This document shows, piece by piece, positions 1-64,000 of a stretch of 64,000 nt of DNA (within the stretch, counting starts at the first letter, position 1; every line of letters starts with the position of its first letter). Under the pieces are notes generated by a model, which had not been told where the DNA came from, searched no databases, and saw only the letters and a list, made by a program, of their open reading frames with translations. A program made the position numbers and the translations under genes. The stretch is from Gammaproteobacteria bacterium (GTDB lineage: Bacteria > Pseudomonadota > Gammaproteobacteria > GRL18). The stretch lies in assembly GCA_015488755.1 (NCBI GenBank), contig WFNB01000104.1, forward strand, positions 62,001-126,000, given 5' to 3'.

Positions 1-648
1 TTTTTGGGCATCATCAATACTGAGATCAACACTGGTGGAAGCCTTCATGGTTACTTCTGCCATTTCAGGTTCAAAACCTGCGGCTACCATAGCATCTTTA
101 ACATCCATAAAATCATCAGCCGAAGTGATGACGTCAATGGAACCATCATCATTGCTTTCAACATCCTCAGCACCGGCATCTAAAGCCGCTTCCATAATGG
201 CATCTTCATCACTGCCCGTGGGGTAGCTTAAAATACCAATTTTACTAAATAGATAAGAAACCGAGCCATCTGTGCCTAGGTTACCACCTGACTTAGTAAA
301 GGCATGACGAACTTCGGCAACGGTGCGATTACGATTATCGGTCAGACAATCGACCATCACCGCAACACCATTGGGACCATAGCCTTCATAACGAATTTCA
401 TCAAAGTTATCACCATCGGTATCACCTGCACCACGCTTAATAGCACGTTCAACGGTATCTCGTGTCATATTGGCACGTAATGATTTATCAACAATTGCCC
501 GTAAACGTGGATTGGCATCGGCATCACCACCGCCTAAACGAGCAGCTACCGTAATTTCACGGATAAGTTTGGTGAATAATTTTCCTCGCTTGGCATCCTG
601 ACCTTTTTTACGATGTTGGATGTTTGCCCATTTACTATGACCCGCCAT
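1..648 (-). CDS. yebC: YebC/PmpR family protein, partial (3' end outside the window)
   Basis: The reading frame starts with ATG at 648, preceded by a GAGG ribosome site, and runs open to base 1, giving the first 216 of about 247 residues. The N-terminus [20 protein letters not shown] is the hallmark of the YebC/TACO1 family, and the [12 protein letters not shown] and [10 protein letters not shown] stretches follow as expected. Family members bind DNA, or act on the ribosome to relieve stalling at proline runs; which role applies here cannot be told from sequence. It lies 70 bases downstream of aspS on the same strand, a common gammaproteobacterial order in which ruvC usually follows. Confidence 0.95.
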
Positions 649-718
649 AGAAACCTCATTTATTGATTGTCTTAATTAACTGGCTCAGTTAATACACACG
701 ATTATTACTCATTACTTA

Positions 719-2506
719 CTAGGATTCAGTAACGGTACTGGGAATTTCACGTTTTTTAATGCCTAATTCTTTTAACTGTGCCGCACTCACGTCTGAGGGG
801 GCTGATGTCAGCAAACAGGCAGCTGATTGTGTCTTTGGAAATGCCATGACTTCACGAATCGAACTAGCGCCGGTCATCAACATGATCAAACGATCCAAAC
901 CAAAGGCAATCCCTGCATGAGGCGGACAACCAAATTTTAAAGCATCTAATAAGAAACCAAATTTATCTTCTGCTTCTTTATCACTGATGCCGAGTAATTT
1001 GAACACGCTGGTTTGCATTTCTTGCTTATGAATACGCACCGAGCCACCGCCTAGTTCAGTACCATTTAGAATCATATCATAGGCTCTGGATAAGCTCTCA
1101 CCTGGATTGTCGAGTAAATCCTGAGGCTTGTCGCTATTAGGCGAGGTAAATGGGTGGTGTAAGGCATTCCAACGCTGAGCACCTTCATCGTATTCAAACA
1201 TAGGGAAGTCAACTACCCATAATGGCTGCCAGCCATGTTTGACCAAATCAAGGTCTTGCGCCACTTTAATACGCAATGCGCCTAAGGCTTCATTAACCAC
1301 TTTAGTTTTGTCTGCCCCAAAGAAAATTAGATCGCCATCTTGAGCACCGGTGCGCTCTAAAATAATAGTTAATGATTCATCTGGAATGAATTTAACAATC
1401 GGCGATTGCAAGCCTTCACGCCCTGCTGCCTTGTCATTCACTTTAATGTAAGCCAAGCCACGAGCACCATAAATAGCGACATATTTGGTGTATTCATCAA
1501 TTTGCTTACGGGTTAACGCAGAGCCATTAGGGATGCGCAAAGCCGTTACTCGGCAGTCTGGATTTTTAGCCGGTGCTGAGAACACTTTAAAATCAACATC
1601 CGTTAGTACATCAGCCACTTCAACTAATTCTAAATCAATACGTAAATCAGGCTTATCACTACCATAGCGATTCATCGCTTCGGCATAGGTCATACGTGGA
1701 AATGGATTGGGTAATTGTTGCTCTAATGACTTAGCAAAGACAGTGCGGATCATATCTTCCATCATGTCCATTAATTGATCTTCTTGCATAAAAGAAGTTT
1801 CAATATCCAATTGGGTAAATTCTGGCTGACGATCAGCGCGCAAATCTTCATCACGGAAGCAACGGGTGACTTGATAATAACGATCCATACCCGACATCAT
1901 TAATAGTTGCTTAAATAATTGTGGCGACTGTGGCAAAGCAAAAAACTCACCCTGATGAGTTCGGCTAGGCACTAAGTAATCTCGTGCGCCTTCTGGTGTT
2001 GCTTTGGTAAGGATGGGGGTTTCAATATCCAAAAAGCCATTATCATCCAGATAGTTGCGTAGCATACGAGTGATTTTTGAGCGCAACATTAAGCGCTGCT
2101 GCATTTCTGGACGGCGTAGATCAATGTAACGATAGCGTAAACGATGCTCTTCTGAAACATCATCATCATCCAATTGAAAAGGAGGAGTTTCTGAGGCATT
2201 TAATACCTTCAACTCTAGAGCCAGCACTTCAACCTGCCCAGTCGGCATTTCAGGGTTTTCTGTACCCTCTGGACGTTGGCGAACCTTGCCTTTTACTTGC
2301 AGAACAAATTCATTACGTATTTTTTCTGCCAACATAAACATTTCAGGAATATCAGGATCAAACACAATTTGTGAAATGCCTTCACGATCCCGCAAGTCAA
2401 CAAAAATTACGCCGCCATGATCTCGGCGACGATGCACCCAGCCACTTAAAGTAATTTCTTGATCAATATTTTCTTCTGTTAAGTGCCCACAATAATGGCT
2501 TCGCAT
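719..2506 (-). CDS. aspS: Aspartate--tRNA ligase
   Basis: This is a class II aminoacyl-tRNA synthetase that charges tRNA-Asp in the cytoplasm. The N-terminal OB-fold begins MRSHYCGHL and includes [20 protein letters not shown]. The catalytic core carries motif 2 ([19 protein letters not shown]) and motif 3 near the C-terminus ([13 protein letters not shown]), with the bacterial GAD insertion between them. I chose ATG 2506 (595 residues), which has AGGGA eight bases upstream; a TTG two codons earlier is also open. The length is normal for bacterial AspRS. Upstream is the FmdB-type gene and downstream yebC, all on one strand. Confidence 0.97.
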
Positions 2507-2628
2507 ACCCAAGATCCCTGTTTAGTCCCATTTTGAACCCGAGAAAGCCCCAGTTCAAGTTTATATATTAAAAAACCGCTAATTTTAAGCCGTCTGCGTC
2601 CAGACTACAAGGCTTGAATGCAAACCCA

Positions 2629-2877
2629 CTAACCGCAACCACAACTTCCACCACCACAAGAACCGGTGGAATGCTTGCTGGTCGCCTTTTTCTTAGTATT
2701 TTTAAAGTCCGTTTCATACCAACCACTGCCTTTAAGACGAAAGCCAGCAGCCGATATGAGTTTTTTTAATTTGGCTTCTTGACAAACAGGACACTCTGTT
2801 AATGGCTCATCAGACATTTTCTGCATCTGTTCCATTTCATGGCCACAAGCACCACAACGATATTCATAAATTGGCAT
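2629..2877 (-). CDS. FmdB-family zinc-ribbon protein
   Basis: The 82-residue protein begins MPIYEYRCGACGHEMEQMQK and has two CxxC pairs (residues 8-11 and about 29-32), the FmdB/CxxC_CXXC_SSSS zinc ribbon. The tail is rich in Gly, Ser and Cys (SCGGGSCGCG), as is usual for the family. A strong AGGAGAA ribosome site precedes the ATG. Proteins of this kind sit just upstream of aspS in many proteobacteria. Their biochemical role is not settled, so only a zinc-binding regulatory or scaffold role can be suggested. Confidence 0.9.
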   Translation of the reverse strand: MPIYEYRCGACGHEMEQMQKMSDEPLTECPVCQEAKLKKLISAAGFRLKGSGWYETDFKNTKKKATSKHSTGSCGGGSCGCG

Positions 2878-2982
2878 GGTTTCTCCTAATTTTTAATCAA
2901 TTACAGACAATAGCTAAGTAAAAACATGAGGACAATATGGGGGAGTTAACATGCAGATTCAAGCAAGTATTGTTAATCACAT

Positions 2983-3555
2983 TTAAAGATTTTTTTCTAG
3001 GCGTAAACGCTCAGCCTGAATGCGCATAATGTGTTTCATAATTTGATCAGCTTCAATATCACTGATATTGGTAAAACTGACCGAAGCACGATAAGCAAAA
3101 TCACCGCTCTCATTATCACTAATATTAAGAACCTTGCCCGTTAAATGCAAACACAACAGATCCGTTGAGAGGATCAAATCCATAGCAATCAGCGTATCTT
3201 GTTCTAACTTTTCATCTGTGCCAAAGGCTAGACCACCAGCACCAAGATTTAATTGTCTTCGAGAACCGTTAGTTAGGGGGGTATCATTAAAAAGATACAT
3301 TTGTACCAACAATTCAATCTTTTTATCCATACCCTTTAAGTAGCTGGCAATATCTGCTGAATGATCACAAATACGTCCCAGAGAGGTACTCATTTGCCGA
3401 TTAATTTGACTGAAAAGTTCAACCATTTCAAAGGTATTAGAAGAAGCTTTCTGATCCGCTAAGACACCCTCAGGCAATTTACGGTAGGAAAAAATTGCAC
3501 TATCATCAATACGGTAATATTGTCTGCGTTCATCCGTATAATTTTCACTACTCAT
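2983..3555 (-). CDS. PilZ-domain protein
   Basis: The 190-residue cytoplasmic protein begins with an ERRQYYRIDD segment that matches the arginine-rich c-di-GMP binding motif of PilZ domains. The second PilZ motif appears later as NLGAGGLAFG. It is read as a c-di-GMP receptor. It lies 21 bases downstream of the MotB-type stator gene on the same strand, so a link between c-di-GMP and motility control is a natural inference. No enzyme domain is visible. The middle third, about residues 40-85, looks helical and may mediate dimerisation. Confidence 0.8.
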   Translation of the reverse strand: MSSENYTDERRQYYRIDDSAIFSYRKLPEGVLADQKASSNTFEMVELFSQINRQMSTSLGRICDHSADIASYLKGMDKKIELLVQMYLFNDTPLTNGSRRQLNLGAGGLAFGTDEKLEQDTLIAMDLILSTDLLCLHLTGKVLNISDNESGDFAYRASVSFTNISDIEADQIMKHIMRIQAERLRLEKNL

Positions 3556-3576
3556 AATTGCCCTTAAATGTATCTC

Positions 3577-4779
3577 TTAAAATTGAATAAAGCTTGGTGT
3601 ATCTTCTGTATTATCTGGTGGTGTATAGGCATCATTAGCTACAGGCTTATTTATTGTCCGCTCAGATGTTCTTTGCACAGGTGCATTATTATTCGCTTGC
3701 CTATTATTACTTGGTCGCTTAATTGGCTCTGCTTTTTTAGGAGCCTCTTTGCTTGGCGCTATCAATTTATTATCTGATGACGCTTTATTATATCTTTTAG
3801 CCTCTGTATCCAGTGTGATCCCTAAATCAGCCTTGCCCTGAGAAATAATAATTTCCACACGACGATTTTTAGCTCTGTTTTCGGGGGAGTCATTGGCCAC
3901 TAAGGGTTTGGCATCAGCAAAGGCTTGTAAACTAAAGCGCGACTTATCCAAACGATCATCGCGCAAGAGTTCATGTACGACAGCGGCTGAACGTGCTGAT
4001 GATAACTCCCAATTAGAACGAAAGCGAGCCGTATTAATAGGAATATCATCGGTATGACCAGCAACAATAATATTACCATTGGTTTTTACCAGCTCCTCAG
4101 CAATAATCTCTAATATATCCACAAAATCGTCTGTCAGCTTTGCGGTACCTGAAGCAAAAGAACCCTTATCTCGAATACGAATAGTAATGCTGTTTTTACC
4201 TGATTCAACTTCAATCATTTGGGCATCAATTTCTTCTTTTAATGCTTCACTAAGCAAGGCCGCCTTTGCACTGATTTGAGATTCCTGAAGTTGATCCATT
4301 TGTTCACGAAGTCTAGCTAACTCTTGTTCAACTTCTGCTTTCTCAGCTTGTATCTCTTGTAATTGCTTATTCAAACCTTCAGACTCTGCCTGAGCTTCTG
4401 ACATATTCTCCATTTTATCTTTAAGAACATTCTCTTCACTTTGTAAGCGTTCAAGCTTATTAATCAGCTTTAATTCTTGCTGGGTATCATCACTGGTTAC
4501 TTGTCTGACTTCATTAATCACCGTTGGTTGAGGCGGTGCTGGGCTAAACTCTTTGGCAACAATATTAACCCCCTTAGGAATTTCCACTGCTTTAATGTCT
4601 CTTTGTACGCCAAAGGCGGTTTTCATAGAACCGGCTATTTGCTTAAATTTTTGTACATCCATCGAGGCAAATGACAATAAAAGTACAAAAAAGCACATCA
4701 GAAGTGACATGAGGTCGGCAAAGGTAAGAACCCAAGCAGGAATACCTGCCGGGCATTTACATGGTTGTTCATCATCCAT
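3577..4779 (-). CDS. MotB/PomB-type flagellar stator protein
   Basis: The 400-residue inner-membrane protein has one transmembrane helix near residues 14-38 that carries the ion-conducting aspartate (D22 in FADLMSLLMCFF). A coiled coil follows at about residues 100-175. An OmpA-type peptidoglycan-binding domain (NIIVAGHTDDIPIN ... NWELSSARS) sits around residues 225-320, and a polar, low-complexity tail of about 80 residues ends the protein. It pairs with the MotA-type gene 51 bases upstream. Together they form a stator that uses ion flow to drive the flagellum. Whether H+ or Na+ is used cannot be decided from what I see. The tail is longer than in E. coli MotB. Confidence 0.9.
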   Translation of the reverse strand: MDDEQPCKCPAGIPAWVLTFADLMSLLMCFFVLLLSFASMDVQKFKQIAGSMKTAFGVQRDIKAVEIPKGVNIVAKEFSPAPPQPTVINEVRQVTSDDTQQELKLINKLERLQSEENVLKDKMENMSEAQAESEGLNKQLQEIQAEKAEVEQELARLREQMDQLQESQISAKAALLSEALKEEIDAQMIEVESGKNSITIRIRDKGSFASGTAKLTDDFVDILEIIAEELVKTNGNIIVAGHTDDIPINTARFRSNWELSSARSAAVVHELLRDDRLDKSRFSLQAFADAKPLVANDSPENRAKNRRVEIIISQGKADLGITLDTEAKRYNKASSDNKLIAPSKEAPKKAEPIKRPSNNRQANNNAPVQRTSERTINKPVANDAYTPPDNTEDTPSFIQF

Positions 4780-4830
4780 TAGAAAGCACCTACAATGATG
4801 AAAAATATGTTATGAGTCATCATTAATCAA

Positions 4831-5589
4831 TTAGTCTGCGGCCACAGCACGTTTGCCCTCAGGCAAATAAGTCTGCAACATTTCACCCATTACTTTAGGA
4901 TTAATGCCTTCTTGAATCGCACCAATAATTTCTAAAATCAGTGACCGATTTAAGCGCTGCTGATCAGCAATATAAGCCAGTTTATCTGCTAATGGAATAC
5001 ATAACGCATTGGCTAGTACAGCACCATAAAGTGTTGTTAATAAGGCCACTGCCATGGAAGGGCCAATCGTTTTTGGGTCATCCATATTAGCTAGCATACC
5101 AACCAAACCAATTAAGGTACCAATCATCCCCATTGCTGGCCCCATATCAGCCAGTTTCATAAGAAATTTTTGCCCCAGTTCATGACGCTCTACCGCAAGG
5201 TTAATATCCTTGGACAGCATACGCTGGACAAAATCCGGCTCATGACCATCAACACAAAGGCTGATCCCCTTTTGTAAAAAGGCATTCGGTATTTCTTGAC
5301 CTTCTAGTCCCAAAATCCCTTCTTTACGAGCAATTGTTGCCAGTTCAACCCCTTTTTCAATCAACTCATTAGGATCTTCAGACTTATTTAATACCGCTTT
5401 TAAAACAACCTTAAATGAACCTATGGTTGTTTTTAATGGAAACATAGCAACCACTGCAAAGGATGCGCCACCAAAAACGACTAAGACGGATGGTACATTC
5501 ACAAACAACATAATGCCACCACTGAGTACCATTGCTACCGCAACAATACCTAAGGCTCCAACAATCCCAATAACCGTTGCTATATCCAC
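4831..5589 (-). CDS. MotA/PomA-type flagellar stator protein
   Basis: The 252-residue protein has four predicted membrane segments: two near residues 5-50 and two near 150-205, including GPAMGMIGTLIGLVGMLANM. It has the cytoplasmic loop of the MotA/PomA family between them. It is the ion-channel partner of the downstream MotB-type protein. Translation appears to start at GTG 5589, with AAGGTAG about nine bases upstream. The short N-terminus, MDIATVIGIVGALG, resembles PomA/MotC more than E. coli MotA. The gene is divergent from the SDR gene at 5744, so the 154 bases between them should hold promoters for both. Confidence 0.92.
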   Translation of the reverse strand: MDIATVIGIVGALGIVAVAMVLSGGIMLFVNVPSVLVVFGGASFAVVAMFPLKTTIGSFKVVLKAVLNKSEDPNELIEKGVELATIARKEGILGLEGQEIPNAFLQKGISLCVDGHEPDFVQRMLSKDINLAVERHELGQKFLMKLADMGPAMGMIGTLIGLVGMLANMDDPKTIGPSMAVALLTTLYGAVLANALCIPLADKLAYIADQQRLNRSLILEIIGAIQEGINPKVMGEMLQTYLPEGKRAVAAD

Positions 5590-5743
5590 TCAATTACTAC
5601 CTTTAAAATAGATTCTTTAATTTAAGTTAGAGCCTGCGACAATCGACTCAAACTTGCCTATAATTAGTTGCTAATAATATTAGCTATTATTTTAAATAAT
5701 TTAAACCTAAATAAATCAGTTAACTCTCAATAGTGAAGATTAT

Positions 5744-6589
5744 ATGTCAAAAAACAAAGCAATACTAATTACTGGATGCTCAAGTGGCATCGGCCTCTGT
5801 TGTGCCCATGAATTAAACAATAAAGGCTATCAGGTTTTTGCCAGTGCCCGAAATAAAAAGGATGTTATCTGGCTAAAAAGCCAAGGTCTAAATAGCTTAC
5901 AACTGGATTTAGCCAGTAGCCAATCCATACAAAATGCAGTTGAAGAACTACTAAACCGTACCGAGGGACAGTTATATGGTCTTTTTAACAATGCTGCCTA
6001 CGGTCAACCTGGTGCAGTAGAAGATTTGCAACGCTCTGTTTTAATAGAACAATTTGAAACCAATGTCTTTGGTACGCAAGAGCTAACTAATCGAATTATT
6101 CCCATTATGCGCCAACAAGGTTATGGGCGTATTATCTACAATGGCTCGGTATTAGGTATTATTTCGCTACCATTCAGAGGGGCTTATAATGCCTCAAAAT
6201 ATGCTTTGGAAGGCTTGGCTGACACGTTACGACTGGAGCTGTATGGTAGTGGTATCGGTGTATCCATTATTGAACCTGGCCCGATTATCAGTGCCTTTAG
6301 AAAGAATTCATATAAAAAATATCAGGAAAACATTAATAAAGAGGCTAGTTTTTTTAAACGTAATTACGAGGGGATGGAAAATCGACTGAAAAAGCAAGGA
6401 GTAGCAGTGCCGTTTACCCTTCCCCCTGAAGCCGTTTATAAAAAACTCGAACACGCCTTGCAAAGCAAACACCCAAAAGCCCATTATTATGTGACTTTTC
6501 CAACTCATTTATTTGGCACGTTAAAAAGAATACTACCAGCTAAGGGTATGGATTGGGTATTGCGTAAAGTCTCTAAAGAAGAAAACTGA
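5744..6589 (+). CDS. SDR-family oxidoreductase (YbbO-like)
   Basis: The 281-residue classical short-chain dehydrogenase/reductase shows the Rossmann motif TGCSSGIG (residues 10-17), an NNAAYG motif and the catalytic YxxxK in YNASKYALEG. The overall pattern, including the IEPGPI segment and the C-terminal LKRILPAKGMDWVLRK, resembles E. coli YbbO, an NADP-dependent aldehyde reductase. The substrate here is unknown. The ribosome site is weak (GAAG). The gene is isolated on the plus strand and no operon partner is apparent. Confidence 0.88.
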   Translation: MSKNKAILITGCSSGIGLCCAHELNNKGYQVFASARNKKDVIWLKSQGLNSLQLDLASSQSIQNAVEELLNRTEGQLYGLFNNAAYGQPGAVEDLQRSVLIEQFETNVFGTQELTNRIIPIMRQQGYGRIIYNGSVLGIISLPFRGAYNASKYALEGLADTLRLELYGSGIGVSIIEPGPIISAFRKNSYKKYQENINKEASFFKRNYEGMENRLKKQGVAVPFTLPPEAVYKKLEHALQSKHPKAHYYVTFPTHLFGTLKRILPAKGMDWVLRKVSKEEN

Positions 6590-6602
6590 GGTATTAGACC
6601 AA

Positions 6603-6695
6603 CTAGGCTATGAATGCTTGTCTTAAGTGATTATAAGCAACGGAATCTGACCCACTAGAATGCTTTTTATACAAGTTGATGACTTGACGCTTAAA
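6603..6695 (-). pseudogene. Decayed fragment of a small membrane-protein gene
   Basis: Reading the minus strand gives a stop-bounded stretch of about 30 codons, including VINLYKKHSSGSDSVAYNHL followed by RQAFIA and a stop. This aligns with residues 43-67 of the intact protein at 7524-7919 (LFYLYQKYSSKPDTIAYNHL). The DNA also aligns over about 65 bases, in the same orientation. No start codon or N-terminal half remains, so it is a gene remnant. It lies on the far side of the toxin-antitoxin pair from the intact copy. Confidence 0.7.
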
Positions 6696-6730
6696 TTATC
6701 AGAACATTTTTATTACCTCAGATACATTTT

Positions 6731-7018
6731 TTACAAACGATTTTCTTGTTCCTTCTGATGCCAGATTCGTAACACTGTAATTTCTTTTGGTCGTATTAAG
6801 TATCGAACTGTATAATTGCCAATAATTATATCTCGGATGATCTCTGGGTCAGGCGCTTGTTCAACTTTAACGCCCAGATATGGAAAAGACTTTAATTGAT
6901 TAATACCTTTTTTTATTGATTGTGCAATACGTTTGGCCGCTTGTGGATTCTTAATTTCTATAAATTCTCTCAAACGAATAAGATCATTTATTGATTCTTG
7001 GGAGTAGAAAAGCTTCAT
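6731..7018 (-). CDS. RelE/ParE-family toxin
   Basis: The 95-residue protein has the RelE/ParE toxin fold signature. It begins MKLFYSQESINDLIRLREFI, continues with NPQAAKRIAQSIKKGI and LKSFPYLGVKVE, and ends with a beta-rich YTVRYLIRPKEITVLRIWHQ. ParE-type members poison gyrase and RelE-type members cut mRNA at the ribosome; the sequence alone does not decide which. It overlaps the upstream antitoxin by four bases (ATGA), which suggests translational coupling. Confidence 0.9.
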   Translation of the reverse strand: MKLFYSQESINDLIRLREFIEIKNPQAAKRIAQSIKKGINQLKSFPYLGVKVEQAPDPEIIRDIIIGNYTVRYLIRPKEITVLRIWHQKEQENRL

Positions 7019-7281
7019 ATTTGGGGTGGTTTAAGCTCATTTTCTGAACCCCAGCTATCTAGCCAGTCATCGACTTCCCCTGCGCTGATAACGTTACTAT
7101 ACTTTACAGAATCAATTGCCTCAATTGTTTCTGACCAGCGTTGCTCATCTAGCGACTTTCTTTCTAAAAATTCTTTAATCGCTTGATTGATAATATAATT
7201 TTTGCTTCTATCAAGTTTTTTTGCTAAAGCTTCAAGTGGATTTTCAATCTCAGGTCGTAGCCGAATGCTTGTGACACTCAT
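7015..7281 (-). CDS. Ribbon-helix-helix antitoxin
   Basis: The 88-residue protein starts MSVTSIRLRPEIENPLEALA, a typical N-terminal ribbon-helix-helix DNA-binding segment, followed by an acidic C-terminal half (ISAGEVDDWLDSWGSENE) likely to wrap the toxin. It is first in the pair and overlaps the toxin gene. An AGGTG ribosome site precedes the ATG. A perfect 25-base palindrome 19 bases upstream of the start is the likely operator for autoregulation. Confidence 0.9.
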   Translation of the reverse strand: MSVTSIRLRPEIENPLEALAKKLDRSKNYIINQAIKEFLERKSLDEQRWSETIEAIDSVKYSNVISAGEVDDWLDSWGSENELKPPQI

Positions 7282-7299
7282 TATTTCACCTTTACTTTT

Positions 7300-7324
7300 G
7301 AATACTATGTACTACATAGTATTC
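7300..7324. promoter_or_regulatory. Palindromic operator of the toxin-antitoxin pair
   Basis: The two 12-base arms, GAATACTATGTA and TACATAGTATTC, are perfect reverse complements separated by a single C. The site is centred about 30 bases upstream of the antitoxin start. Ribbon-helix-helix antitoxins usually bind such a site as dimers, so autorepression is the expected function; it has not been shown here. Confidence 0.75.
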
Positions 7325-7383
7325 TTATTTTTAGCTTGTTTCAATGCTGTAGGAAAAGTGATTGAGTTTATAACGAGGATGTA

Positions 7384-7512
7384 GAATAACTCGTTTTTTA
7401 TTAATTTTTAAAATTATATTTTATTTATTGATCTCAACTTATTGATTTATAAGTTTATAGTTTCATTCCTATCAATTAAAAACACTCAATTTTTGCAAAA
7501 AATGAGTTATTC
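7384..7512. repeat. 129-base AT-rich segment with 16-base inverted ends
   Basis: The left end, GAATAACTCGTTTTTT (7384-7399), is the reverse complement of the right end (7497-7512) at 15 of 16 positions. The interior is very AT-rich and I see no reading frame in it. It occupies the gap between the antitoxin operator and the convergent end of the membrane-protein gene. It could be a small palindromic mobile element or a long-range hairpin. No clear target duplication is visible. Confidence 0.45.
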
Positions 7513-7523
7513 TCTAGTCTCAA

Positions 7524-7919
7524 CTAGGCAATTAATGGAAACTTAACTTTTTGCCCTACCATTGCTTTGGATAAGCCATAAATCCCTAGCATAACAAACA
7601 CACTATGCACACAAGTGAGATAGGTAATAATAATCGTCCAAGTAATGGCTGCACTGGTGCTACTAAAAAAATAAAAGACACCGGCAATAAGAACAATAAA
7701 AACACCGGCAAGGACACTGGCAATTAAGGTTTGTCTTAAATGATTATAAGCAATCGTATCTGGCTTGCTTGAATATTTTTGATACAAATAGAACAAAACC
7801 AAAAAAGGAATAATAGGGATAAGCAATAGATTAGCAAGAAATAAGGTTTCAGCTAAAATTGCAATATTACTATCGTGTTTGTCTTTGTTAATTGGTGGAG
7901 CAGTTTCACTTGGGTTCAT
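7524..7919 (-). CDS. Small multi-pass membrane protein (DUF4870-like)
   Basis: The 131-residue protein has a polar N-terminus of about 20 residues and then three or four hydrophobic segments (about 22-45, 67-88, 92-110, 108-120). The second loop contains KPDTIAYNHLRQTLIAS, which resembles the loop of DUF4870-type membrane proteins. Function is unknown. A decayed partial copy lies at 6603-6695 in the same orientation. The assignment to DUF4870 is by general resemblance only. Confidence 0.65.
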   Translation of the reverse strand: MNPSETAPPINKDKHDSNIAILAETLFLANLLLIPIIPFLVLFYLYQKYSSKPDTIAYNHLRQTLIASVLAGVFIVLIAGVFYFFSSTSAAITWTIIITYLTCVHSVFVMLGIYGLSKAMVGQKVKFPLIA

Positions 7920-7983
7920 TGCAATATACGTCCTTAAATTAGAGCCGATTTATTTAATATTAAAATAGAAAGCTATTCAGCCA

Positions 7984-8010
7984 AATACCCGACTAATAAA
8001 CTCGGGTATT
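7984..8010. terminator. Stem-loop downstream of sulP
   Basis: The arms AATACCCGA and TCGGGTATT are perfect complements around a nine-base loop. This is one of two hairpins in the 294-base gap between sulP and the membrane-protein gene. The flanking T-run is poor, so it may be an RNA end structure and not a classical terminator. Confidence 0.4.
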
Positions 8011-8019
8011 AATATAACA

Positions 8020-8046
8020 AAAATAGGTTTTTATTTCACCTATTTT
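8020..8046 (-). terminator. Probable terminator of sulP
   Basis: The arms AAAATAGGT and ACCTATTTT pair perfectly around a nine-base loop. Read on the minus strand, the stem ends in a run of T. It lies about 170 bases past the sulP stop. Between it and sulP there is a 15-codon plus-strand frame (8164-8211) behind a strong AGAGGAGG site; no other gene is visible in the gap. Confidence 0.5.
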
Positions 8047-8213
8047 AAACTTAAGTCCGTACGGGCATTCCAAAATCTATACCCATAAGCATTTAAAATA
8101 CGGGATTGGCAATTTGACTTCCAGCTGAAGGTTTCTTGGACTACCAGAGGAGGTTCTTGTGAAATGACAAATCAAAAAAACAACACAGAGATATATTATC
8201 AATTTATTTAGCT

Positions 8214-9938
8214 TTATTCACATTCTTTAAAAACCAATGCATTACATTGATGACAATAGTCCGCATCTATTTTTTTATAAAGGCTACTTATGGCTTCTTT
8301 CTTACTATCAAAAAAATGATCCGCACCAATATTTTGAATAAAGCATGATTTTGCCGCAAATTCATAAACCGAGGATTTAAGCCCGACAAAATACAAACCA
8401 CCACCTTTTTTATGCATGCGTCTATTTTCAATAACCAGAGCTTCTGCTCCTGCCAGATCAATAAAGTTGATCCCACTAGAAACAATTAATATGTGATTAA
8501 TGCGCTCATTATCGACAATACGAGCAATTCTATTTTGAATAAAATTAATCGAACCAAAATATATCGACATATCAATTCGTATAATTTTTATTTTTGGACA
8601 TTGTTTTAGAGGCTTTTTATCAATATTAACGAGTTTTCTATGTTCGGTAGCCAAGTCAACTGATAGCGTTGGAATATGAGGCGTTGATGTCTTTGCCAGA
8701 AAAAACACCAATGACAAAATAACGCCCAAGTAAATGGCAAATTCTAACTCTAAAAATAACGTAGCAAAAAATGTCGTCAAAAGAATGGCTGTTTCTGATT
8801 TACTCATCAGCAAAACTTGTTTGATGTGGTGAAAATCCACCAAATTATAGGCTACCAAAAGAATCACACCACCCATAGCAGCAACGGGAAGATAAGCGGT
8901 TAAAGGAGCAATTAATAATACAATACACATTAAAATAATGGCTGCAAATATTGCTGACATAGGCGTTTTTGCCCCGGCCTCATAGTTAATCCCTGAGCGG
9001 GTAAATGATCCTGAACCGGCATAACTGGAGAAAAAACTGCCTACCATATTGGATAAGCCTTGCCCTATAAATTCTTGGTTGGCATCAATACGTTGATTGG
9101 ATTTATTAGCCACCGCACGACTGATTGACACCGCTTCAATTAAACCTAACAAAGCAACTGCAAAGCCTTCTGGAGCAAGGTCTTTAATGATCTCCCAAGA
9201 AAAATTAGGGGTGGAAATTGGTGGCAGTTGGGAAGGGATCTCGCCCACTAATTTAATAGTATCTGTACTTTGCTTAAAATACATCGCAAGCACAGCACCC
9301 ACAATCATACCAATAAGCAGGTTAGGGATTTTAGGGAAATATTTTTTTATTACTAAGGCGGTGACTAACGTGACCAGCGCAATGGTCATTAAATAAGGGT
9401 TTATCAACTCAATATGTTGATAAATATCGACCCATGTATGTAAAAAAGACTCACCTTTTGGAATCGCAATTCCAGTAATATGTTTTATTTGACTGGTCGC
9501 AATAAGAATCGCTGCACCCGCAGTAAAACCAATGACAACGGTATGAGAGACAAAATTAACTAAAGAACCCAAACGCCCAATACCAAATGCAAACTGATAA
9601 ACACCCGCAAGAAATGTAAGTGTCAGCGCTAATGAGATAAACTCTGGAGTCCCTGGAACCGCATGGTTGCTAATAGTCGAAAAAATAACAATGGATATTG
9701 CTGTTGTCGGTCCAGACACAAGATGGTAAGAAGAACCAAATAAGGCGGCAATAATAGGTGTCACCATTGCAGTATAGAGTCCATATTGTGGTGGTAAACC
9801 CGCAATCGTGGCAAAAGCAACACCTTGAGGCAAGACAATCACAGCGCCTGTGAGACCTGCCATAAGGTCGGCTTTAAGTGTCTCCTTAGTAACAAAACGA
9901 AACCACTTAAGAAAAGGAAAGATAGAAAGTAAATTCAT
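8214..9938 (-). CDS. SulP-family anion permease with STAS domain
   Basis: The 574-residue inner-membrane transporter has the SulP core (about residues 10-395), with motifs such as GLTGAVIVLPQGVAFATIAG, GLPPQYGLYTAMV and AGSGSFTRSGINYEAGA. A cytoplasmic STAS domain follows at about 435-555, including SSGINFIDLAGAEALVIENR. Family members move sulfate, bicarbonate or dicarboxylates such as succinate (E. coli DauA); the substrate cannot be assigned here. The C-terminus carries three cysteines in DYCHQCNALVFKECE, which is unusual and could bind metal. No carbonic anhydrase or sulfate-assimilation gene is adjacent. Confidence 0.9.
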   Translation of the reverse strand: MNLLSIFPFLKWFRFVTKETLKADLMAGLTGAVIVLPQGVAFATIAGLPPQYGLYTAMVTPIIAALFGSSYHLVSGPTTAISIVIFSTISNHAVPGTPEFISLALTLTFLAGVYQFAFGIGRLGSLVNFVSHTVVIGFTAGAAILIATSQIKHITGIAIPKGESFLHTWVDIYQHIELINPYLMTIALVTLVTALVIKKYFPKIPNLLIGMIVGAVLAMYFKQSTDTIKLVGEIPSQLPPISTPNFSWEIIKDLAPEGFAVALLGLIEAVSISRAVANKSNQRIDANQEFIGQGLSNMVGSFFSSYAGSGSFTRSGINYEAGAKTPMSAIFAAIILMCIVLLIAPLTAYLPVAAMGGVILLVAYNLVDFHHIKQVLLMSKSETAILLTTFFATLFLELEFAIYLGVILSLVFFLAKTSTPHIPTLSVDLATEHRKLVNIDKKPLKQCPKIKIIRIDMSIYFGSINFIQNRIARIVDNERINHILIVSSGINFIDLAGAEALVIENRRMHKKGGGLYFVGLKSSVYEFAAKSCFIQNIGADHFFDSKKEAISSLYKKIDADYCHQCNALVFKECE

Positions 9939-10015
9939 AATAAAGGCTCATAATAATAAAGAAAGCGTGCTTAATAATCACCCTGCACCCAGACTGCTTG
10001 AAAATATAGAAATTT

Positions 10016-10438
10016 TTATTTATACGATTTTGGCTCTTTAATTGCGGATAGAATTTTTCCACTCATAAGAACCGCAATATAATGAGTTTTTTTATTCGCT
10101 AATTTCTCTACCCCACTTAATTGCACAAGATAATACCAATAATTTTCTTTGCTATGATTGTGAATTTTTTTCAACTCAATTTCATTCACTTCTAAGTTTT
10201 TTAGTTCCTCTTTTGTCTCTAGCCAAACATAAACCTTTTCTAACATTGCAGGGATCGTCAAAGGTAAGTTACCCTTGGTTGGTATCCAAGTAGACGATTG
10301 ATTAATATCATCTTTATCTGCAAAAATAATAATGGTTGAATCATCCATAGAATCAATAATTTCTATGGGTAGTTTAAACGCAAACGAACTTTGGGTACCA
10401 AAACAACACAATAAGACAATAAATAAACGAAACAACAT
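10016..10438 (-). CDS. Small secreted protein of unknown function
   Basis: From ATG 10438, which has GAGG eight bases upstream, the 140-residue product starts MLFRLFIVLLCCFGTQSSFA, a clear signal peptide with a plausible cleavage after FA. The mature part is charged and has no motif I recognise. An earlier in-frame start at 10465 lacks a ribosome site. It lies about 80 bases upstream of sulP on the same strand and might be co-transcribed with it. A periplasmic location is inferred. Confidence 0.65.
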   Translation of the reverse strand: MLFRLFIVLLCCFGTQSSFAFKLPIEIIDSMDDSTIIIFADKDDINQSSTWIPTKGNLPLTIPAMLEKVYVWLETKEELKNLEVNEIELKKIHNHSKENYWYYLVQLSGVEKLANKKTHYIAVLMSGKILSAIKEPKSYK

Positions 10439-10690
10439 AGGAAAACCTCTACCTAAAAGCACCAAAAAAATATTTAAGAATACTAATAAGTTTCAGCAAA
10501 CAGTGTAAAGTACATACTCTTAGCAGAAAAACAGTATTCAAAATACAGAAATATACAAAAATAACATAGCTATTCAGTCTGGTAATAAATATTTCACAAG
10601 TGCCTAAAGTCACAGAAATACCAGACAAATATTTCGCAAAGGCAAACGTTCTAAGTAATCGGAACTCAGGTTAAGCAAATAGAATTTAAC

Positions 10691-11047
10691 TCAATAGCGA
10701 CAAAATAACTTAAGGAAAAAGTAAGGGGGGGCTCTAGGAGTAAAGTAGTTCTTAAGATAAGATAGAATAGAGTAATAAACTGGATCACTGATAAGTTCAA
10801 ATTTATTATTCAGCAATTGAAAGCTGAAGGTTGAAACTATAGCATAAGAAGAGTCATCTGTTTCATCATAGCTTAAATAATAGTCCGCATGATCGTGAAA
10901 AAAATGTTCTGTGCAATGGTGTAATATGACAAACTGATAGCTCAGAAAAAAAAGGCCAACAAGATTGATTATATATAATCTCTTGGCTGTTTTTAAAGAT
11001 TGTTGTGCAAAAAGCATGGTAAGCAACGTCTTGTCTATCAGATTCAC
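10691..11047 (-). CDS. Hypothetical small membrane protein with a His/Asp-rich segment
   Basis: The frame encodes 118 residues with a hydrophobic segment near residues 25-45 (LYIINLVGLFFLSYQFVILH) followed by HHCTEHFFHDHADYY, a possible metal-binding stretch, and a C-terminal PRAPPYFF. Small proteins with a similar hydrophobic-His-RAPP layout are often seen near metal-efflux genes, but none is present here. The GTG start at 11047 has no good ribosome site; ATG 11017 is an alternative. I do not assign a function. Confidence 0.5.
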   Translation of the reverse strand: MNLIDKTLLTMLFAQQSLKTAKRLYIINLVGLFFLSYQFVILHHCTEHFFHDHADYYLSYDETDDSSYAIVSTFSFQLLNNKFELISDPVYYSILSYLKNYFTPRAPPYFFLKLFCRY

Positions 11048-11146
11048 AGAGCATTCTATACATTACGGACAATAAAAGCAATATCACCTAATTTCTCTAA
11101 CGTTTGGGATTTTGTCTCTCCCAAACATTCTTTCACAAACATTTTT

Positions 11147-11485
11147 TCACAAAGAGATGAGCTTCATAAATGATTGCCAAACTTTATTCGGTTCCCATAT
11201 CTGATGCAGCTCTATTAATGCTTGCTCTTCTGAGTAGCCCAGTTTTTTTATTCGATAAAGAGCAATAAAGACGGAGACTCTTTTGTTTGCCGCACAATGA
11301 ATAAATATTTTTTGTTTTTTATAACGCTCCATAATTTCTGTAAATTGAATAAAATCATCATGCTCAGGTTGATCAAATAAAACAGGGATATGGATATAGT
11401 TTATCCCTTGTTCAGCAAAAAATAATGCCTCATTTTTTACTGCATAGTCTGTATCAGCAAGTCCCAGATGCATTGTCAGGCGCAT
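11147..11485 (-). pseudogene. Tyrosine-phosphatase gene, 3' fragment (split by the defence island)
   Basis: From about 11467 downward the frame encodes LGLADTDYAVKNEALFFAEQ and then the phosphatase signature loop HCAANKRVSVF, so this is the catalytic part of a small protein-tyrosine/dual-specificity phosphatase. The six residues before it (MRLTMH) are not homologous. The missing N-terminal ~38 codons are found 12.8 kb away at 24241-24354, in the same orientation. Together they would make about 146 residues, the usual length. Without its N-terminus the protein is unlikely to fold normally. Confidence 0.85.
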
Positions 11486-11590
11486 GAGTCTCAGCAGTGG
11501 ATTGAACGGCAGTTAAACAAACAGGTGCAACAAACGGTTCAGATTGTGGTTCGTTCCTCACACAATCTAACCTTGTATCTTATTCGTTAG
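11468..11590 (+). pseudogene. Possible 3' remnant of an unknown plus-strand gene at the island edge
   Basis: A plus-strand frame ends at TAG 11588-11590 and reads like real protein (QQWIERQLNKQVQQTVQIVV and on to LTLYLIR). It has no ribosome site and begins exactly at the junction with the phosphatase fragment. It is convergent with hsdR. The likely reading is the C-terminal end of a gene brought in with the island and cut at its border. A hairpin (AGATTGTG/CACAATCT) lies within it at 11541-11568. The parent family is not recognised. Confidence 0.4.
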
Positions 11591-11595
11591 CCCTT

Positions 11596-14500
11596 CTATA
11601 CCTCAGCTGTGAACTCATTTGCAATAAGTTCTGCTTGTTTCAGCACCGTTTCTGTGGCTAGTTTTTGCATGTCGGGCGGATAGCCATATTGTCTGAGTGT
11701 GCGCTTGATAATGACTTTCAACTTAGCTCGTACACTCTCTTTTATTGTCCAATCTATTGAGGCGTTTTGCTTAACTCGCTCTGTAAGTACAACCGCCAAT
11801 TCTCGCAATTTATCATGCTGCATCAATTCTTTAGCACTTTTATTATCCGCAACGGCGGTATAAAAGGCATACTCAAATTCGGTTAAGCCAAGTTCACTGG
11901 CTTCATCGTCCATACTAATGATTTCTTTACTTAGCTTAATTAGCTCATCCATGACTTCAGCAGCAGTCAACACCTTGTTATGATATTTCTTGATAGCATT
12001 TTCCAGCATTTCCATCAGCGACTTACTTTTGACCAGATTTTTTCTGGAGCGGGATTTTAATTCATCATTGAGTAACTTTTTCAACACCTCCAAGGCAACA
12101 TTTTTATGCTCCATGCCTTTGAGTTCCAGTAAGAACTCTTCGGAAAGAATGGAAATATCAGGCTTTTTTATGCCTGCGGCATCAAAGACATCAATCACTT
12201 GTTCAGAAACTAGAGCTTGATCAATCACTTGACGAATAGTGGTTTCTATTTCTTCGTCAGTTCGACCCGTACCAGTGGCATCAAATTTGATCAAACGGGC
12301 TTTCACCGCCTGAAAAAAGGCAACTTCTTCTTTAACATCCATCGCTTGTTCGTGTGGAATGGCAATGGCAAAAGCTTTGGATAAAGCAGTCACTTCATTG
12401 ATAAAGCGTTTTTTACCATCTTCCAAGCCTAGAATATGATCTTCCGCCGCCAGAATCAGTGACAGCTTTTGTGCGGTATCTGCGGAAAAATATTGTTCAT
12501 AAGCAAAGCCATGAAAAAGCTGAGAAACCACTTCCAACTTCTCCAACATCAGTTCAACAGCTTGCTCCTGTAAAATAGTAGGGTCGCCTTTTCCACCTGC
12601 ATCCGAATAAAAAGAGAGGGCTTTTTTCAGATCAGATGCAATCCCCAAATAATCAACAATCAAACCACCGGGCTTGTCTTTATAAACACGATTCACCCGT
12701 GCAATCGCCTGCATCAGGTTATGCCCTTTCATTGGCTTGTCGATATACAGCGTGTGCAAACTGGGCGCATCAAAGCCCGTTAGCCACATATCTCGCACAA
12801 TCACCAATTTAAGTTCATCATCAGGGTGTTTCATTCTATCTGCCAGCATTTTTCTTTGTGCCTTGGTGGTATGGTGCTTGGCAATTTCAGGGCCATCGGA
12901 TGAGCTGGAAGTCATCACCACTTTAATCACACCTTTGTCCAGATCATCGGAATGCCAGTCAGATTTTATCTTGATAATTTCAGCGTAAAGTTCAGCCGCA
13001 ATGCGGCGACTCATGGCAACAATCATGCCCTTACCATCAAACACTGCCTGGCGTTGTTCAAAGTGGCTGACAATATCCTGAGCAATATTTTTGATGCGGT
13101 TTTCACTGCCAATTAACGCTTCTAACTGCGTCCATTTTGCCTTGGCTTTTTGCGTATCGGTCAAATCATCCTGTGCCAGCTCATCATCCAGTTTTTCAAC
13201 CAGTTGTTTGCCTTCCTCGCTTAAATTCACTTTAGCCAAACGGCTTTCATAATAAATACGCACCGTTGCGCCATCTTCAACGGCTTGGGCTATATCATAA
13301 ACATCAATATAATTGCCAAAAACGGCGGGGGTGTTGGTATCGGTGCTTTCGATTGGCGTACCCGTAAAGCCAAGATAAGTCGCATTGGGCAGAGCATCAC
13401 GCATGTATTTGGCGAAACCATACACCACCTTTTTACCCACCACATTGCCTTGCTCGTCTTTGTCATCAATGGTTTTTGCCTTAAAACCATACTGGGTACG
13501 ATGCGCTTCATCGGCGATCACCACGATATTTTCCCGCTGTGACAAGGTATCAAATACATTGCCCCTTGTTCCATCAGGTAAAGAGGCGGGTTGAAACTTT
13601 TGAATGGTGGAAAAAATCACCCCGCCCGAGGCAACCTGTAATAAATCCTTTAATTGATCTCGACTTTCGACCTGCTTGGGTTCTTGCCGTAATAGTTGGG
13701 TCGAAGCGGCAAAGGTATCGAATAATTGATCATCCAGATCATTGCGGTCGGTAATCACCAGAATAGTGGGGTTATCCAGTGCCAGTACAATTTTCCCTGT
13801 AAAAAACACCATCGACAGCGACTTGCCACTGCCTTGGGTATGCCAGACCACGCCGCCTTTACGGTCGCCTTTGGGTTGATTCTTTACGCCAGCCACACCA
13901 TAACTGGCAGGGTCTTCCATGACCCTATTGGGCGAACACAAGGTATCGCCCCTACCATGCCCCGTTGCCCGCAGGGTCGATTCCACCGCACGATTCACCG
14001 CATAGTATTGATGGTAGGCTGCCAGTTTTTTTACTGTTTCAATCGTCATCACGCCCGTTTTTGGGTCTTCGGTTTTGGATTTTTCAAACACAATAAAATG
14101 TCGAATCAAATCCAGCAGGGTTGCCTGATCAAGCATCCCTTTAATCAGCGTTTCAAGCTGACTGACCAAATGCGAGGCTTCCTCTTTACCATCAGCCGTT
14201 TTCCACGCCATAAAACGGCTCAACCCCGCTGAGAGTGAACCTGCCTTAGCTTCCAAACCATCGGAAATAATCATCAAGCCGTTATAGGTAAACAGGCTGG
14301 GAATCGTCGCCTTGTAGGTTTGTAGCTGTTTATAAGCCGATTTAACCGAGGCGTTTTCATCCGCTGCATTTTTAAGCTCAATCACCACCAGCGGCAAACC
14401 ATTGACGAACAACACCACATCAGGGCGTTTATTTACTCCGTTTTCAATCACAGTCAACTGATTGGCGACTACAAAATCATTATTTTCAGGATGGGTAAAA

Positions 14501-14847
14501 TCCACCAGCCAAACCAGATCACCCCGCTGGCTGCCGTTTTTTTGGTAGCTAACCTTAACCCCTTCGGTGAGCATTCGGTGAAAAGTCTCGTTATTGCTCA
14601 GTAATTCGGGGGAGTGAATGCGACTGATTTCTTTAATTGCCTCTTGCTGGGCATCGTGCGGAATACTTGGATTGATTCGGGCAATAGCCTCATTCAATCG
14701 ACTGAGCAATAATACCTCTTCAAAACTGCTACGTTGCGGGTTGTCGCTATCGGGGGCAATATCAGGGGCGTAGATGTATTCGTAACCCTGTTTTTCCAGC
14801 AGCTCTATGCAAAAGGTTTCGATGGCGTTTTCGGTGATTTTGCTCAT
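11596..14847 (-). CDS. hsdR: Type I restriction endonuclease subunit R
   Basis: The 1083-residue motor and nuclease subunit has an N-terminal PD-(D/E)XK nuclease (D143 in RPDVVLFVNG; E157 and K159 in VVIELKN). Superfamily 2 helicase motifs follow: Walker A in VVWHTQGSGKS (about 333-343), DEAH, LGFTGTPIES and a C-terminal helicase domain ending near MQAIARVNRVY. It cuts unmodified DNA after translocation, together with HsdM and HsdS. Its start overlaps the GajB-like gene by four bases (ATGA). Residues about 296-327, just before Walker A, look like an extra segment and are partly encoded by a repeat element. The frame is otherwise intact. Confidence 0.95.
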   Translation of the reverse strand: MSKITENAIETFCIELLEKQGYEYIYAPDIAPDSDNPQRSSFEEVLLLSRLNEAIARINPSIPHDAQQEAIKEISRIHSPELLSNNETFHRMLTEGVKVSYQKNGSQRGDLVWLVDFTHPENNDFVVANQLTVIENGVNKRPDVVLFVNGLPLVVIELKNAADENASVKSAYKQLQTYKATIPSLFTYNGLMIISDGLEAKAGSLSAGLSRFMAWKTADGKEEASHLVSQLETLIKGMLDQATLLDLIRHFIVFEKSKTEDPKTGVMTIETVKKLAAYHQYYAVNRAVESTLRATGHGRGDTLCSPNRVMEDPASYGVAGVKNQPKGDRKGGVVWHTQGSGKSLSMVFFTGKIVLALDNPTILVITDRNDLDDQLFDTFAASTQLLRQEPKQVESRDQLKDLLQVASGGVIFSTIQKFQPASLPDGTRGNVFDTLSQRENIVVIADEAHRTQYGFKAKTIDDKDEQGNVVGKKVVYGFAKYMRDALPNATYLGFTGTPIESTDTNTPAVFGNYIDVYDIAQAVEDGATVRIYYESRLAKVNLSEEGKQLVEKLDDELAQDDLTDTQKAKAKWTQLEALIGSENRIKNIAQDIVSHFEQRQAVFDGKGMIVAMSRRIAAELYAEIIKIKSDWHSDDLDKGVIKVVMTSSSSDGPEIAKHHTTKAQRKMLADRMKHPDDELKLVIVRDMWLTGFDAPSLHTLYIDKPMKGHNLMQAIARVNRVYKDKPGGLIVDYLGIASDLKKALSFYSDAGGKGDPTILQEQAVELMLEKLEVVSQLFHGFAYEQYFSADTAQKLSLILAAEDHILGLEDGKKRFINEVTALSKAFAIAIPHEQAMDVKEEVAFFQAVKARLIKFDATGTGRTDEEIETTIRQVIDQALVSEQVIDVFDAAGIKKPDISILSEEFLLELKGMEHKNVALEVLKKLLNDELKSRSRKNLVKSKSLMEMLENAIKKYHNKVLTAAEVMDELIKLSKEIISMDDEASELGLTEFEYAFYTAVADNKSAKELMQHDKLRELAVVLTERVKQNASIDWTIKESVRAKLKVIIKRTLRQYGYPPDMQKLATETVLKQAELIANEFTAEV
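13926..13955. repeat. Repeat-family copy inside the hsdR coding sequence
   Basis: The 30 bases starting TATTGGGCGAACACAAGG match the intergenic repeat at 20720-20748 apart from a one-base indel. The segment is a GGGCGA...TCGCCC-type palindrome, a kind of short repeat seen in many bacterial genomes. Here it lies inside hsdR and encodes part of HGRGDTLCSPNRV in frame, just ahead of the Walker A motif. Confidence 0.65.
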
Positions 14848-16715
14848 AAAATATCACCTTTCACATCCTCAACGATTTCATTATATGAAAAACCAGCAAG
14901 AAACCGTGATATCTTACGATGCTTTGAATCCCCCCAAGGCATGGTTCTTTTTTCAGGCCAAGTGACGTATAACCAGCGTTTTGATCGGGTAAATGCCACA
15001 TACAGATTGTTTTTTTCTTGTGTTAATTCTACGCCACCACTACGAACCGCACGATAATCTGGAAATGTCTCATCATCCATACCGATAATAAAAACAATAT
15101 CAAACTCTTGCCCTTTCATCGTATGCACTGTACTGAGTGTCACGCCAGTATGTTGTGCCAATGGATGTGTTTGCCCTAACGCCATTGCATTCTTAAACTG
15201 ATGCAGTGATTTATGATCGGTTGTTTTGGCGTAGTTATGCCAATGAATCAGCAACTCATCAACGTCCCTGAACAACATATTCTTTTCGTCATCATCGCTA
15301 ATAGCTATTTGTGCCTTATAGGCTTCTAGCTTACTTTTGATATTACTGCCGTTATCGCTAAGCGAAATAACCAAGTAAATGACCGCTTTTTGATTGTTAT
15401 CATCAAGACTTGTTACAATTTCAGATAAATCGGCATATTCATGGGTTAAAGAGAGCGCACCCAATAAACGCTTTTTATGAAGCTCATCTTGTGAATTGAG
15501 CTTGACTCTTAATGCCAAGTCAAAAAGTTGCATCAAGGATGATTCAAATTTCAAGACACCTGGTGTCATTTTGTAGTAATGGGGAATATTGGCAGATTGC
15601 AACGCCTCTTCCACTGGATTAAATAGATATTTATTTCTTGCCAATACGGCTATTTTTTCATAATTTAACTCACCTTCAATATCGTCGTGCTTTTTCAATG
15701 AAACAATCTCTTGGATTTTATTGGCCACCCATTGTGCTTCACTGGTCTCATTCTTAACCTTATATAATTCAAAAACACCCTGTTTGACTGTATGCTCTAT
15801 CTGACTCGCATCAGGAATAAGTTGTTGCGCCGCCTGCAATACCGCAATTGAAGAGCGGTAGTTTTCATTCAACTCAATAATAGTTGGATTAAAGTCTTTG
15901 ATGAAGTCCTTATCCATATAGTCGGGAGATGACCCGTTAAAATGAAAGATAGACTGGTTTGGATCACCCACCATTAAAATATGATTAAACTCGCCATTTG
16001 CCAATGATTTCAATAATTGATACTGGGCGTTATTCATATCTTGTGCTTCATCAATACATATTGCTGAGAAACTGCGACGATACAATGCAGCTATCTTGGG
16101 ATAGTCAACAAATAGTCCGTAGACTTTTAATAATAAGTCATCAAAATCTATAGCATTCTGCAACCTAAGAATATCTTGGTAATTTCGATAAAGTAGAATA
16201 ATATTTTCATCTTCTGTTTGTTCCGAAATGTTTAATTCATTAATTAATTTTCGTTTTACATCTGCGATAAAATTTAATGCTCGATAAGCAAATGCCTTTT
16301 GTTTTTTATTGTCAAGTTGTTCATACCTCATTACATAAGATGGTATTAAATTAATCGCTTGCCCAATCAATTCCATGCGGTCGCTTTCATCCTCAAAAAT
16401 ATGTGGCATTTCAGCATAACCGATTAAATGACCGTGGTTTTCCAAAACTGACTGACAAAAACCATGAAACGTCCCCACAAATGTTCTTTGATCAATCTCT
16501 TCAATATCAGCCAATCGGTCTTTTATTTCTTGCCCCGCCTTATTGGTAAAGGTCAATGCCAGGACTTTTTTATTACTGCGAGACAATAAAACGCGAATAC
16601 GCTCAGTGAGCACACGAGTCTTGCCACTCCCCGCACTGGCTTTAACATACAAAGCACCATTGGGGGCATCAACAATGGATTGTTGCATTTTCGAAAGCTC
16701 CACTAGGGTACTCAT
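14844..16715 (-). CDS. gajB: UvrD-like helicase, probable Gabija GajB
   Basis: The 623-residue superfamily 1 helicase shows Walker A (ASAGSGKT, residues 26-33), motif Ia (LALTFTNKA), Walker B (IDEAQD, 221-226), motif III (GDPNQSIFHF), motif V (LSTVHTMKGQEFDIVFI) and motif VI (NLYVAFTRSKRWLYVTW). On its own it would be a generic UvrD/Rep-like helicase. Its 4-base overlap with an OLD-type nuclease upstream is the gene order that defines Gabija defence, where GajB works with GajA after nucleotide depletion by phage. It also overlaps hsdR by four bases. It is somewhat longer than the founding GajB proteins. Confidence 0.82.
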   Translation of the reverse strand: MSTLVELSKMQQSIVDAPNGALYVKASAGSGKTRVLTERIRVLLSRSNKKVLALTFTNKAGQEIKDRLADIEEIDQRTFVGTFHGFCQSVLENHGHLIGYAEMPHIFEDESDRMELIGQAINLIPSYVMRYEQLDNKKQKAFAYRALNFIADVKRKLINELNISEQTEDENIILLYRNYQDILRLQNAIDFDDLLLKVYGLFVDYPKIAALYRRSFSAICIDEAQDMNNAQYQLLKSLANGEFNHILMVGDPNQSIFHFNGSSPDYMDKDFIKDFNPTIIELNENYRSSIAVLQAAQQLIPDASQIEHTVKQGVFELYKVKNETSEAQWVANKIQEIVSLKKHDDIEGELNYEKIAVLARNKYLFNPVEEALQSANIPHYYKMTPGVLKFESSLMQLFDLALRVKLNSQDELHKKRLLGALSLTHEYADLSEIVTSLDDNNQKAVIYLVISLSDNGSNIKSKLEAYKAQIAISDDDEKNMLFRDVDELLIHWHNYAKTTDHKSLHQFKNAMALGQTHPLAQHTGVTLSTVHTMKGQEFDIVFIIGMDDETFPDYRAVRSGGVELTQEKNNLYVAFTRSKRWLYVTWPEKRTMPWGDSKHRKISRFLAGFSYNEIVEDVKGDIL

Positions 16716-18475
16716 GATCTCACCTCGGTGGTATTCAAAATAGACTTTATTTTATTAAACAGTTCCATAACTTTAGGTGGAAGTGCTTTACCACTCATTA
16801 CAATTTGCTCAGCAATAACTGGGGCGAATTGGGTTTTCTTCTTGGTTATTTCTGTATATAAGTTCTCATCACTGTATTGCTCAATTTCTGCTAACCTTTG
16901 AGGCTCTTTAGCTTGCTTATGTTGCTCATTATTGTAAATATCAAAAACAGCGATAGATTTTTTAATTTCATTTTGAAAGCCATCTGCTATAAGTTGTTTC
17001 TCAAAGTCATTACCAGTATCTAAAAAAACTATTAAATCAGATTCATCCTTTGGTGAATTACATTTATTAAATTGTCCTTTGACTCGATTCACCGTCAGGT
17101 CTTCTGCGTCACTCAATATCAACCACGGAATATTTAATGATTCAGCAAACCTTAAAAAAGGTAAATAACTGTTACAACTACCTACCCCCACAAAATCTAT
17201 CCCTATCTCAACCGCAGATTGTCCAAAATGATATTTGGAAAATATAGGTAAAGCCTGTTCTTCGGTTTCACCTTCAAAAAACACCATTAGCTTGGAAAAA
17301 AAGATTTCACCTCGACTACTGACCACTTGGCGCTCGATTTTTCGTTGTGCTTCATCATTTAATGTGTCAATAGCCACTTTGCCACAGCGTACCTGCTGAT
17401 CTTTGTAAAAATTACGAATTTGTCCCAGTTCTGCCGCTGCCGCAATATAAGGTGAATGAGTAGAAATAATCTTTTGCCCTGCAATACTGTTGATTTGACC
17501 ATAGAGTTGTTTTTGAGCATTGGGATGAAGATGAGCTTCGGGTTCTTCTATTGCCAGAATGGGAAAAAATACAGTTTGTTCTGTTTCGGCATTCGCTGCC
17601 AACAAACTGATAAATGACTTCAAGGTTAATAAAGAAGACCAGCTACGGGTTCCCATGCCGTGGTATTCCATAGAAAAGCTGTCCTGACTATCACCATAAT
17701 AAATTGTCAATCCCTTATTCAAATCACGGATTTTTTTAGTAAAAGGCGTAATTTCAATACCACTACTTTGATTGTCCAGAGCAGAATCCAAGCCTTTTAA
17801 GGTCTCTTTGATATTACTGAGGACATCACTGCTACTCACCGCTTTGTTATTCAACTGTTCGATTTGTTGCTCAATGGCTTTAATATCACCGGCTGAATAT
17901 TCAATTTTAGATAACATCTTGCCCAGATAAGAGCTGCGTAATTTAGTATCTTCCAATATATCGCGCTGGGCATCCATATAGAAAAAAGGTAGTTCATCAA
18001 AACGAAAAGTGGTTTTATTACCTTTATCTGCATTAAACCAATCCTTTTCGCCCGCTTTATAAGCAGGCCATTCTCTAAGAATGGTTTGTTGTACTTTATA
18101 GCTGTTTTTTATGGCATCAAAGGTGACGATGGTTCTAAGTGGTAAAAAACTTTTTATACCATCGGTGCGAATGCGGTCAGTGGTAAATAAGACCTCCCAA
18201 TCTTCAGTAAAATCATTGCTTTGTTTACCCTCAGCATCAACAGGCACAATCAATACATCAATCGTTATATGCTCGGCACAGCGGTTGTCTTTGATGAAAA
18301 AATCATCTTGGGAAATAAACTGGCGATTACCCAGTGCAATTTGCAATGCCTTGAGAAAAGAGGTTTTGCCCGTATTGTTCATGCCTGTTAGCACGGTCGT
18401 TTTCTCTAACTCCACTTCCAGATTTTCAAGACCGCGAAAGCCTGCGACACGGACTGTTTTAATTAAAATACTCAT
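16712..18475 (-). CDS. gajA: OLD-family ATPase-TOPRIM nuclease, probable Gabija GajA
   Basis: The 587-residue protein has an ABC-type ATPase split around a coiled coil: Walker A GMNNTGKT (31-38), signature-like GMGTRSWSSLL (about 273-283), Walker B LAIEEPEAHLHP (307-318) and the switch STHSPYI (338-344). A C-terminal TOPRIM nuclease follows, with E401 in FEGETEEQA and D456 in LSDAED. In Gabija, GajA is a sequence-specific nicking nuclease held inactive by ATP. Its size matches GajA. It starts inside the stop of the Fic gene (4-base overlap) and its stop overlaps the helicase start, so the three are probably translated together. Confidence 0.85.
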   Translation of the reverse strand: MSILIKTVRVAGFRGLENLEVELEKTTVLTGMNNTGKTSFLKALQIALGNRQFISQDDFFIKDNRCAEHITIDVLIVPVDAEGKQSNDFTEDWEVLFTTDRIRTDGIKSFLPLRTIVTFDAIKNSYKVQQTILREWPAYKAGEKDWFNADKGNKTTFRFDELPFFYMDAQRDILEDTKLRSSYLGKMLSKIEYSAGDIKAIEQQIEQLNNKAVSSSDVLSNIKETLKGLDSALDNQSSGIEITPFTKKIRDLNKGLTIYYGDSQDSFSMEYHGMGTRSWSSLLTLKSFISLLAANAETEQTVFFPILAIEEPEAHLHPNAQKQLYGQINSIAGQKIISTHSPYIAAAAELGQIRNFYKDQQVRCGKVAIDTLNDEAQRKIERQVVSSRGEIFFSKLMVFFEGETEEQALPIFSKYHFGQSAVEIGIDFVGVGSCNSYLPFLRFAESLNIPWLILSDAEDLTVNRVKGQFNKCNSPKDESDLIVFLDTGNDFEKQLIADGFQNEIKKSIAVFDIYNNEQHKQAKEPQRLAEIEQYSDENLYTEITKKKTQFAPVIAEQIVMSGKALPPKVMELFNKIKSILNTTEVRS

Positions 18476-19452
18476 ATCAAACTGTCCTCACTCAACATCT
18501 GCATAATCAAACGAATAATCGTTTCTTTTTGTGCAGGGTCGGATTCGGCAACCAGCAGGGTCAACGCCGCCAAGCCTGTATCATTAATCACTGGATTACC
18601 TTGCTGATTGAGTAATCGTCCATTGCGATTGAGGAAATCGACAAATAAAAATGCACCACTGCGTTTATTGCCATCAGAAAAGGGATGATTCTTTACCACA
18701 AAATAGAGTAGATGGGCGGCTTTGCTTTCAATGGTCGGATAAGCCGCTTCGCCAAAAACACTTTGATTCAAATTACCAAAAATACCTGCCAATCCATCAC
18801 TACGCGGTCTGGCGAATAAATCGGTGGCTTGATTGCGGGTGATTAAATCCTGCTTTAATGCCATTAAAGCCTGCATTGCCTCATCAGGGCTGGGTAAATC
18901 ACCGCCTGTTTGCCCTTTGGGTTCGTCCAGCAAGCCTTCATCATAGCGTTGCAGCCATAAAAAGGTTTGCGTATAACGGCTGACAATCTCGGTTAAACCC
19001 CGCCCGGCATCCAGCGTTAAATCGGGGGATTTGGCGGTTTTTTCAATCAGCTTTAAGGCTTGTTGCAAGGCTTGGGCGTTTTTCTCAAAGCGTTGTTGAT
19101 GCAGGCTGTAACCCTGAATCAGGATATTTTTTAAGTGCTGTGTAGCCCAGCGTCTAAATTGAACACCCTGTTGTGATTTAATTCGGTAACCCACAGAAAT
19201 AATGACATCTAAATCATAAAATGCGACAGGCTTATCTGAATTTGCAATATGCATTTTTTGCATATTGCTTTTTTCGTTAACCTCACCATCACTTATGGCA
19301 TTGCGAATATGGCGAGATACAACGGATTGATCCCGCCCGAATAAATCAACCATTTGGGCTTGAGATAACCACACGGTCTCTTGTTCAAAACGCACATCAA
19401 TCTGCGTTTGTCCATCATCGGTTTGGTAGATTTTGATGGGGCTATTGTCCAT
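18472..19452 (-). CDS. RhuM-Fic fusion protein
   Basis: The 326-residue protein joins an N-terminal RhuM-type domain (about 5-165: TVWLSQAQMVDLFGRDQSVV, then FYDLDVIISVGYRIKSQQG) to a C-terminal Fic/Doc domain with the active-site motif HPFSDGNKR (256-264). Fic enzymes transfer AMP or phosphate to target proteins; GNKR rather than GNGR leaves the exact reaction open. Proteins of this layout are often found inside type I restriction operons. It starts three bases after the hsdS stop and overlaps gajA, which suggests shared regulation. No separate antitoxin-like partner is visible. Confidence 0.88.
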   Translation of the reverse strand: MDNSPIKIYQTDDGQTQIDVRFEQETVWLSQAQMVDLFGRDQSVVSRHIRNAISDGEVNEKSNMQKMHIANSDKPVAFYDLDVIISVGYRIKSQQGVQFRRWATQHLKNILIQGYSLHQQRFEKNAQALQQALKLIEKTAKSPDLTLDAGRGLTEIVSRYTQTFLWLQRYDEGLLDEPKGQTGGDLPSPDEAMQALMALKQDLITRNQATDLFARPRSDGLAGIFGNLNQSVFGEAAYPTIESKAAHLLYFVVKNHPFSDGNKRSGAFLFVDFLNRNGRLLNQQGNPVINDTGLAALTLLVAESDPAQKETIIRLIMQMLSEDSLI

Positions 19453-19455
19453 ATT

Positions 19456-20658
19456 TTATGTCTCCTTGTCATATTCTACCCGAACTTCACCGCTCATCAG
19501 TTTGGGCAGGAGGGTATCGCGGAGGGATTGTAGGGTGTGGATTTGGGTTTGGTTATAAAAAATCTTGTCAAAAAGCGTTTTTACCTCACTATTGAATAAA
19601 TCAATTTTAGCATTCTTTGGCAAAGTGAATTTTATATTTCGTAGGCTACCAAGTGAAATATATTGCTGAGTGCTTCCGCTTTTACTTTCAAAAATAAACT
19701 CCCTACCCAAAGAACTTCTTAACCAAAGATAAGTAAAGTAAACCCATGTTATATTTTGCGATGTTTTAAACAAACCAACATTTTTTATTGCATAGTCTAT
19801 ATTTGAGTTGGATTCAATATATACAAGCCCGATTGTTCCAATCATTGAAAATAATATATCAAATTGATTCACAACACTCCTTTGGTTTACTTTTATGACG
19901 TCTTCTTCAGAAATCAGATAGGCACTATCAAAGTCTAAGTTATGGTTTTTTATATGTTTCGATGTAATTAATGGCTTGCCAAATGGTTTTTGCTTGGGAG
20001 AGTCATGCGTTCCATCTCTAATCTCAAATAAATCTGTTATTAAAACTTCCCCCCAATCCTCCCCCGCCTCTTCCACAAACCACTGCCGAAACAGGGTTTG
20101 TGCCATTTGTTCAAGGGTTTTGTTCTGGCGGTGGAGCAGGTCGATTTTATCATCCAGCGAGCTTAATACTTCGGCAATGGCTTTTTGTTCGAGGAGGGGT
20201 GGGAGGGAAATATCATAACTTAGCAATACATTAATTTGCATATTAGGCTGAGAAGATGTACCGCCTGAAATAGATTCTATAAAACCTCTAAAGTTACCTG
20301 TTTGAAAATGATAATAAAGAAATTTAGATATACAAGCATTTGAATTAGTTCTAATTCTAATTAAGCCATTATTAAAAACGGACTTTAGGTCTGAGTAGAT
20401 AAAGCTATTTACACCAACTGTTGCCCCAGTTCTAGCTATAATTATGTCATTTCTTTTTAACTGAAACTTTTTATAGTTTTTTTCTTCAACATTTGTAAAC
20501 CCCCAATTTTCATACGCCTTATTCTGAGATACATCCTGTATTCTCATGCATTTAATACCAGTATTATTTTCTACTATTGGAGCACGTTTTATAGCATCTA
20601 ATCCTGTATTAGCAGAAGCCACTATTTCATTGATCTCAACCTCACGCCACTCACTCAT
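19456..20658 (-). CDS. hsdS: Type I restriction-modification specificity subunit S
   Basis: The 400-residue subunit has two target-recognition domains (about 5-165 and 205-370), each followed by a conserved helical spacer. The central spacer reads LEQKAIAEVLSSLDDKIDLL and the final one ends in LQSLRDTLLPKLMSGEVRVE. The two recognition domains set a bipartite target that cannot be predicted by eye. I chose ATG 20658 (MSEWREVEINEIV), which has GGAGG six bases upstream, over an upstream frame extension. It sits between the DUF1016 and Fic genes, away from hsdM, which is less usual. Confidence 0.93.
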   Translation of the reverse strand: MSEWREVEINEIVASANTGLDAIKRAPIVENNTGIKCMRIQDVSQNKAYENWGFTNVEEKNYKKFQLKRNDIIIARTGATVGVNSFIYSDLKSVFNNGLIRIRTNSNACISKFLYYHFQTGNFRGFIESISGGTSSQPNMQINVLLSYDISLPPLLEQKAIAEVLSSLDDKIDLLHRQNKTLEQMAQTLFRQWFVEEAGEDWGEVLITDLFEIRDGTHDSPKQKPFGKPLITSKHIKNHNLDFDSAYLISEEDVIKVNQRSVVNQFDILFSMIGTIGLVYIESNSNIDYAIKNVGLFKTSQNITWVYFTYLWLRSSLGREFIFESKSGSTQQYISLGSLRNIKFTLPKNAKIDLFNSEVKTLFDKIFYNQTQIHTLQSLRDTLLPKLMSGEVRVEYDKET

Positions 20659-20673
20659 CCCCAACCTCCATTT

Positions 20674-20748
20674 GTACGGGCAATCTCTTGTGATTGTCAT
20701 TGCTGTCAATGACTGTGAATATTGGGCGAACACAAGGTTCGCCCCTAC
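20674..20748. repeat. Paired inverted GGGCGA-type palindromic repeats
   Basis: The gap between DUF1016 and hsdS holds two related repeat units in opposite orientation. The unit at 20720-20748 contains a perfect hairpin (GGGCGAAC/GTTCGCCC), and a degenerate unit begins at GTACGGGC (20674). A further perfect hairpin, GTCATTG/CAATGAC, lies between them. The arrangement resembles BIME/REP-type elements. A near-identical unit is present inside hsdR at 13926-13955. Confidence 0.6.
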
Positions 20749-20753
20749 GGGTT

Positions 20754-21809
20754 TTATTCATCCCCAAGCCCTCCAATTTCCGCTTCTATTGCTTCAATAC
20801 TCGGCAAGCTGGATTGATAATCTTTGGGCAACTGCCGGGTGAGTTGATATTCACTGACGCCCATTGCTTGCCCTGTTTCCTTGAGTGCGTATTCCACGAT
20901 GGTTTTGTTTTTTGATTGGCAAATCAGCAAGCCGATGGTGGCGTTGTCCTGCTCGTTTGCCAGTATGTCGTCCACCGCAGAGATATAAAAATTGAGTTGC
21001 CCGACATGTTCTGGCTTAAACTCGGTGGTTTTGAGTTCTATCACCACATAGCAACGCAGTTTGATATGATAAAAAAGCAGGTCGATATAAAAATCCTTAT
21101 CAGCCACCGTCAATTTGTATTGCTTGCCGACAAAGGCAAAGCCAGCCCCTAATTCCAGTAAGAACTGACTGATATTTTCAGTTAATGCGGCTTCCAGTTC
21201 TTTTTCATTGTGCTTTTCGGTGAGGTTAAGAAAATCAAAACAGTAGGGGTCTTTCAATGTTTGTTGAGCAAGATCGGATTGCGGACTTGGCAGATGGTTA
21301 TCAAAATTGCTCAGGGCTTTGCCCTGACGTTGGTACAATCCCAACTCAATTTGATGGGTCAAAACGGCTCTTGACCAGTTGTTTTCAATGGTTTTTTGCA
21401 CATAAAACAAAGCTTCCTCGCTTGAGTTTGCTTTACTGATAATCAGCAGGTTCTGCCCCCAGGGGATTTGGAAAATGGGTGCTTGGTCTATTTGTGCAAC
21501 AAGTTGTTGCACAATTGCTGGCTCCTGATGCCAGTAGAGGTACCATTGCCTCATCATATGGATATTACGGCTGGAAAAGCCCTTCATGTCAGGAAATTCA
21601 GTCTGCAAATCCCTGCTGATTTGTTTGATCAGGCCCTCACCCCATTGTGCTTTGGCTTGCTTTTCAACGATCTGTTCACCCAGTTGCCAATAGAGCTGTA
21701 ACAGTTCACAGTTGACAGACACAGCCGCTTTGATTTGGGCGGATTGGATTTGAGATTTAAGCTGCGTAATGAATTGTTTGTATTCATTGTCTTGTCGTAT
21801 CTCACTCAC
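20754..21809 (-). CDS. DUF1016 (YhcG-like) PD-(D/E)XK nuclease-domain protein
   Basis: The 351-residue protein has the DUF1016 N-terminal domain (about 10-150: VNCELLQLYWQLGEQIVEKQ; FPDMKGFSSRNIHMMRQWY) and a C-terminal PD-(D/E)XK nuclease domain (about 190-335) with DFYIDLLFYH and VVIELKTTEFKPEHVGQLNF. Such proteins are common in defence and mobile regions, frequently in type I restriction operons, and are predicted nucleases of unclear target. I place the start at GTG 21809 because its ribosome site copies that of hsdS. The gene overlaps the end of the KilA-N gene by eight bases. Confidence 0.87.
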   Translation of the reverse strand: MSEIRQDNEYKQFITQLKSQIQSAQIKAAVSVNCELLQLYWQLGEQIVEKQAKAQWGEGLIKQISRDLQTEFPDMKGFSSRNIHMMRQWYLYWHQEPAIVQQLVAQIDQAPIFQIPWGQNLLIISKANSSEEALFYVQKTIENNWSRAVLTHQIELGLYQRQGKALSNFDNHLPSPQSDLAQQTLKDPYCFDFLNLTEKHNEKELEAALTENISQFLLELGAGFAFVGKQYKLTVADKDFYIDLLFYHIKLRCYVVIELKTTEFKPEHVGQLNFYISAVDDILANEQDNATIGLLICQSKNKTIVEYALKETGQAMGVSEYQLTRQLPKDYQSSLPSIEAIEAEIGGLGDE

Positions 21810-22635
21810 CCCCAACCTCCAGCTTTTTCATTCCACCATCATCCAGCAATATCCGCATCTGCTGGATGGCTATCTGGTTGAGTTTTTCCAATCGCTGGCT
21901 TTGCTCATTGCCTTCATTGATAAAAACCGCATTGAGATTTTCCAGATTAGCGAGGCAGACCAGTTGGCTGACATTGGTGTAATCGCGGATATTGCCGTCT
22001 TTGTCGGGGTTTTCGTCCCGCCATTGTTTCGCTGTTTTGCCAAACAGTGCCATATTGAGCACATCGGCTTCTGAGGCATAAACATGGCTGATCTGTTGTT
22101 TGCTCAAGCTTTGTGGTAACAGGTTTTCCTTGATAGCATCGGTATGGATGCGATAGTTGATTTTGGTAAGCTGGCGTTTGATATTCCATTCGAGCTTGCC
22201 CAGTTCATTTTCTTTAAGTCGTTGAAATTCTTTAATCAGATACAGTTTGAATTCAGCTGATATCCATGAGGCAAACTCGAAGGCAATATCTTTATGGGCA
22301 TAAGTGCCACCATAGCGTCCCGCTTTAGAGATAATGCCAATGGCACAAGTGAGCTTGTGCCACTTAGTTGGGGTCATAACAAAAGCGTTGCTACCCGCTT
22401 CATTTTTAACCGCCTCGAATTTGACACGGTTAAAATCAGGATTATTCAACTGTTCCCATATACCAAGAAATTCAATGGTGAAATGCGTTCGCATCCAGTT
22501 CTGAATAATAAACCTTGGGTCATCAGGGTTCTTATGCTTGGCAATATCCGTTAGAGAAATATAGTCTTCTTCCCGAATTCTTTGCACCCGTACAGATTCT
22601 TTTAGAACTTCAATAACTTGATTCTTTCTAGCCAT
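21802..22635 (-). CDS. KilA-N domain protein
   Basis: The 277-residue protein has a KilA-N DNA-binding domain at about residues 20-125 ([40 protein letters not shown]), followed by a charged helical region. KilA-N proteins are typical of phages and mobile elements and are also found inside type I restriction operons. Its function here may be regulatory. It starts inside the hsdM stop (8-base overlap) and is therefore probably translated with it. Confidence 0.88.
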
Positions 22636-24190
22636 CTATTTTCACCTTTGCCAGATTCTCCAGTATCCGCTGGTTAAGTTCGGCTTCTTCTTTTAACTGG
22701 CTTTCAAATTCGGCTTTGAGGCTGTTAAAGCGTTCGGCAAAGTCAAAATCATCCTCTTCCTCTGCCAGCCCGACATAGCGCCCTGGTGTGAGCACATAAT
22801 CCAGTTCTTTTACCCGCTCAATGGGTGCGGCGTTACAAAAGCCTTTGATATCCTCATAGTCCCCATTTGGATTTCTCCAGTTGTGGTAGGTGTCGGCAAT
22901 GGTTTGTATATCGTCTGCGGAGAGTTCACGGGTACGACGGTTAATCAGATGCCCCATATTGCGGGCATCAATAAACAGAATTTCATTGGTGCGATTGCGC
23001 AGCCTTGAGCCATTGGAAAGAGTACCATTGGCACGGTTACGGCTCATAAACCACAGGCTGGCAGGTATCTGGGTATTGAGAAACAGCTTGGCAGGCAGGT
23101 TGACAATGCAATCTATCAACCCTGCTTCGACTAGGGCTTTTCTAATCTCGCCTTCGCCCGATGTTTTGGAAGTAAGTGCCCCTTTTGCCAGTACAAAACC
23201 TGCCAGTCCACTGGGGGTGAGGTGATAGATAAAGTGCTGTATCCACGCATAGTTGGCATTGCCCGTAGGTGGTGTGCCATATTGCCAGCGTCCATCCTTG
23301 CGCAGCAGATCGCCGCTCCAGTCGCTGACATTAAAGGGTGGATTGGCGATGATGTAATCGGCTTTTAAGTCTTTGTGGGCATCGTTTAAAAACGAGCCTT
23401 CGTTGTTCCATTTGACCTGTGAACTGTCAATACCACGAATGGCAAGGTTCATTTTTGCCAGTCGCCAGGTGGTCTGATTGCTCTCTTGCCCATAAATGGA
23501 GATATCGTTGATTTTGCCCTGATGTTCGGTGACAAATTTTTCCGATTGCACAAACATACCACCCGAACCACAGCAAGGGTCAAGCACCCGTCCCTTGTAG
23601 GGTTCGAGCATTTCTACCAGTAATTCAACCACGCTTCTTGGGGTGTAGAATTGGCCACCTTTTTTACCTTCTGCTAGGGCAAATTCACCAAGGAAGTACT
23701 CAAACACATGCCCCAACACATCCGCACTGCGGGACTTGGCATCTCCCAAAGCAATATTGCTGATGAGATCAATCAGTTCGCCCAAGCTGGTTGGGTCGAG
23801 GTTTTGCCGAGCATAGACTTTAGGCAATACACCTTTTAATGAGGTGTTTTCCTTTTCAATCGCATCCATCGCCTCATCAACGGTTTTGCCAATCGTCGGT
23901 TGTTTGGCATGGGCTTGCAGATGCGACCAACGGGCATCGGCAGGGACAAAAAAGACATTTTCAGCCTTGTATTCGTCCTTGTCTTCAGGGTCGGCTCCGG
24001 CATACTCGCCTTCACCGGCTTTTAGTTTGTCGTATAGCTCCTCAAAGGCATCAGAAATGTATTTGAGAAAAATCAAACCTAAAACTACATGCTTGTATTC
24101 AGCGGCATCAATGTTTTTTCTGAGCTTGTCAGCCGATTTCCAAAGCTGTTTTTCCAGTGATTCTTCTTGAATTTCTTTCTGCTTTGCCAT
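22628..24190 (-). CDS. hsdM: Type I restriction-modification DNA methyltransferase subunit M
   Basis: The 520-residue N6-adenine methyltransferase has the HsdM N-terminal helical domain (about 8-150), the [11 protein letters not shown] segment (178-188), the S-adenosylmethionine motif DPCCGSGG (204-211) and the catalytic NPPF (283-286). With HsdS it modifies host DNA, and with HsdR it forms the restriction complex. A GGAG ribosome site lies upstream. It is the first gene of the island operon. Only about 50 bases of island DNA precede it, so it may depend on transcription from the purine-salvage operon upstream. Confidence 0.96.
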
Positions 24191-24213
24191 TGTATCTCCG
24201 TTTGTTTAATTCA

Positions 24214-24354
24214 TTACTGGCGGGTGGTTGTTTTGGGGCTAACAATGTCATATCCAGAATGGGCAATACAAATAAGTTCTTCTTCTGTTGGTTGGCCACT
24301 TGTTGCTAGTTTGTTGGTTAAATATTGGTAGTTATAAATTGTCTCAATAGTCAT
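24214..24354 (-). pseudogene. Tyrosine-phosphatase gene, 5' fragment (split by the defence island)
   Basis: From ATG 24354 the minus strand encodes 46 residues. The first 38, including KLATSGQPTEEELICIAHSG and YDIV, match the N-terminus of small tyrosine phosphatases, which continues in this family as INLGL. At 24241 the homology stops and eight unrelated residues lead to a TAA. The rest of the gene, starting LGLADTD, is at 11467 and below. The fragment begins 25 bases after the phosphorylase stop, so the phosphatase was probably the last gene of the purine-salvage operon. Confidence 0.85.
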
Positions 24355-24379
24355 AGCATCAAATAATATAGACAAATAG

Positions 24380-25159
24380 TTAGCCTAATAAATTTTCCAG
24401 TAATTGCAGTACATGTGCCATACCATTTTTAATATTTTCTTCAATAATTTCCATGCTAATTAAGTCATCGCTCAAACCTGCTGCCCAGTTGGCATTCACA
24501 CAAATAGAGGCATAGTCCAAGCCCAATTCTCGTGCTAAGGCGGCTTCTGGCATACCGGTCATACCGACAATATCACAGCCATCATTTTTTAAGCGTTGAA
24601 TTTCTGCAGCAGTTTCTAGCCTTGGGCCTTCCGTTGCCCCATAGGTTGCCCCCTGAATGATAGCAATGTTTGCTTGTTTGGCTGTCTCAATAATACTCTG
24701 GCTAAGCTCTGCATTATAAGGATAAGAAAAATCAATATGAGTTACATGAGTCAAATTGTCTTCATAAAAGGTATTGATCCGTTTCGCGGTATAATCAATA
24801 ATTTGATCAGGTACAACCAAACTACCCGGCCTCATATCATGACGAATACCACCGACGGCATTCACCGCAATAATACTGGTGACACCCACTTTTTTTAAGG
24901 CAAATAAATTAGCTCGATAATTCACCCTATGAGGAGGAATATTATGCGCATGACCATGGCGTGCTAAAAAAACAAGTTCATTATTCTCCGAATTCTTAGC
25001 ACCCTCTGTTTCAAGGCGATTTATAACGCCATAAATAAGCGGTGATGATGGTTCACCATAAGGCGTCATAACAATTTCACGGCGAATAATATCAATATTG
25101 GCTAATGAGGTAAGTCCTGTACCACCAATAATGGCTATTTTTTGTTTTAATGTATTCAT
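24380..25159 (-). CDS. S-methyl-5'-thioinosine phosphorylase-like enzyme
   Basis: The 259-residue protein is a PNP/MTAP-family nucleoside phosphorylase: IAIIGGTGL at residues 8-16, the phosphate- and ribose-binding RHGHAHNIPPHRVNYRANLF, and the purine-site region IVGMTGMPEAALARELGLDY. Its short length and neighbour point to the 5'-methylthioinosine/purine type described in Pseudomonas rather than human-type MTAP. It would release hypoxanthine from methylthioinosine, to be reused by the adjacent phosphoribosyltransferase. The two genes abut with no spacing. Confidence 0.88.
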   Translation of the reverse strand: MNTLKQKIAIIGGTGLTSLANIDIIRREIVMTPYGEPSSPLIYGVINRLETEGAKNSENNELVFLARHGHAHNIPPHRVNYRANLFALKKVGVTSIIAVNAVGGIRHDMRPGSLVVPDQIIDYTAKRINTFYEDNLTHVTHIDFSYPYNAELSQSIIETAKQANIAIIQGATYGATEGPRLETAAEIQRLKNDGCDIVGMTGMPEAALARELGLDYASICVNANWAAGLSDDLISMEIIEENIKNGMAHVLQLLENLLG

Positions 25160-25720
25160 CTATAAACCTTTTACCGCATAAACTCCGGCAACATGACGCA
25201 GCATTCCCTTATAGTCCATACCATAACCAAAAACATAACGATCAGGAATGTCTAAGGCAACAAAATCAGCATGGGTATTATTTTTTCGCTCATGCACTTT
25301 ATTAACCAAAACAGCACTATACACTTGCTCTGCTCCTTCTTTCTGGCAATAGTCTTTAATTGCTGCCAGTGTGACCCCTTCATCATGAATATCATCAACT
25401 AAAAGTACCGTTCTTCCCTGCATAGAAATAGTAGGTGAAACCAACCATTGCAATTGCCCACCACTGATTTTATTGCGATAACGGGTAGCATGCAGGTAAT
25501 CCATTTGTAAGGGAAAATCTAATTCTGTGCTGAGCATTCCCATAGGGATCAAGCCACCATTCATAATACCAATGACAATGGGAAAGCGATCAGCTAAAGC
25601 CTGAGTAATTTGTTTCGCTAAGCTTGTGACGGCCAATTGCATTTCTTCTTTACTAATAATGCAATCTGCTTCTTTTTTTACCTGCTCACATTCGATAATT
25701 AATTGTTCTAATTCTGACAT
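25160..25720 (-). CDS. Hypoxanthine-guanine phosphoribosyltransferase
   Basis: The 186-residue type I phosphoribosyltransferase has the PRPP-binding loop VLLVDDIHDEGVTL and the family pattern IVIGIMNGGLIPMGMLSTEL upstream of it. It converts hypoxanthine or guanine plus PRPP to IMP or GMP. The C-terminal PDRYVFGYGMDYKGMLRHV is typical of Hpt-type enzymes. I place the start at ATG 25720; a GTG codon directly before it is also possible and no clear ribosome site distinguishes them. Its stop abuts the phosphorylase start, a salvage operon. Confidence 0.92.
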   Translation of the reverse strand: MSELEQLIIECEQVKKEADCIISKEEMQLAVTSLAKQITQALADRFPIVIGIMNGGLIPMGMLSTELDFPLQMDYLHATRYRNKISGGQLQWLVSPTISMQGRTVLLVDDIHDEGVTLAAIKDYCQKEGAEQVYSAVLVNKVHERKNNTHADFVALDIPDRYVFGYGMDYKGMLRHVAGVYAVKGL

Positions 25721-25749
25721 CACGTTAATAGGGCTCTTTTGTCTTGAGT

Positions 25750-26118
25750 TTAATAAGTAAACGTTACTGTATTATCATCCATGGCTTCTGAAATAACATA
25801 AGCACCGCCGATGGTTTCGGTTACTTCTGGGATCAGATCATCACCCCAGAGTTCCAATGTTGGGGTGCATACTTTAAACTTTACCCCCGCTTCATAGGCT
25901 TCACAAATATAGTCATAGACTGTTTGTTTGCTACCAGGTTTTATATGCAAATTTTCAGCCACACCGCGTACAGCAAGCTCACCTGAACGCCCTGTCAGGA
26001 TTACTTCAACTTCATATTCCATTGCTGCTGCAACCGTCGCTTGAAAAAACGGGGCACCCAATTCCGAACCACTATTAGGATCGGTATTCATCATAATAAT
26101 CAGTAATTTATCAGCCAT
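25750..26118 (-). CDS. DsrE-family protein
   Basis: The 122-residue cytoplasmic protein starts MADKLLIIMMNTDPNSGSEL and has the DsrE/F-like alpha-beta pattern, with FKVCTPTLELWGDDLIPEVT near the C-terminus. It contains one cysteine, in VCTP. DsrE-type proteins relay sulfur in some sulfur oxidisers, but many single-copy members, like this one, have no assigned role. It lies 29 bases upstream of the salvage pair and may be co-transcribed with it. Confidence 0.8.
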   Translation of the reverse strand: MADKLLIIMMNTDPNSGSELGAPFFQATVAAAMEYEVEVILTGRSGELAVRGVAENLHIKPGSKQTVYDYICEAYEAGVKFKVCTPTLELWGDDLIPEVTETIGGAYVISEAMDDNTVTFTY

Positions 26119-26144
26119 TGTATTCTCTATTTATGTATTTGAGC

Positions 26145-26192
26145 CATTATTAGTTTGTACCATTATTAGTTTGTACCATTATTAGTTTGTAC
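26145..26192. repeat. Three perfect 16-base tandem repeats at the end of the MscS gene
   Basis: The unit CATTATTAGTTTGTAC is present three times without a mismatch. On the minus strand it spans the last codons and the stop of the mechanosensitive-channel gene. Because 16 is not a multiple of three, each copy shifts frame, and the stop TAA falls in the second unit. The array could change the channel tail by gain or loss of units. Confidence 0.85.
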
Positions 26193-27290
26193 AATCTCAC
26201 CATTGAGATGTAAGGTTGACGTTGGGAAAGCAACTTCAGCGCCATGTTGTTCAATAATAGTTAAAATCTGGAATAAAACATCTTCTTTCACTTCATGAAA
26301 TTTTACCCAGTTAGTTGTTTTGGTAAAAGTATAGATGAAAAAATCCAATGAAGAAGGCGCATAGCTATTAAAATTGACCATAAGGGTCTGTGTGGTATCA
26401 ATCTCGGCATGATTACGTAACATGGTACGAATATCAATGAGAATTTGTTCCAGCTTGTCAGCATCATCATAACGAACACCAATGGTTTCTTTTATCCGTC
26501 TATGACTCATGCGAGAAGGATTTTCAACAGCAATACTGGCAAAAATTGAATTGGGTACATATAAGGGGCGTTTATCAAAGGTTCGGATCATAGTTAAGCG
26601 CCAACCAATATTTTCTACCGTCCCCTCAATGCTCCTATCAGGTGAACGTATCCAATTGCCAACAACAAAGGGGCGATCTAGGTACAGCATAAAACCACCA
26701 AAAAAATTAGATAAGAGATCTTTAGCTGCAAAACCAACCGCCATACCACCAATACCACCAAAGGCCAGCACCCCAGAAACACTAAAACCTAATTCTTGCA
26801 ACATCACCAGAGCACCGGTAATAAAAACAGAGATCCGGATCAGTTTGGTCACCGCCTGAACGGTCGTGATATCATAGTTATCTTCTCTAACACGCCCCAA
26901 CTTAATAATATTACGTTCAATACGAACAATAAGTCGCAAAACCAACCAAGTCAAAATACTGATCACACCAACTTGTCGAGCTGGATGAATAAGCGAATCA
27001 TAAACACTGACATCATTGGCATCGGCAATCACACCCGCCGCTAAAGAAATACCCCAAAGCCAAACAAAGGCACTAATGGGCTTTGATAATGACTCAACAA
27101 AGGCTTCATCCCAAGGATTTTGCGTACCCTTTAAGCGAGTATGTAGTTTCTTTACCATCTTTTTTTGAATAAAATCAAACAATAAGGCAAATAAAATAAT
27201 TAAAAAAGCCTCTGTAATCCATAAACCATCACCACGCAAAAACTGGATCTGTAATAACCATTGTTTTAATTCAAATTCAGCTGATTCCAT
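26166..27290 (-). CDS. MscS-family mechanosensitive ion channel
   Basis: The 374-residue inner-membrane protein has about four N-terminal transmembrane segments (roughly 25-45, 70-90, 100-120, 145-165). The MscS pore and beta domain follow: GGIGGMAVGFAAKDLLSNFF, RPFVVGNWIRSPDRSIEGTV and YVPNSIFASIAVENPSR. Layout and size resemble YnaI-type channels, which open on osmotic downshift. A GAGGGTGAT ribosome site precedes the ATG. The last codons are written by a 16-base tandem repeat. Confidence 0.92.
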   Translation of the reverse strand: MESAEFELKQWLLQIQFLRGDGLWITEAFLIILFALLFDFIQKKMVKKLHTRLKGTQNPWDEAFVESLSKPISAFVWLWGISLAAGVIADANDVSVYDSLIHPARQVGVISILTWLVLRLIVRIERNIIKLGRVREDNYDITTVQAVTKLIRISVFITGALVMLQELGFSVSGVLAFGGIGGMAVGFAAKDLLSNFFGGFMLYLDRPFVVGNWIRSPDRSIEGTVENIGWRLTMIRTFDKRPLYVPNSIFASIAVENPSRMSHRRIKETIGVRYDDADKLEQILIDIRTMLRNHAEIDTTQTLMVNFNSYAPSSLDFFIYTFTKTTNWVKFHEVKEDVLFQILTIIEQHGAEVAFPTSTLHLNGEIVQTNNGTN

Positions 27291-27377
27291 ATCACCCTCT
27301 TGTTTGTATTAGAAATAGATGCCTGTCAGTATAGCAACACTATCAAAATAGTCGTGCAAACAGCATTAAATAAAGGA

Positions 27378-28442
27378 TTAAGCTATATAATCTGTTGGAT
27401 CTAAGAGATCCAGTGACGGTTCTTCAATATAATGTGCTAATTGCCTTTTGGCTTCCCGCCAACGAGGCATAGCAACCAAGGTGTCACGACTAATGGCTTG
27501 TTTTTGATGCAAATGTGCCAGCCGTAAACTTGATGCTGGGTTATTATAACCTTGTAAACTATTGACCACATCCCATGCGGCGGTACGATTATTACAAACC
27601 AGAATCATATCACAACCGGCATCCAGAGAGACTTTTGCTCGTTGTTTGTAGTCACCTGCAATAACCGCCCCTTCCATACTGAGATCATCACTAAAGATTG
27701 CCCCTTGAAAGTGCATTTTTTCCCGTAATATAGTTTTTATCCAAACATGGGAAAAGCCCGCACTGTGTTTATCCACACGGGGATAAATCACATGCGCCAT
27801 CATTAACGCATTAATACCGGCATCAATCATAAATTGAAAGGGTTTCAAGTCATCCATTTCAATTTCCCGTAGTGGCCGTTCATCTATTGGCATAGCCACA
27901 TGCGAATCAGCAGCAATGGAACCATGACCGGGAAAATGTTTACCGGTTGCTTGCATACCTGCTTCATCCATACCAACAATAAAGGCTTGGGCAATTTTAC
28001 CCACGACAAAGGGATCACTATGAAAAGCTCTATCACCAATCACCGTGCTGATCCCCTTATCAATGTCCAATACTGGAGCAAAACTAATATCAACCCCTGT
28101 TGAATTAACTTCACTGGCCATTAGCCAACCACATTGGCGTGCCAGTTCCAACGCCTTTTTTTGATCCTGCTCATAAATATCACCAAAATGGCGCATGGCG
28201 GGTAGAATGGTAAAACCATCTTTAAAGCGTTGTACTCGCCCACCCTCTTGATCCACAGCAACCAAGAGTCTTGGCTTTTTAATGGCCTGAATAGACTGCA
28301 CTAGAGTTTCTAATTGTTCCAGAGAATGATAATTTCGACTGAATAAAATCACCCCACCCACCACCGGATCGCTCAGCAATGCTTTATCATCTGCGCTTAA
28401 TTCTTGTCCAGCAATATCCACCATTACAGGCCCTAATGTCAT
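27378..28442 (-). CDS. nagZ: Beta-N-acetylhexosaminidase NagZ
   Basis: The 354-residue glycoside hydrolase family 3 enzyme shows GVILFSRNY, VDQEGGRVQRF, the substrate-binding KHFPGHGSIAADSHVAMP, and the nucleophile region FSDDLSMEGAV. It removes GlcNAc from anhydro-muropeptides in the cytoplasm during cell-wall recycling. Ribosome site AAGGA precedes the ATG. It is followed upstream on the same strand by peptide-transporter genes and a YkuD enzyme, a setting that fits murein recycling. Confidence 0.96.
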   Translation of the reverse strand: MTLGPVMVDIAGQELSADDKALLSDPVVGGVILFSRNYHSLEQLETLVQSIQAIKKPRLLVAVDQEGGRVQRFKDGFTILPAMRHFGDIYEQDQKKALELARQCGWLMASEVNSTGVDISFAPVLDIDKGISTVIGDRAFHSDPFVVGKIAQAFIVGMDEAGMQATGKHFPGHGSIAADSHVAMPIDERPLREIEMDDLKPFQFMIDAGINALMMAHVIYPRVDKHSAGFSHVWIKTILREKMHFQGAIFSDDLSMEGAVIAGDYKQRAKVSLDAGCDMILVCNNRTAAWDVVNSLQGYNNPASSLRLAHLHQKQAISRDTLVAMPRWREAKRQLAHYIEEPSLDLLDPTDYIA

Positions 28443-28466
28443 TATTTTTCCTTTCTATTCATTGTC

Positions 28467-28498
28467 ATTTTCTACCATTGCCATTTTCTACCATTGCC
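28467..28498. repeat. Two perfect 16-base tandem repeats
   Basis: The unit ATTTTCTACCATTGCC occurs twice in succession between the nagZ start and the end of the DppC-like gene. It is a different sequence from the 16-base array at 26145 but has the same unit length and a similar position next to a stop codon. Confidence 0.7.
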
Positions 28499-28511
28499 AT
28501 AGGCAAATGAT

Positions 28512-29357
28512 TTATTTCTTGGCTTTTACATCCAATTTATCACGCAAGGCATCCCCTAAGAGGTTTACCGCTAAGACCACCAGCATTAATGTCACTCCGG
28601 GTACCAGCACCATGTGTGGAGCCATCAGTAAATATTGTGTCCCATCACGGATCATACTCCCCCATGAGGCCTGTGGTGCTTGCACGCCTAGGCCAAGAAA
28701 TGATAAACCAGCCTCGGCAATAATAATACTGGCAATACCAAAGGTAAATTCAATCATCAAGGGAGCCATAATTAAGGGCAGAATATGCCATAAAATAATC
28801 CGTCCATGAGATGCACCCAAGGCTCGAGCGGATTGTACATGTTCTCTTTGTTTGATGGCCAATACTTGCGCACGAGATAGACGAGCATAGCCCACCCAAC
28901 TCACCACACTGAGGGCAATGATCACATTAGCAATACCTGGTGCCATTAAGCCTGACAAAGCAATGGCCAGTAAAATACCTGGGAACGCCATAAAAACATC
29001 AATAATACGCACCACAAGATGATCCCAATGCCCCCCGATATAGGCACTGATCACGCCGATCCCCGTGCCCACAAATGATGACACAAAAATCACCCCAAAA
29101 GTGACACTAAATGACGTATAGGCACCGACAAGAAGGCGATCAAATAAGGGACGCCCTAAATCATCATAGCCTAAAAATGCCTGTTGATCAGAGCTTAATA
29201 AGATTTTTTCTAAGACTACATCATTCGGATGCAAGTCTAAAAAAGGGGCTAATAACACCATTAATAACCATAATAGCAAAATAACAGAGGCCAATAGTGA
29301 TTTTACTGACAGGCTGGCAGGCCATTTTTTTGCTGACAAGAGAAAAGTCTGTTTCAT
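28512..29357 (-). CDS. DppC/OppC-like peptide ABC transporter permease
   Basis: The 281-residue protein has an N-terminal anchor helix (about 20-40), a segment of about 40 residues outside the membrane, and a BPD_transp_1 domain with five further helices. The coupling loop reads ARALGASHGRIILWHILPLI, followed by AEAGLSFLGLGVQAPQASWG, typical of DppC-type permeases. It starts inside the stop of the DppB-like gene (4-base overlap). The ATPase subunits are not in the window. Confidence 0.93.
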   Translation of the reverse strand: MKQTFLLSAKKWPASLSVKSLLASVILLLWLLMVLLAPFLDLHPNDVVLEKILLSSDQQAFLGYDDLGRPLFDRLLVGAYTSFSVTFGVIFVSSFVGTGIGVISAYIGGHWDHLVVRIIDVFMAFPGILLAIALSGLMAPGIANVIIALSVVSWVGYARLSRAQVLAIKQREHVQSARALGASHGRIILWHILPLIMAPLMIEFTFGIASIIIAEAGLSFLGLGVQAPQASWGSMIRDGTQYLLMAPHMVLVPGVTLMLVVLAVNLLGDALRDKLDVKAKK

Positions 29358-30277
29358 TCGCTTAATCGTATCCTTGGATCAAGCAAACCATAGGCAATAT
29401 CGGTTAGTGTATTAATCACGACATAGGTGGTACTGATCAATAAAATGCACACCTGTACTACGGGATAATCTCTTTTTTGAATGGACTCAATGGTTAGTTG
29501 CCCGAGTCCCGGCCAAGAAAAAACCATTTCCGTAATCACCGCCCCTGCGAGCAATGCTCCTATTTGCAAACCAATAAGTGTGATCACTGGCAATAGTGCA
29601 TTACGCAAGGCATGTACAGCAATAATACGAGTCTTACTTAAGCCCTTTGCTTTAGCTGTGCGGATATAATCTTCATTTAATACCTCCAATAAAGAGGCTC
29701 TGATCATACGTGACAAAATAGCAGCCAGCGCCGAACCTAAGGTTAGAGCAGGTAATACTAAGGATGCCAAACCACTTCGCCCACTCACTGGAAACCAGCC
29801 TAAAGCAACTGAAAAAAGTAAAATTAATAAAGGACCCATTAAGAAATTAGGAATGGAAACACCGATTAAGGAAACGCCCATAGCCAGACCATCAGGGTAC
29901 TTATCTTTATTTAAAGCCGCCATAATACCCAAAGGAAAAGCCAGCAAGCAAGCGACGAATAAGGCCGCCAGTGTCAGTTCGACAGTCGGCATAATCCGCT
30001 GTGCAATCAGTGTTGCAATAGGCTTTTTCGAATGCAATGACATACCAAAATCAAAATGGCTAAGACCATATAGGAACTGGATGAATTGCTCAGATAATGA
30101 TTTATCCAAGCCTAAAGAGTGGCGTAATAATGTTTTATCAACCGCGCTGGCAGATTCTCCTAACATGACCTCAATCGGATCACCCGGCACCAGATGAATC
30201 AATAAAAAAACCAGTAAAACAACGCCCAAAATAACCCCAAAAGCACTCAGTAATCGGGCAAGAATAAAATTAAGCAT
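29354..30277 (-). CDS. DppB/OppB-like peptide ABC transporter permease
   Basis: The 307-residue permease begins MLNFILARLLSAFGVILGVV and includes LLIHLVPGDPIEVMLGE, the signature of DppB-type subunits. The coupling loop reads YIRTAKAKGLSKTRIIAVHA. It pairs with the overlapping DppC-like protein to form the membrane channel of a peptide importer. I place the start at ATG 30277; it overlaps the end of the YkuD gene by eight bases. Confidence 0.93.
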   Translation of the reverse strand: MLNFILARLLSAFGVILGVVLLVFLLIHLVPGDPIEVMLGESASAVDKTLLRHSLGLDKSLSEQFIQFLYGLSHFDFGMSLHSKKPIATLIAQRIMPTVELTLAALFVACLLAFPLGIMAALNKDKYPDGLAMGVSLIGVSIPNFLMGPLLILLFSVALGWFPVSGRSGLASLVLPALTLGSALAAILSRMIRASLLEVLNEDYIRTAKAKGLSKTRIIAVHALRNALLPVITLIGLQIGALLAGAVITEMVFSWPGLGQLTIESIQKRDYPVVQVCILLISTTYVVINTLTDIAYGLLDPRIRLSE

Positions 30278-30806
30278 CAATCAATACCGCTGTGCCCGCA
30301 TCAACCAGTGAAAATAATTGCAACAATTGAGCATTACGCATTTTAATACAGCCATGAGAACTGGGTATGCCCATGGGATCACTATCTGGACAGCCATGAA
30401 TATAAATATAACGTCGCATGGTATCGGTCTCACCCAAGCGATTAAAGCCGACTTGTAAGCCACTAAGCCACAAAATACGCGTTAAAATCCAATCCCGCTT
30501 TGGGTATTGCTCACGCAGGTGTTCTGAAAAAATTTCTCCCGTCGGTCGACGGCCAACAAATACGGTATTTTCAGGGCAATCATGACCTATTTTCGCACGA
30601 ATACAATGCCAGCCCCTTGGTGTACACTCACTACCAAAGCGTTCTCCAAGGCCATTTTTTGCCGATGCAATACGGCTTGAAAATAACACTTGCTCAGCAT
30701 CCAGTAATTGCAGCGACTGTTGTTCAATATTAATAATAATATGAGGCTGACTGCGTAAATAAGAAAATTGCCCCCTTGATTGTTCCTTATATGAATTGTT
30801 CAACAT
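30270..30806 (-). CDS. YkuD-domain (L,D-transpeptidase-like) enzyme without signal peptide
   Basis: The 178-residue protein has the YkuD catalytic signature: H in IYIHGCPDSDPMGIP and the nucleophilic cysteine in SSHGCIKMRN. Most L,D-transpeptidases are exported, but this one has no signal peptide (MLNNSYKEQSRGQFSYL), so it probably stays in the cytoplasm. There it could trim murein peptides (L,D-carboxypeptidase activity). It lies between the binding-protein gene and the two permeases and is translationally coupled to dppB, which supports a recycling role. This is inference. Confidence 0.85.
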   Translation of the reverse strand: MLNNSYKEQSRGQFSYLRSQPHIIINIEQQSLQLLDAEQVLFSSRIASAKNGLGERFGSECTPRGWHCIRAKIGHDCPENTVFVGRRPTGEIFSEHLREQYPKRDWILTRILWLSGLQVGFNRLGETDTMRRYIYIHGCPDSDPMGIPSSHGCIKMRNAQLLQLFSLVDAGTAVLIDA

Positions 30807-30836
30807 AATCTTTAGCCACTCATTAAGTATAAGAAA

Positions 30837-32390
30837 TCAATGCGTTGCTGTCTGTCGAGAAACAAAGTGCAAAGCATCATAATTACCATTAGCAGAAACC
30901 TCGTAACCGATAATGTCCCGCCGTAAAAAGGCAATATTATCTTCGTACCAAAGGGAAACATAGGGCAATACCTGCTGTATTTTTTTCTGCAAACGTTGAT
31001 AGTTTTGTACATAGTGAGCCATATCCTGCTCTTGTTCTGCCTGCTCAATTAATTGATCAATCGAGGCATTCAATAAACGCCCTCGATTCGCACCCGTGGG
31101 GGGAATCGAGTCACTATGAAACACATAGCGAAAAATATCTGGGGTATTAATCCCCACCCACGTTAAACTATACATTTGAAAATGACCCTTTTTAATATCC
31201 CCATAAAAAGTTCCCCAATCATAACTACGAATATCCACATCAATAAACACCGCTTTTAACTGACTTTGAATAATACTGGCAATACGAATGCGAAAGGGAT
31301 CACTGGATGTTTTATAGCTTAAACTCAGACGCTTTTTCTCAGAGTAACCCAGTTGATGCATAAGGGCAATGGCCTTTTTCTGCTGAAAATCATAGGGCAT
31401 TAAAGCGCTACCTAGCCAATGATATTCTGGGAAAAACCCCTCGGCTTTTTGTGCCGCATTACCTAAGGCATAACGAATGATCTTATCTCGATCTAAGGCA
31501 TAGGCAATAGCCTGTCGCAATAATAAGGAACCCGTATCCTTATCCTGTAAATTAAAGCCCAAATAACTGTAGTTGGCTCCTTTCTTAGTCAAAAACAGTA
31601 AGGGATTTGTCTTATCCTCGGCTCTTTTTTGTAAAAATTGGATATGTTCCGGTGGTAAATTATTTTGCACAATATCCACCTCGCCTCTGAGCAATTTTAA
31701 TACTCGCAAGGTCGGGTCTTTAACCTTTAAAAACTCAAATAACTGCTTATCACTGCGTCGTCTGAGAAATAACTGTCCCTCAAAAGGCCATTGAGAAAAA
31801 ACAAAATCCCCACTGCCAACAGGCTGAGTATTAAAGGGATGATGTGTCTTTAGCAAGTCCTTAGGCATAATGCCTATCACTAAAAAAGCAGGAAATAAGG
31901 CATCGTCACGAGATAAATAAAAATCAATGGTGCGCTTATCCAACACGTCCATACGCTCAATATGAGCCAATGATTTACGATGAGGTGAAGCGTTTTTTTT
32001 ATCCAGTACCGCCTGATAGCTTGCTTTCACATCTTGCGCTGTTAATTCTTTATTATGATGAAAGCGGGGCAATTGTGCGTATTCATCCAGCTTAAGTGTA
32101 AAACGATAATGACGTAAGTTAATACGCTGCCATGAAGCAAGACTGGGAATAGGATGGCCATCCACAGCAAAGTCAACCAGACGTTGATAAAGCAGGCGAT
32201 TAATGCGCACAGAAGTAGCATCGGTAGCATAGAGGGGGGAAAGCGTCACGGGAGCACTGACCAAGGCAAAACGAATAGGCTGACTCACAGCGGATGTGGT
32301 TTCTAGCGATTTAAACTGTGGCTCGGCATTATCAGAGCAGGCACTAAGAATCAGTACCGTACCAAGAGTTATTATTCTTATTAGCACCAT
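30837..32390 (-). CDS. Peptide ABC transporter substrate-binding lipoprotein
   Basis: From ATG 32390 the 517-residue product has a lipoprotein signal (MVLIRIITLGTVLILSAC, lipid-modified Cys 18) and an SBP_bac_5 (DppA/OppA-type) fold. It shows IRFALVSAPVTLSPLYATDA near the N-terminus, KGANYSYLGFNLQDKDTG in the middle and FRYVFHSDSIPPTGANRGR later. A frame extension to 32471 lacks a ribosome site. It would deliver peptides, possibly cell-wall peptides, to the permeases encoded just downstream. Confidence 0.9.
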   Translation of the reverse strand: MVLIRIITLGTVLILSACSDNAEPQFKSLETTSAVSQPIRFALVSAPVTLSPLYATDATSVRINRLLYQRLVDFAVDGHPIPSLASWQRINLRHYRFTLKLDEYAQLPRFHHNKELTAQDVKASYQAVLDKKNASPHRKSLAHIERMDVLDKRTIDFYLSRDDALFPAFLVIGIMPKDLLKTHHPFNTQPVGSGDFVFSQWPFEGQLFLRRRSDKQLFEFLKVKDPTLRVLKLLRGEVDIVQNNLPPEHIQFLQKRAEDKTNPLLFLTKKGANYSYLGFNLQDKDTGSLLLRQAIAYALDRDKIIRYALGNAAQKAEGFFPEYHWLGSALMPYDFQQKKAIALMHQLGYSEKKRLSLSYKTSSDPFRIRIASIIQSQLKAVFIDVDIRSYDWGTFYGDIKKGHFQMYSLTWVGINTPDIFRYVFHSDSIPPTGANRGRLLNASIDQLIEQAEQEQDMAHYVQNYQRLQKKIQQVLPYVSLWYEDNIAFLRRDIIGYEVSANGNYDALHFVSRQTATH

Positions 32391-32491
32391 CAATTGCCTA
32401 GACTCAAACAACTTGAAAAGACAGCTATTAAGTTGCTTGGGTCTATATTGAGTGGCCAGAATTTGTGTCATGATAAGGACAAAAAATAAGA

Positions 32492-32959
32492 CTACCAGTT
32501 CTTATACGGATGTTTAATTAACATGGAATTGTAATAGCGCTTATCATCAGAAACTTCCTTGCCCAGCCAGTCCTGCATATCAAAGTCTTCATTTTCATGA
32601 CTTAACTCAATTTCAGCCACGAATAAACCCGCATTATCACCAAAGAACTCATCAATTTCCCAAGTATGATCGGCCACTGAAACATAGTGTCGAGTCTTTT
32701 CAATAAGCGGTTTGTCGCATAGCGTAGCTAATAATTCATGAGCATCATCCATCGGGATCGGATATTCAAATTCCTGTCGACTAATACCAAGCGTAGCACC
32801 TTTGATATTAATATTGGCCTGATCACCCTGTATACGCACTCGTACTGAAGACTTATCAGAACCGACCAGATAACCTTGTTTAAAGGCAATACTTTTATGC
32901 ACCTGTTGACGCCAAGTATCATTTGTCAATAGGAATTTTTTTTCTATTTCAAGTGCCAT
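32492..32959 (-). CDS. CYTH-domain protein (probable triphosphatase)
   Basis: The 155-residue protein starts MALEIEKKFLL, which holds the ExExK metal/triphosphate motif of the CYTH/triphosphate tunnel superfamily. Strand-rich segments with alternating charged residues follow (SSVRVRIQGDQANINIKGAT; DHTWEIDEFFGDNAGLFVAE). Bacterial single-domain members hydrolyse inorganic triphosphate; adenylate cyclase activity is less likely. It sits eight bases downstream of rlmD on the same strand. Confidence 0.9.
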   Translation of the reverse strand: MALEIEKKFLLTNDTWRQQVHKSIAFKQGYLVGSDKSSVRVRIQGDQANINIKGATLGISRQEFEYPIPMDDAHELLATLCDKPLIEKTRHYVSVADHTWEIDEFFGDNAGLFVAEIELSHENEDFDMQDWLGKEVSDDKRYYNSMLIKHPYKNW

Positions 32960-32967
32960 AATACCCT

Positions 32968-34356
32968 CTATTTTACTGCAAACTTATCATGTACAAATAA
33001 CGCGATGGATTCCACATGAGAGGTATGAGGAAACATATCCATAACCCCGACTTTTACTAAACGATAGCCATTTTTATGGATCATAATTTCAGTATCTCTT
33101 GCTAAAGTCGATGGATTACAGGAAACATAAACCACCGTATGCGCACCCAACTTGGGTAAATATTCAATAATCTCTTTTGCACCACTACGAGCAGGATCTA
33201 ATAAAATTCTATCATATTTTTGTTGTGCCCATTTCATAGATGAGCAATCTTCAAATAAATCAGCGGCATAATAATCAGTATTTTCAATGCCATTTTTTAA
33301 GGCATTGTCTTTGGCTCGAATCACTAATTCTGAGCTACCTTCCACACCCGTTACATGAGCAGCACTACGGGCAATAGGCAAAGTAAAATTACCCAAACCA
33401 CAGAATAAATCCAAAACTCTATCATCATGTTGTGGTGCTAATAAGGCCAGTGCATGGGCAATCATTTTACGATTAATGTCCATATTCACTTGTGTGAAAT
33501 CGGTTGGTCTAAAGTCATTAACAATATCATACTCAGGCAAAGCATAACTCAATGGAGTAAATGTTGCACTGATATCAGTATCAAGTGATTTTTGACTCTC
33601 TGCAGGCGGATACAAACGGGTGATGCTACTCGGCCCCTTGGGTTGCAAATAAAAGTGTAGCCCCATTTTCTGAGCATAGGCGATTAGTTTTTCTTTATCT
33701 TCATCACTAAAAGGTTCTAGATGACGGATAATATAAGCACCCTGTTCATCGCCATAGGCCACTTCAAGTTGCGGAATTTGATTATAAATTGACAGACCTC
33801 GTAATAAGCCAGCCAAATCCTGTAAATGCAAACCAATATCGGGATGTAAGACCTGACAGGTTTCCAACTCTGCTAAAAAATTACTGTGTTTTTCTCTAAA
33901 ACCAACCAACATTTTATCTTTTTTAACCACAAAACGAACCCCTAAGCGCGCCTTACGGCGATAGCCCCAATATGGCCCTGTCAATGGTTCTAAAATAGTC
34001 TCAGGTTCTGCTTTACCTAAACGCTTTAGGTTTTCCAACAAGACACCCTGTTTTAATAGGATCTGTTGATCGGCAGCCAAATGCTGCAAGCTACAACCAC
34101 CACAAATAGCAAAGTGCTCACATTGAGGTTCAACCCTTAGAGGTGATGCCTTAATAATTTCATGCACCCGAGCTTCGGCAATATTTTTACGTTTATTGGT
34201 ATAAATAAAGCTTAGCTCTTCTCCTTCTAAAGCACCATCAACAAATATGGTCAAGTCATCAATATGACACACCCCTTTACCATCATGACTAACTGATTCA
34301 ATCGTAGCGACTACGGGATCTTGGGAGAGTTTTGCTCTGCGTCTTCTTCTGGCCAT
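32968..34356 (-). CDS. rlmD: 23S rRNA (uracil-1939-C5)-methyltransferase RlmD
   Basis: The 462-residue enzyme has an N-terminal TRAM RNA-binding domain (about 10-70). The iron-sulfur cluster region CEHFAICGGCSLQHL supplies its cysteines, and the SAM-binding motif VLDLFCGLGNFTLPIA follows. The catalytic motifs are LDPARSGAKEI and VYVSCNPSTLARD, with the nucleophilic Cys in the latter. It methylates U1939 of 23S rRNA. Length matches E. coli RlmD. Confidence 0.96.
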   Translation of the reverse strand: MARRRRRAKLSQDPVVATIESVSHDGKGVCHIDDLTIFVDGALEGEELSFIYTNKRKNIAEARVHEIIKASPLRVEPQCEHFAICGGCSLQHLAADQQILLKQGVLLENLKRLGKAEPETILEPLTGPYWGYRRKARLGVRFVVKKDKMLVGFREKHSNFLAELETCQVLHPDIGLHLQDLAGLLRGLSIYNQIPQLEVAYGDEQGAYIIRHLEPFSDEDKEKLIAYAQKMGLHFYLQPKGPSSITRLYPPAESQKSLDTDISATFTPLSYALPEYDIVNDFRPTDFTQVNMDINRKMIAHALALLAPQHDDRVLDLFCGLGNFTLPIARSAAHVTGVEGSSELVIRAKDNALKNGIENTDYYAADLFEDCSSMKWAQQKYDRILLDPARSGAKEIIEYLPKLGAHTVVYVSCNPSTLARDTEIMIHKNGYRLVKVGVMDMFPHTSHVESIALFVHDKFAVK

Positions 34357-34659
34357 AGGATTTTTTATCTATCTAAAAGGTATTTAAAAGTGAATTAAGG
34401 AAGGGGGGATGATTTCATATTAAGGCAGACGAGTCAAATAATCCTAAATAAATTAGTTGAATCGTAACGAGAGCGATCAAAGTGTTGGAGATTCAAGGTG
34501 TTATAAGTTATTTTATTTTTATTCGTAGTCACCCTACGGGTGAAGGAAAGATATTTTGAAAAGTATTGAAGATTCAGTGCATTGGATGCTCGCAGTAGAT
34601 TAAACTGCTTTTCTTAGGATAATGATAAGAGTCTGCTATACATTGAAGCACTATGAAAA
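34357..34659. other. Intergenic region, 303 bases
   Basis: The stretch between the rlmD start and the end of the M48 gene holds the rlmD promoter region. It has a short hairpin, TCACCC/GGGTGA with a three-base loop near 34540, that might end transcription of the upstream cluster. I see no gene in it. Confidence 0.5.
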
Positions 34660-35502
34660 TCATTCTGATCCAGAAGTAGTGGATACCTTTTTAAAAATAA
34701 GGTTCAGAGGTTTTATTTTTTTTTGTGCAGACCAACCCTTTTTAATCGCTAATTTTTTAAGGTGGATAATACGCTCTGCTAGATCAGGGTGGGTACTTAA
34801 GTATTTGGGAGGTGAAAAGTCCGAATCACTCTGTTGATCAATTAACGCCTGAAATAACTCACTGGCACCATTAACATCATGATGCAATTGAAAAACACAG
34901 TAAAGTCCCTCTTCATCCGCTTGAGTTTCATTACTTCTGCTATAGCTAAGCGAAGTCAGTTGACTGATACTGGCCAAAGCAGAGGGATCACTACTGCCAC
35001 TAATAATTGCCCAAAATATCTGCATCAATAAGCCTGAGCCTAAACTTTTTAAGGGATGTCGGTATTTGATATGAGCAATTTCATGAGCTAATAATAGCTC
35101 CAAGGCATTTTCATTTGATAATTGTTCAACCAAACCACGATGAATAAAGACATGTCCTCCAAGTGTGGCAAAGGCATTTTTAATATCATCATCTTCATAA
35201 TGAACCGTGATAACCATCTCTTTAGGTAACTCTTGAGCTTGGGCAATTTTATCGGCTAATGCTTGTAGATAACGTTCTTGTGGCGTGCTCTTTGATGGAT
35301 CTTTTTGAAGTACAGAGGAAACCATCTGTTGTTCATATTCAAATGGCACAAAGCGAGCAGATAATTCAACGGCTAGTGTAATTAAGCCCATAAAGAATAC
35401 GACCACCAGAATAACCCCCACACTAAGAATGGCAAACTCTTTAAGCGGGTGTTCATCTGTGGTATTGATACCCTCAGGGACTAGGGGATTTTCATACTGC
35501 AT
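34660..35502 (-). CDS. M48-family membrane metallopeptidase
   Basis: The 280-residue protein has one transmembrane segment near residues 28-50 and a gluzincin domain with the zinc motif HEIAH (in LLLAHEIAHIKYRHPLKSLG) and a downstream glutamate ligand in NETQADEEGL. This matches M48/Oma1-type proteases, which degrade or clip membrane and envelope proteins. It overlaps the upstream YbjQ-like gene by 11 bases. The target is unknown; the setting beside a phospho-signalling cluster is notable. Confidence 0.9.
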   Translation of the reverse strand: MQYENPLVPEGINTTDEHPLKEFAILSVGVILVVVFFMGLITLAVELSARFVPFEYEQQMVSSVLQKDPSKSTPQERYLQALADKIAQAQELPKEMVITVHYEDDDIKNAFATLGGHVFIHRGLVEQLSNENALELLLAHEIAHIKYRHPLKSLGSGLLMQIFWAIISGSSDPSALASISQLTSLSYSRSNETQADEEGLYCVFQLHHDVNGASELFQALIDQQSDSDFSPPKYLSTHPDLAERIIHLKKLAIKKGWSAQKKIKPLNLIFKKVSTTSGSE

Positions 35503-35968
35503 TAGGCTGTGCTAAAGCTTTAGTATCTGGATAAAAAGCCGTTGCATAGGCTAAAATTTCTACCGAACCAATGGCATTTTTTCGTCCTTTACTGATTGAT
35601 GAGGTCTCCAGTTTCAGATTCACTAACATATTACTGCCTTTCTTATGCGCTTCTTCTTTTAAACGAAGAATAGCCTCACGTCTGGCACGATCCAATAAGC
35701 TCTCATAACTGGTCACACGACCACCAAAGAAATTTCTTAAGGCTGCTAAAAAGCGCTTAAAATAATCCACAGAGATAACCACACTACCTGACACTAAACT
35801 ACTTTGTTGGTTAAGCACTTCTGCTGGTGCATATTTAGTGGCAATGAGGATGATTTTAGCGTATTTTTTCTCACGCTCTATAATGGATTTATAATGCTTT
35901 TTTTCTGCCATACGACCAAAGAAATAGCCTATTAATAATAACACTAAGAGTACAATTAAGTCATACAT
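35492..35968 (-). CDS. YbjQ-like protein with N-terminal membrane anchor
   Basis: The 158-residue protein begins with one transmembrane helix (YDLIVLLVLLLIGYFFGRMA) followed by a YbjQ/UPF0145-like domain: FFGGRVTSYESLLDRARREA and a final segment SVEILAYATAF. It is a paralogue of the soluble YbjQ-family protein encoded five bases downstream of its upstream neighbour. YbjQ proteins form pentamers of unknown function. The anchor and overlap with the M48 protease gene hint at a shared membrane complex. Confidence 0.75.
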   Translation of the reverse strand: MYDLIVLLVLLLIGYFFGRMAEKKHYKSIIEREKKYAKIILIATKYAPAEVLNQQSSLVSGSVVISVDYFKRFLAALRNFFGGRVTSYESLLDRARREAILRLKEEAHKKGSNMLVNLKLETSSISKGRKNAIGSVEILAYATAFYPDTKALAQPNAV

Positions 35969-35973
35969 AATGC

Positions 35974-36288
35974 TTACTCCAGAATCACCGCCGTGCCATA
36001 AGCAAAAATTTCTGCTGCCCCCTGAGCCACGGATGAAGTTGAAAAACGAATATTCAGTACCGCATTCGCACCAATAGCGCTGGCTTGTTCCTGCATACGT
36101 TCAACCGCTTCAGTGCGGGACTCTTGTAATAATTCGGTATAGCCTTTGAGTTCACCACCAAAGATATTCTTTAAACCGGCCATAATATCCCGCCCCACAT
36201 GCTTGGCTCGTACCGTACTGCCTTGTACCAAACCTAAATGTTTGACAATGCGTTTACCGGGGATAATTTCTAAATTGCTGATCAACAT
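35974..36288 (-). CDS. YbjQ/UPF0145-family protein
   Basis: The 104-residue soluble protein matches the YbjQ family: KHLGLVQGSTVRAKHVGRDI, NIFGGELKGYTELLQESRTE and ending EIFAYGTAVILE. No catalytic residues are known for the family. It is the first of three clustered genes (YbjQ, membrane YbjQ, M48 protease) read on the minus strand. Confidence 0.88.
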   Translation of the reverse strand: MLISNLEIIPGKRIVKHLGLVQGSTVRAKHVGRDIMAGLKNIFGGELKGYTELLQESRTEAVERMQEQASAIGANAVLNIRFSTSSVAQGAAEIFAYGTAVILE

Positions 36289-36403
36289 AAATTTCGCTTC
36301 CTATCGTTATTAACATGTTATTGTAAAAAATCTTTGATGCTAAAGCTACATCGTAGCAATAGAGTATTTAACCTAAATAATTAATAAAAGCAATACGCTT
36401 GCT

Positions 36404-37183
36404 TTAAGAGACAATAACCACTGTAACATTATCCTTGCCACCGGCAAGATTAGCGGCCTTAACTAATGCTTGGCATTTTTTCTCTGCTGGGATAACTTTC
36501 ATTAGATAGTGATTAATTTCACTCTCTGAGAGCATATCCGTAAGACCATCAGAGCAAAGGAGCAATTGATCACCTGCGGTTCTTGGCAGGCAAATAACAT
36601 CAGGGATAGGCGAGCGTTGCATACCAACATATTGGACTAATTGATTTTTCCCTGGGTGATGCAGAGCTTCTTCTTCATTAATTAGATCATTAGTTAATAA
36701 ATGATGCACTAGGGTATGATCAATGCTGAGTTGATGGAGTTGGTTATTTTTATGCAAATAAATCCGACTATCACCCAGATTGGCAATATAGCACTTATTT
36801 TTTGTTAATAATGCTAGGGCTAGAGTCGATCCCATGCCAGCATATTCTGGTCTGTTTTGGCTTTGTAATCGTATGCGATTGCTTAAATCAATAATGGCTT
36901 GCTTTAGTCTATCAATCAATTCTTTTGAGGTCAGAAGTTCTGGTTCAGCAATACGCTGCAACAAAAGCTCTGGTAATACTTGAGTGATCAGCATGGAGGC
37001 AATATCACCTGCGGGCATACCACCGACACCATCGGCAACAAAAAATAACCCCTGCTGAGGAAACAACCCGAAACTGTCCTCATTTTTCTTTCTGACTTTT
37101 CCTTGATCAGAAAGACCTCCATATTGAATAGCAGTGTATTGAGAGGATGCTTCACTAGAATAAAGTACGGTTTCATTGCTCAT
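36404..37183 (-). CDS. PP2C-family protein phosphatase
   Basis: The 259-residue phosphatase has the metal-binding motifs of PP2C/Stp enzymes: GKVRKKNEDSFG, LFFVADGVGGMPAGDIAS, ANLGDSRIYL, LLCSDGLTDMLSE and AGGKDNVTVVIV. It dephosphorylates Ser/Thr on protein targets, most likely those of the kinases encoded just upstream. Its start is three bases after the stop of the FHA-kinase gene. Confidence 0.95.
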   Translation of the reverse strand: MSNETVLYSSEASSQYTAIQYGGLSDQGKVRKKNEDSFGLFPQQGLFFVADGVGGMPAGDIASMLITQVLPELLLQRIAEPELLTSKELIDRLKQAIIDLSNRIRLQSQNRPEYAGMGSTLALALLTKNKCYIANLGDSRIYLHKNNQLHQLSIDHTLVHHLLTNDLINEEEALHHPGKNQLVQYVGMQRSPIPDVICLPRTAGDQLLLCSDGLTDMLSESEINHYLMKVIPAEKKCQALVKAANLAGGKDNVTVVIVS

Positions 37184-37186
37184 AAA

Positions 37187-38566
37187 TTAAATTACTTTTA
37201 GTAAATCTTCTTTGAATTGTGCCGCACTTTTATAATAAATCTCAGGCTGATCAACCAATGCCTGATCAATAATCTCAGCTAAGACTTCAGGGATAGATGG
37301 CTCATAAGATCGAATAGGTATGACTGGAGACTTCAGTGTCGTTAACCATGGATCGGATTCTTTGGTGTATTTTCTTGGGTGTTTACCCGTCACCATTTTA
37401 TAAAATGTTGCCGCAGCTGCCCAAATGTCCACCTCAGGTTTTGCAAACTTAAAATTAATCACTTGTTGTCTAGGCATGTAAAATGGTGTCCCCGCAGAGA
37501 CACCTGTTGCTGTACGCCCACTCAAACCGGCGACATCAAACGCTTTTGCCAAACCAAAGTCTGCTATTTTAACACAAAGCTCACCATTCACTTTGGTTAG
37601 CATAATATTACCCGGTTTTAAATCTCGATGGACTAAACCTGTTGCCGATGTTTTTTTACCATTAGCTAAGACAATAACAGGGATAGGAACGGTATGCGCA
37701 AACTCAAGACCCGAAAGAATTTGTAGTAATAATTTAAGGGCTTCAAACAAAGGAAGTTTACCCCCAGATTGTTTTATAAGTGAGGATAATGTTCCCGCTT
37801 CGCAATAATCCGTAGTAAAGAAAAAGGTATCATCATAACAACCAATATCATACACTCTAACAATATTGTTATGATCCAGTAGTTTGGTATTTTTAGTTTC
37901 TCTAATAAATTGCCCCCGAGCTTTGGGGTCACTTTCTACTTTAGGTAGCATTACCTTTAAGGCAATCTGCTTATCGTCATCCTCTTTTTTTGCCAGATAA
38001 ACAGCACCCATGCTTCCCTTGCCTAATTCACTAACGATGTTATAACCTTTAATGGCAATTAATTCATCATTATTATCATCATCAGCCTTGCCTAATAATA
38101 GGTTAATTTTATCCAGAGGGTCGACACTTTGAGAAGTGGTTATTTTTTGTGTGCCCTGCTCATTGTTCAAATTATTATTAAGCTGATTTATTTCTGGAGT
38201 TTCCTCTTTTTCAATAGCCACTTGAAAGATGCTTTCACCCAGTTTGAAACAATCATTGTGCTGCAAGTCATATTCTGGATAAATCATTTGTTTTGCTTTA
38301 TTTAAATCACAAGCAATGTCTCTTTGACCAATTTTTTCACCATTGACATAGGTACCATTTAAACTACCAAAGTCTCTAATACAAAGCTCTGGTGGGCTAA
38401 TATCAAGTAAACAATGGTAGCGTGAAATAGTGCTATGCGCCTGATCATCCGGCAATAAGATATTACAATCCAAGGCTCGCCCAATGACACAGGTTGCCCT
38501 TTCTTCAAAGTGATAGGTTTTTCCTGTCAAGCTTCCTTGAATGACTTTAAGTGTTATTTTATTCAA
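37187..38566 (-). CDS. FHA-domain Ser/Thr protein kinase
   Basis: The 459-residue protein has an N-terminal FHA phosphothreonine-binding domain (about 20-100: CVIGRALDCNILLPDD; ISRYHCLL; DFGSLNGTYVNGEKIG) and a Hanks-type kinase (about 168-455). The kinase shows ELGKGSMGAVYLA, the lysine in ALKVM, catalytic HRDLKPGN (about 311-318) and DFGLAKAF. The APE segment is replaced by MPRQQ. No transmembrane helix is seen, so it is probably cytoplasmic. It is flanked by its likely phosphatase and by a giant kinase. Confidence 0.93.
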   Translation of the reverse strand: MNKITLKVIQGSLTGKTYHFEERATCVIGRALDCNILLPDDQAHSTISRYHCLLDISPPELCIRDFGSLNGTYVNGEKIGQRDIACDLNKAKQMIYPEYDLQHNDCFKLGESIFQVAIEKEETPEINQLNNNLNNEQGTQKITTSQSVDPLDKINLLLGKADDDNNDELIAIKGYNIVSELGKGSMGAVYLAKKEDDDKQIALKVMLPKVESDPKARGQFIRETKNTKLLDHNNIVRVYDIGCYDDTFFFTTDYCEAGTLSSLIKQSGGKLPLFEALKLLLQILSGLEFAHTVPIPVIVLANGKKTSATGLVHRDLKPGNIMLTKVNGELCVKIADFGLAKAFDVAGLSGRTATGVSAGTPFYMPRQQVINFKFAKPEVDIWAAAATFYKMVTGKHPRKYTKESDPWLTTLKSPVIPIRSYEPSIPEVLAEIIDQALVDQPEIYYKSAAQFKEDLLKVI

Positions 38567-38615
38567 TTTTCAACCTCATTTTTACCTCTAACCGATTATG
38601 CTTTGACCATAATAA

Positions 38616-41600
38616 TTACCTTAAGTCATCACTTTGATCATCTCCTAGAGGATTATTTTCTGCCATTTTATTCTGGTAATCCGAGAGCATCATTATCGGT
38701 CTATTATTTTTCCTTATTACTAATGAACGCCAATGAGGATAACCATTAAGAACAATATCATCGTCTGTTTTATAAAGCTGATCAATCCCTGCTGAACGCA
38801 AAATAATTCTATTTTGAAAAGTGCCTGATTTCACTCCTTGATATTGAAATGTCTTACCCCACGAATCTGTTAATTCCTCTTCACTTAAGTGAAAAATATT
38901 TTCTAATTCAAGAAGTGTAGCCGGTACTAATAATGCTTTAACATTAATGCGTGTATTAATTACTTTAACTGACTGATTTAAATTTGCTAACGCACTGGCA
39001 ATATTAAGAATTTTATCTACAGTTTGTTGTTCCATCTCATCCGTAATAACGAGCCTTTCAGTCTCTTGTGGTGCTTTTTTAGCAACCGCATCATCGGATG
39101 TTCCTTCTTTAAAAAAGATGCTCACAATAATCAAAAAAACAAGACTGGCTAATACTAAATAAAATTTATTTTTTGTTTTTGATGATTTTTTGGTCTGAGT
39201 TCGATGACTATGGGTTAGTTGACGACCCGAAGCAATGGTACTGGTATTTACCTTAGAAAAATCTAATAACCTAGGTCCAACCTCATTTTTATCTAACCAA
39301 CCATAGCCGGTATAGTTCAAAATTCTAAAAACATTTTTAAGTGATTTATGGGCTTCTTCTTTTTTATGCGTCAGCATATAATTTTTTAAATACACATCCG
39401 CACCACTATTCCATTCATGATAAACTTCCGGCTTTAACAACCAATCTAATGACCAAACAAGTAAGGCACCGCTGGTATCACCTGAGATAGCATATTGGCC
39501 ATTCATACTTAACACCACACGACTATAATAGGCATTAGCATTATCAAAGGTATAAAGACACTGGCCATTCATCAGATCCCAAAATTTTATTGTTTTATCA
39601 TCACTCACCGAAAGCGCAATTTTATTTTGTTGATCAATCGTTACTTGATTAACCCGTTTAGTATGCCCCTGCATCACCCGTATGGATTTATTTCGACTCG
39701 ATTGCACTTTCCAAAAACGTAGGCTACCATCCGCACTGCCTGAAAGGAAATAGCGACCATCAGATGTTGTGGCAATACTGGTGACAATATTTTCATGCTC
39801 ATCTAATGTCGATACAATTTCACCCTGACTCATATCCCAGATCAGTATGGAATGATTATTACGTTGTCCCGTTAGCACAAAACGGCCATCCGGTGTGACT
39901 GCAATAACGGTCACTACATGCTGTTCATCTGTTAGATCGGTCATTATTTCACCGGTTAACAAACGCCATAAATAAAATTTACCACTATCATCACTCGATA
40001 GTACAAAACGCCCATCAGCACTAATGGCCATAGCATTGACATCATCACTATGATGGCAAAATAATGATAGCTGTCGGCCACTAATAATATCCATGACCAG
40101 AATATTTTTACCTGAGGCAATTAAGATGGCGGCTCCATCATGGGTTGTTTTCAAGCATGAAATAGGATGCTTAAATACTGAGAAAACACGGTTCATTTCT
40201 TGTGTTTTCATATCCCATTGATACACTTGATGATCTTTACTGGCAGAATAAAATTTATTATTAATAGGCGATACATCAATAGCGGTAATACGATCCGTGT
40301 GTTCTTTTAGCTCTTTATGTTTCCAGACATCTTTGAGCTGCACCTTCGGAAAAACTAAATACAATTTTGCTAAATAATTAAAGGCATTGATATCACGTTC
40401 ATAACCAGAAATAGAACGTGCCTGAGTAATTTTATCTAATGCGGTATCAAATATTTTTTCTCTTAGGGCTATTTTGGCCTGATCGATATTATTTTGATAA
40501 TGCCTTGATAGCTGATCAATTTCTGTAGCAGACTCTGGTAAGGAAAATAAATAAGAGGCACGATAACGGTAGGGATTGTTGGCTTCGATTAAACTCACAC
40601 CAGAAGCACTGAGTAATAAAGCAAACAAACCTTCACTGTCCAGACTAATATTGCGTATGGCATTGGGTAATTGGGTAATTGTATAGGATGACCCTGTGTC
40701 AATATTCCAAAAACGCACGATACCATCACTGCTACCAGAAATAATAAACCCCTGCTCGACATTCACTTTAAGTGAATTAATCATGCCTTTATGACCACGA
40801 TAAACCTTAAGACATTGCCCCGTTAAGGTATCCCATAAGCGTATACTCTTATCATGGCTTCCTGACACCAAATAGTGCTCATCCAGCCAACATACACAAC
40901 TTACTGACATGGTATGGCCTGATAATATTTTTTTTACTCGACCAGTAGTATTATCCCAAACTCGAATGGTATTATCGGCACTGCATGATGCTAATTGTTC
41001 TTGTTCCTGTGATAAGTGTATGTCGATTATTGCCGCACTATGTCCTTCACCATGAAAGTTTTTTATCTCTGCTTTTTCTTGTAGATCCCACTTAGATAAA
41101 ATCTTTTCATTTGAGGCACTATAAAGATAACGACCACAGGATGATAATTGCAGTTTATTTATATTTTCTTTATGCGCACTCCAAACATGGATCATATTAC
41201 CTGATGATAAATTCCAGAGACGAATATCTCCTTGTTCGGTACCGGAGATTAATATTTTTTCATCACGACTGACACAAATAGCGGTTATTCTTGCTAAATG
41301 CCCTTCAATTTTGTGAATAATTTTTTTCTCTTTCACATTCCAAAGAATAATGACATTTCTCTGGTTAAACAGGATCATATCACCCTGTCGAATAAACTGA
41401 GCCACATCCATATTTTTGTCAGCAATGCGATATAGCACTTCATAACCGGGTAAAAAAACGGCTATTGCCTGTTTAAGCTTCTTAGGAACATTACCAATAG
41501 TGCTACTGACTTTAAAAAATTCAGCCGCTTTTTTTGTTTGCCCATTACGTTGTAAGGCTAAGGTATAAGCGGTATTTAGGTATGGATCAATGGCATTATT

Positions 41601-43586
41601 TACTATTGCTTTTTGTAAACATTCAACCGCCATTGTCCATGAACTGGTTTTTTTACTTAAGCGTTTTAAAGAACATTGGGCAATACCTAAAACCTTATAA
41701 GCTTCATCAACAAGTCCCTTTGGTATCTCAGAAAGTGTTTTATGACCATTGTTAAGTATTTCAACCACTTTATTATAAAGAGAAAACTGTGTATATAATT
41801 GTGCTAACGCCAAGTTAACCCTTGAAGCTTTTTTATCACCTGCACTATCTGACCCTGAACTTTGATGGTAAGACTCTACTTTTGCTAATAGCTCCGCCTC
41901 TGGCAAACCTTGAAATTGCCATTGAAACCATAAATAATTATACGTTGTTTCAAAATGTTGAGGGTCAATCATAAGTGCATTTTGCCATGTTTGCACCGCT
42001 TCATCTGATTTACCCAAATCGAGGAGTGAAATTGCCTGATTATTTAAACTTGAAGCCGTACCATTACCATCTTTGGGCTGCTGTCTTGGGTACTCTTGCT
42101 TTGCCTCATCAAAATATATTCTTAATAAGGTCTCAGCAACCTCATTCAAATTAGCTGGGCGTTGCTCTTCTGACTCTTGAAAACAGTCTTCTAATAAAGC
42201 AGATAATGCTTTGGGGATACTCGCCACGGCAGGTTCATCATCTAAGGCATTACTATTATAGGCTTCTAGAATCCCCGGTGCGACTGCGCCTGCTTCCCAT
42301 GAGCAATAACCCAGAATCATTTCTAATAGACAAACTCCCCAGCTCCATAAATCCGTTCGACGCGTTAAGGCTTTACCTGCTAACTGTTCGGGTGAGGCAT
42401 AAGCAGGGGTCATTCCCATACCAGCAATAATCATTGTGCCATCATTTGCAGAGCCATTAGAGAGTTCATTGATATTCGCCATCGCACCGGCTTTAGCCAA
42501 ACCAAAATCGGTTATTTTGATAATGCCATCTAGGGTGGTCATCACATTAGCAGGCTTAATATCTTGATGGATAAGACCCTGCTCATGGGCATAATGAAGC
42601 CCCCAAGCGAATTGGATGGCAATATCTAAAATCGTCAATAAAACCTGTTTGTCATCTTGTTGATAGAGTTGTTTAGAGCTAATCAAGCCCTTGAGATCAC
42701 CACCATCAACATATTCACTAAAAATCTGTGGCACATCATTAATATTTCTCACATAATAGCAATTAACGATATTGGGGTGTAAATCAAGATTAACCCAAGT
42801 TTCGGCTTCTTTTTCAATGGTCTCAGAACCCACTAGCAGGGCTTTTTGTTTCGGTGTTTTAAGTGCTAGATCAATATTCCAGTCACGATGGTATACCTGA
42901 AAGACCTTACCAAATTGTCCCTCACCCAAAACGCCTTTCACCTCATACAATTCAAGCAATACATCGCCGACTTTCCAGTCATGAACAGAGTGTTCTAATG
43001 AGGTGATTTGTGAGCTTAAATAATCCGATCCCATACCAATGATTTCAGAAATTCTTGATTTTTGCCCACTTAATTTTTTTGATTTCTTAGTTTTATAGCT
43101 TGATGGTGATGCTAATTGAGTTTCTTGGGGAGAACTACTTATTGAGCCTAAGCTTTCAGGCGATGCCAGTTGAGTCTCTTGGGGAGAGCTACTTACTGAG
43201 CCTAAGCTTGCAGGCGATGCTAATTGAGTCTCTTGGGGAGAGCTACTTACTGAGCCTAAGCTTGCAGGCGATGCTAATTGAGTCTCTTGGGGAGAGCTAC
43301 TTACGGAGCCTAAGCTTTCAGGCGATGCTAATTGAGTCTCTTGGGGAGAGCTACTTACGGAGCCTAAACTTTCAGGCGATGCTAATTGAGTCTCTTGGGG
43401 AGAGCTGCCTATGGAGCCTAAGTTTTCAGGCAGTACCAGTTGAGTCTCTTGGGGAGCACTAGGAGCATCCATGCTCTTTTGGGCAATAAAGCGATGATCG
43501 CATTTTTTGCAATGCAACGAACGCCCCATATATTTCTGAGATATATTTTTATAGCGAGCCTGACATTTGGGGCAGGTTATATTCAT
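38616..43586 (-). CDS. Giant zinc-ribbon/kinase/TPR/WD40/membrane protein
   Basis: The 1656-residue protein is built as follows. An MJ0042-type zinc ribbon (CPKC...CKKC, residues 5-29) is followed by a 18-residue tandem repeat linker (about 44-162). A Ser/Thr kinase comes next (about 212-475), with GEGQFGKV, HQDIKPAN near 337 and DFGLAKAG. TPR-like helices span about 515-700. Two WD40 propellers lie at about 735-985 and 1090-1390, with repeats such as CSADNTIRVWDN and GSHDKSIRLWDT. A transmembrane helix is near 1471-1490, and a periplasmic tail of about 165 residues ends the protein. HQD replaces HRD in the catalytic loop. It probably senses cytoplasmic or envelope state and passes it to the FHA-kinase and PP2C pair. 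Confidence 0.9.
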   Translation of the reverse strand: MNITCPKCQARYKNISQKYMGRSLHCKKCDHRFIAQKSMDAPSAPQETQLVLPENLGSIGSSPQETQLASPESLGSVSSSPQETQLASPESLGSVSSSPQETQLASPASLGSVSSSPQETQLASPASLGSVSSSPQETQLASPESLGSISSSPQETQLASPSSYKTKKSKKLSGQKSRISEIIGMGSDYLSSQITSLEHSVHDWKVGDVLLELYEVKGVLGEGQFGKVFQVYHRDWNIDLALKTPKQKALLVGSETIEKEAETWVNLDLHPNIVNCYYVRNINDVPQIFSEYVDGGDLKGLISSKQLYQQDDKQVLLTILDIAIQFAWGLHYAHEQGLIHQDIKPANVMTTLDGIIKITDFGLAKAGAMANINELSNGSANDGTMIIAGMGMTPAYASPEQLAGKALTRRTDLWSWGVCLLEMILGYCSWEAGAVAPGILEAYNSNALDDEPAVASIPKALSALLEDCFQESEEQRPANLNEVAETLLRIYFDEAKQEYPRQQPKDGNGTASSLNNQAISLLDLGKSDEAVQTWQNALMIDPQHFETTYNYLWFQWQFQGLPEAELLAKVESYHQSSGSDSAGDKKASRVNLALAQLYTQFSLYNKVVEILNNGHKTLSEIPKGLVDEAYKVLGIAQCSLKRLSKKTSSWTMAVECLQKAIVNNAIDPYLNTAYTLALQRNGQTKKAAEFFKVSSTIGNVPKKLKQAIAVFLPGYEVLYRIADKNMDVAQFIRQGDMILFNQRNVIILWNVKEKKIIHKIEGHLARITAICVSRDEKILISGTEQGDIRLWNLSSGNMIHVWSAHKENINKLQLSSCGRYLYSASNEKILSKWDLQEKAEIKNFHGEGHSAAIIDIHLSQEQEQLASCSADNTIRVWDNTTGRVKKILSGHTMSVSCVCWLDEHYLVSGSHDKSIRLWDTLTGQCLKVYRGHKGMINSLKVNVEQGFIISGSSDGIVRFWNIDTGSSYTITQLPNAIRNISLDSEGLFALLLSASGVSLIEANNPYRYRASYLFSLPESATEIDQLSRHYQNNIDQAKIALREKIFDTALDKITQARSISGYERDINAFNYLAKLYLVFPKVQLKDVWKHKELKEHTDRITAIDVSPINNKFYSASKDHQVYQWDMKTQEMNRVFSVFKHPISCLKTTHDGAAILIASGKNILVMDIISGRQLSLFCHHSDDVNAMAISADGRFVLSSDDSGKFYLWRLLTGEIMTDLTDEQHVVTVIAVTPDGRFVLTGQRNNHSILIWDMSQGEIVSTLDEHENIVTSIATTSDGRYFLSGSADGSLRFWKVQSSRNKSIRVMQGHTKRVNQVTIDQQNKIALSVSDDKTIKFWDLMNGQCLYTFDNANAYYSRVVLSMNGQYAISGDTSGALLVWSLDWLLKPEVYHEWNSGADVYLKNYMLTHKKEEAHKSLKNVFRILNYTGYGWLDKNEVGPRLLDFSKVNTSTIASGRQLTHSHRTQTKKSSKTKNKFYLVLASLVFLIIVSIFFKEGTSDDAVAKKAPQETERLVITDEMEQQTVDKILNIASALANLNQSVKVINTRINVKALLVPATLLELENIFHLSEEELTDSWGKTFQYQGVKSGTFQNRIILRSAGIDQLYKTDDDIVLNGYPHWRSLVIRKNNRPIMMLSDYQNKMAENNPLGDDQSDDLR
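43101..43457 (-). repeat. In-frame 54-base tandem repeats in the giant kinase gene
   Basis: Six full units and one partial unit of 54 bases encode an 18-residue repeat (consensus SPQETQLASPESLGSVSS). Neighbouring units are nearly identical in DNA, with E/A and V/I exchanges, which indicates recent expansion. The repeats are rich in Ser and Thr and lie between the zinc ribbon and the kinase. The frame stays open at any unit number. Confidence 0.9.
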
Positions 43587-43898
43587 TTTATTCCTATTTT
43601 GAAATAGTATCCTTATACACCTAGGCTTATGCTATCCCATTCATTCACCTTAATTCAACATTATTTTCATTTGTAGCCACAACTATGTGAAGCAAATCAA
43701 TATAGCTCAAACATGTTAGCCCAAGATAGTTGCAAGATCGTAACTTTATTATACAAAAAGACTCAAATAAGCCCATTTGAATAAGAATAAGTATGATTTG
43801 CTCATTTGCTTGAATATAATACCGTTTCTGTCTAGACTTTATAGAGTAATTATCGGTAATCGTACAGTCAATGGTACGATAGGATTATACAAAGAAGC
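43587..43898. other. Divergent intergenic region, 312 bases
   Basis: This AT-rich gap separates the giant kinase gene (minus) from the diguanylate cyclase gene (plus) and must hold both promoters. I could not place a convincing -35/-10 pair. It contains one clear inverted repeat close to the plus-strand start, listed separately, and no gene. Confidence 0.6.
43859..43880. promoter_or_regulatory. Inverted repeat upstream of the diguanylate cyclase gene
   Basis: The arms ATCGTAC and GTACGAT are perfect complements with an eight-base spacer, ending 18 bases before the start codon. It could be an operator or a leader hairpin that affects ribosome access. No regulator is assigned. Confidence 0.4.
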
Positions 43899-46163
43899 AT
43901 GTCATTGAAAATTATTCTAAAAAAATTCGACTATTGCGCTTTTTTCCTACGATTGAGCTATTGTTTACTCTTCTTATTACCGATGCAAATGCTTTATTGC
44001 GCTCCCATTTCTACGGCTGATCCTTCCTACTCACTTGATGGTTTATTTTTTGAGCAAGACACACCTTCCCAACTACAGCTAAACTCAACTGAACAGGCTT
44101 TTCTGGCAGAACATCCTAAACTTATCGTTTCTAATGAGTTGGGCTGGTATCCTTATGATTTTACCGATAATGAAACAAAATCGGGCTTAGCTATGGGCTA
44201 TTCGGTTGACTATTTAAAACTATTGGCTAGTCGTATTGGTGTTAACTTGGAGTTTTATAGTGCTCATTGGTACGAACTACTGAATAAGATACAGACAAAG
44301 GACATTGATGCCCTTAACTTAGTCTCAAAAAATCGCCAAAGAGAGCGCTATCTGGCATTAACCAAGCCCATTTTAAGTATTCAATATTCACTAATTTCAT
44401 TAGATCCAGAACTATCCTTAAGCAATCTTAATGGTAAAATTTTAGCTCTAGGAAAAAACTGGAGTATCACCACGGCAATCAAAGCTCAGTATCCTGATAT
44501 TAAAATTTTAGAAGTAAATACCTCAAAACAAATGCTTGAAGCCGTTACCTTTGGTCAGGCTGATGCCGCCATTGATGATTTTCAAACCGCCACTTATTTA
44601 AAGAAAAGTTTATTTCTTAATCATTTAAACATTAAAAAAATTCAACAGGGTTTAGTGCAAAGCAATCTGTTATCCCTTGGGTTTCGTAAAGATTTAGCCA
44701 TGTTTGTGCCTATTTTTGAAAAAGCAATGGCCAGCATCACAGCCAGTGAATCACACAAGCTTAAAGAAAAATGGTTTGAGTACGCAAAAGAGCAAACAGC
44801 CTCAAACTCAAATAAAGCAATAACAAACACACTGTTTAACAGCAAAGAATTATCTTATTTAAAAGCTAAAAAAGAGATCACCTATTGCATTGACCCTGAC
44901 TGGATGCCATTAGAAAAACTGTTGCAAGGTAAACACATTGGCATGACTGCCGATTATTTTAATTTATTTAAAGCAATCATCCCAATACCCATTACATTGG
45001 TTCCCACAGGTTCGTGGTCTGAATCAGTCAACTTTGCCAAACAAAGACGTTGTGACATATTCTCTTTAGCCATGCCTACCGATGAACGTAAAAAATATAT
45101 GAATTTTACCCATGCTTATCTGGACATCCCCCTAGTCATTGCGACCCAAAACAAAGAACCTTTTATTGCCAATATTACTTTAATCACCGATAAAAAAATC
45201 GGTATTGTACAAGATTATGCCTTTGGTGAAATTTTAAAAAAGCGATACCCAAAAATGCAAATAGTGGCGGTAAAATCATTGCAAGATGGTCTAGAAAAAG
45301 TCAATAAAGGACAGCTGTTTGGCTTTGTCGGTACCTTGTCAACAGTAGGCTATACCATACAAAAACAGTTTACTGGTGAACTAAAAATTGCTGGTAAGTT
45401 TGACGAAACCTGGCAATTAGGCATTGCCACCCGCAATGACCAACCACAACTCAATCATATTTTTAATAAGGCCATTGCCAGTATTAACCCTGAAAGCCAA
45501 CAAAAAATCCTTAATAAATGGATCGCCGTACGCTTTGAAAAAGGTATGGACTACCAAGCCTTTTTTCAGTTAATTGCTCTATTTGTTGTTATTGCCGCAT
45601 TAATTTTATATCGCAATTATACCCTTGAAAAATACAATAAACAGTTAGAAAAACTAGCCACGACTGATAAGCTCACACAACTTTATAATCGCCAAAAAAT
45701 TGATGAAACATTAGAATATCAAGTCGCCTATAATAAACGTTACGGCCATACATTTAGTATTATCATTATTGATATTGATTTCTTTAAACAAGTCAATGAT
45801 CGTTATGGGCATCTTGTTGGTGATTCCGTCTTAATTGAATTTTCTGATATACTCAAACACAGCATACGGACATCTGATATTGTTGGCCGCTGGGGTGGTG
45901 AGGAGTTTTTAATTATTTGCCCTCATAGTAGCGCCCAAGATGCAGGAATTCTCGCAGAAAAAATTCGTTTTTTAATTGCTAACTATCGCTTTTCTTCTAT
46001 AGAAAAAACGCTCACGGCAAGTTTTGGTGTCGCTCAGTATCATAATAAGGAAATGTCTATTCAGACACTTGTGCGGCTTGCAGATAATGCCTTATACCAA
46101 GCCAAAGACAAGGGGCGAAACCAAGTCGTCTGTTATACAGAGCAAAGTAATGAAAATGAATAA
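43899..46163 (+). CDS. Receptor-type diguanylate cyclase with two SBP_bac_3 domains
   Basis: The 754-residue protein has an N-terminal signal/anchor (about 10-35) and two tandem periplasmic amino-acid-binding-type domains (about 72-295 and 325-548), like BvgS/EvgS sensors. A transmembrane helix (about 552-572) leads to a GGDEF domain. The active site reads GGEEF (about 666-670), with an RTSD inhibitory site five residues before it. It should make c-di-GMP in response to a small bound ligand. The product could act on the PilZ protein at 2983. Its stop overlaps the next start (TAATG). Confidence 0.93.
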   Translation: MSLKIILKKFDYCAFFLRLSYCLLFLLPMQMLYCAPISTADPSYSLDGLFFEQDTPSQLQLNSTEQAFLAEHPKLIVSNELGWYPYDFTDNETKSGLAMGYSVDYLKLLASRIGVNLEFYSAHWYELLNKIQTKDIDALNLVSKNRQRERYLALTKPILSIQYSLISLDPELSLSNLNGKILALGKNWSITTAIKAQYPDIKILEVNTSKQMLEAVTFGQADAAIDDFQTATYLKKSLFLNHLNIKKIQQGLVQSNLLSLGFRKDLAMFVPIFEKAMASITASESHKLKEKWFEYAKEQTASNSNKAITNTLFNSKELSYLKAKKEITYCIDPDWMPLEKLLQGKHIGMTADYFNLFKAIIPIPITLVPTGSWSESVNFAKQRRCDIFSLAMPTDERKKYMNFTHAYLDIPLVIATQNKEPFIANITLITDKKIGIVQDYAFGEILKKRYPKMQIVAVKSLQDGLEKVNKGQLFGFVGTLSTVGYTIQKQFTGELKIAGKFDETWQLGIATRNDQPQLNHIFNKAIASINPESQQKILNKWIAVRFEKGMDYQAFFQLIALFVVIAALILYRNYTLEKYNKQLEKLATTDKLTQLYNRQKIDETLEYQVAYNKRYGHTFSIIIIDIDFFKQVNDRYGHLVGDSVLIEFSDILKHSIRTSDIVGRWGGEEFLIICPHSSAQDAGILAEKIRFLIANYRFSSIEKTLTASFGVAQYHNKEMSIQTLVRLADNALYQAKDKGRNQVVCYTEQSNENE

Positions 46164-46894
46164 TGCTTGAACTGCTAACCCCTGCCGAAATGATTGTCAG
46201 TTCTCTAATACTGATCTTTGCCTATATCATTCGTGGTATTACCGGCTTTGGTTCAGGGCTAATAGCCATTCCATTGCTGGCATTTATATTACCCATTAGC
46301 ATTGCCGTGCCCTTAGTGGGCTTATTGGACTATACAGCTTCATTGGCTCATGGCTTAAAATTACGCAGTGATATTCGCTGGAAATTAATACTACCACTCT
46401 TACCATTTACCTTAATCGGGCTATTATTAGCATTGTATATTTTTAATACTCTGGATGCACTCTTACTAAAAAAATGCTTGGGTGGTTTTATTATTACTTA
46501 TGCATCATATACCTTATTTACCCTTAAACCCCATAGTCACAATAGTCGGTTATGGGCAATTCCAAGTGGTTTGTTTGGTGGGCTTGTGGGGACGCTTTTT
46601 GGTACTGGCGGACCATTTTATGTCATTTATTTACAGCTACAAGACTTAGGAAAAACCACATTCAGAGCAACTGTGGCAACCATATTTTTTCTTGATGGTT
46701 CCAGTCGTATTGTCGCTTATTCATTCAGTGGCTTTTATAATAATCAAACCCTACTTCTTATTGCCCTAAGTTTTCCTATTATGATCATTGGCATGATGAT
46801 TGGTGGGCGTATCCATACCAATATTAGCCATGAGAGCATTCAAAAAGGTATCGGTATCTTATTACTTTTTAGTGGTACGGCACTGTTATTATAA
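46163..46894 (+). CDS. TauE/SafE-family membrane permease
   Basis: The 243-residue protein has about eight hydrophobic segments and the TauE/SafE pattern, with IRGITGFGSGLIAIPLLAFI near the start and GLFGGLVGTLFGTGGPFYVI in the second half. Family members are thought to move sulfite, sulfoacetate or other organic anions. It is read directly after the diguanylate cyclase with a one-base overlap, so the two are translationally coupled. The substrate is unknown. Confidence 0.9.
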   Translation: MLELLTPAEMIVSSLILIFAYIIRGITGFGSGLIAIPLLAFILPISIAVPLVGLLDYTASLAHGLKLRSDIRWKLILPLLPFTLIGLLLALYIFNTLDALLLKKCLGGFIITYASYTLFTLKPHSHNSRLWAIPSGLFGGLVGTLFGTGGPFYVIYLQLQDLGKTTFRATVATIFFLDGSSRIVAYSFSGFYNNQTLLLIALSFPIMIIGMMIGGRIHTNISHESIQKGIGILLLFSGTALLL

Positions 46895-46901
46895 ATAAGC
46901 C

Positions 46902-48071
46902 CTAAGTCTCAAAATATAACTTACCTGAATTGTAAAGATTGACTATAAAATCTCGTTCATTCTCATTAGCAATAGCAAGTAAATCAATAAGTGGTACGTC
47001 ACGTTTGGCACATAGTATTTTCGCAAAGTGTATGCTGACTAGATAATCACTGCCATCAATAAATAATCGGCACATTTCGGGTGCTTCTTCTGTGTAAGCA
47101 AAACGGCTGGCTGGATGGCGTAATAAGGGGCTGCTCGCATGTGCTAATAGAGTTTGCAATTGTTCGATGCTAGCAATAGGCTCTTCACATTCATGTAAGT
47201 AATCCACTTTAGAATCACTAACAAATTGTCCAAACCAACGTGCTAATTCTGGGCTATCAGGATCAAGATAACGACGAAAAATATTTCTTACTTCATCAAT
47301 AGCCGCAACTGAAATTTTATTCGGCTCTGATTTAAGTGCCTCAAATGGCAGCTGATAAGTCTCTTTAATGGATAGTTCATCGGTAATATGAGCAATAAAA
47401 TCATTGACCAAATCACTATGACTGGTGGCTCGAAAACCAATGGAATAACTGCTACTTTCACCGATTGATATACCATGATGCGAGACCCCAGCAGGTAGAT
47501 ACATCATATCACCCGGCTCTAAAATCCATTCAAATTCAGGAGTAAAGTCTTTTTGCAGACGGATAGCAATATCGGGTATGACATTATCATCTGCCACAGG
47601 TGCCGTACTAATTTGCCAGCGTCGCTTACCATCACCTTGTAAAATAAACACATCATACAAGTCAATATGAGGACCAACAGAGCCTTCTGGTGCTGCCCAA
47701 CTGCTCATAAGATCATCTAAGTGCCATTCTGGAATAAAACGAAATTGATCAGTGATCCAAGCTAATTCGGGCAGGCACTTTTCTAAATCATTGACCACTA
47801 AGGTCCAATGAGTCTCTGGCATTTTAGCAAAGGTGGCTTCATCCATAGGTCCATGAATGGCCTGCCAAGGATGATCACCGCCCTGTTCAATCACAATACG
47901 GGAATTAATCTCTTCTTCACAGGCCAAGCCCGCTAATTCATCAGGTGAAATAGGGGTCTCAAAATTAGGAAATGCCTGTCTAATTAATAACGGTTTTTTC
48001 TGCCAATAGTCAGTTAAAAAAGTCTCCACAGGCATAGTACCCAAGGGGCTAGTTGCATGCACCTGTGACAT
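46902..48071 (-). CDS. roxA: Ribosomal protein L16 arginine hydroxylase RoxA (YcfD-like)
   Basis: The 389-residue JmjC/cupin oxygenase shows WQKKPLLIRQAFPNF near the start, the iron-binding HxD in GPHIDLYDVFILQGDGKRRW and the distal histidine in LPAGVSHHGISIGES. It matches YcfD, which hydroxylates an arginine of ribosomal protein L16 using 2-oxoglutarate and oxygen. It is translated from a start that overlaps the stop of the glutamate dehydrogenase gene (TAATG). It converges with the TauE gene with seven bases between them. Confidence 0.9.
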   Translation of the reverse strand: MSQVHATSPLGTMPVETFLTDYWQKKPLLIRQAFPNFETPISPDELAGLACEEEINSRIVIEQGGDHPWQAIHGPMDEATFAKMPETHWTLVVNDLEKCLPELAWITDQFRFIPEWHLDDLMSSWAAPEGSVGPHIDLYDVFILQGDGKRRWQISTAPVADDNVIPDIAIRLQKDFTPEFEWILEPGDMMYLPAGVSHHGISIGESSSYSIGFRATSHSDLVNDFIAHITDELSIKETYQLPFEALKSEPNKISVAAIDEVRNIFRRYLDPDSPELARWFGQFVSDSKVDYLHECEEPIASIEQLQTLLAHASSPLLRHPASRFAYTEEAPEMCRLFIDGSDYLVSIHFAKILCAKRDVPLIDLLAIANENERDFIVNLYNSGKLYFET

Positions 48072-49492
48072 TAATAGACCCCTATTTCAAGATAAGAACG
48101 GGCGATTTTTTGAATTGAAGTAACATAAGCTGCCGTCCTAAGATCATGAATATTTTCATCATTATCCATCGTAGTTCTTATCTCCTGATAAGCCAAACGC
48201 ATGGTATCATCAAGACCTGAACGTACTAAGTCCAATTCATCAGCACCACGACTCATTTTATGACGTATTTGATCAGAGAGTGGATGCCCTGTGGCTTCTT
48301 CAAGCACTCGAGACATTTCCATACCCCGCATTTCTTCATGACGACGTTGCATACGACCAAAACGAATATGAGAGATGTTTCGGATCCACTCAAAATATGA
48401 GACCGTCACCCCTCCTGCATTCGCATACGCATCAGGAATAATCACAACACCTTTTTTCTGTAAAATTTCATCCGCACCAAAGGTAATAGGGCCGTTAGCG
48501 GCTTCAACAATTAATTTGGCTTGAATACGATCCGCATTTGCCATCGTAATCTGGCTTTCTAAGGCGGCTGGGATCAAGATATCACATTCCTTTTCCAAGA
48601 CCTGCGCACCTTCTTCAACAAACAGGGCAGAAGGAAAGGTCTGAATACCTTCATGAGCATCAATATGCTGACGTAAGGCTTCAATATCAATTCCTTCATC
48701 ATTAATCAGAGCACCATTATATTCAATAACGGCAGTAATTTTTACCCCATCTTCTTCTGATAAAAATTTGGCCACATGATAACCAACATTACCCAAGCCC
48801 TGAATAACACAGCTTTTACCCTCTAAAGAACCCTGCATATTGGCCATTTTTATATCTTCAGGATGCCGAAAAAATTCTTGTACCGCATATTGTACGCCCC
48901 GCCCAGTTGCCTCGACTCGACCATGAATACCACCATGATGAATCGGTTTACCCGTGACACAGGCAACATAATTAATATCATCAGGCTTTAATTGCTTATA
49001 GGTATCCGCAATCCAAGCCATTTCTCTTTGCCCTGTGCCAATATCTGGTGCCGGAACATTGGTCGATGGGCTTAAAAAATCTTTACGGATCAATTCTAAA
49101 GTAAAGCGTCGAGTGATCATTTCCATTTCATCGCGTGAATATTGAGAGGGATCAATCATCAATGCACCTTTAGAGCCACCAAAAGGAACATCCACAATGG
49201 CGCATTTATAGGTCATTAAAGCCGCCAAGGCTTCTACTTCATTTTGATTGGCATAGGGGGCATAACGAATGCCTCCTTTAGACGGTAGGCGATGGGTACT
49301 ATGAGTCGCACGCCAGCCGGTAAATACTTCAATTTTGCCTCTGATTTTAACGGGAAATTGCACCTGCAATACCGCATTACACGATTTAATCGCTTTGGCG
49401 ACACCTTCTTCGAGTTGCATAACGGCAATCGCTCGATCCACCATCAGATTAACACCATCACGAAAACTGGGTTCATTAAATGCTTTGCTCAT
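48071..49492 (-). CDS. gdhA: Glu/Leu/Phe/Val dehydrogenase, probably glutamate dehydrogenase
   Basis: The 473-residue protein has the family's substrate region (STHRLPSKGGIRYAPYANQN; the lysine region ALMTYKCAIVDVPFGGSKGA) and a Rossmann domain with VIQGLGNVGYHVAKFLSEED. Size and sequence fit hexameric glutamate dehydrogenase, which links glutamate to 2-oxoglutarate and ammonia. The cofactor cannot be decided with confidence. A TAGGA ribosome site precedes ATG 49492. Its 2-oxoglutarate product is a co-substrate of the RoxA encoded next, a possibly meaningful pairing. Confidence 0.9.
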   Translation of the reverse strand: MSKAFNEPSFRDGVNLMVDRAIAVMQLEEGVAKAIKSCNAVLQVQFPVKIRGKIEVFTGWRATHSTHRLPSKGGIRYAPYANQNEVEALAALMTYKCAIVDVPFGGSKGALMIDPSQYSRDEMEMITRRFTLELIRKDFLSPSTNVPAPDIGTGQREMAWIADTYKQLKPDDINYVACVTGKPIHHGGIHGRVEATGRGVQYAVQEFFRHPEDIKMANMQGSLEGKSCVIQGLGNVGYHVAKFLSEEDGVKITAVIEYNGALINDEGIDIEALRQHIDAHEGIQTFPSALFVEEGAQVLEKECDILIPAALESQITMANADRIQAKLIVEAANGPITFGADEILQKKGVVIIPDAYANAGGVTVSYFEWIRNISHIRFGRMQRRHEEMRGMEMSRVLEEATGHPLSDQIRHKMSRGADELDLVRSGLDDTMRLAYQEIRTTMDNDENIHDLRTAAYVTSIQKIARSYLEIGVY

Positions 49493-49821
49493 ATCATTAT
49501 CCTATGAAGTTTTATGCTGAAAAAATTTTGATATAGATCAGCGATATTTTTTACCATCAGTGCTACATTTGAGAGCTTGCTGTGATAGAACCTAAATAAA
49601 TTCAGACTAGGCCAATTATTTTTTTTAGCCTGTCTATTGATTCTTTCTACTAACAGTATGGCAGAAAAATCCAGTGATGAGAAATCCTCTATGTGAGTCA
49701 ATTAGAACTTTTGACTACTTAATGATATGATGATCTTCGATAAAATCGTTTTTTCTTATCCATTCTTACACAGCCATTCTGATACCATGAGTGTGTTGTG
49801 CAATCTAAAAAAGGGAACTCA
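49493..49821. other. Divergent intergenic region, 329 bases
   Basis: This gap lies between the glutamate dehydrogenase and adenylate kinase genes and should hold a promoter for each. A 70-codon minus-strand frame at 49489-49701 begins at TTG with no ribosome site and resembles no family I know, so I do not call it. No other structure stands out. Confidence 0.5.
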
Positions 49822-50499
49822 ATGAATATATTAATTTTTGGACCAAATGGTAGTGGTAAAGGTACTCAGGGCGCTATTGTTCAGGAAAAATACAACATCG
49901 CCCATATCGAATCAGGTGCCATCTTTCGCAAGAATATTGGCGGTGGTACTGAGTTAGGTAAAAAGGCAAAAGAATATATTGATCGAGGCGATTTAGTGCC
50001 GGATGATATTACCATTCCTATGATCCTTGATCGCCTTAAAGAAGACGATTGTAAGCAAGGCTGGTTACTCGATGGTTTTCCACGCAACAAAGTACAAGCT
50101 GAAACTTTAGCCAAAGCACTCGCTGATGAAAATATCAAATTAGATTATGTGATTGAGATCGTATTGGATCGTGCCGTTGCCAAAATTCGCATCACCGGTC
50201 GTCGCTTATGTGAAAATGATAATAATCACCCAAATCATATTGCTTTTGATGCCATTAAACCCGCTGAAAAAGATGGCGAGATGGTCTGTCGTGTCTGTGG
50301 TGGTAAACTATCCGCTCGTGCCGATGATCAAGACGATAGCGCAATTGATAAACGCCATGATATTTACTATGACGAAGAGACTGGTACTATGGCCGCCGTT
50401 AATTTCTTTAAGGGACTTGGTGGCGACACTAAGGTCATCTCTATCGATGGTGGTCCTTCTATTGGTGAAGTTACTGAAAAGATCATGGCTGCATTATAA
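49822..50499 (+). CDS. adk: Adenylate kinase, metal-binding Desulfovibrio-like type
   Basis: From ATG 49822 (AGGG ribosome site) the product is 225 residues. The P-loop GPNGSGKGTQ (7-16), SGAIFR and WLLDGFPRNK identify an adenylate kinase, which balances AMP, ADP and ATP. The lid domain carries C130, H136, C156 and C159, the C-x5-H...C-x2-C set that binds Zn, Co or Fe in Desulfovibrio adenylate kinases. Its whole pattern is closer to that group than to E. coli Adk, which lacks the cysteines. A strong terminator follows. Confidence 0.92.
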   Translation: MNILIFGPNGSGKGTQGAIVQEKYNIAHIESGAIFRKNIGGGTELGKKAKEYIDRGDLVPDDITIPMILDRLKEDDCKQGWLLDGFPRNKVQAETLAKALADENIKLDYVIEIVLDRAVAKIRITGRRLCENDNNHPNHIAFDAIKPAEKDGEMVCRVCGGKLSARADDQDDSAIDKRHDIYYDEETGTMAAVNFFKGLGGDTKVISIDGGPSIGEVTEKIMAAL

Positions 50500-50529
50500 G
50501 CGTCATTCTGTAAGCCACTATTCTATAGT

Positions 50530-50563
50530 AAAGCAATGCCCTGATAATAGGGCATTGCTTTTT
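50530..50563 (+). terminator. Rho-independent terminator of the adenylate kinase gene
   Basis: The arms AAAGCAATGCCCT and AGGGCATTGCTTT pair perfectly around a short loop and are followed by T residues. The site lies about 30 bases past the adk stop. Confidence 0.9.
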
Positions 50564-50603
50564 ACTGGTTTGGGAAATGATAACAAATTTCAGTATAAAT
50601 AGC

Positions 50604-50693
50604 CTATTCATTCAGTGGATGATCATTAGTATCACCACAACTATCAGCCACTTCTTTTGCTCTATCCGCAATCCAATTTAACCGATCAGTACA
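50604..50693 (-). pseudogene. Possible short gene remnant
   Basis: A minus-strand frame of 29 codons, bounded by stops and without any start codon at its head, reads DRLNWIADRAKEVADSCGDT and then ends NDHPLNE. The composition looks like genuine protein. It may be the tail of a lost gene. No parent is recognised and the call is tentative. Confidence 0.3.
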
Positions 50694-50727
50694 TTAATCC
50701 GTTAAAGACCAAACGAGATAAGCATTG

Positions 50728-51423
50728 ATGTTCTATATTTTTTTGATTATTGTCCTGCTCGGTATTTTTTTCCTACCTCAATGGTGGGTACAACGAGTAA
50801 TGGCGCACCATAATAAAACCATTAATGCTTTACCCGGTACGGGTGGAGAGCTTGCTCAGCATCTTATTGAACAATACCATCTTCCTGTATCACTAGAAGT
50901 TATCCCTCCAGAAATAAGCGAACAAGGCGATCATTATGACCCACAAAGTAAAACTGTACGTTTAAGCAGTCTTTATTTTAATACCAAGTCACTTACAGCA
51001 ATCGCCATTGCTGCTCATGAAGTGGGACATGCTATTCAGGATTTTCAAAAGGATGAGCTGCTACGTTTACGAGGGAAAATGGTCATTGCCTCTCAAGGTC
51101 TACAGAAACTCGGAGCAGGCATTATCTTTATTGCTCCTATTATGACCGTTTTTACACACTCACCTATTATAGGAGAGATAATGGCTTTAATAGGTCTATT
51201 AAGTATCAGCTCTTCTCTATTGGTTCATATTATCAGCTTGCCCGTTGAATTTGATGCCAGTTTTAATAAAGCATTACCCTTATTAAAAGAAGGCCATTAC
51301 ATCACTCCTGTCGATTTAATGGCGGTACGTCAGGTATTACTCGCCGCTGCATTAACCTATGTTGCAACTGCTTTATCTGGTTTACTCAATATCTGGCGTT
51401 GGGTAGCTATTTTAAAACGTTAA
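50728..51423 (+). CDS. YugP-like zinc membrane metallopeptidase
   Basis: The 231-residue protein has an N-terminal transmembrane helix, the zinc motif HEVGH in AIAIAAHEVGHAIQDFQ (about residues 91-107), further membrane segments (about 125-175) and LPVEFDASFNKALPLL. This is the neutral zinc metallopeptidase (YugP/DUF2268-like M48 relative) family, predicted to act on membrane proteins. Start ATG 50728 follows a GAG ribosome site; TTG 50725 is also open. A hairpin terminator lies 18 bases past the stop. Confidence 0.9.
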   Translation: MFYIFLIIVLLGIFFLPQWWVQRVMAHHNKTINALPGTGGELAQHLIEQYHLPVSLEVIPPEISEQGDHYDPQSKTVRLSSLYFNTKSLTAIAIAAHEVGHAIQDFQKDELLRLRGKMVIASQGLQKLGAGIIFIAPIMTVFTHSPIIGEIMALIGLLSISSSLLVHIISLPVEFDASFNKALPLLKEGHYITPVDLMAVRQVLLAAALTYVATALSGLLNIWRWVAILKR

Positions 51424-51441
51424 CTTTTTACCAAGAAAAAA

Positions 51442-51465
51442 GGCTAACGATATGCATCGTTAGCC
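51442..51465. terminator. Bidirectional terminator between convergent genes
   Basis: The arms GGCTAACGA and TCGTTAGCC are perfect complements with a six-base loop. On the plus strand it is followed by TGTTT, and on the minus strand by a run of six T. It serves the zinc peptidase gene and the lpoB gene, which converge here. Confidence 0.9.
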
Positions 51466-51502
51466 TGTTTGACATTCAGGACGTAAACTCGAAGATGTGA
51501 GT

Positions 51503-52039
51503 TTAAAACATACTCTTTTCTGATTTTGCCATAGCAAGATCATCGGACCACTGCCCTTTTAACTCACCCATAAGAGTAAACATTTTTAATTGTAACGTGT
51601 AATACACTAATTCTTTGCCACCTTTACCATACTGACGAGTAGAAGTTAATTCACTTTTAATGATGTAGTCAAAACTGGTGGCTGATTTATCAACCACACG
51701 CATCACACCTGAATTAAATAAGGTTTCTTGAATTCGATCATGTAAATCACTCATACGCACATTTTCATTATCAGTATTATTAAGTGGCGTGGCAGCAATG
51801 ACTTTAGGCTTTCTCTTACCCCAACCTTGAACCAGTTTAGAGACTAACATTTTATTAGTCACTTGCTCAGCTAAAGCAACATAATCGGCCATAGTTAATT
51901 GTGCTTGTAGATGCCCACGGCTTTTAGCATCAACCATAGCCACATCAGATTGTTGTCCAACAGGAACCGATTGACAACCTGTAACGGCAATTGTAGAACT
52001 TATAAGAGAGAGCAGTATTGTTTTTTTTGCAAAATTCAT
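51503..52039 (-). CDS. lpoB: LpoB-like penicillin-binding-protein activator lipoprotein
   Basis: The 178-residue protein has a lipoprotein signal ending VTGC. The mature part resembles LpoB: VIAATPLNNTDNENVRMSDL, LHDRIQETLFNSGVMRVVDK and YYTLQLKMFTLMGELKGQWS. LpoB is an outer-membrane lipoprotein that activates the murein synthase PBP1b and shares a fold with CsgG and FlgO. The upstream ycfL-like gene supports the call, since ycfL and lpoB are adjacent in Enterobacteria. A terminator follows. Confidence 0.85.
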   Translation of the reverse strand: MNFAKKTILLSLISSTIAVTGCQSVPVGQQSDVAMVDAKSRGHLQAQLTMADYVALAEQVTNKMLVSKLVQGWGKRKPKVIAATPLNNTDNENVRMSDLHDRIQETLFNSGVMRVVDKSATSFDYIIKSELTSTRQYGKGGKELVYYTLQLKMFTLMGELKGQWSDDLAMAKSEKSMF

Positions 52040-52066
52040 AACATTTTCCTAGTAAAATTATTATCG

Positions 52067-52537
52067 TTATTTTTGATACTTATTGTTAATAATAAAGGGG
52101 TCATCAGGCAATCGAACGGTAAAAACAACCTTATAGGCTTCTTGAACCTTGCCTGTTGCAGTTACTGTATCAATTTGTGTGGGGGATAAAGTAAAACGGT
52201 GCCAAACACCGGATTGATCCAACATAAAGCCATTGGCATCTTCCCATTCAACTTTGTACTCAAGGTTATAGCGAACATCCGATAAGTTTTGAATACCGAT
52301 TTGTGCCTGAGTAAACAGCCCCACTTTTCTAAATTTAATATTCGCCATACGAATATTACCTACCAAGCGATCAGAGCCTAATACTAAACGTGCTCTTGGA
52401 TGCGTATCATCCAAGGTATCTTGAGCAACAAAATTAGGGTTTTCTGCCACAGTTGCCGGCTTGCAGGCAGACACAGAAAAAACAGTTATCAGGAGTAGAG
52501 ATAGCATCAAGTACGATGGCATCTTAGTTTGTTTCAT
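52067..52537 (-). CDS. ycfL: YcfL-family lipoprotein
   Basis: From ATG 52537 (AGGA ribosome site) the 156-residue product has a lipoprotein signal ending SVSAC. It shows the DUF1425/YcfL pattern GDxLVGNI-like LGSDRLVGNIRMANIKFRKV, then YNLEYKVEWEDANGFMLDQS. Its function is unknown, but it is conserved next to lpoB. It lies 27 bases upstream of the lpoB gene and nine bases after the next gene, so all three are probably one transcript. Confidence 0.85.
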   Translation of the reverse strand: MKQTKMPSYLMLSLLLITVFSVSACKPATVAENPNFVAQDTLDDTHPRARLVLGSDRLVGNIRMANIKFRKVGLFTQAQIGIQNLSDVRYNLEYKVEWEDANGFMLDQSGVWHRFTLSPTQIDTVTATGKVQEAYKVVFTVRLPDDPFIINNKYQK

Positions 52538-52573
52538 AGCAATATCCTTTATTATTATTGGCAATTAAAATAA

Positions 52574-54415
52574 TTAGTTGGCGGTCCATAAGCGCTTCGA
52601 TGAATTGACATAAAGTTGTTTATCAATACTACGGGCATAAATAAAGACATCGGATTGTTTATTGATCGCAATGATTTTACTTGCCAAACGTCGGCCTCGA
52701 GCATCAAAACTCACCAATTTTAGCTTTTTAGTGTTTTTACTAATATGCAATCGAGCAGCCTGAAGAGTAGCCGGCAAACTCATCCATGAACGCATATCAG
52801 GTGCCGCCATATCATTGACCGCAGCACCCAGTATATTACCAAAAACACCCAGTTTTTGAGTGGCCTGAGTCACCCCAATGGCACGAGTAATTGCCAAGGT
52901 CATACGCAAGGTACGAAAGGCTTCAGTGTCTTTTTGATGTCTTAAGCTAATGGCTTCAATATCAGCTACAGGTGACAGCCTTGCTAAGCGCTTACCGCCT
53001 GTCGTTTGCACTTCAATGCGTGCTACTTTGGAAGGAACCGGCTCATAAATAGGTAATTTAATAGGTACAATACCACCCTTACCGGTAGAAAAATTATAGA
53101 CTAACATTTTCTTTTCAGGAACAAAGCCATCACCTACCACAACATGCAATAAACGTTTATTACGATAGGACTTTTTGCCTTTCATATCCTTAAGTGCTTG
53201 CTGAATCACCTTACTCTTAGGATTTAATTCCAAGGCTTTTTTATAGGCAATACGAGCATTATCTTTTAGGGAAGGGTCTTTAACACTCTCAAATTCCTGA
53301 ATCATACCCGTTACATAGTAACCAAAGGGGTTAACAAAAGCACTGGGGACTTTGGCTGCAATTTTATCCAGCTTTCTATAACGTGACTTCCAATCACTAC
53401 TTGATGCTGCTTGCTTCTTTGCTTCTTGTTTAGACTCATTAGTTTCTTTTTTGGCTTTATCTACTTTGTCTTTAAACTTTGCTTTTTCCATATTCTGCCA
53501 ATCAATCGCACGGCGAGCTACATTATAAGCCTGACGTTTGCCATCAAGTAAATAGGCAATGGATTTATAGTTAAGCATAAGCACTTTTTCATAACCCTCT
53601 CCTGGATAATTTTGAAATTCTTCATTACCCGTCACGGTCTCTGCGGCAAATGAGGTTAAAGAAGTTAAAAAATCAGAGGTTTTAGAGTCTTTTTGTCGTA
53701 CTTTTAAAATATTTTCAGCATTATCAAAGGATTTAATGGACTTATCTAATTTATTACTATCCAGATATAAGGTGCCCCTTTCCATCCAACGCAATAAACC
53801 AATGTCATTAACCGCTTGCCATTTGGTCTTACCTTTTAAAATTTTAGCTTCACGATCATTGAAGAATTGCTCAATTCCAGCCAAATTACCTGAAACCATC
53901 ATCTGTTTTACTTTTTGAAACTCTTTTGAGTAACCAGCATAGTGAACATTTTGTTTATTCTTTGTTTTACCTACCGAGGCATTGACAGAAGAACCGGTCG
54001 TGTCAGATGAAATAGCCACTTGCTCAGAACTAATGGTCACTAAGGGTTTATAAACCCAGCCTGCCACTAAACCATTAGCACTATCGGCTTCTATCTGTAA
54101 CCAATTACCCTCTGTTGCTAGAATACGAATGCTATCATCTGGAGTGAGTCGCCCCACTTTTTCATTGGATGTTCCAGGGCCAGAACGAACATTAACCGCT
54201 TTACTAACAGAACCGACAGGCACCATCACTTCTTGTGGTTCTTGCTTAACCGGCTCTGGCTGAACAGCGGCTCTTTGAGTCTTAGAAGGTTGCATTAATG
54301 AACGTTGCAGATCATGTGAAAGCTGGTCAAAAAAACCCGCATAAAGGTTTTGTTGTAGCAATATTGCAGCCAATGCGATTGCACTTAGAACAATTTTTTT
54401 ATTATTTTTTTTCAT
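52574..54415 (-). CDS. Exported SH3b protein of the COG3014 type
   Basis: The 613-residue product has a signal peptide (ending near LLQQNLYA), an SH3b domain at about residues 60-130 (KAVNVRSGPGTSNEKVGRLT; NWLQIE) and TPR-like helices at about 185-430. The latter include NYPGEGYEKVLMLNYKSIAY, the signature of COG3014 proteins, and a beta-rich C-terminal third follows. Such proteins are found with ycfL and lpoB in Vibrio and relatives. They are thought to be envelope proteins of unknown role. ATG 54415 was preferred to the GTG three codons before it. Confidence 0.78.
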   Translation of the reverse strand: MKKNNKKIVLSAIALAAILLQQNLYAGFFDQLSHDLQRSLMQPSKTQRAAVQPEPVKQEPQEVMVPVGSVSKAVNVRSGPGTSNEKVGRLTPDDSIRILATEGNWLQIEADSANGLVAGWVYKPLVTISSEQVAISSDTTGSSVNASVGKTKNKQNVHYAGYSKEFQKVKQMMVSGNLAGIEQFFNDREAKILKGKTKWQAVNDIGLLRWMERGTLYLDSNKLDKSIKSFDNAENILKVRQKDSKTSDFLTSLTSFAAETVTGNEEFQNYPGEGYEKVLMLNYKSIAYLLDGKRQAYNVARRAIDWQNMEKAKFKDKVDKAKKETNESKQEAKKQAASSSDWKSRYRKLDKIAAKVPSAFVNPFGYYVTGMIQEFESVKDPSLKDNARIAYKKALELNPKSKVIQQALKDMKGKKSYRNKRLLHVVVGDGFVPEKKMLVYNFSTGKGGIVPIKLPIYEPVPSKVARIEVQTTGGKRLARLSPVADIEAISLRHQKDTEAFRTLRMTLAITRAIGVTQATQKLGVFGNILGAAVNDMAAPDMRSWMSLPATLQAARLHISKNTKKLKLVSFDARGRRLASKIIAINKQSDVFIYARSIDKQLYVNSSKRLWTAN

Positions 54416-54443
54416 AGTTACCACTATTTATTAATATAATTTA

Positions 54444-57185
54444 TTACCAAGCAGGTTGCATAACTCGCTGTTTTGGCTTTTTAATAGGCTTACTTGGTTT
54501 GCGTAGCACATCACCACTAACAGGCGCTGAACCTGATAAAAGTTCTGCACGAGAGCGTGCGCCTTCAACTTCGGTAACCCGAATAGTAGCAATTTTACTC
54601 TCAGCCTGACCAAAAGACTGCCCTGTGTCAGGATCAATCAATGCTTGTCCTGGGCGCATCACAATATAGTGTTCACCTACTTTAAGACCAGAGTCCGCAC
54701 CACGATTCAGATATACTGCACCATCAGCAGAGGAACCCATAACCTTAATGGGATACAACCGAGCTACAATTTTTGCCACCGCACGCGTGCTAAATTGAGT
54801 GATCATTTTACTAATGATCTGAGTGCTATCATTAATACCTTTTAACTTACCATTAATAGTAATTTTTTCAGAGCTGATAATAGCACCTGTGTGCACATCA
54901 ACAATACGGAACGTCCCTTCTACATGCGTCGTGCTAATGACTTGAACTTCATCCATATAGGGTACTTTTTTGCGTTTGGTATCAATATAAAAGTTAATCA
55001 ATTCACCGTGAATCAAATAATCTGCACCGGCTAATTCGCCCAAGCGAGCCTGTATATCACCACCAGAGGCAATGGCTTCAAAGGTTTTTTCATCCAGCAC
55101 CTGATCCACTTCTTCACGCTCCAATAACGTAAAGCGTTTGCTATTATTGAGCCCCATAATAATATCATCCGAAATGCGCTCCAAATGACCGTGGTTAAAA
55201 CGATTAATCACTCTCGCTGAATGATTCAGAGCAATACTGCCCATGGCTAATGTCAAAGATCCTTTATGCGTTGCTACTTGTTTACTGCCAAGCGTGCTAC
55301 TAGAACGTTTTGGTGCACTTTGACGCTCATGAGATGCCACACTACTGCGTTTTGATTTGTTTTTTGCTGTGCGTTTGAGCAAATCACCGCGAGCAATACT
55401 CATTCCTTCAATTTGCTCGCCCTTACTACGGGCATCTTCTACTTCTGTGACCAATAATTTACCGACATAGCTTTCTTCAACACCCAATTGTACTCCTGAA
55501 TCTGGGTCAATAATTGCCTGCCCTGGCTTGTAAATCGCCAGTTCTTCACCAACAAATAAGCCGCCATCATTGCCTCGATTGATATAAATAATACCATTTT
55601 GACTCACATGAGCTGCTTTTATAGGGTATAAGGCATTCATTAACATGAGAACCACCTGTTCTGAATACGCATCGGCTAATTGATCAACCATTTCTGATTC
55701 AGTGACACCGGTATTAATGGCCTGCTCGACAATAATCTTGCGTGATTCAATCACATCACCACTGCGAGCATCAACAATACGCATATTACCGCTAGCCTGA
55801 GCAATACGCTTTTTGAAAACACGATTGGAGCCGGGTAATTTAGTCACTTGTTGTTTATCTGTTAGTGAGGCTAGATTACCATAAACCAAATAGTCTGCAC
55901 CTTTAAGGGTACCCATAGCGCTAGGCACATTTCTATTTTCAGCTAATGCCTGAGCGTATTGTTCATCCAGCAGTTGATCCACTTCTTGACGATCAATTAA
56001 CTGAAAACGCTTCGTTTGTGTGAGGCGAGAAATCATCGTATCGGTAAAAATAGGCACATGTTCTTGTGCTCGCAAGCTGGTTCTAGCTGTTGAGGCATTT
56101 TTTATCAGACCAACCGCCAATCTTGGTATTTTAGGCACCTGTCTCATGCTAGCAGAAGTAGCCGTCTTTTTTATCGCCACAGGGGATTGTTGAGCAACCA
56201 GTGCCGAGCCACTTTTTTGCTCTTCCAATATGGCAAGATCATTAATTTGAAAATGATTACCTGACACTGGTTTTACAATGGCAATGGTTGCTTGCACATT
56301 AACGACTTCAACCATGCCCACTTTGCTTTTTAGACGAGCCAATAATAAGCCACTTTTATTGCGTATTTCTTTACCTTCATTTTCAATGGTATAACGAGCA
56401 CCTTGTTTAATGCCGTCATTGCTACCACGAGAAATAATCAAAGGATCAAGACTGACAATACGTGCAGGAAACGTAACATCAAGAATTTTTGCCGCAGCTA
56501 ATGACGCTAAATGATCATAAAAAGTAAATTCATCTGAATCACTTTCTTTACCCTGAAACAAAGACTCTGATAGCTTTGTTTTAATGCTAGCAGCACCTGC
56601 AACCGTACCATTTTTAGCATCAATGATCCGTAAACGTAAACGGGCATCAACACGATTGGTCTGCACCACTTTACCACTGGTACTATAAGGCACGGCTTTT
56701 TGCTTAAGCGTGCGTTTAAGTTGTTCCAAATCACCCAAAACGATGTAATCAGCACCTACCGTTGTACCCAGCTCTTTGAAGCTTTTTACCACATCGTTAT
56801 AATTACTCCAGTCACTGGTCGCATACACTTCACTGCCTGAATTATCTTTCATGGTCTCTATGGCTTTATCCAGTGTTTTATCCAGCGAATTTTTTTGCAT
56901 TTTCTGACCAAAACGCTGTTCCAGAACGGCGCGTCTTAATGCCTTACGCTCAACCACTGTAAAACGCTGGTTATTACTGAGTTTTTCAATAATGCGCCCA
57001 GCCAATACGTCTGGTAAGCCCACCCGTTGAGAGCCAGTTCTATCCGGTACAAAGTCAGTAAAAGACATCACTGAAATAGTTGCTTTCTCTGCCTTGGCAT
57101 TAGTCTCTGCCATCGCCTGAGTAAATAATGCTGTCATCATCATTGCTAAGGCAATCATTGACAGTGGTTTTATTAAGTGCTTCAT
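54444..57185 (-). CDS. Exported protein with three CsgG/FlgT-like modules
   Basis: The 913-residue product has a signal peptide ending TQAMA and three repeats of the same two-part unit (about residues 35-330, 355-615 and 645-895). Each begins with a CsgG-type half (e.g. DVLAGRIIEKLSNNQRFTVV; VDQLLDEQYAQAL; GADYLVYGNL). The second and third end with an FlgT-like half that reads INRGNDGGLFVGEELAIYKP and LNRGADSGLKVGEHYIVMRP, each followed by a GQA-IDPD-G turn. The modules are diverged, so the duplication is old. Related single-module proteins act at the outer membrane or flagellar base. The role here is unknown. Confidence 0.85.
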   Translation of the reverse strand: MKHLIKPLSMIALAMMMTALFTQAMAETNAKAEKATISVMSFTDFVPDRTGSQRVGLPDVLAGRIIEKLSNNQRFTVVERKALRRAVLEQRFGQKMQKNSLDKTLDKAIETMKDNSGSEVYATSDWSNYNDVVKSFKELGTTVGADYIVLGDLEQLKRTLKQKAVPYSTSGKVVQTNRVDARLRLRIIDAKNGTVAGAASIKTKLSESLFQGKESDSDEFTFYDHLASLAAAKILDVTFPARIVSLDPLIISRGSNDGIKQGARYTIENEGKEIRNKSGLLLARLKSKVGMVEVVNVQATIAIVKPVSGNHFQINDLAILEEQKSGSALVAQQSPVAIKKTATSASMRQVPKIPRLAVGLIKNASTARTSLRAQEHVPIFTDTMISRLTQTKRFQLIDRQEVDQLLDEQYAQALAENRNVPSAMGTLKGADYLVYGNLASLTDKQQVTKLPGSNRVFKKRIAQASGNMRIVDARSGDVIESRKIIVEQAINTGVTESEMVDQLADAYSEQVVLMLMNALYPIKAAHVSQNGIIYINRGNDGGLFVGEELAIYKPGQAIIDPDSGVQLGVEESYVGKLLVTEVEDARSKGEQIEGMSIARGDLLKRTAKNKSKRSSVASHERQSAPKRSSSTLGSKQVATHKGSLTLAMGSIALNHSARVINRFNHGHLERISDDIIMGLNNSKRFTLLEREEVDQVLDEKTFEAIASGGDIQARLGELAGADYLIHGELINFYIDTKRKKVPYMDEVQVISTTHVEGTFRIVDVHTGAIISSEKITINGKLKGINDSTQIISKMITQFSTRAVAKIVARLYPIKVMGSSADGAVYLNRGADSGLKVGEHYIVMRPGQALIDPDTGQSFGQAESKIATIRVTEVEGARSRAELLSGSAPVSGDVLRKPSKPIKKPKQRVMQPAW

Positions 57186-57239
57186 ACGTTATTCCATTTT
57201 TGTTATTCGATAGTCATAAAATCAGCTTAGGCTAATGCT

Positions 57240-58133
57240 TTATTCACGAACAATATCACCTTTTTCAACAGCACCTTCGGTTCCCTTAAGTACTTTTGCG
57301 GTGGTAAACTTAGGGTTCACGCGAGTCACCTTAATCTTACCAATTTCTTCCTCAGCAGAACCTAGATTTTCACCAGTATCTGGGTCAATTAACTCAATAC
57401 CGGGACGAAAGACCTTAAGTACATCGCCTTTTTTCAAGCCACCATCTTTACCACGGTTAATCCAGACTTGATCGCCTTTGACATTAAGCACCTTCATTGG
57501 GAAAACAGCATCCACAAGTTGATCGGTCATCTGAGCGGCAATTTTTTTCGCCATCCGAGTAAAGTGGACGCTATTGGGTACACCACCTTTACTATTCACA
57601 ACTTGTCTTTTGGTCGCAAACGAGGCTTTAAGGTAGAAGGTCGTTTTGATACCCCCTGTTGCGGTGTCAATAATTTGGGCATTGACTTCCAGCATACCAG
57701 AATCAACACGCAAATATTTATGATCCAAGTTAGGCACAGGCTTACTGGATCGGTAAAATTTAAAGTCTTGTACCGTAGGTAAGATCAGAAAATTAGCATT
57801 CTTAATGTGCCCTTCTGCTGCAGCATTACCTGCGGTTAAATCAGACTTCGCAAATTCTTGTTCTTCACGAATATCTTGCAAAACGCCTTTTTTACGACTC
57901 ACTAAGAGAAATTTGCGATTCTTTTGGATAGCAGATTCCATTTCATCCCATAAAGTACCTAAATTAAGGTAGCGTTTAGAGTATTTACTCACACCTTCAC
58001 CAATTTTTGCTTTTTTAATTGCAATCACAGGCTTTGCTCTGGGTGCTGCAGAGGCTGAAAGGCTAATAAAGCAAAAAACTGTCATCAATATTACAGTTAA
58101 TACCAAGGTAAATCGTTTATTATTTTTTTTCAT
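57240..58133 (-). CDS. Exported protein with one CsgG/FlgT-like module
   Basis: The 297-residue product starts at ATG 58133 with a signal peptide ending near SASA. A CsgG-like half (about 40-220) is followed by an FlgT-like end, INRGKDGGLKKGDVLKVFRP and IELIDPDTGENLGSAEEEIG, clearly related to the modules of the downstream triple protein. It lies 54 bases upstream of that gene and is probably co-transcribed with it. Confidence 0.82.
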   Translation of the reverse strand: MKKNNKRFTLVLTVILMTVFCFISLSASAAPRAKPVIAIKKAKIGEGVSKYSKRYLNLGTLWDEMESAIQKNRKFLLVSRKKGVLQDIREEQEFAKSDLTAGNAAAEGHIKNANFLILPTVQDFKFYRSSKPVPNLDHKYLRVDSGMLEVNAQIIDTATGGIKTTFYLKASFATKRQVVNSKGGVPNSVHFTRMAKKIAAQMTDQLVDAVFPMKVLNVKGDQVWINRGKDGGLKKGDVLKVFRPGIELIDPDTGENLGSAEEEIGKIKVTRVNPKFTTAKVLKGTEGAVEKGDIVRE

Positions 58134-58196
58134 CACATCATCCAAAGTTAAATCCATACCTAAAAATTAAATAGGCACACAATCTTAAATAAATTT

Positions 58197-58389
58197 AATT
58201 AACCTGAGTTCTGGATAACTAAACAAGCAACGTATTAATTAGCCTGTATTTGTTACAGAAGTCGCCGTAAATACATCCTTGTAGGCTTCACTTTGGCATC
58301 CATGCCAAAGAGACTTCTTCCACAAACACAGGCTAATCAATACTCTAAAGTTATTTTCAAGACAATCTTATCCAGAGTTCAGGTTAATT
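58197..58389. mobile_element. MITE-like palindromic element, 193 bases
   Basis: Three nested inverted repeats define it. The outer arms at 58197-58218 and 58368-58389 match at 20 of 22 positions. The inner arms at 58238-58263 and 58312-58337 match at 22 of 26. A perfect central hairpin, CTTTGGCAT/ATGCCAAAG, lies at 58291-58310. The middle reads like the CCGTAAATACATCC...GGCATCCATGCC repeats common in gammaproteobacteria. It has no coding capacity and sits between the CsgG-like and caspase genes. Confidence 0.75.
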
Positions 58390-58435
58390 ATTATTAATTT
58401 ATGGTTTTTAATCTATAGCTCTTAATCGCACTATG

Positions 58436-60571
58436 TTAATCGACAGTCCTTACCAAGCGAAAACCAACATGTTCTATTTTCTTATTTTGGGTAAAACCAT
58501 AGCGTGCAGCAGAGCGGTTCTGAGATAAAGTATCTGCCCAGTTACCGCCTTTAACAACTCGTTTATTACCCTCTGACGCCCCGTTAGGATCAGTCGCATC
58601 ACGAGTCGATAAACTGCCGTATTTATCCTGAGTCCACTCCCAGACATTGCCTATCATATCATATAGCATCCATAAGCTAGGCTCTTTCAAGCCAACGGGA
58701 TGTGTGCCACAACGCTTAGCATTAAATTCTTTTTCATCCCAATCATCACAATAACGGCCACCTTTGTATTGCACACCACTATTACCGCTATACCAAGCAA
58801 TTTTATTCAATATGGATGCATGGTTTGCACCTAATAATTCGGCATCACCCATATAGGTCGCTGATTGCGTGCCCGCTCGTGCAGCATATTCCCACTCAGC
58901 TTCTGTTGGCAAACGATAGTGTTGCCCTGTTTGTAAGTTCAACTTAAAAATAAAGCCCTGAACTTCATCCCAGCTGACTCGTTCTACTGGACAATTCACG
59001 CCACAGCCTTTAAAGAAAGAGGGGTTATAACCCATCACTTTTTGCCATTGTGCCTGTGTGACTTCAAATTCTCCTATCCAAAAATCTTTACTTAAACAGA
59101 CCTTATGTGCTTTTTCATCATTCAAACGCCCTTCTTCCAATGGCGAGCTACCCATGGTAAAACAACCTGATTTTACTTGTACAAATGGCATATTAATGAT
59201 CGGCTCAATCTTTTTATTAATAGATTCTACTTGAGGAGGTGCAGAAGCAGAATGAGTGACTGTAAATGTGTTAGCCACGACATCAATAGTTGGAATATCA
59301 TCATTAAGCACTACTTGTTGCATTTCAGGTTCTGGCAATTTAACTTTCTTGATTGCATTTAATGCTGATGCAGTAGAACGTGAATTATTGGCAAGCGTAT
59401 GGCTGGCTTGTAAAGCAAATTGTAAGGCCAAATGTTGTTTCGCTAAAATAGTTATTTTTTTGTTAATGGTATCAAAACCCAATTTGCTGATCTCAATCAC
59501 ATACTCACCCGGTTCAAGACTGAATGTTGCTTTACTAGAACCACGAGGCTCACCATTAATTTTAATGGTGTCACCAAATACATTAGAGCGAATAGTCAAC
59601 ATACCATTACCCAATTGCTTTAATTGTCCTTGTGCTGCCAAACGAAAATCACCTTGAGGAAATTTTTTCAAATAGGCTTCATACAACTCTCTGGAGGGAT
59701 CTTTTTGTATGGCACGCCAATAATCCAGCTCAAATTGATCCGCTGAATAATAGCGTCCTGATGACAATGCTTTCTCTGATTCTGATAATTCCACAAAAGA
59801 GAACTCACCTAATAAGGATGAATTTTCCCAAGGAACTTGCTCCCCTGATGAGTCATGTACAACTGCGACACGAACCTTTTTGAATAATTGCTCAATGGTC
59901 TGATTGGGGATGTCAATATTTTTTAAAATATATTGAGTATAAAGACCGTTATCTCCTGAGCCATCTGCAGCGATACTACCCGGTGCAGTAGCATAAGCAA
60001 TAAATGAGGCTGATGGCGCTTTAATAACAGCCAGGCCCTGCTCATTTTTTGTACCTATATGCTTACTCAAGGGATTATTACGGCAGGCATCTAGAACGAC
60101 AATATTAATCCCATTACCGGCTTGTTCCATTTTTTGTAAGATATCTGATAGCGAAATTGCCTGTTTAATAATATCGTCTTCATCCGTCATATTGGCATTA
60201 ACAGGTATCAAATAATTGGTTCCATCCGCTTGTACACCATGGCCCGCATAATAAAAAAAGCCCACATCCGCTTCTTTAAGTTGCTGAGCAAATATTTGCA
60301 GTCTCTCTTGTATCTGTTCATTGGATTGATCTAATTCGACACTGACATCAAAGCCTAATTTCTCCAACGATTCGGCAATGTCTGAGGCATCATTAACTGG
60401 GTTTTTTAAGGGTGAGCCTGAGTAATTGCTATTACCAATCACTAATGCCACACGCTTTTCAGTAGCATAGGCAGAATTTATTAATAAGCAAAAAGAAAAT
60501 AAGAACAAGAATACGTAAGTACTACTATGTCTCATATTTGATAAAACTTTTATATTAACTGTCATGACCAT
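58436..60571 (-). CDS. Secreted caspase-PEGA-FGE fusion protein
   Basis: The 711-residue product has a signal peptide (FLFLFSFCLLINSAYA) and a caspase-fold peptidase at about 40-260, with catalytic His111 in YYAGHG and Cys163 in LDACRNNP. A PEGA domain follows at about 323-387 (LEPGEYVIEISKLGFDTINK). An FGE/sulfatase-modifying-type domain spans about 463-709 (GCFTMGSSPLEEGR; RLPTEAEWEYAARAG; GNVWEWTQDKYG; RVVKGGNWAD). It should act in the periplasm. FGE-like domains here are more likely sugar- or protein-binding than true formylglycine-forming enzymes. ATG 60571 has AAGG upstream. Confidence 0.9.
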   Translation of the reverse strand: MVMTVNIKVLSNMRHSSTYVFLFLFSFCLLINSAYATEKRVALVIGNSNYSGSPLKNPVNDASDIAESLEKLGFDVSVELDQSNEQIQERLQIFAQQLKEADVGFFYYAGHGVQADGTNYLIPVNANMTDEDDIIKQAISLSDILQKMEQAGNGINIVVLDACRNNPLSKHIGTKNEQGLAVIKAPSASFIAYATAPGSIAADGSGDNGLYTQYILKNIDIPNQTIEQLFKKVRVAVVHDSSGEQVPWENSSLLGEFSFVELSESEKALSSGRYYSADQFELDYWRAIQKDPSRELYEAYLKKFPQGDFRLAAQGQLKQLGNGMLTIRSNVFGDTIKINGEPRGSSKATFSLEPGEYVIEISKLGFDTINKKITILAKQHLALQFALQASHTLANNSRSTASALNAIKKVKLPEPEMQQVVLNDDIPTIDVVANTFTVTHSASAPPQVESINKKIEPIINMPFVQVKSGCFTMGSSPLEEGRLNDEKAHKVCLSKDFWIGEFEVTQAQWQKVMGYNPSFFKGCGVNCPVERVSWDEVQGFIFKLNLQTGQHYRLPTEAEWEYAARAGTQSATYMGDAELLGANHASILNKIAWYSGNSGVQYKGGRYCDDWDEKEFNAKRCGTHPVGLKEPSLWMLYDMIGNVWEWTQDKYGSLSTRDATDPNGASEGNKRVVKGGNWADTLSQNRSAARYGFTQNKKIEHVGFRLVRTVD

Positions 60572-60745
60572 TATGTTATACCTTTAAAGGTGAGAATGCA
60601 CACATAATAATGGGGGCTAATTGTAACAAGATACAAACCAATGAATGTAAGGCTTGTCCTACATATGTCTATTTTTTTAGTAAACCCATCACACTTTAAA
60701 ACAAAACAATGACTCAAACCATACTAAGTATAAAAGAAACAAAGT

Positions 60746-60800
60746 AATTCAGTGATTGTTCATTAATACTAATCTATTATGAGTGAACCATTACTGAATT
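60746..60800. promoter_or_regulatory. Inverted repeat at the start of the glycine-zipper gene
   Basis: Two 17-base arms (60746-60762 and 60784-60800) are complementary at 15 positions, with a 21-base spacer. The right arm ends just before the GAGGAG ribosome site of the plus-strand gene. It could be an operator or a leader hairpin that limits translation. Confidence 0.5.
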
Positions 60801-60814
60801 GAGGAGAACTCATA

Positions 60815-61309
60815 ATGAAGCCAACAATAAAAACACAATCAGTCTCATTTTTAAACCTAAAACTGTATCTTAAAAATAATGTAATACGCATGACTATCGT
60901 GGCATTGGTCTCTCTTAACTTTACCACTTTATCCAGCAATGCACTCGCAGATGAGCAAGATAACATTTTAGGTTCCGTGATCGGTTCAGCAACAGGTGCT
61001 CTTATTGGTTATCAGTTTGGTGGTGGCCATGGTAAGTATGCAACCACAGCATTGGGTGCTGTTGGAGGTTACATTATTGGGGGGAAAATTCAAGACCACT
61101 ACCAAAACAAGGCTGAACCCTATCAGCCAGATTATAGCTATCAAGATAATCAAGCCACTTATATTGGCCAAGATGATTATATGATCAAACAACAAGCCAG
61201 TTACGAGCGTAAAAGGCGCAATAGGATCCGCAATGGTGAAGCGGATCCCTGGGAACAGCCTTATGATATTTCTGAAACACAGACATCATGGGATGATCCT
61301 AATAACTAG
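60815..61309 (+). CDS. Exported glycine-zipper protein
   Basis: The 164-residue product has a signal sequence ending near SSNALA. A glycine-zipper segment with two membrane-like stretches follows (ILGSVIGSATGALIGYQFGG; TTALGAVGGYIIGGKIQDHY), and then a polar tail rich in Tyr, Gln and Asp. Such proteins are usually outer-membrane-associated and often respond to envelope stress. A strong GAGGAG ribosome site precedes the ATG. It converges with gshA. Confidence 0.82.
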   Translation: MKPTIKTQSVSFLNLKLYLKNNVIRMTIVALVSLNFTTLSSNALADEQDNILGSVIGSATGALIGYQFGGGHGKYATTALGAVGGYIIGGKIQDHYQNKAEPYQPDYSYQDNQATYIGQDDYMIKQQASYERKRRNRIRNGEADPWEQPYDISETQTSWDDPNN

Positions 61310-61345
61310 CACGAGCGCATAACAAAACACGCTTATGGCTATTAT

Positions 61346-62941
61346 CTAAGCCTCTGCATCTAAACTCTGAGCAAAATAGTCCTGTAGGTATTGCTCAAAT
61401 GTCAGTTTATCAGAGGCTTCTATTTCTGCCTGCCTGTGGATTGAGCGGGCAACTTCGCTTAAGTGAAATTGTTCCTGCTCAGTACTCAAATCTAGGTTCT
61501 TATAATAGTGAGAATGTTTGCGAGACATACGCTCAGCAAAACGGTGGAAGCTTTCGTGATCTTGGCGCATATCATCTAACATTCTAGCTGACGGTGTCAT
61601 ATCGGCATGTTGTACTCGTTCTGTTTGCTTTTGCAAACTGGTGCTATAGGGCTTTTGACAATTATTGGCATCGAGTAATTCACAAATGCCTTCCATTTCC
61701 TGCATGATTTCCATGGCCCATTCTTGCAAACCATGAGGCTTACCATCACGGGTCAGTTTTAAACCCGGCATCCGACCACGATGAGCTGTTAGCATTTCAT
61801 TATGATCCACCTCTTGACGCTCCGGCAATTCAATTGCCGGACTATTGTGCAGTAAGCAAAAAATTAAAAAAGCTTCCAGAAAATACAGCTGGCTTTCATT
61901 AACACCTAATGGATCATAAGCATTCACATCTAAGGAACGCAATTCAACATATTGTACCCCACGTTTTTTTAACGCAATTGTCGGTTTCTCATTGCCTTGC
62001 AACACTTGTTTGGGACGAATGGTTGAATAATACTCATTTTCAATTTGTAGAATATTCGTATTTAATTGCTGATATTGACCATTTTTAAGTAAGCCAAACT
62101 TCTCATAGGCTTTATAGGGTGTATTAATTGCCCAGTCTAATGAGCGGATATAGCTGTCAAGGTCTTTATAACAGGCTTTAATACCCGACTCATTTTCTTT
62201 ATTATTTTGATAGCCTATGTCACCCATACGCAATGATGTCGCATAAGGTTCATAATAGGTACTTTTATCAAACTCATCTAAACTGGTTGAACCACCTAGT
62301 AAAAAGGACTTACAAACCGCTGGCGAGGCTCCAAAGAGATAAGGTACTAGCCAACCCAAACGTTGACTATTACGGATTAAGTCAAAATAACGAGCGTTAA
62401 TAAAGCTCTGTAATGGCTGTGTATTTTGTTCTAGTTCCTGCAATACTGGCCAAAAGGACTCTGCCAGAGAAAAGTTAAAATGTACACCAGCAATGAGTTG
62501 CATGGCTCGACCGTAGCGATGCCCAAGTCCTCGCCGATAGACATTCTTCATTGTGGCCGCATTGGAGCTACCATAATAGGCCAAGGGTATACTGGACTCA
62601 CCGGTCACAATACAGGGCATACTCGTTGCCCATAAGATTTCATCTTGAAGATTTTTATAAACAAACTTTTGTGTACTTTGTAAAAAATCCAAAGCATCGC
62701 TAATCTTTGTCATTGGAGGAGTAATAAACTCACTCAGTGCTTCAGAATAATCCGTGGTAATATAAGGGTGAGTTAAGGCAGAGCCTAGTGCCTCAGGGTG
62801 TTTTGTTTGCGCAATACTGCCTGAGGTATTCACCCGCAAGCTTTCTTTTTCTAAACCAATTTGATTACCACTCAAGGATTGTGATTCCACCTGAGCACTA
62901 ATAGCATTCAGACGTTTCCTAAAAAGAGAATAATTGTGCAT
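61346..62941 (-). CDS. gshA: Glutamate--cysteine ligase
   Basis: The 531-residue enzyme has the proteobacterial type-1 pattern: NQIGLEKESLRVNTSGSIAQ, then YSEALSEFITPP, a long central domain with GVHFNFSLAESFWPVLQ and RGVQYVELRSLDVNAYDP. It makes gamma-glutamylcysteine, the first step of glutathione synthesis. Length is close to E. coli GshA. It lies 14 bases downstream of the PerM-type gene on the same strand. Confidence 0.97.
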   Translation of the reverse strand: MHNYSLFRKRLNAISAQVESQSLSGNQIGLEKESLRVNTSGSIAQTKHPEALGSALTHPYITTDYSEALSEFITPPMTKISDALDFLQSTQKFVYKNLQDEILWATSMPCIVTGESSIPLAYYGSSNAATMKNVYRRGLGHRYGRAMQLIAGVHFNFSLAESFWPVLQELEQNTQPLQSFINARYFDLIRNSQRLGWLVPYLFGASPAVCKSFLLGGSTSLDEFDKSTYYEPYATSLRMGDIGYQNNKENESGIKACYKDLDSYIRSLDWAINTPYKAYEKFGLLKNGQYQQLNTNILQIENEYYSTIRPKQVLQGNEKPTIALKKRGVQYVELRSLDVNAYDPLGVNESQLYFLEAFLIFCLLHNSPAIELPERQEVDHNEMLTAHRGRMPGLKLTRDGKPHGLQEWAMEIMQEMEGICELLDANNCQKPYSTSLQKQTERVQHADMTPSARMLDDMRQDHESFHRFAERMSRKHSHYYKNLDLSTEQEQFHLSEVARSIHRQAEIEASDKLTFEQYLQDYFAQSLDAEA

Positions 62942-62955
62942 TGAGGGATTAAATC

Positions 62956-64000
62956 CTATAACTGATCATTGTTAATATCGGCAAGTCCATACAAGCCACT
63001 GGCCACATAGCTTTGATAGATATGACGTAATAATACCATCACCACAGCCGATACGGGCAAGGCAATTAGCACCCCCACAAAACCAAATAACTGCCCTCCA
63101 ACCATAATCGCAAAGATAACAGCCACAGGGTGCAAACCAATGCGATCGCCCACTAATAAGGGGGTGAGCAACATACTTTCAATCGTTTGCCCCACACCAA
63201 AAACAATTGCCATAGGTATTAATAACGATAGATCATGTAACTGCATATAGGCTGCAACAATGGCTGCTAGGATACCCACAATAAAACCTAAATAAGGCAC
63301 AAAACTAACCAAACCAGCCAATAGACCAACAAGAAATGCCAACTCTAAACCCACAAGCCATAAACCGATGGAGTAAATACACGCCAAAGCAAGCATCACC
63401 GATAGTTGACCACGCATAAAAGCCGCCAGAACATCATCAGATTCTTTTGCCAATCGAGCAACCAATGGCTCAATATGTCTGGGCAATAGATGATCAATTT
63501 TTTCTACTAAAATATCCCAGTCACGCATAAAGTAAAAGGCAATCACAGGGATCAAAACCAGATTAGATAGCCATTGTAAAATTAACAAACCTGATTTAGA
63601 AATAGAATTAACCAGATAACCAGCAACACCACCGATACTCTGCCAATTATCTGCCAGTGCTTTTTTAAGGGATGAAACATTCAGCACATGTTCTGAACTT
63701 TGATTGGCTAGCCCCATCATATTAAGCAACTTAGGTAAGGCTTGTGTTTGAATAAATTCGATAAAGCCTGGTAGCTTATTAAGTAAAGCAACAATCTGGT
63801 TTTCCATCAAAGGCACAAGTAAAAGAAGAGTCAAAAGCAATAGAGTAACAAAAAAAACGAAGACAATGGCCACTGAACTGGTACGAGAAAGCTTGCGTAA
63901 CTCAAGCCTATCCACCAGAGGATCGCCCAAGTAACCCAAAAAAGCAGCCACTAGAAAAGGAGTCAGTATTGGTGATAGCAGATAGAAAACACCCGCAATT
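62956..64000 (-). CDS. AI-2E/PerM-family permease, partial (5' end outside the window)
   Basis: The frame is open from 62956 to the right edge, giving about 348 residues without the N-terminus. It has six to seven membrane segments and the family features FLVAAFLGYLGDPLVDRLE, FYFMRDWDILVEKID, LVSFVPYLGFIVGILAAIV and HPVAVIFAIMVGGQLFGFVG. Family members are called autoinducer-2 exporters or PerM/YhhT; the substrate here is unknown. A GTG at 63951 is an internal codon, not the start. Confidence 0.93.
   Translation of the reverse strand, partial: IAGVFYLLSPILTPFLVAAFLGYLGDPLVDRLELRKLSRTSSVAIVFVFFVTLLLLTLLLLVPLMENQIVALLNKLPGFIEFIQTQALPKLLNMMGLANQSSEHVLNVSSLKKALADNWQSIGGVAGYLVNSISKSGLLILQWLSNLVLIPVIAFYFMRDWDILVEKIDHLLPRHIEPLVARLAKESDDVLAAFMRGQLSVMLALACIYSIGLWLVGLELAFLVGLLAGLVSFVPYLGFIVGILAAIVAAYMQLHDLSLLIPMAIVFGVGQTIESMLLTPLLVGDRIGLHPVAVIFAIMVGGQLFGFVGVLIALPVSAVVMVLLRHIYQSYVASGLYGLADINNDQL

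Follow-up and report, generated by a model that had tools for sequence, protein, structure and literature searches.

The stretch of DNA analysed here (the window) comprises 64,000 nucleotides of contig WFNB01000104.1 from a gammaproteobacterium, and contains, on its reverse strand, a real open reading frame of 711 codons at positions 58436–60571. Judging from the aligned starts of five orthologues, translation most likely begins at the ATG at 60535, 12 codons inside the start at 60571, which gives a protein of 699 residues (58436–60535, reverse strand, as are all the features described below unless stated otherwise). The protein combines (i) a Sec signal peptide, recognised by eye in the orthologue alignment (residues 1–24, 60464–60535), with a predicted cleavage site after SAYA; (ii) a caspase (Peptidase_C14) domain (59801–60457; Pfam match 9.1e-45, residues 39–257 of the 711-codon frame); (iii) a PEGA domain (59405–59605; Pfam match 4.8e-11, residues 323–389 of the same frame); and (iv) a C-type-lectin-like domain of the FGE-sulfatase family (58448–59185; Pfam match 7.1e-41, residues 463–708). 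The scores of the three Pfam matches lie far above the family cut-offs, so that they are not chance matches, and the succession of signal peptide, caspase, PEGA and FGE-type domains in one chain, which an earlier note had read from the sequence of the window, is borne out. The intact caspase dyad of that note, His111 and Cys163, is right in its own numbering and becomes His99 (codon 60239–60241) and Cys151 (codon 60083–60085) with the likely start. A scan for promoters and terminators gave results at or below chance, and a plasmid search matched 546 records, in none of which a single place accounted for 80% of the query.

In all six full-length orthologues, inspected by eye, the N-terminal hydrophobic stretch closes with AxA (in one case VxA) just before the caspase domain and is directly followed by a conserved xE(K/T)R motif, and the end of the signal is devoid of a lipobox in every case. 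The mature window protein contains seven cysteines: the active-site residue and six others, all within the FGE-like domain. The latter form three pairs, 458–480, 511–515 and 596–609, and each of the 32 alignment rows that cover the FGE-like domain has either both members of a pair or neither (the pairs occur in 13, 12 and 7 rows, respectively; the count excludes two caspase-only rows, L139 and L140, in which a stray letter falls in the FGE columns). Cysteines gained and lost two by two are expected of disulfide partners and suit an oxidising compartment, and the three pairs are consistent with disulfides formed outside the cytoplasm. The caspase protein thus appears to cross the inner membrane, the signal peptide arguing for the exported location proposed in the earlier note rather than for a cytoplasmic one.

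The structure was modeled with AlphaFold from a 49-row alignment (mean pLDDT 83.7), a model built from the six orthologues only (mean pLDDT 36.1) being set aside. Together with the Pfam match, the superposition of the model on MALT1 (Z 27.3, 210 residues, rmsd 2.9) confirms the caspase fold. Residues 1–225 of the model align with MALT1 340–562, and residues 1–226 with procaspase-6 42–291; given these spans, a p10-like half may be present, the possession of a p20 without a p10 being the trait that separates orthocaspases from metacaspases. The C-terminal domain adopts the FGE fold, as judged from both Pfam and the model, the nearest folds being those of TvpA (Z 31.6) and PvdO (Z 30.1), with matches also to PorK/GldK (Z 24.8) and FGE itself (Z about 25). 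The fold search barely covered the PEGA domain and the linkers.

Residues His99, Cys151, Arg152, Asp49 and Asp191 are invariant in the 27 alignment rows that cover them, as is Asp149 in all of its 28 rows. In the sequence alignment, Asp49, Asp149 and Asp191 coincide with the three acidic residues of the MALT1 S1 pocket, which we take to be Asp365, Asp462 and Glu500 (numbers counted by hand on the alignment). Because the acidic S1 residues of MALT1 have invariant counterparts here, the enzyme is predicted to cleave after Arg or Lys. According to an excerpt of PMC6426788, two Asp residues are the basis of the preference of TbMC2 for basic residues and are conserved in orthocaspases, and an excerpt of PMC5756287 states that all characterised C14 members except caspases prefer Arg/Lys. 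As certain bacterial caspase-like enzymes cleave after Leu (excerpt of PMC9612521), Arg/Lys specificity remains a prediction.

The C-terminal domain is not expected to work as its family name suggests. At the catalytic positions of human FGE, marked in our sequence alignment by the C336S and C341S entries, the window protein has Asp668 in place of Cys336 and a deletion where Cys341 would be. With the catalytic cysteine pair absent, FGE chemistry by the known route is impossible, and the identification of this domain as an FGE enzyme was rejected. The domain is therefore probably a binding module; according to an excerpt of PMC8195603, FGE-type domains share their fold with C-type lectins.

Directly downstream of the caspase gene, on the same strand and after a 278-bp spacer, lie the CsgG-like genes, the gene order being CASP–CsgG1–CsgG3–SH3/TPR–DUF1425–LpoB. 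Every product carries an export signal. CsgG1 (57240–58157, with a possible start at 58133) is a CsgG-like protein with an FlgT_C domain and a signal peptide without lipobox; CsgG3 (54444–57185) contains three CsgG-like repeats and likewise an FlgT_C domain; they are followed by an SH3_3 and TPR-like exported protein (52574–54424; domains from Pfam, signal peptide by eye), a DUF1425 (YcfL-like) lipoprotein (52067–52564) and an LpoB-like lipoprotein (51503–52039), the lipoboxes of the last two being identified by eye. With respect to the Pfam CsgG cut-off of 20.8 bits, CsgG1 scores below (17.4) and CsgG3 above (97.4); CsgG3 also matches LpoB (4.5e-13). The LpoB-like protein exceeds the Pfam LpoB cut-off and falls below that of NCBIfam (42.9 versus 110.55 bits). 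Among Pfam families, neither another curli component nor a wall synthase was found in the cluster, and none of the ten proteins scanned in the region is a gasdermin. The earlier note had placed the CsgG-like neighbours in the outer membrane. This placement is unsupported: by eye, the signals of CsgG1 and CsgG3 both end without a lipobox cysteine, CsgG1 stays below the CsgG cut-off, and a phmmer search of the PDB with CsgG3 returned three weak matches only (E 0.034–0.041), none of which is a CsgG channel. An outer-membrane CsgG channel was therefore not retained as an identity for the neighbours, which may be arranged in some other way.

The spacer between the caspase and CsgG1 genes is occupied by a palindromic repeat of about 200 bp (58196–58400, no strand assigned) that resembles a MITE or some other mobile hairpin element. 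A copy search found it 40 times in the genome at full or near-full length, with 79–100% identity and counting the copy of the spacer, plus 13 further matches that are short, and the predicted RNA fold of the spacer repeat is very stable (z −8.2). In G004, G006, G009 and G012, CsgG1 starts about 50–105 bp after the caspase gene, versus 278 bp in the window; the spacer of G005 is a run of N. From its position, the palindromic repeat may uncouple expression of the caspase from that of CsgG1 in the window genome.

How general the association is was assessed in 24 genomes of the order, all from one family. Six of them (the window genome, G004, G005, G006, G009 and G012) encode a full-length caspase orthologue, 63–74% identical to the window protein, and in each of the six the caspase gene directly precedes CsgG1–CsgG3–SH3/TPR–DUF1425–LpoB on the same strand (in G005, the contig end cuts the LpoB-like gene). 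In G022, which belongs to another genus, CsgG1 and a CsgG3 of two repeats are present without a caspase, and a glycine-zipper gene lies directly upstream of CsgG1. The downstream cluster is also present in G011, whose contig ends within CsgG3, short of the position of a caspase gene. The remaining 16 genomes, five of which are less than 85% complete, lack both a CsgG1 match and a full-length orthologue; among them, CsgG3 finds a marginal match in G017 (9e-4), and G015 and G016 encode exported-looking caspase–PEGA–FGE proteins (about 40% identity) with no CsgG genes in the readable flanks. Fisher's test of caspase against cluster, which is not corrected for phylogeny, gives p = 7e-5 without G011 and p = 2e-4 with G011 counted as a cluster without caspase. 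The earlier note had proposed looking for co-occurrence of the two gene sets, and the same five-gene cluster indeed accompanies the caspase in six genomes out of six.

When 27 caspase domains are placed in a tree, the six linked ones group in a single clade (support 1.000), which indicates that the linkage arose once, as one evolutionary event. The caspase–cluster block sits in four different flanking contexts: GshA and an AI-2E family transporter in the window genome, G004 and G005; ParA- and CheW-like genes in G006; PrfB- and LysS-like genes in G012; and TruD-, IspF-, IspD- and enolase-like genes in G009 (names outside the window were assigned by reading the sequences). As the flanks differ while the block is constant, the block survived or travelled as a unit. 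The divergence of the caspase correlates with that of CsgG3 (r = 0.92 over 15 genome pairs), a correlation that common vertical inheritance would produce by itself. The linkage is thus real but local, being confined to a lineage.

The cluster itself reaches further. In a class-wide sample of 369 genomes, nine have a CsgG1-like match at 1e-15, two of these in the genus of the window, and we examined the seven regions outside that genus. In four of them, from two other families (L116, L117, L118 and L120), a CsgG-like gene adjoins an SH3/TPR-like gene; three of the four also show a DUF1425-like match and all four a second CsgG/LpoB-like reading frame, whereas none has a caspase match. The envelope cluster is therefore older and wider than its caspase, and, since it occurs without caspase in these four regions and in G022, the partners do not need the caspase. 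Conversely, caspase–FGE fusions found elsewhere have no CsgG genes in their readable flanks. Being encoded next to the caspase is not enough to identify a protein as its substrate.

If one of the neighbours is cut, CsgG3 offers the most obvious place. The linker between its repeats 2 and 3 (residues 600–645) contains 24% Arg/Lys and 4% Asp/Glu, and the core of this linker, LLKRTxxNKxKRxSVA, is kept in all six caspase-bearing genomes. The CsgG3 of the caspase-less G022 lacks both repeat 2 and the basic linker; the linker is present in G011, the genome with the truncated contig. Residues 595–650 display 41% invariant columns, versus 65% for the whole protein, and only the basic core stands out. 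The conserved basic linker is perhaps the prime candidate cleavage region, a lead suggested by its sequence, but basic linkers are common in general, which weakens the case for it as a target.

Each part of the caspase protein has known relatives. MALT1 is its best caspase-domain match by both sequence and fold, with the same acidic S1 positions, but the two proteins are only about 26–27% identical, and MALT1, a cytosolic protein with Ig and death domains, has no FGE-like domain. TvpA of Treponema denticola, PvdO and the PorK/GldK proteins of the type IX system, the nearest folds of the C-terminal domain, lack an FGE role; they differ in having no caspase domain, PorK being a lipoprotein of a secretion ring. 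On the side of the partners, the cluster resembles CsgG/HfaB, FlgT and LpoB in that CsgG3 and the LpoB-like protein exceed the respective Pfam cut-offs and FlgT_C is found in both CsgG proteins; it departs from CsgG/HfaB by the missing lipoboxes, the three repeats per CsgG3 chain and the absence of other curli families. Substrates are known for only a minority of bacterial caspase homologues. Fusions of a caspase domain with a following FGE-sulfatase domain have been known since 2012: the excerpt of Asplund-Samuelsson 2012 (PMC3501461) lists 33 prokaryotic metacaspase–FGE-sulfatase sequences and remarks that the N-terminal helices of certain caspase homologues may be signal peptides, and an excerpt of PMC5756287 describes another caspase–FGE fusion, MaOC4 of Microcystis. 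Compared to the fusions as described there, the window protein has an additional PEGA domain between the two others, a Sec signal kept in six orthologues and a position at the head of a conserved CsgG/LpoB cluster; PMC3501461 nowhere uses the words PEGA or periplasm in its text. Bacterial gasdermin–protease pairs, in which the gene of a caspase-like protease adjoins that of its presumed target, offer a parallel in gene arrangement, but form a cell-death system with a pore former (excerpt of PMC9612521), whereas the window cluster has no gasdermin. A caspase–CsgG operon is not described in the titles and abstracts of the open-licence papers searched, and operon coupling of a caspase–FGE fusion to a CsgG cluster was not found in this literature. 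The caspase protein is thus ordinary in its parts and unusual in its setting, being lineage-specific, operon-coupled and apparently exported.

Altogether, the conserved first-gene position of the caspase suggests, without proving, that it clips or controls envelope proteins. We tentatively favor, as a reading that may well prove wrong, that the exported, disulfide-stabilised caspase homologue supplies the proteolytic activity of an envelope module, as a ligand-gated periplasmic Arg/Lys protease that cuts an envelope partner. Heading the cassette, the protein would use its PEGA and FGE-like domains to bind a ligand or partner rather than to synthesise formylglycine; once the FGE-like arm engaged its ligand or docked on the complex, the caspase would clip an accessible basic segment of the partner after Arg or Lys, the prime target being the CsgG3 linker, and the clip would switch or dismantle the envelope complex. 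In this scheme, we infer the location, activity, specificity, co-transcription and ligand gating of the protease as well as the choice of a partner as substrate. It is also quite possible, if somewhat doubtful, that the exported caspase has a task of its own, such as degradation of exported or foreign proteins, stress response or autolysis, and that the envelope genes are neighbours by descent and not substrates. The G015 and G016 proteins, which look exported and have no CsgG genes in their readable flanks, the single origin of the linkage and the retention of CsgG1–CsgG3 without caspase in G022 all fit such a task, but the caspase and the cluster stayed together while their flanks varied four ways, and the spacers of about 50–105 bp in four genomes are short.

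Other readings fare less well. The caspase could control peptidoglycan synthesis by clipping CsgG/LpoB-like and SH3/TPR regulators of wall synthases and thereby stopping growth, as the LpoB-like gene at the end of the cluster, the SH3_3 domain of the TPR protein and the LpoB match of CsgG3 might suggest; we consider this unlikely, as the cluster contains no synthase and the LpoB-like protein remains under the NCBIfam cut-off. A role in programmed death or phage defence, as an effector of the gasdermin–caspase kind, appears very improbable: despite a PADLOC caspase match (9.3e-13) and the FGS/C-type-lectin domains reported in bacterial gasdermin operons (excerpt of PMC9612521), the signal peptide and the paired cysteines point outside the cytoplasm, no gasdermin was found in the ten proteins scanned, and the caspase is kept with envelope genes. 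As the PADLOC match is weak and generic and the only one, a defence system was not retained. That the protein joins a protease to an enzyme that activates sulfatases by generating formylglycine is hardly credible, since the strength of the Pfam match and an FGE fold match of Z about 25 are contradicted by the missing catalytic cysteines. Returning to the envelope protease that we favor, a more specific and unlikely version is a periplasmic sense-and-cut switch, in which the lectin-like FGE domain would read a wall or surface ligand and license the caspase to cut a CsgG/LpoB-type complex at the basic linker, PEGA–FGE being maybe a reusable sensor for CsgG proteins; if true, this would be a caspase pathway in an extracytoplasmic compartment. 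In any case, the conserved operon points to five candidate partners and to a single region as a candidate for cleavage, and, were the partners cut, the caspase would act on the envelope outside the cytoplasm, unlike the cell-death and toxin–antitoxin roles in the cited literature.

A general coupling of PEGA–FGE modules with CsgG-like proteins was looked for in G126 and in regions L028–L044 and L150–L165, and was not established there. G126 is the only other genome of the order of G242 in the collection analysed; its CsgG-like and kinase–FGE genes lie on different contigs. LpoB- or CsgG-like reading frames occur in two (L032 and L040) of the 17 loci L028–L044, which were picked by similarity to the query, and among the 16 class-wide caspase/FGE regions L150–L165, several of which are limited by contig ends, an LpoB-like gene is present only in L156, on the other strand and at a distance of about 3.5 kb. 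Individual cases were nevertheless seen. In the unrelated genome G242 (L122:6074–10193), a CsgG–FlgT_C gene is followed after 64 bp by a Ser/Thr kinase–PEGA–PEGA–FGE gene, i.e. the same C-terminal module as in the caspase protein with a different effector. In a Prevotellaceae genome (L032:6957–8144), a single reading frame joins an LpoB-like N-terminal part, above the LpoB cut-off, to an FGE-like domain, and in Bacteroides (L040:9407–10705) another one joins a CsgG-like N-terminal part, below the Pfam CsgG cut-off, to such a domain.

Some further features deserve mention. The window genome has a second caspase gene (G000:C53:19799–20449, L002), which encodes a TPR-like protein with a C-terminal caspase domain and an apparent signal peptide, and on the 5.2-kb contig G015:C398 (L123) the caspase–PEGA–FGE gene is preceded by a second caspase-like match (31% identity). 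Within the window, where the following names were assigned by reading the sequences, positions 11596–24190 carry Type I restriction–modification-like genes interleaved with those of an OLD-like ATPase/nuclease, a UvrD-like helicase and others, and positions 36404–43586 encode, on one strand, a PP2C-like phosphatase, an FHA-kinase and a 1656-residue kinase with a zinc-ribbon-like start and WD40-like repeats.
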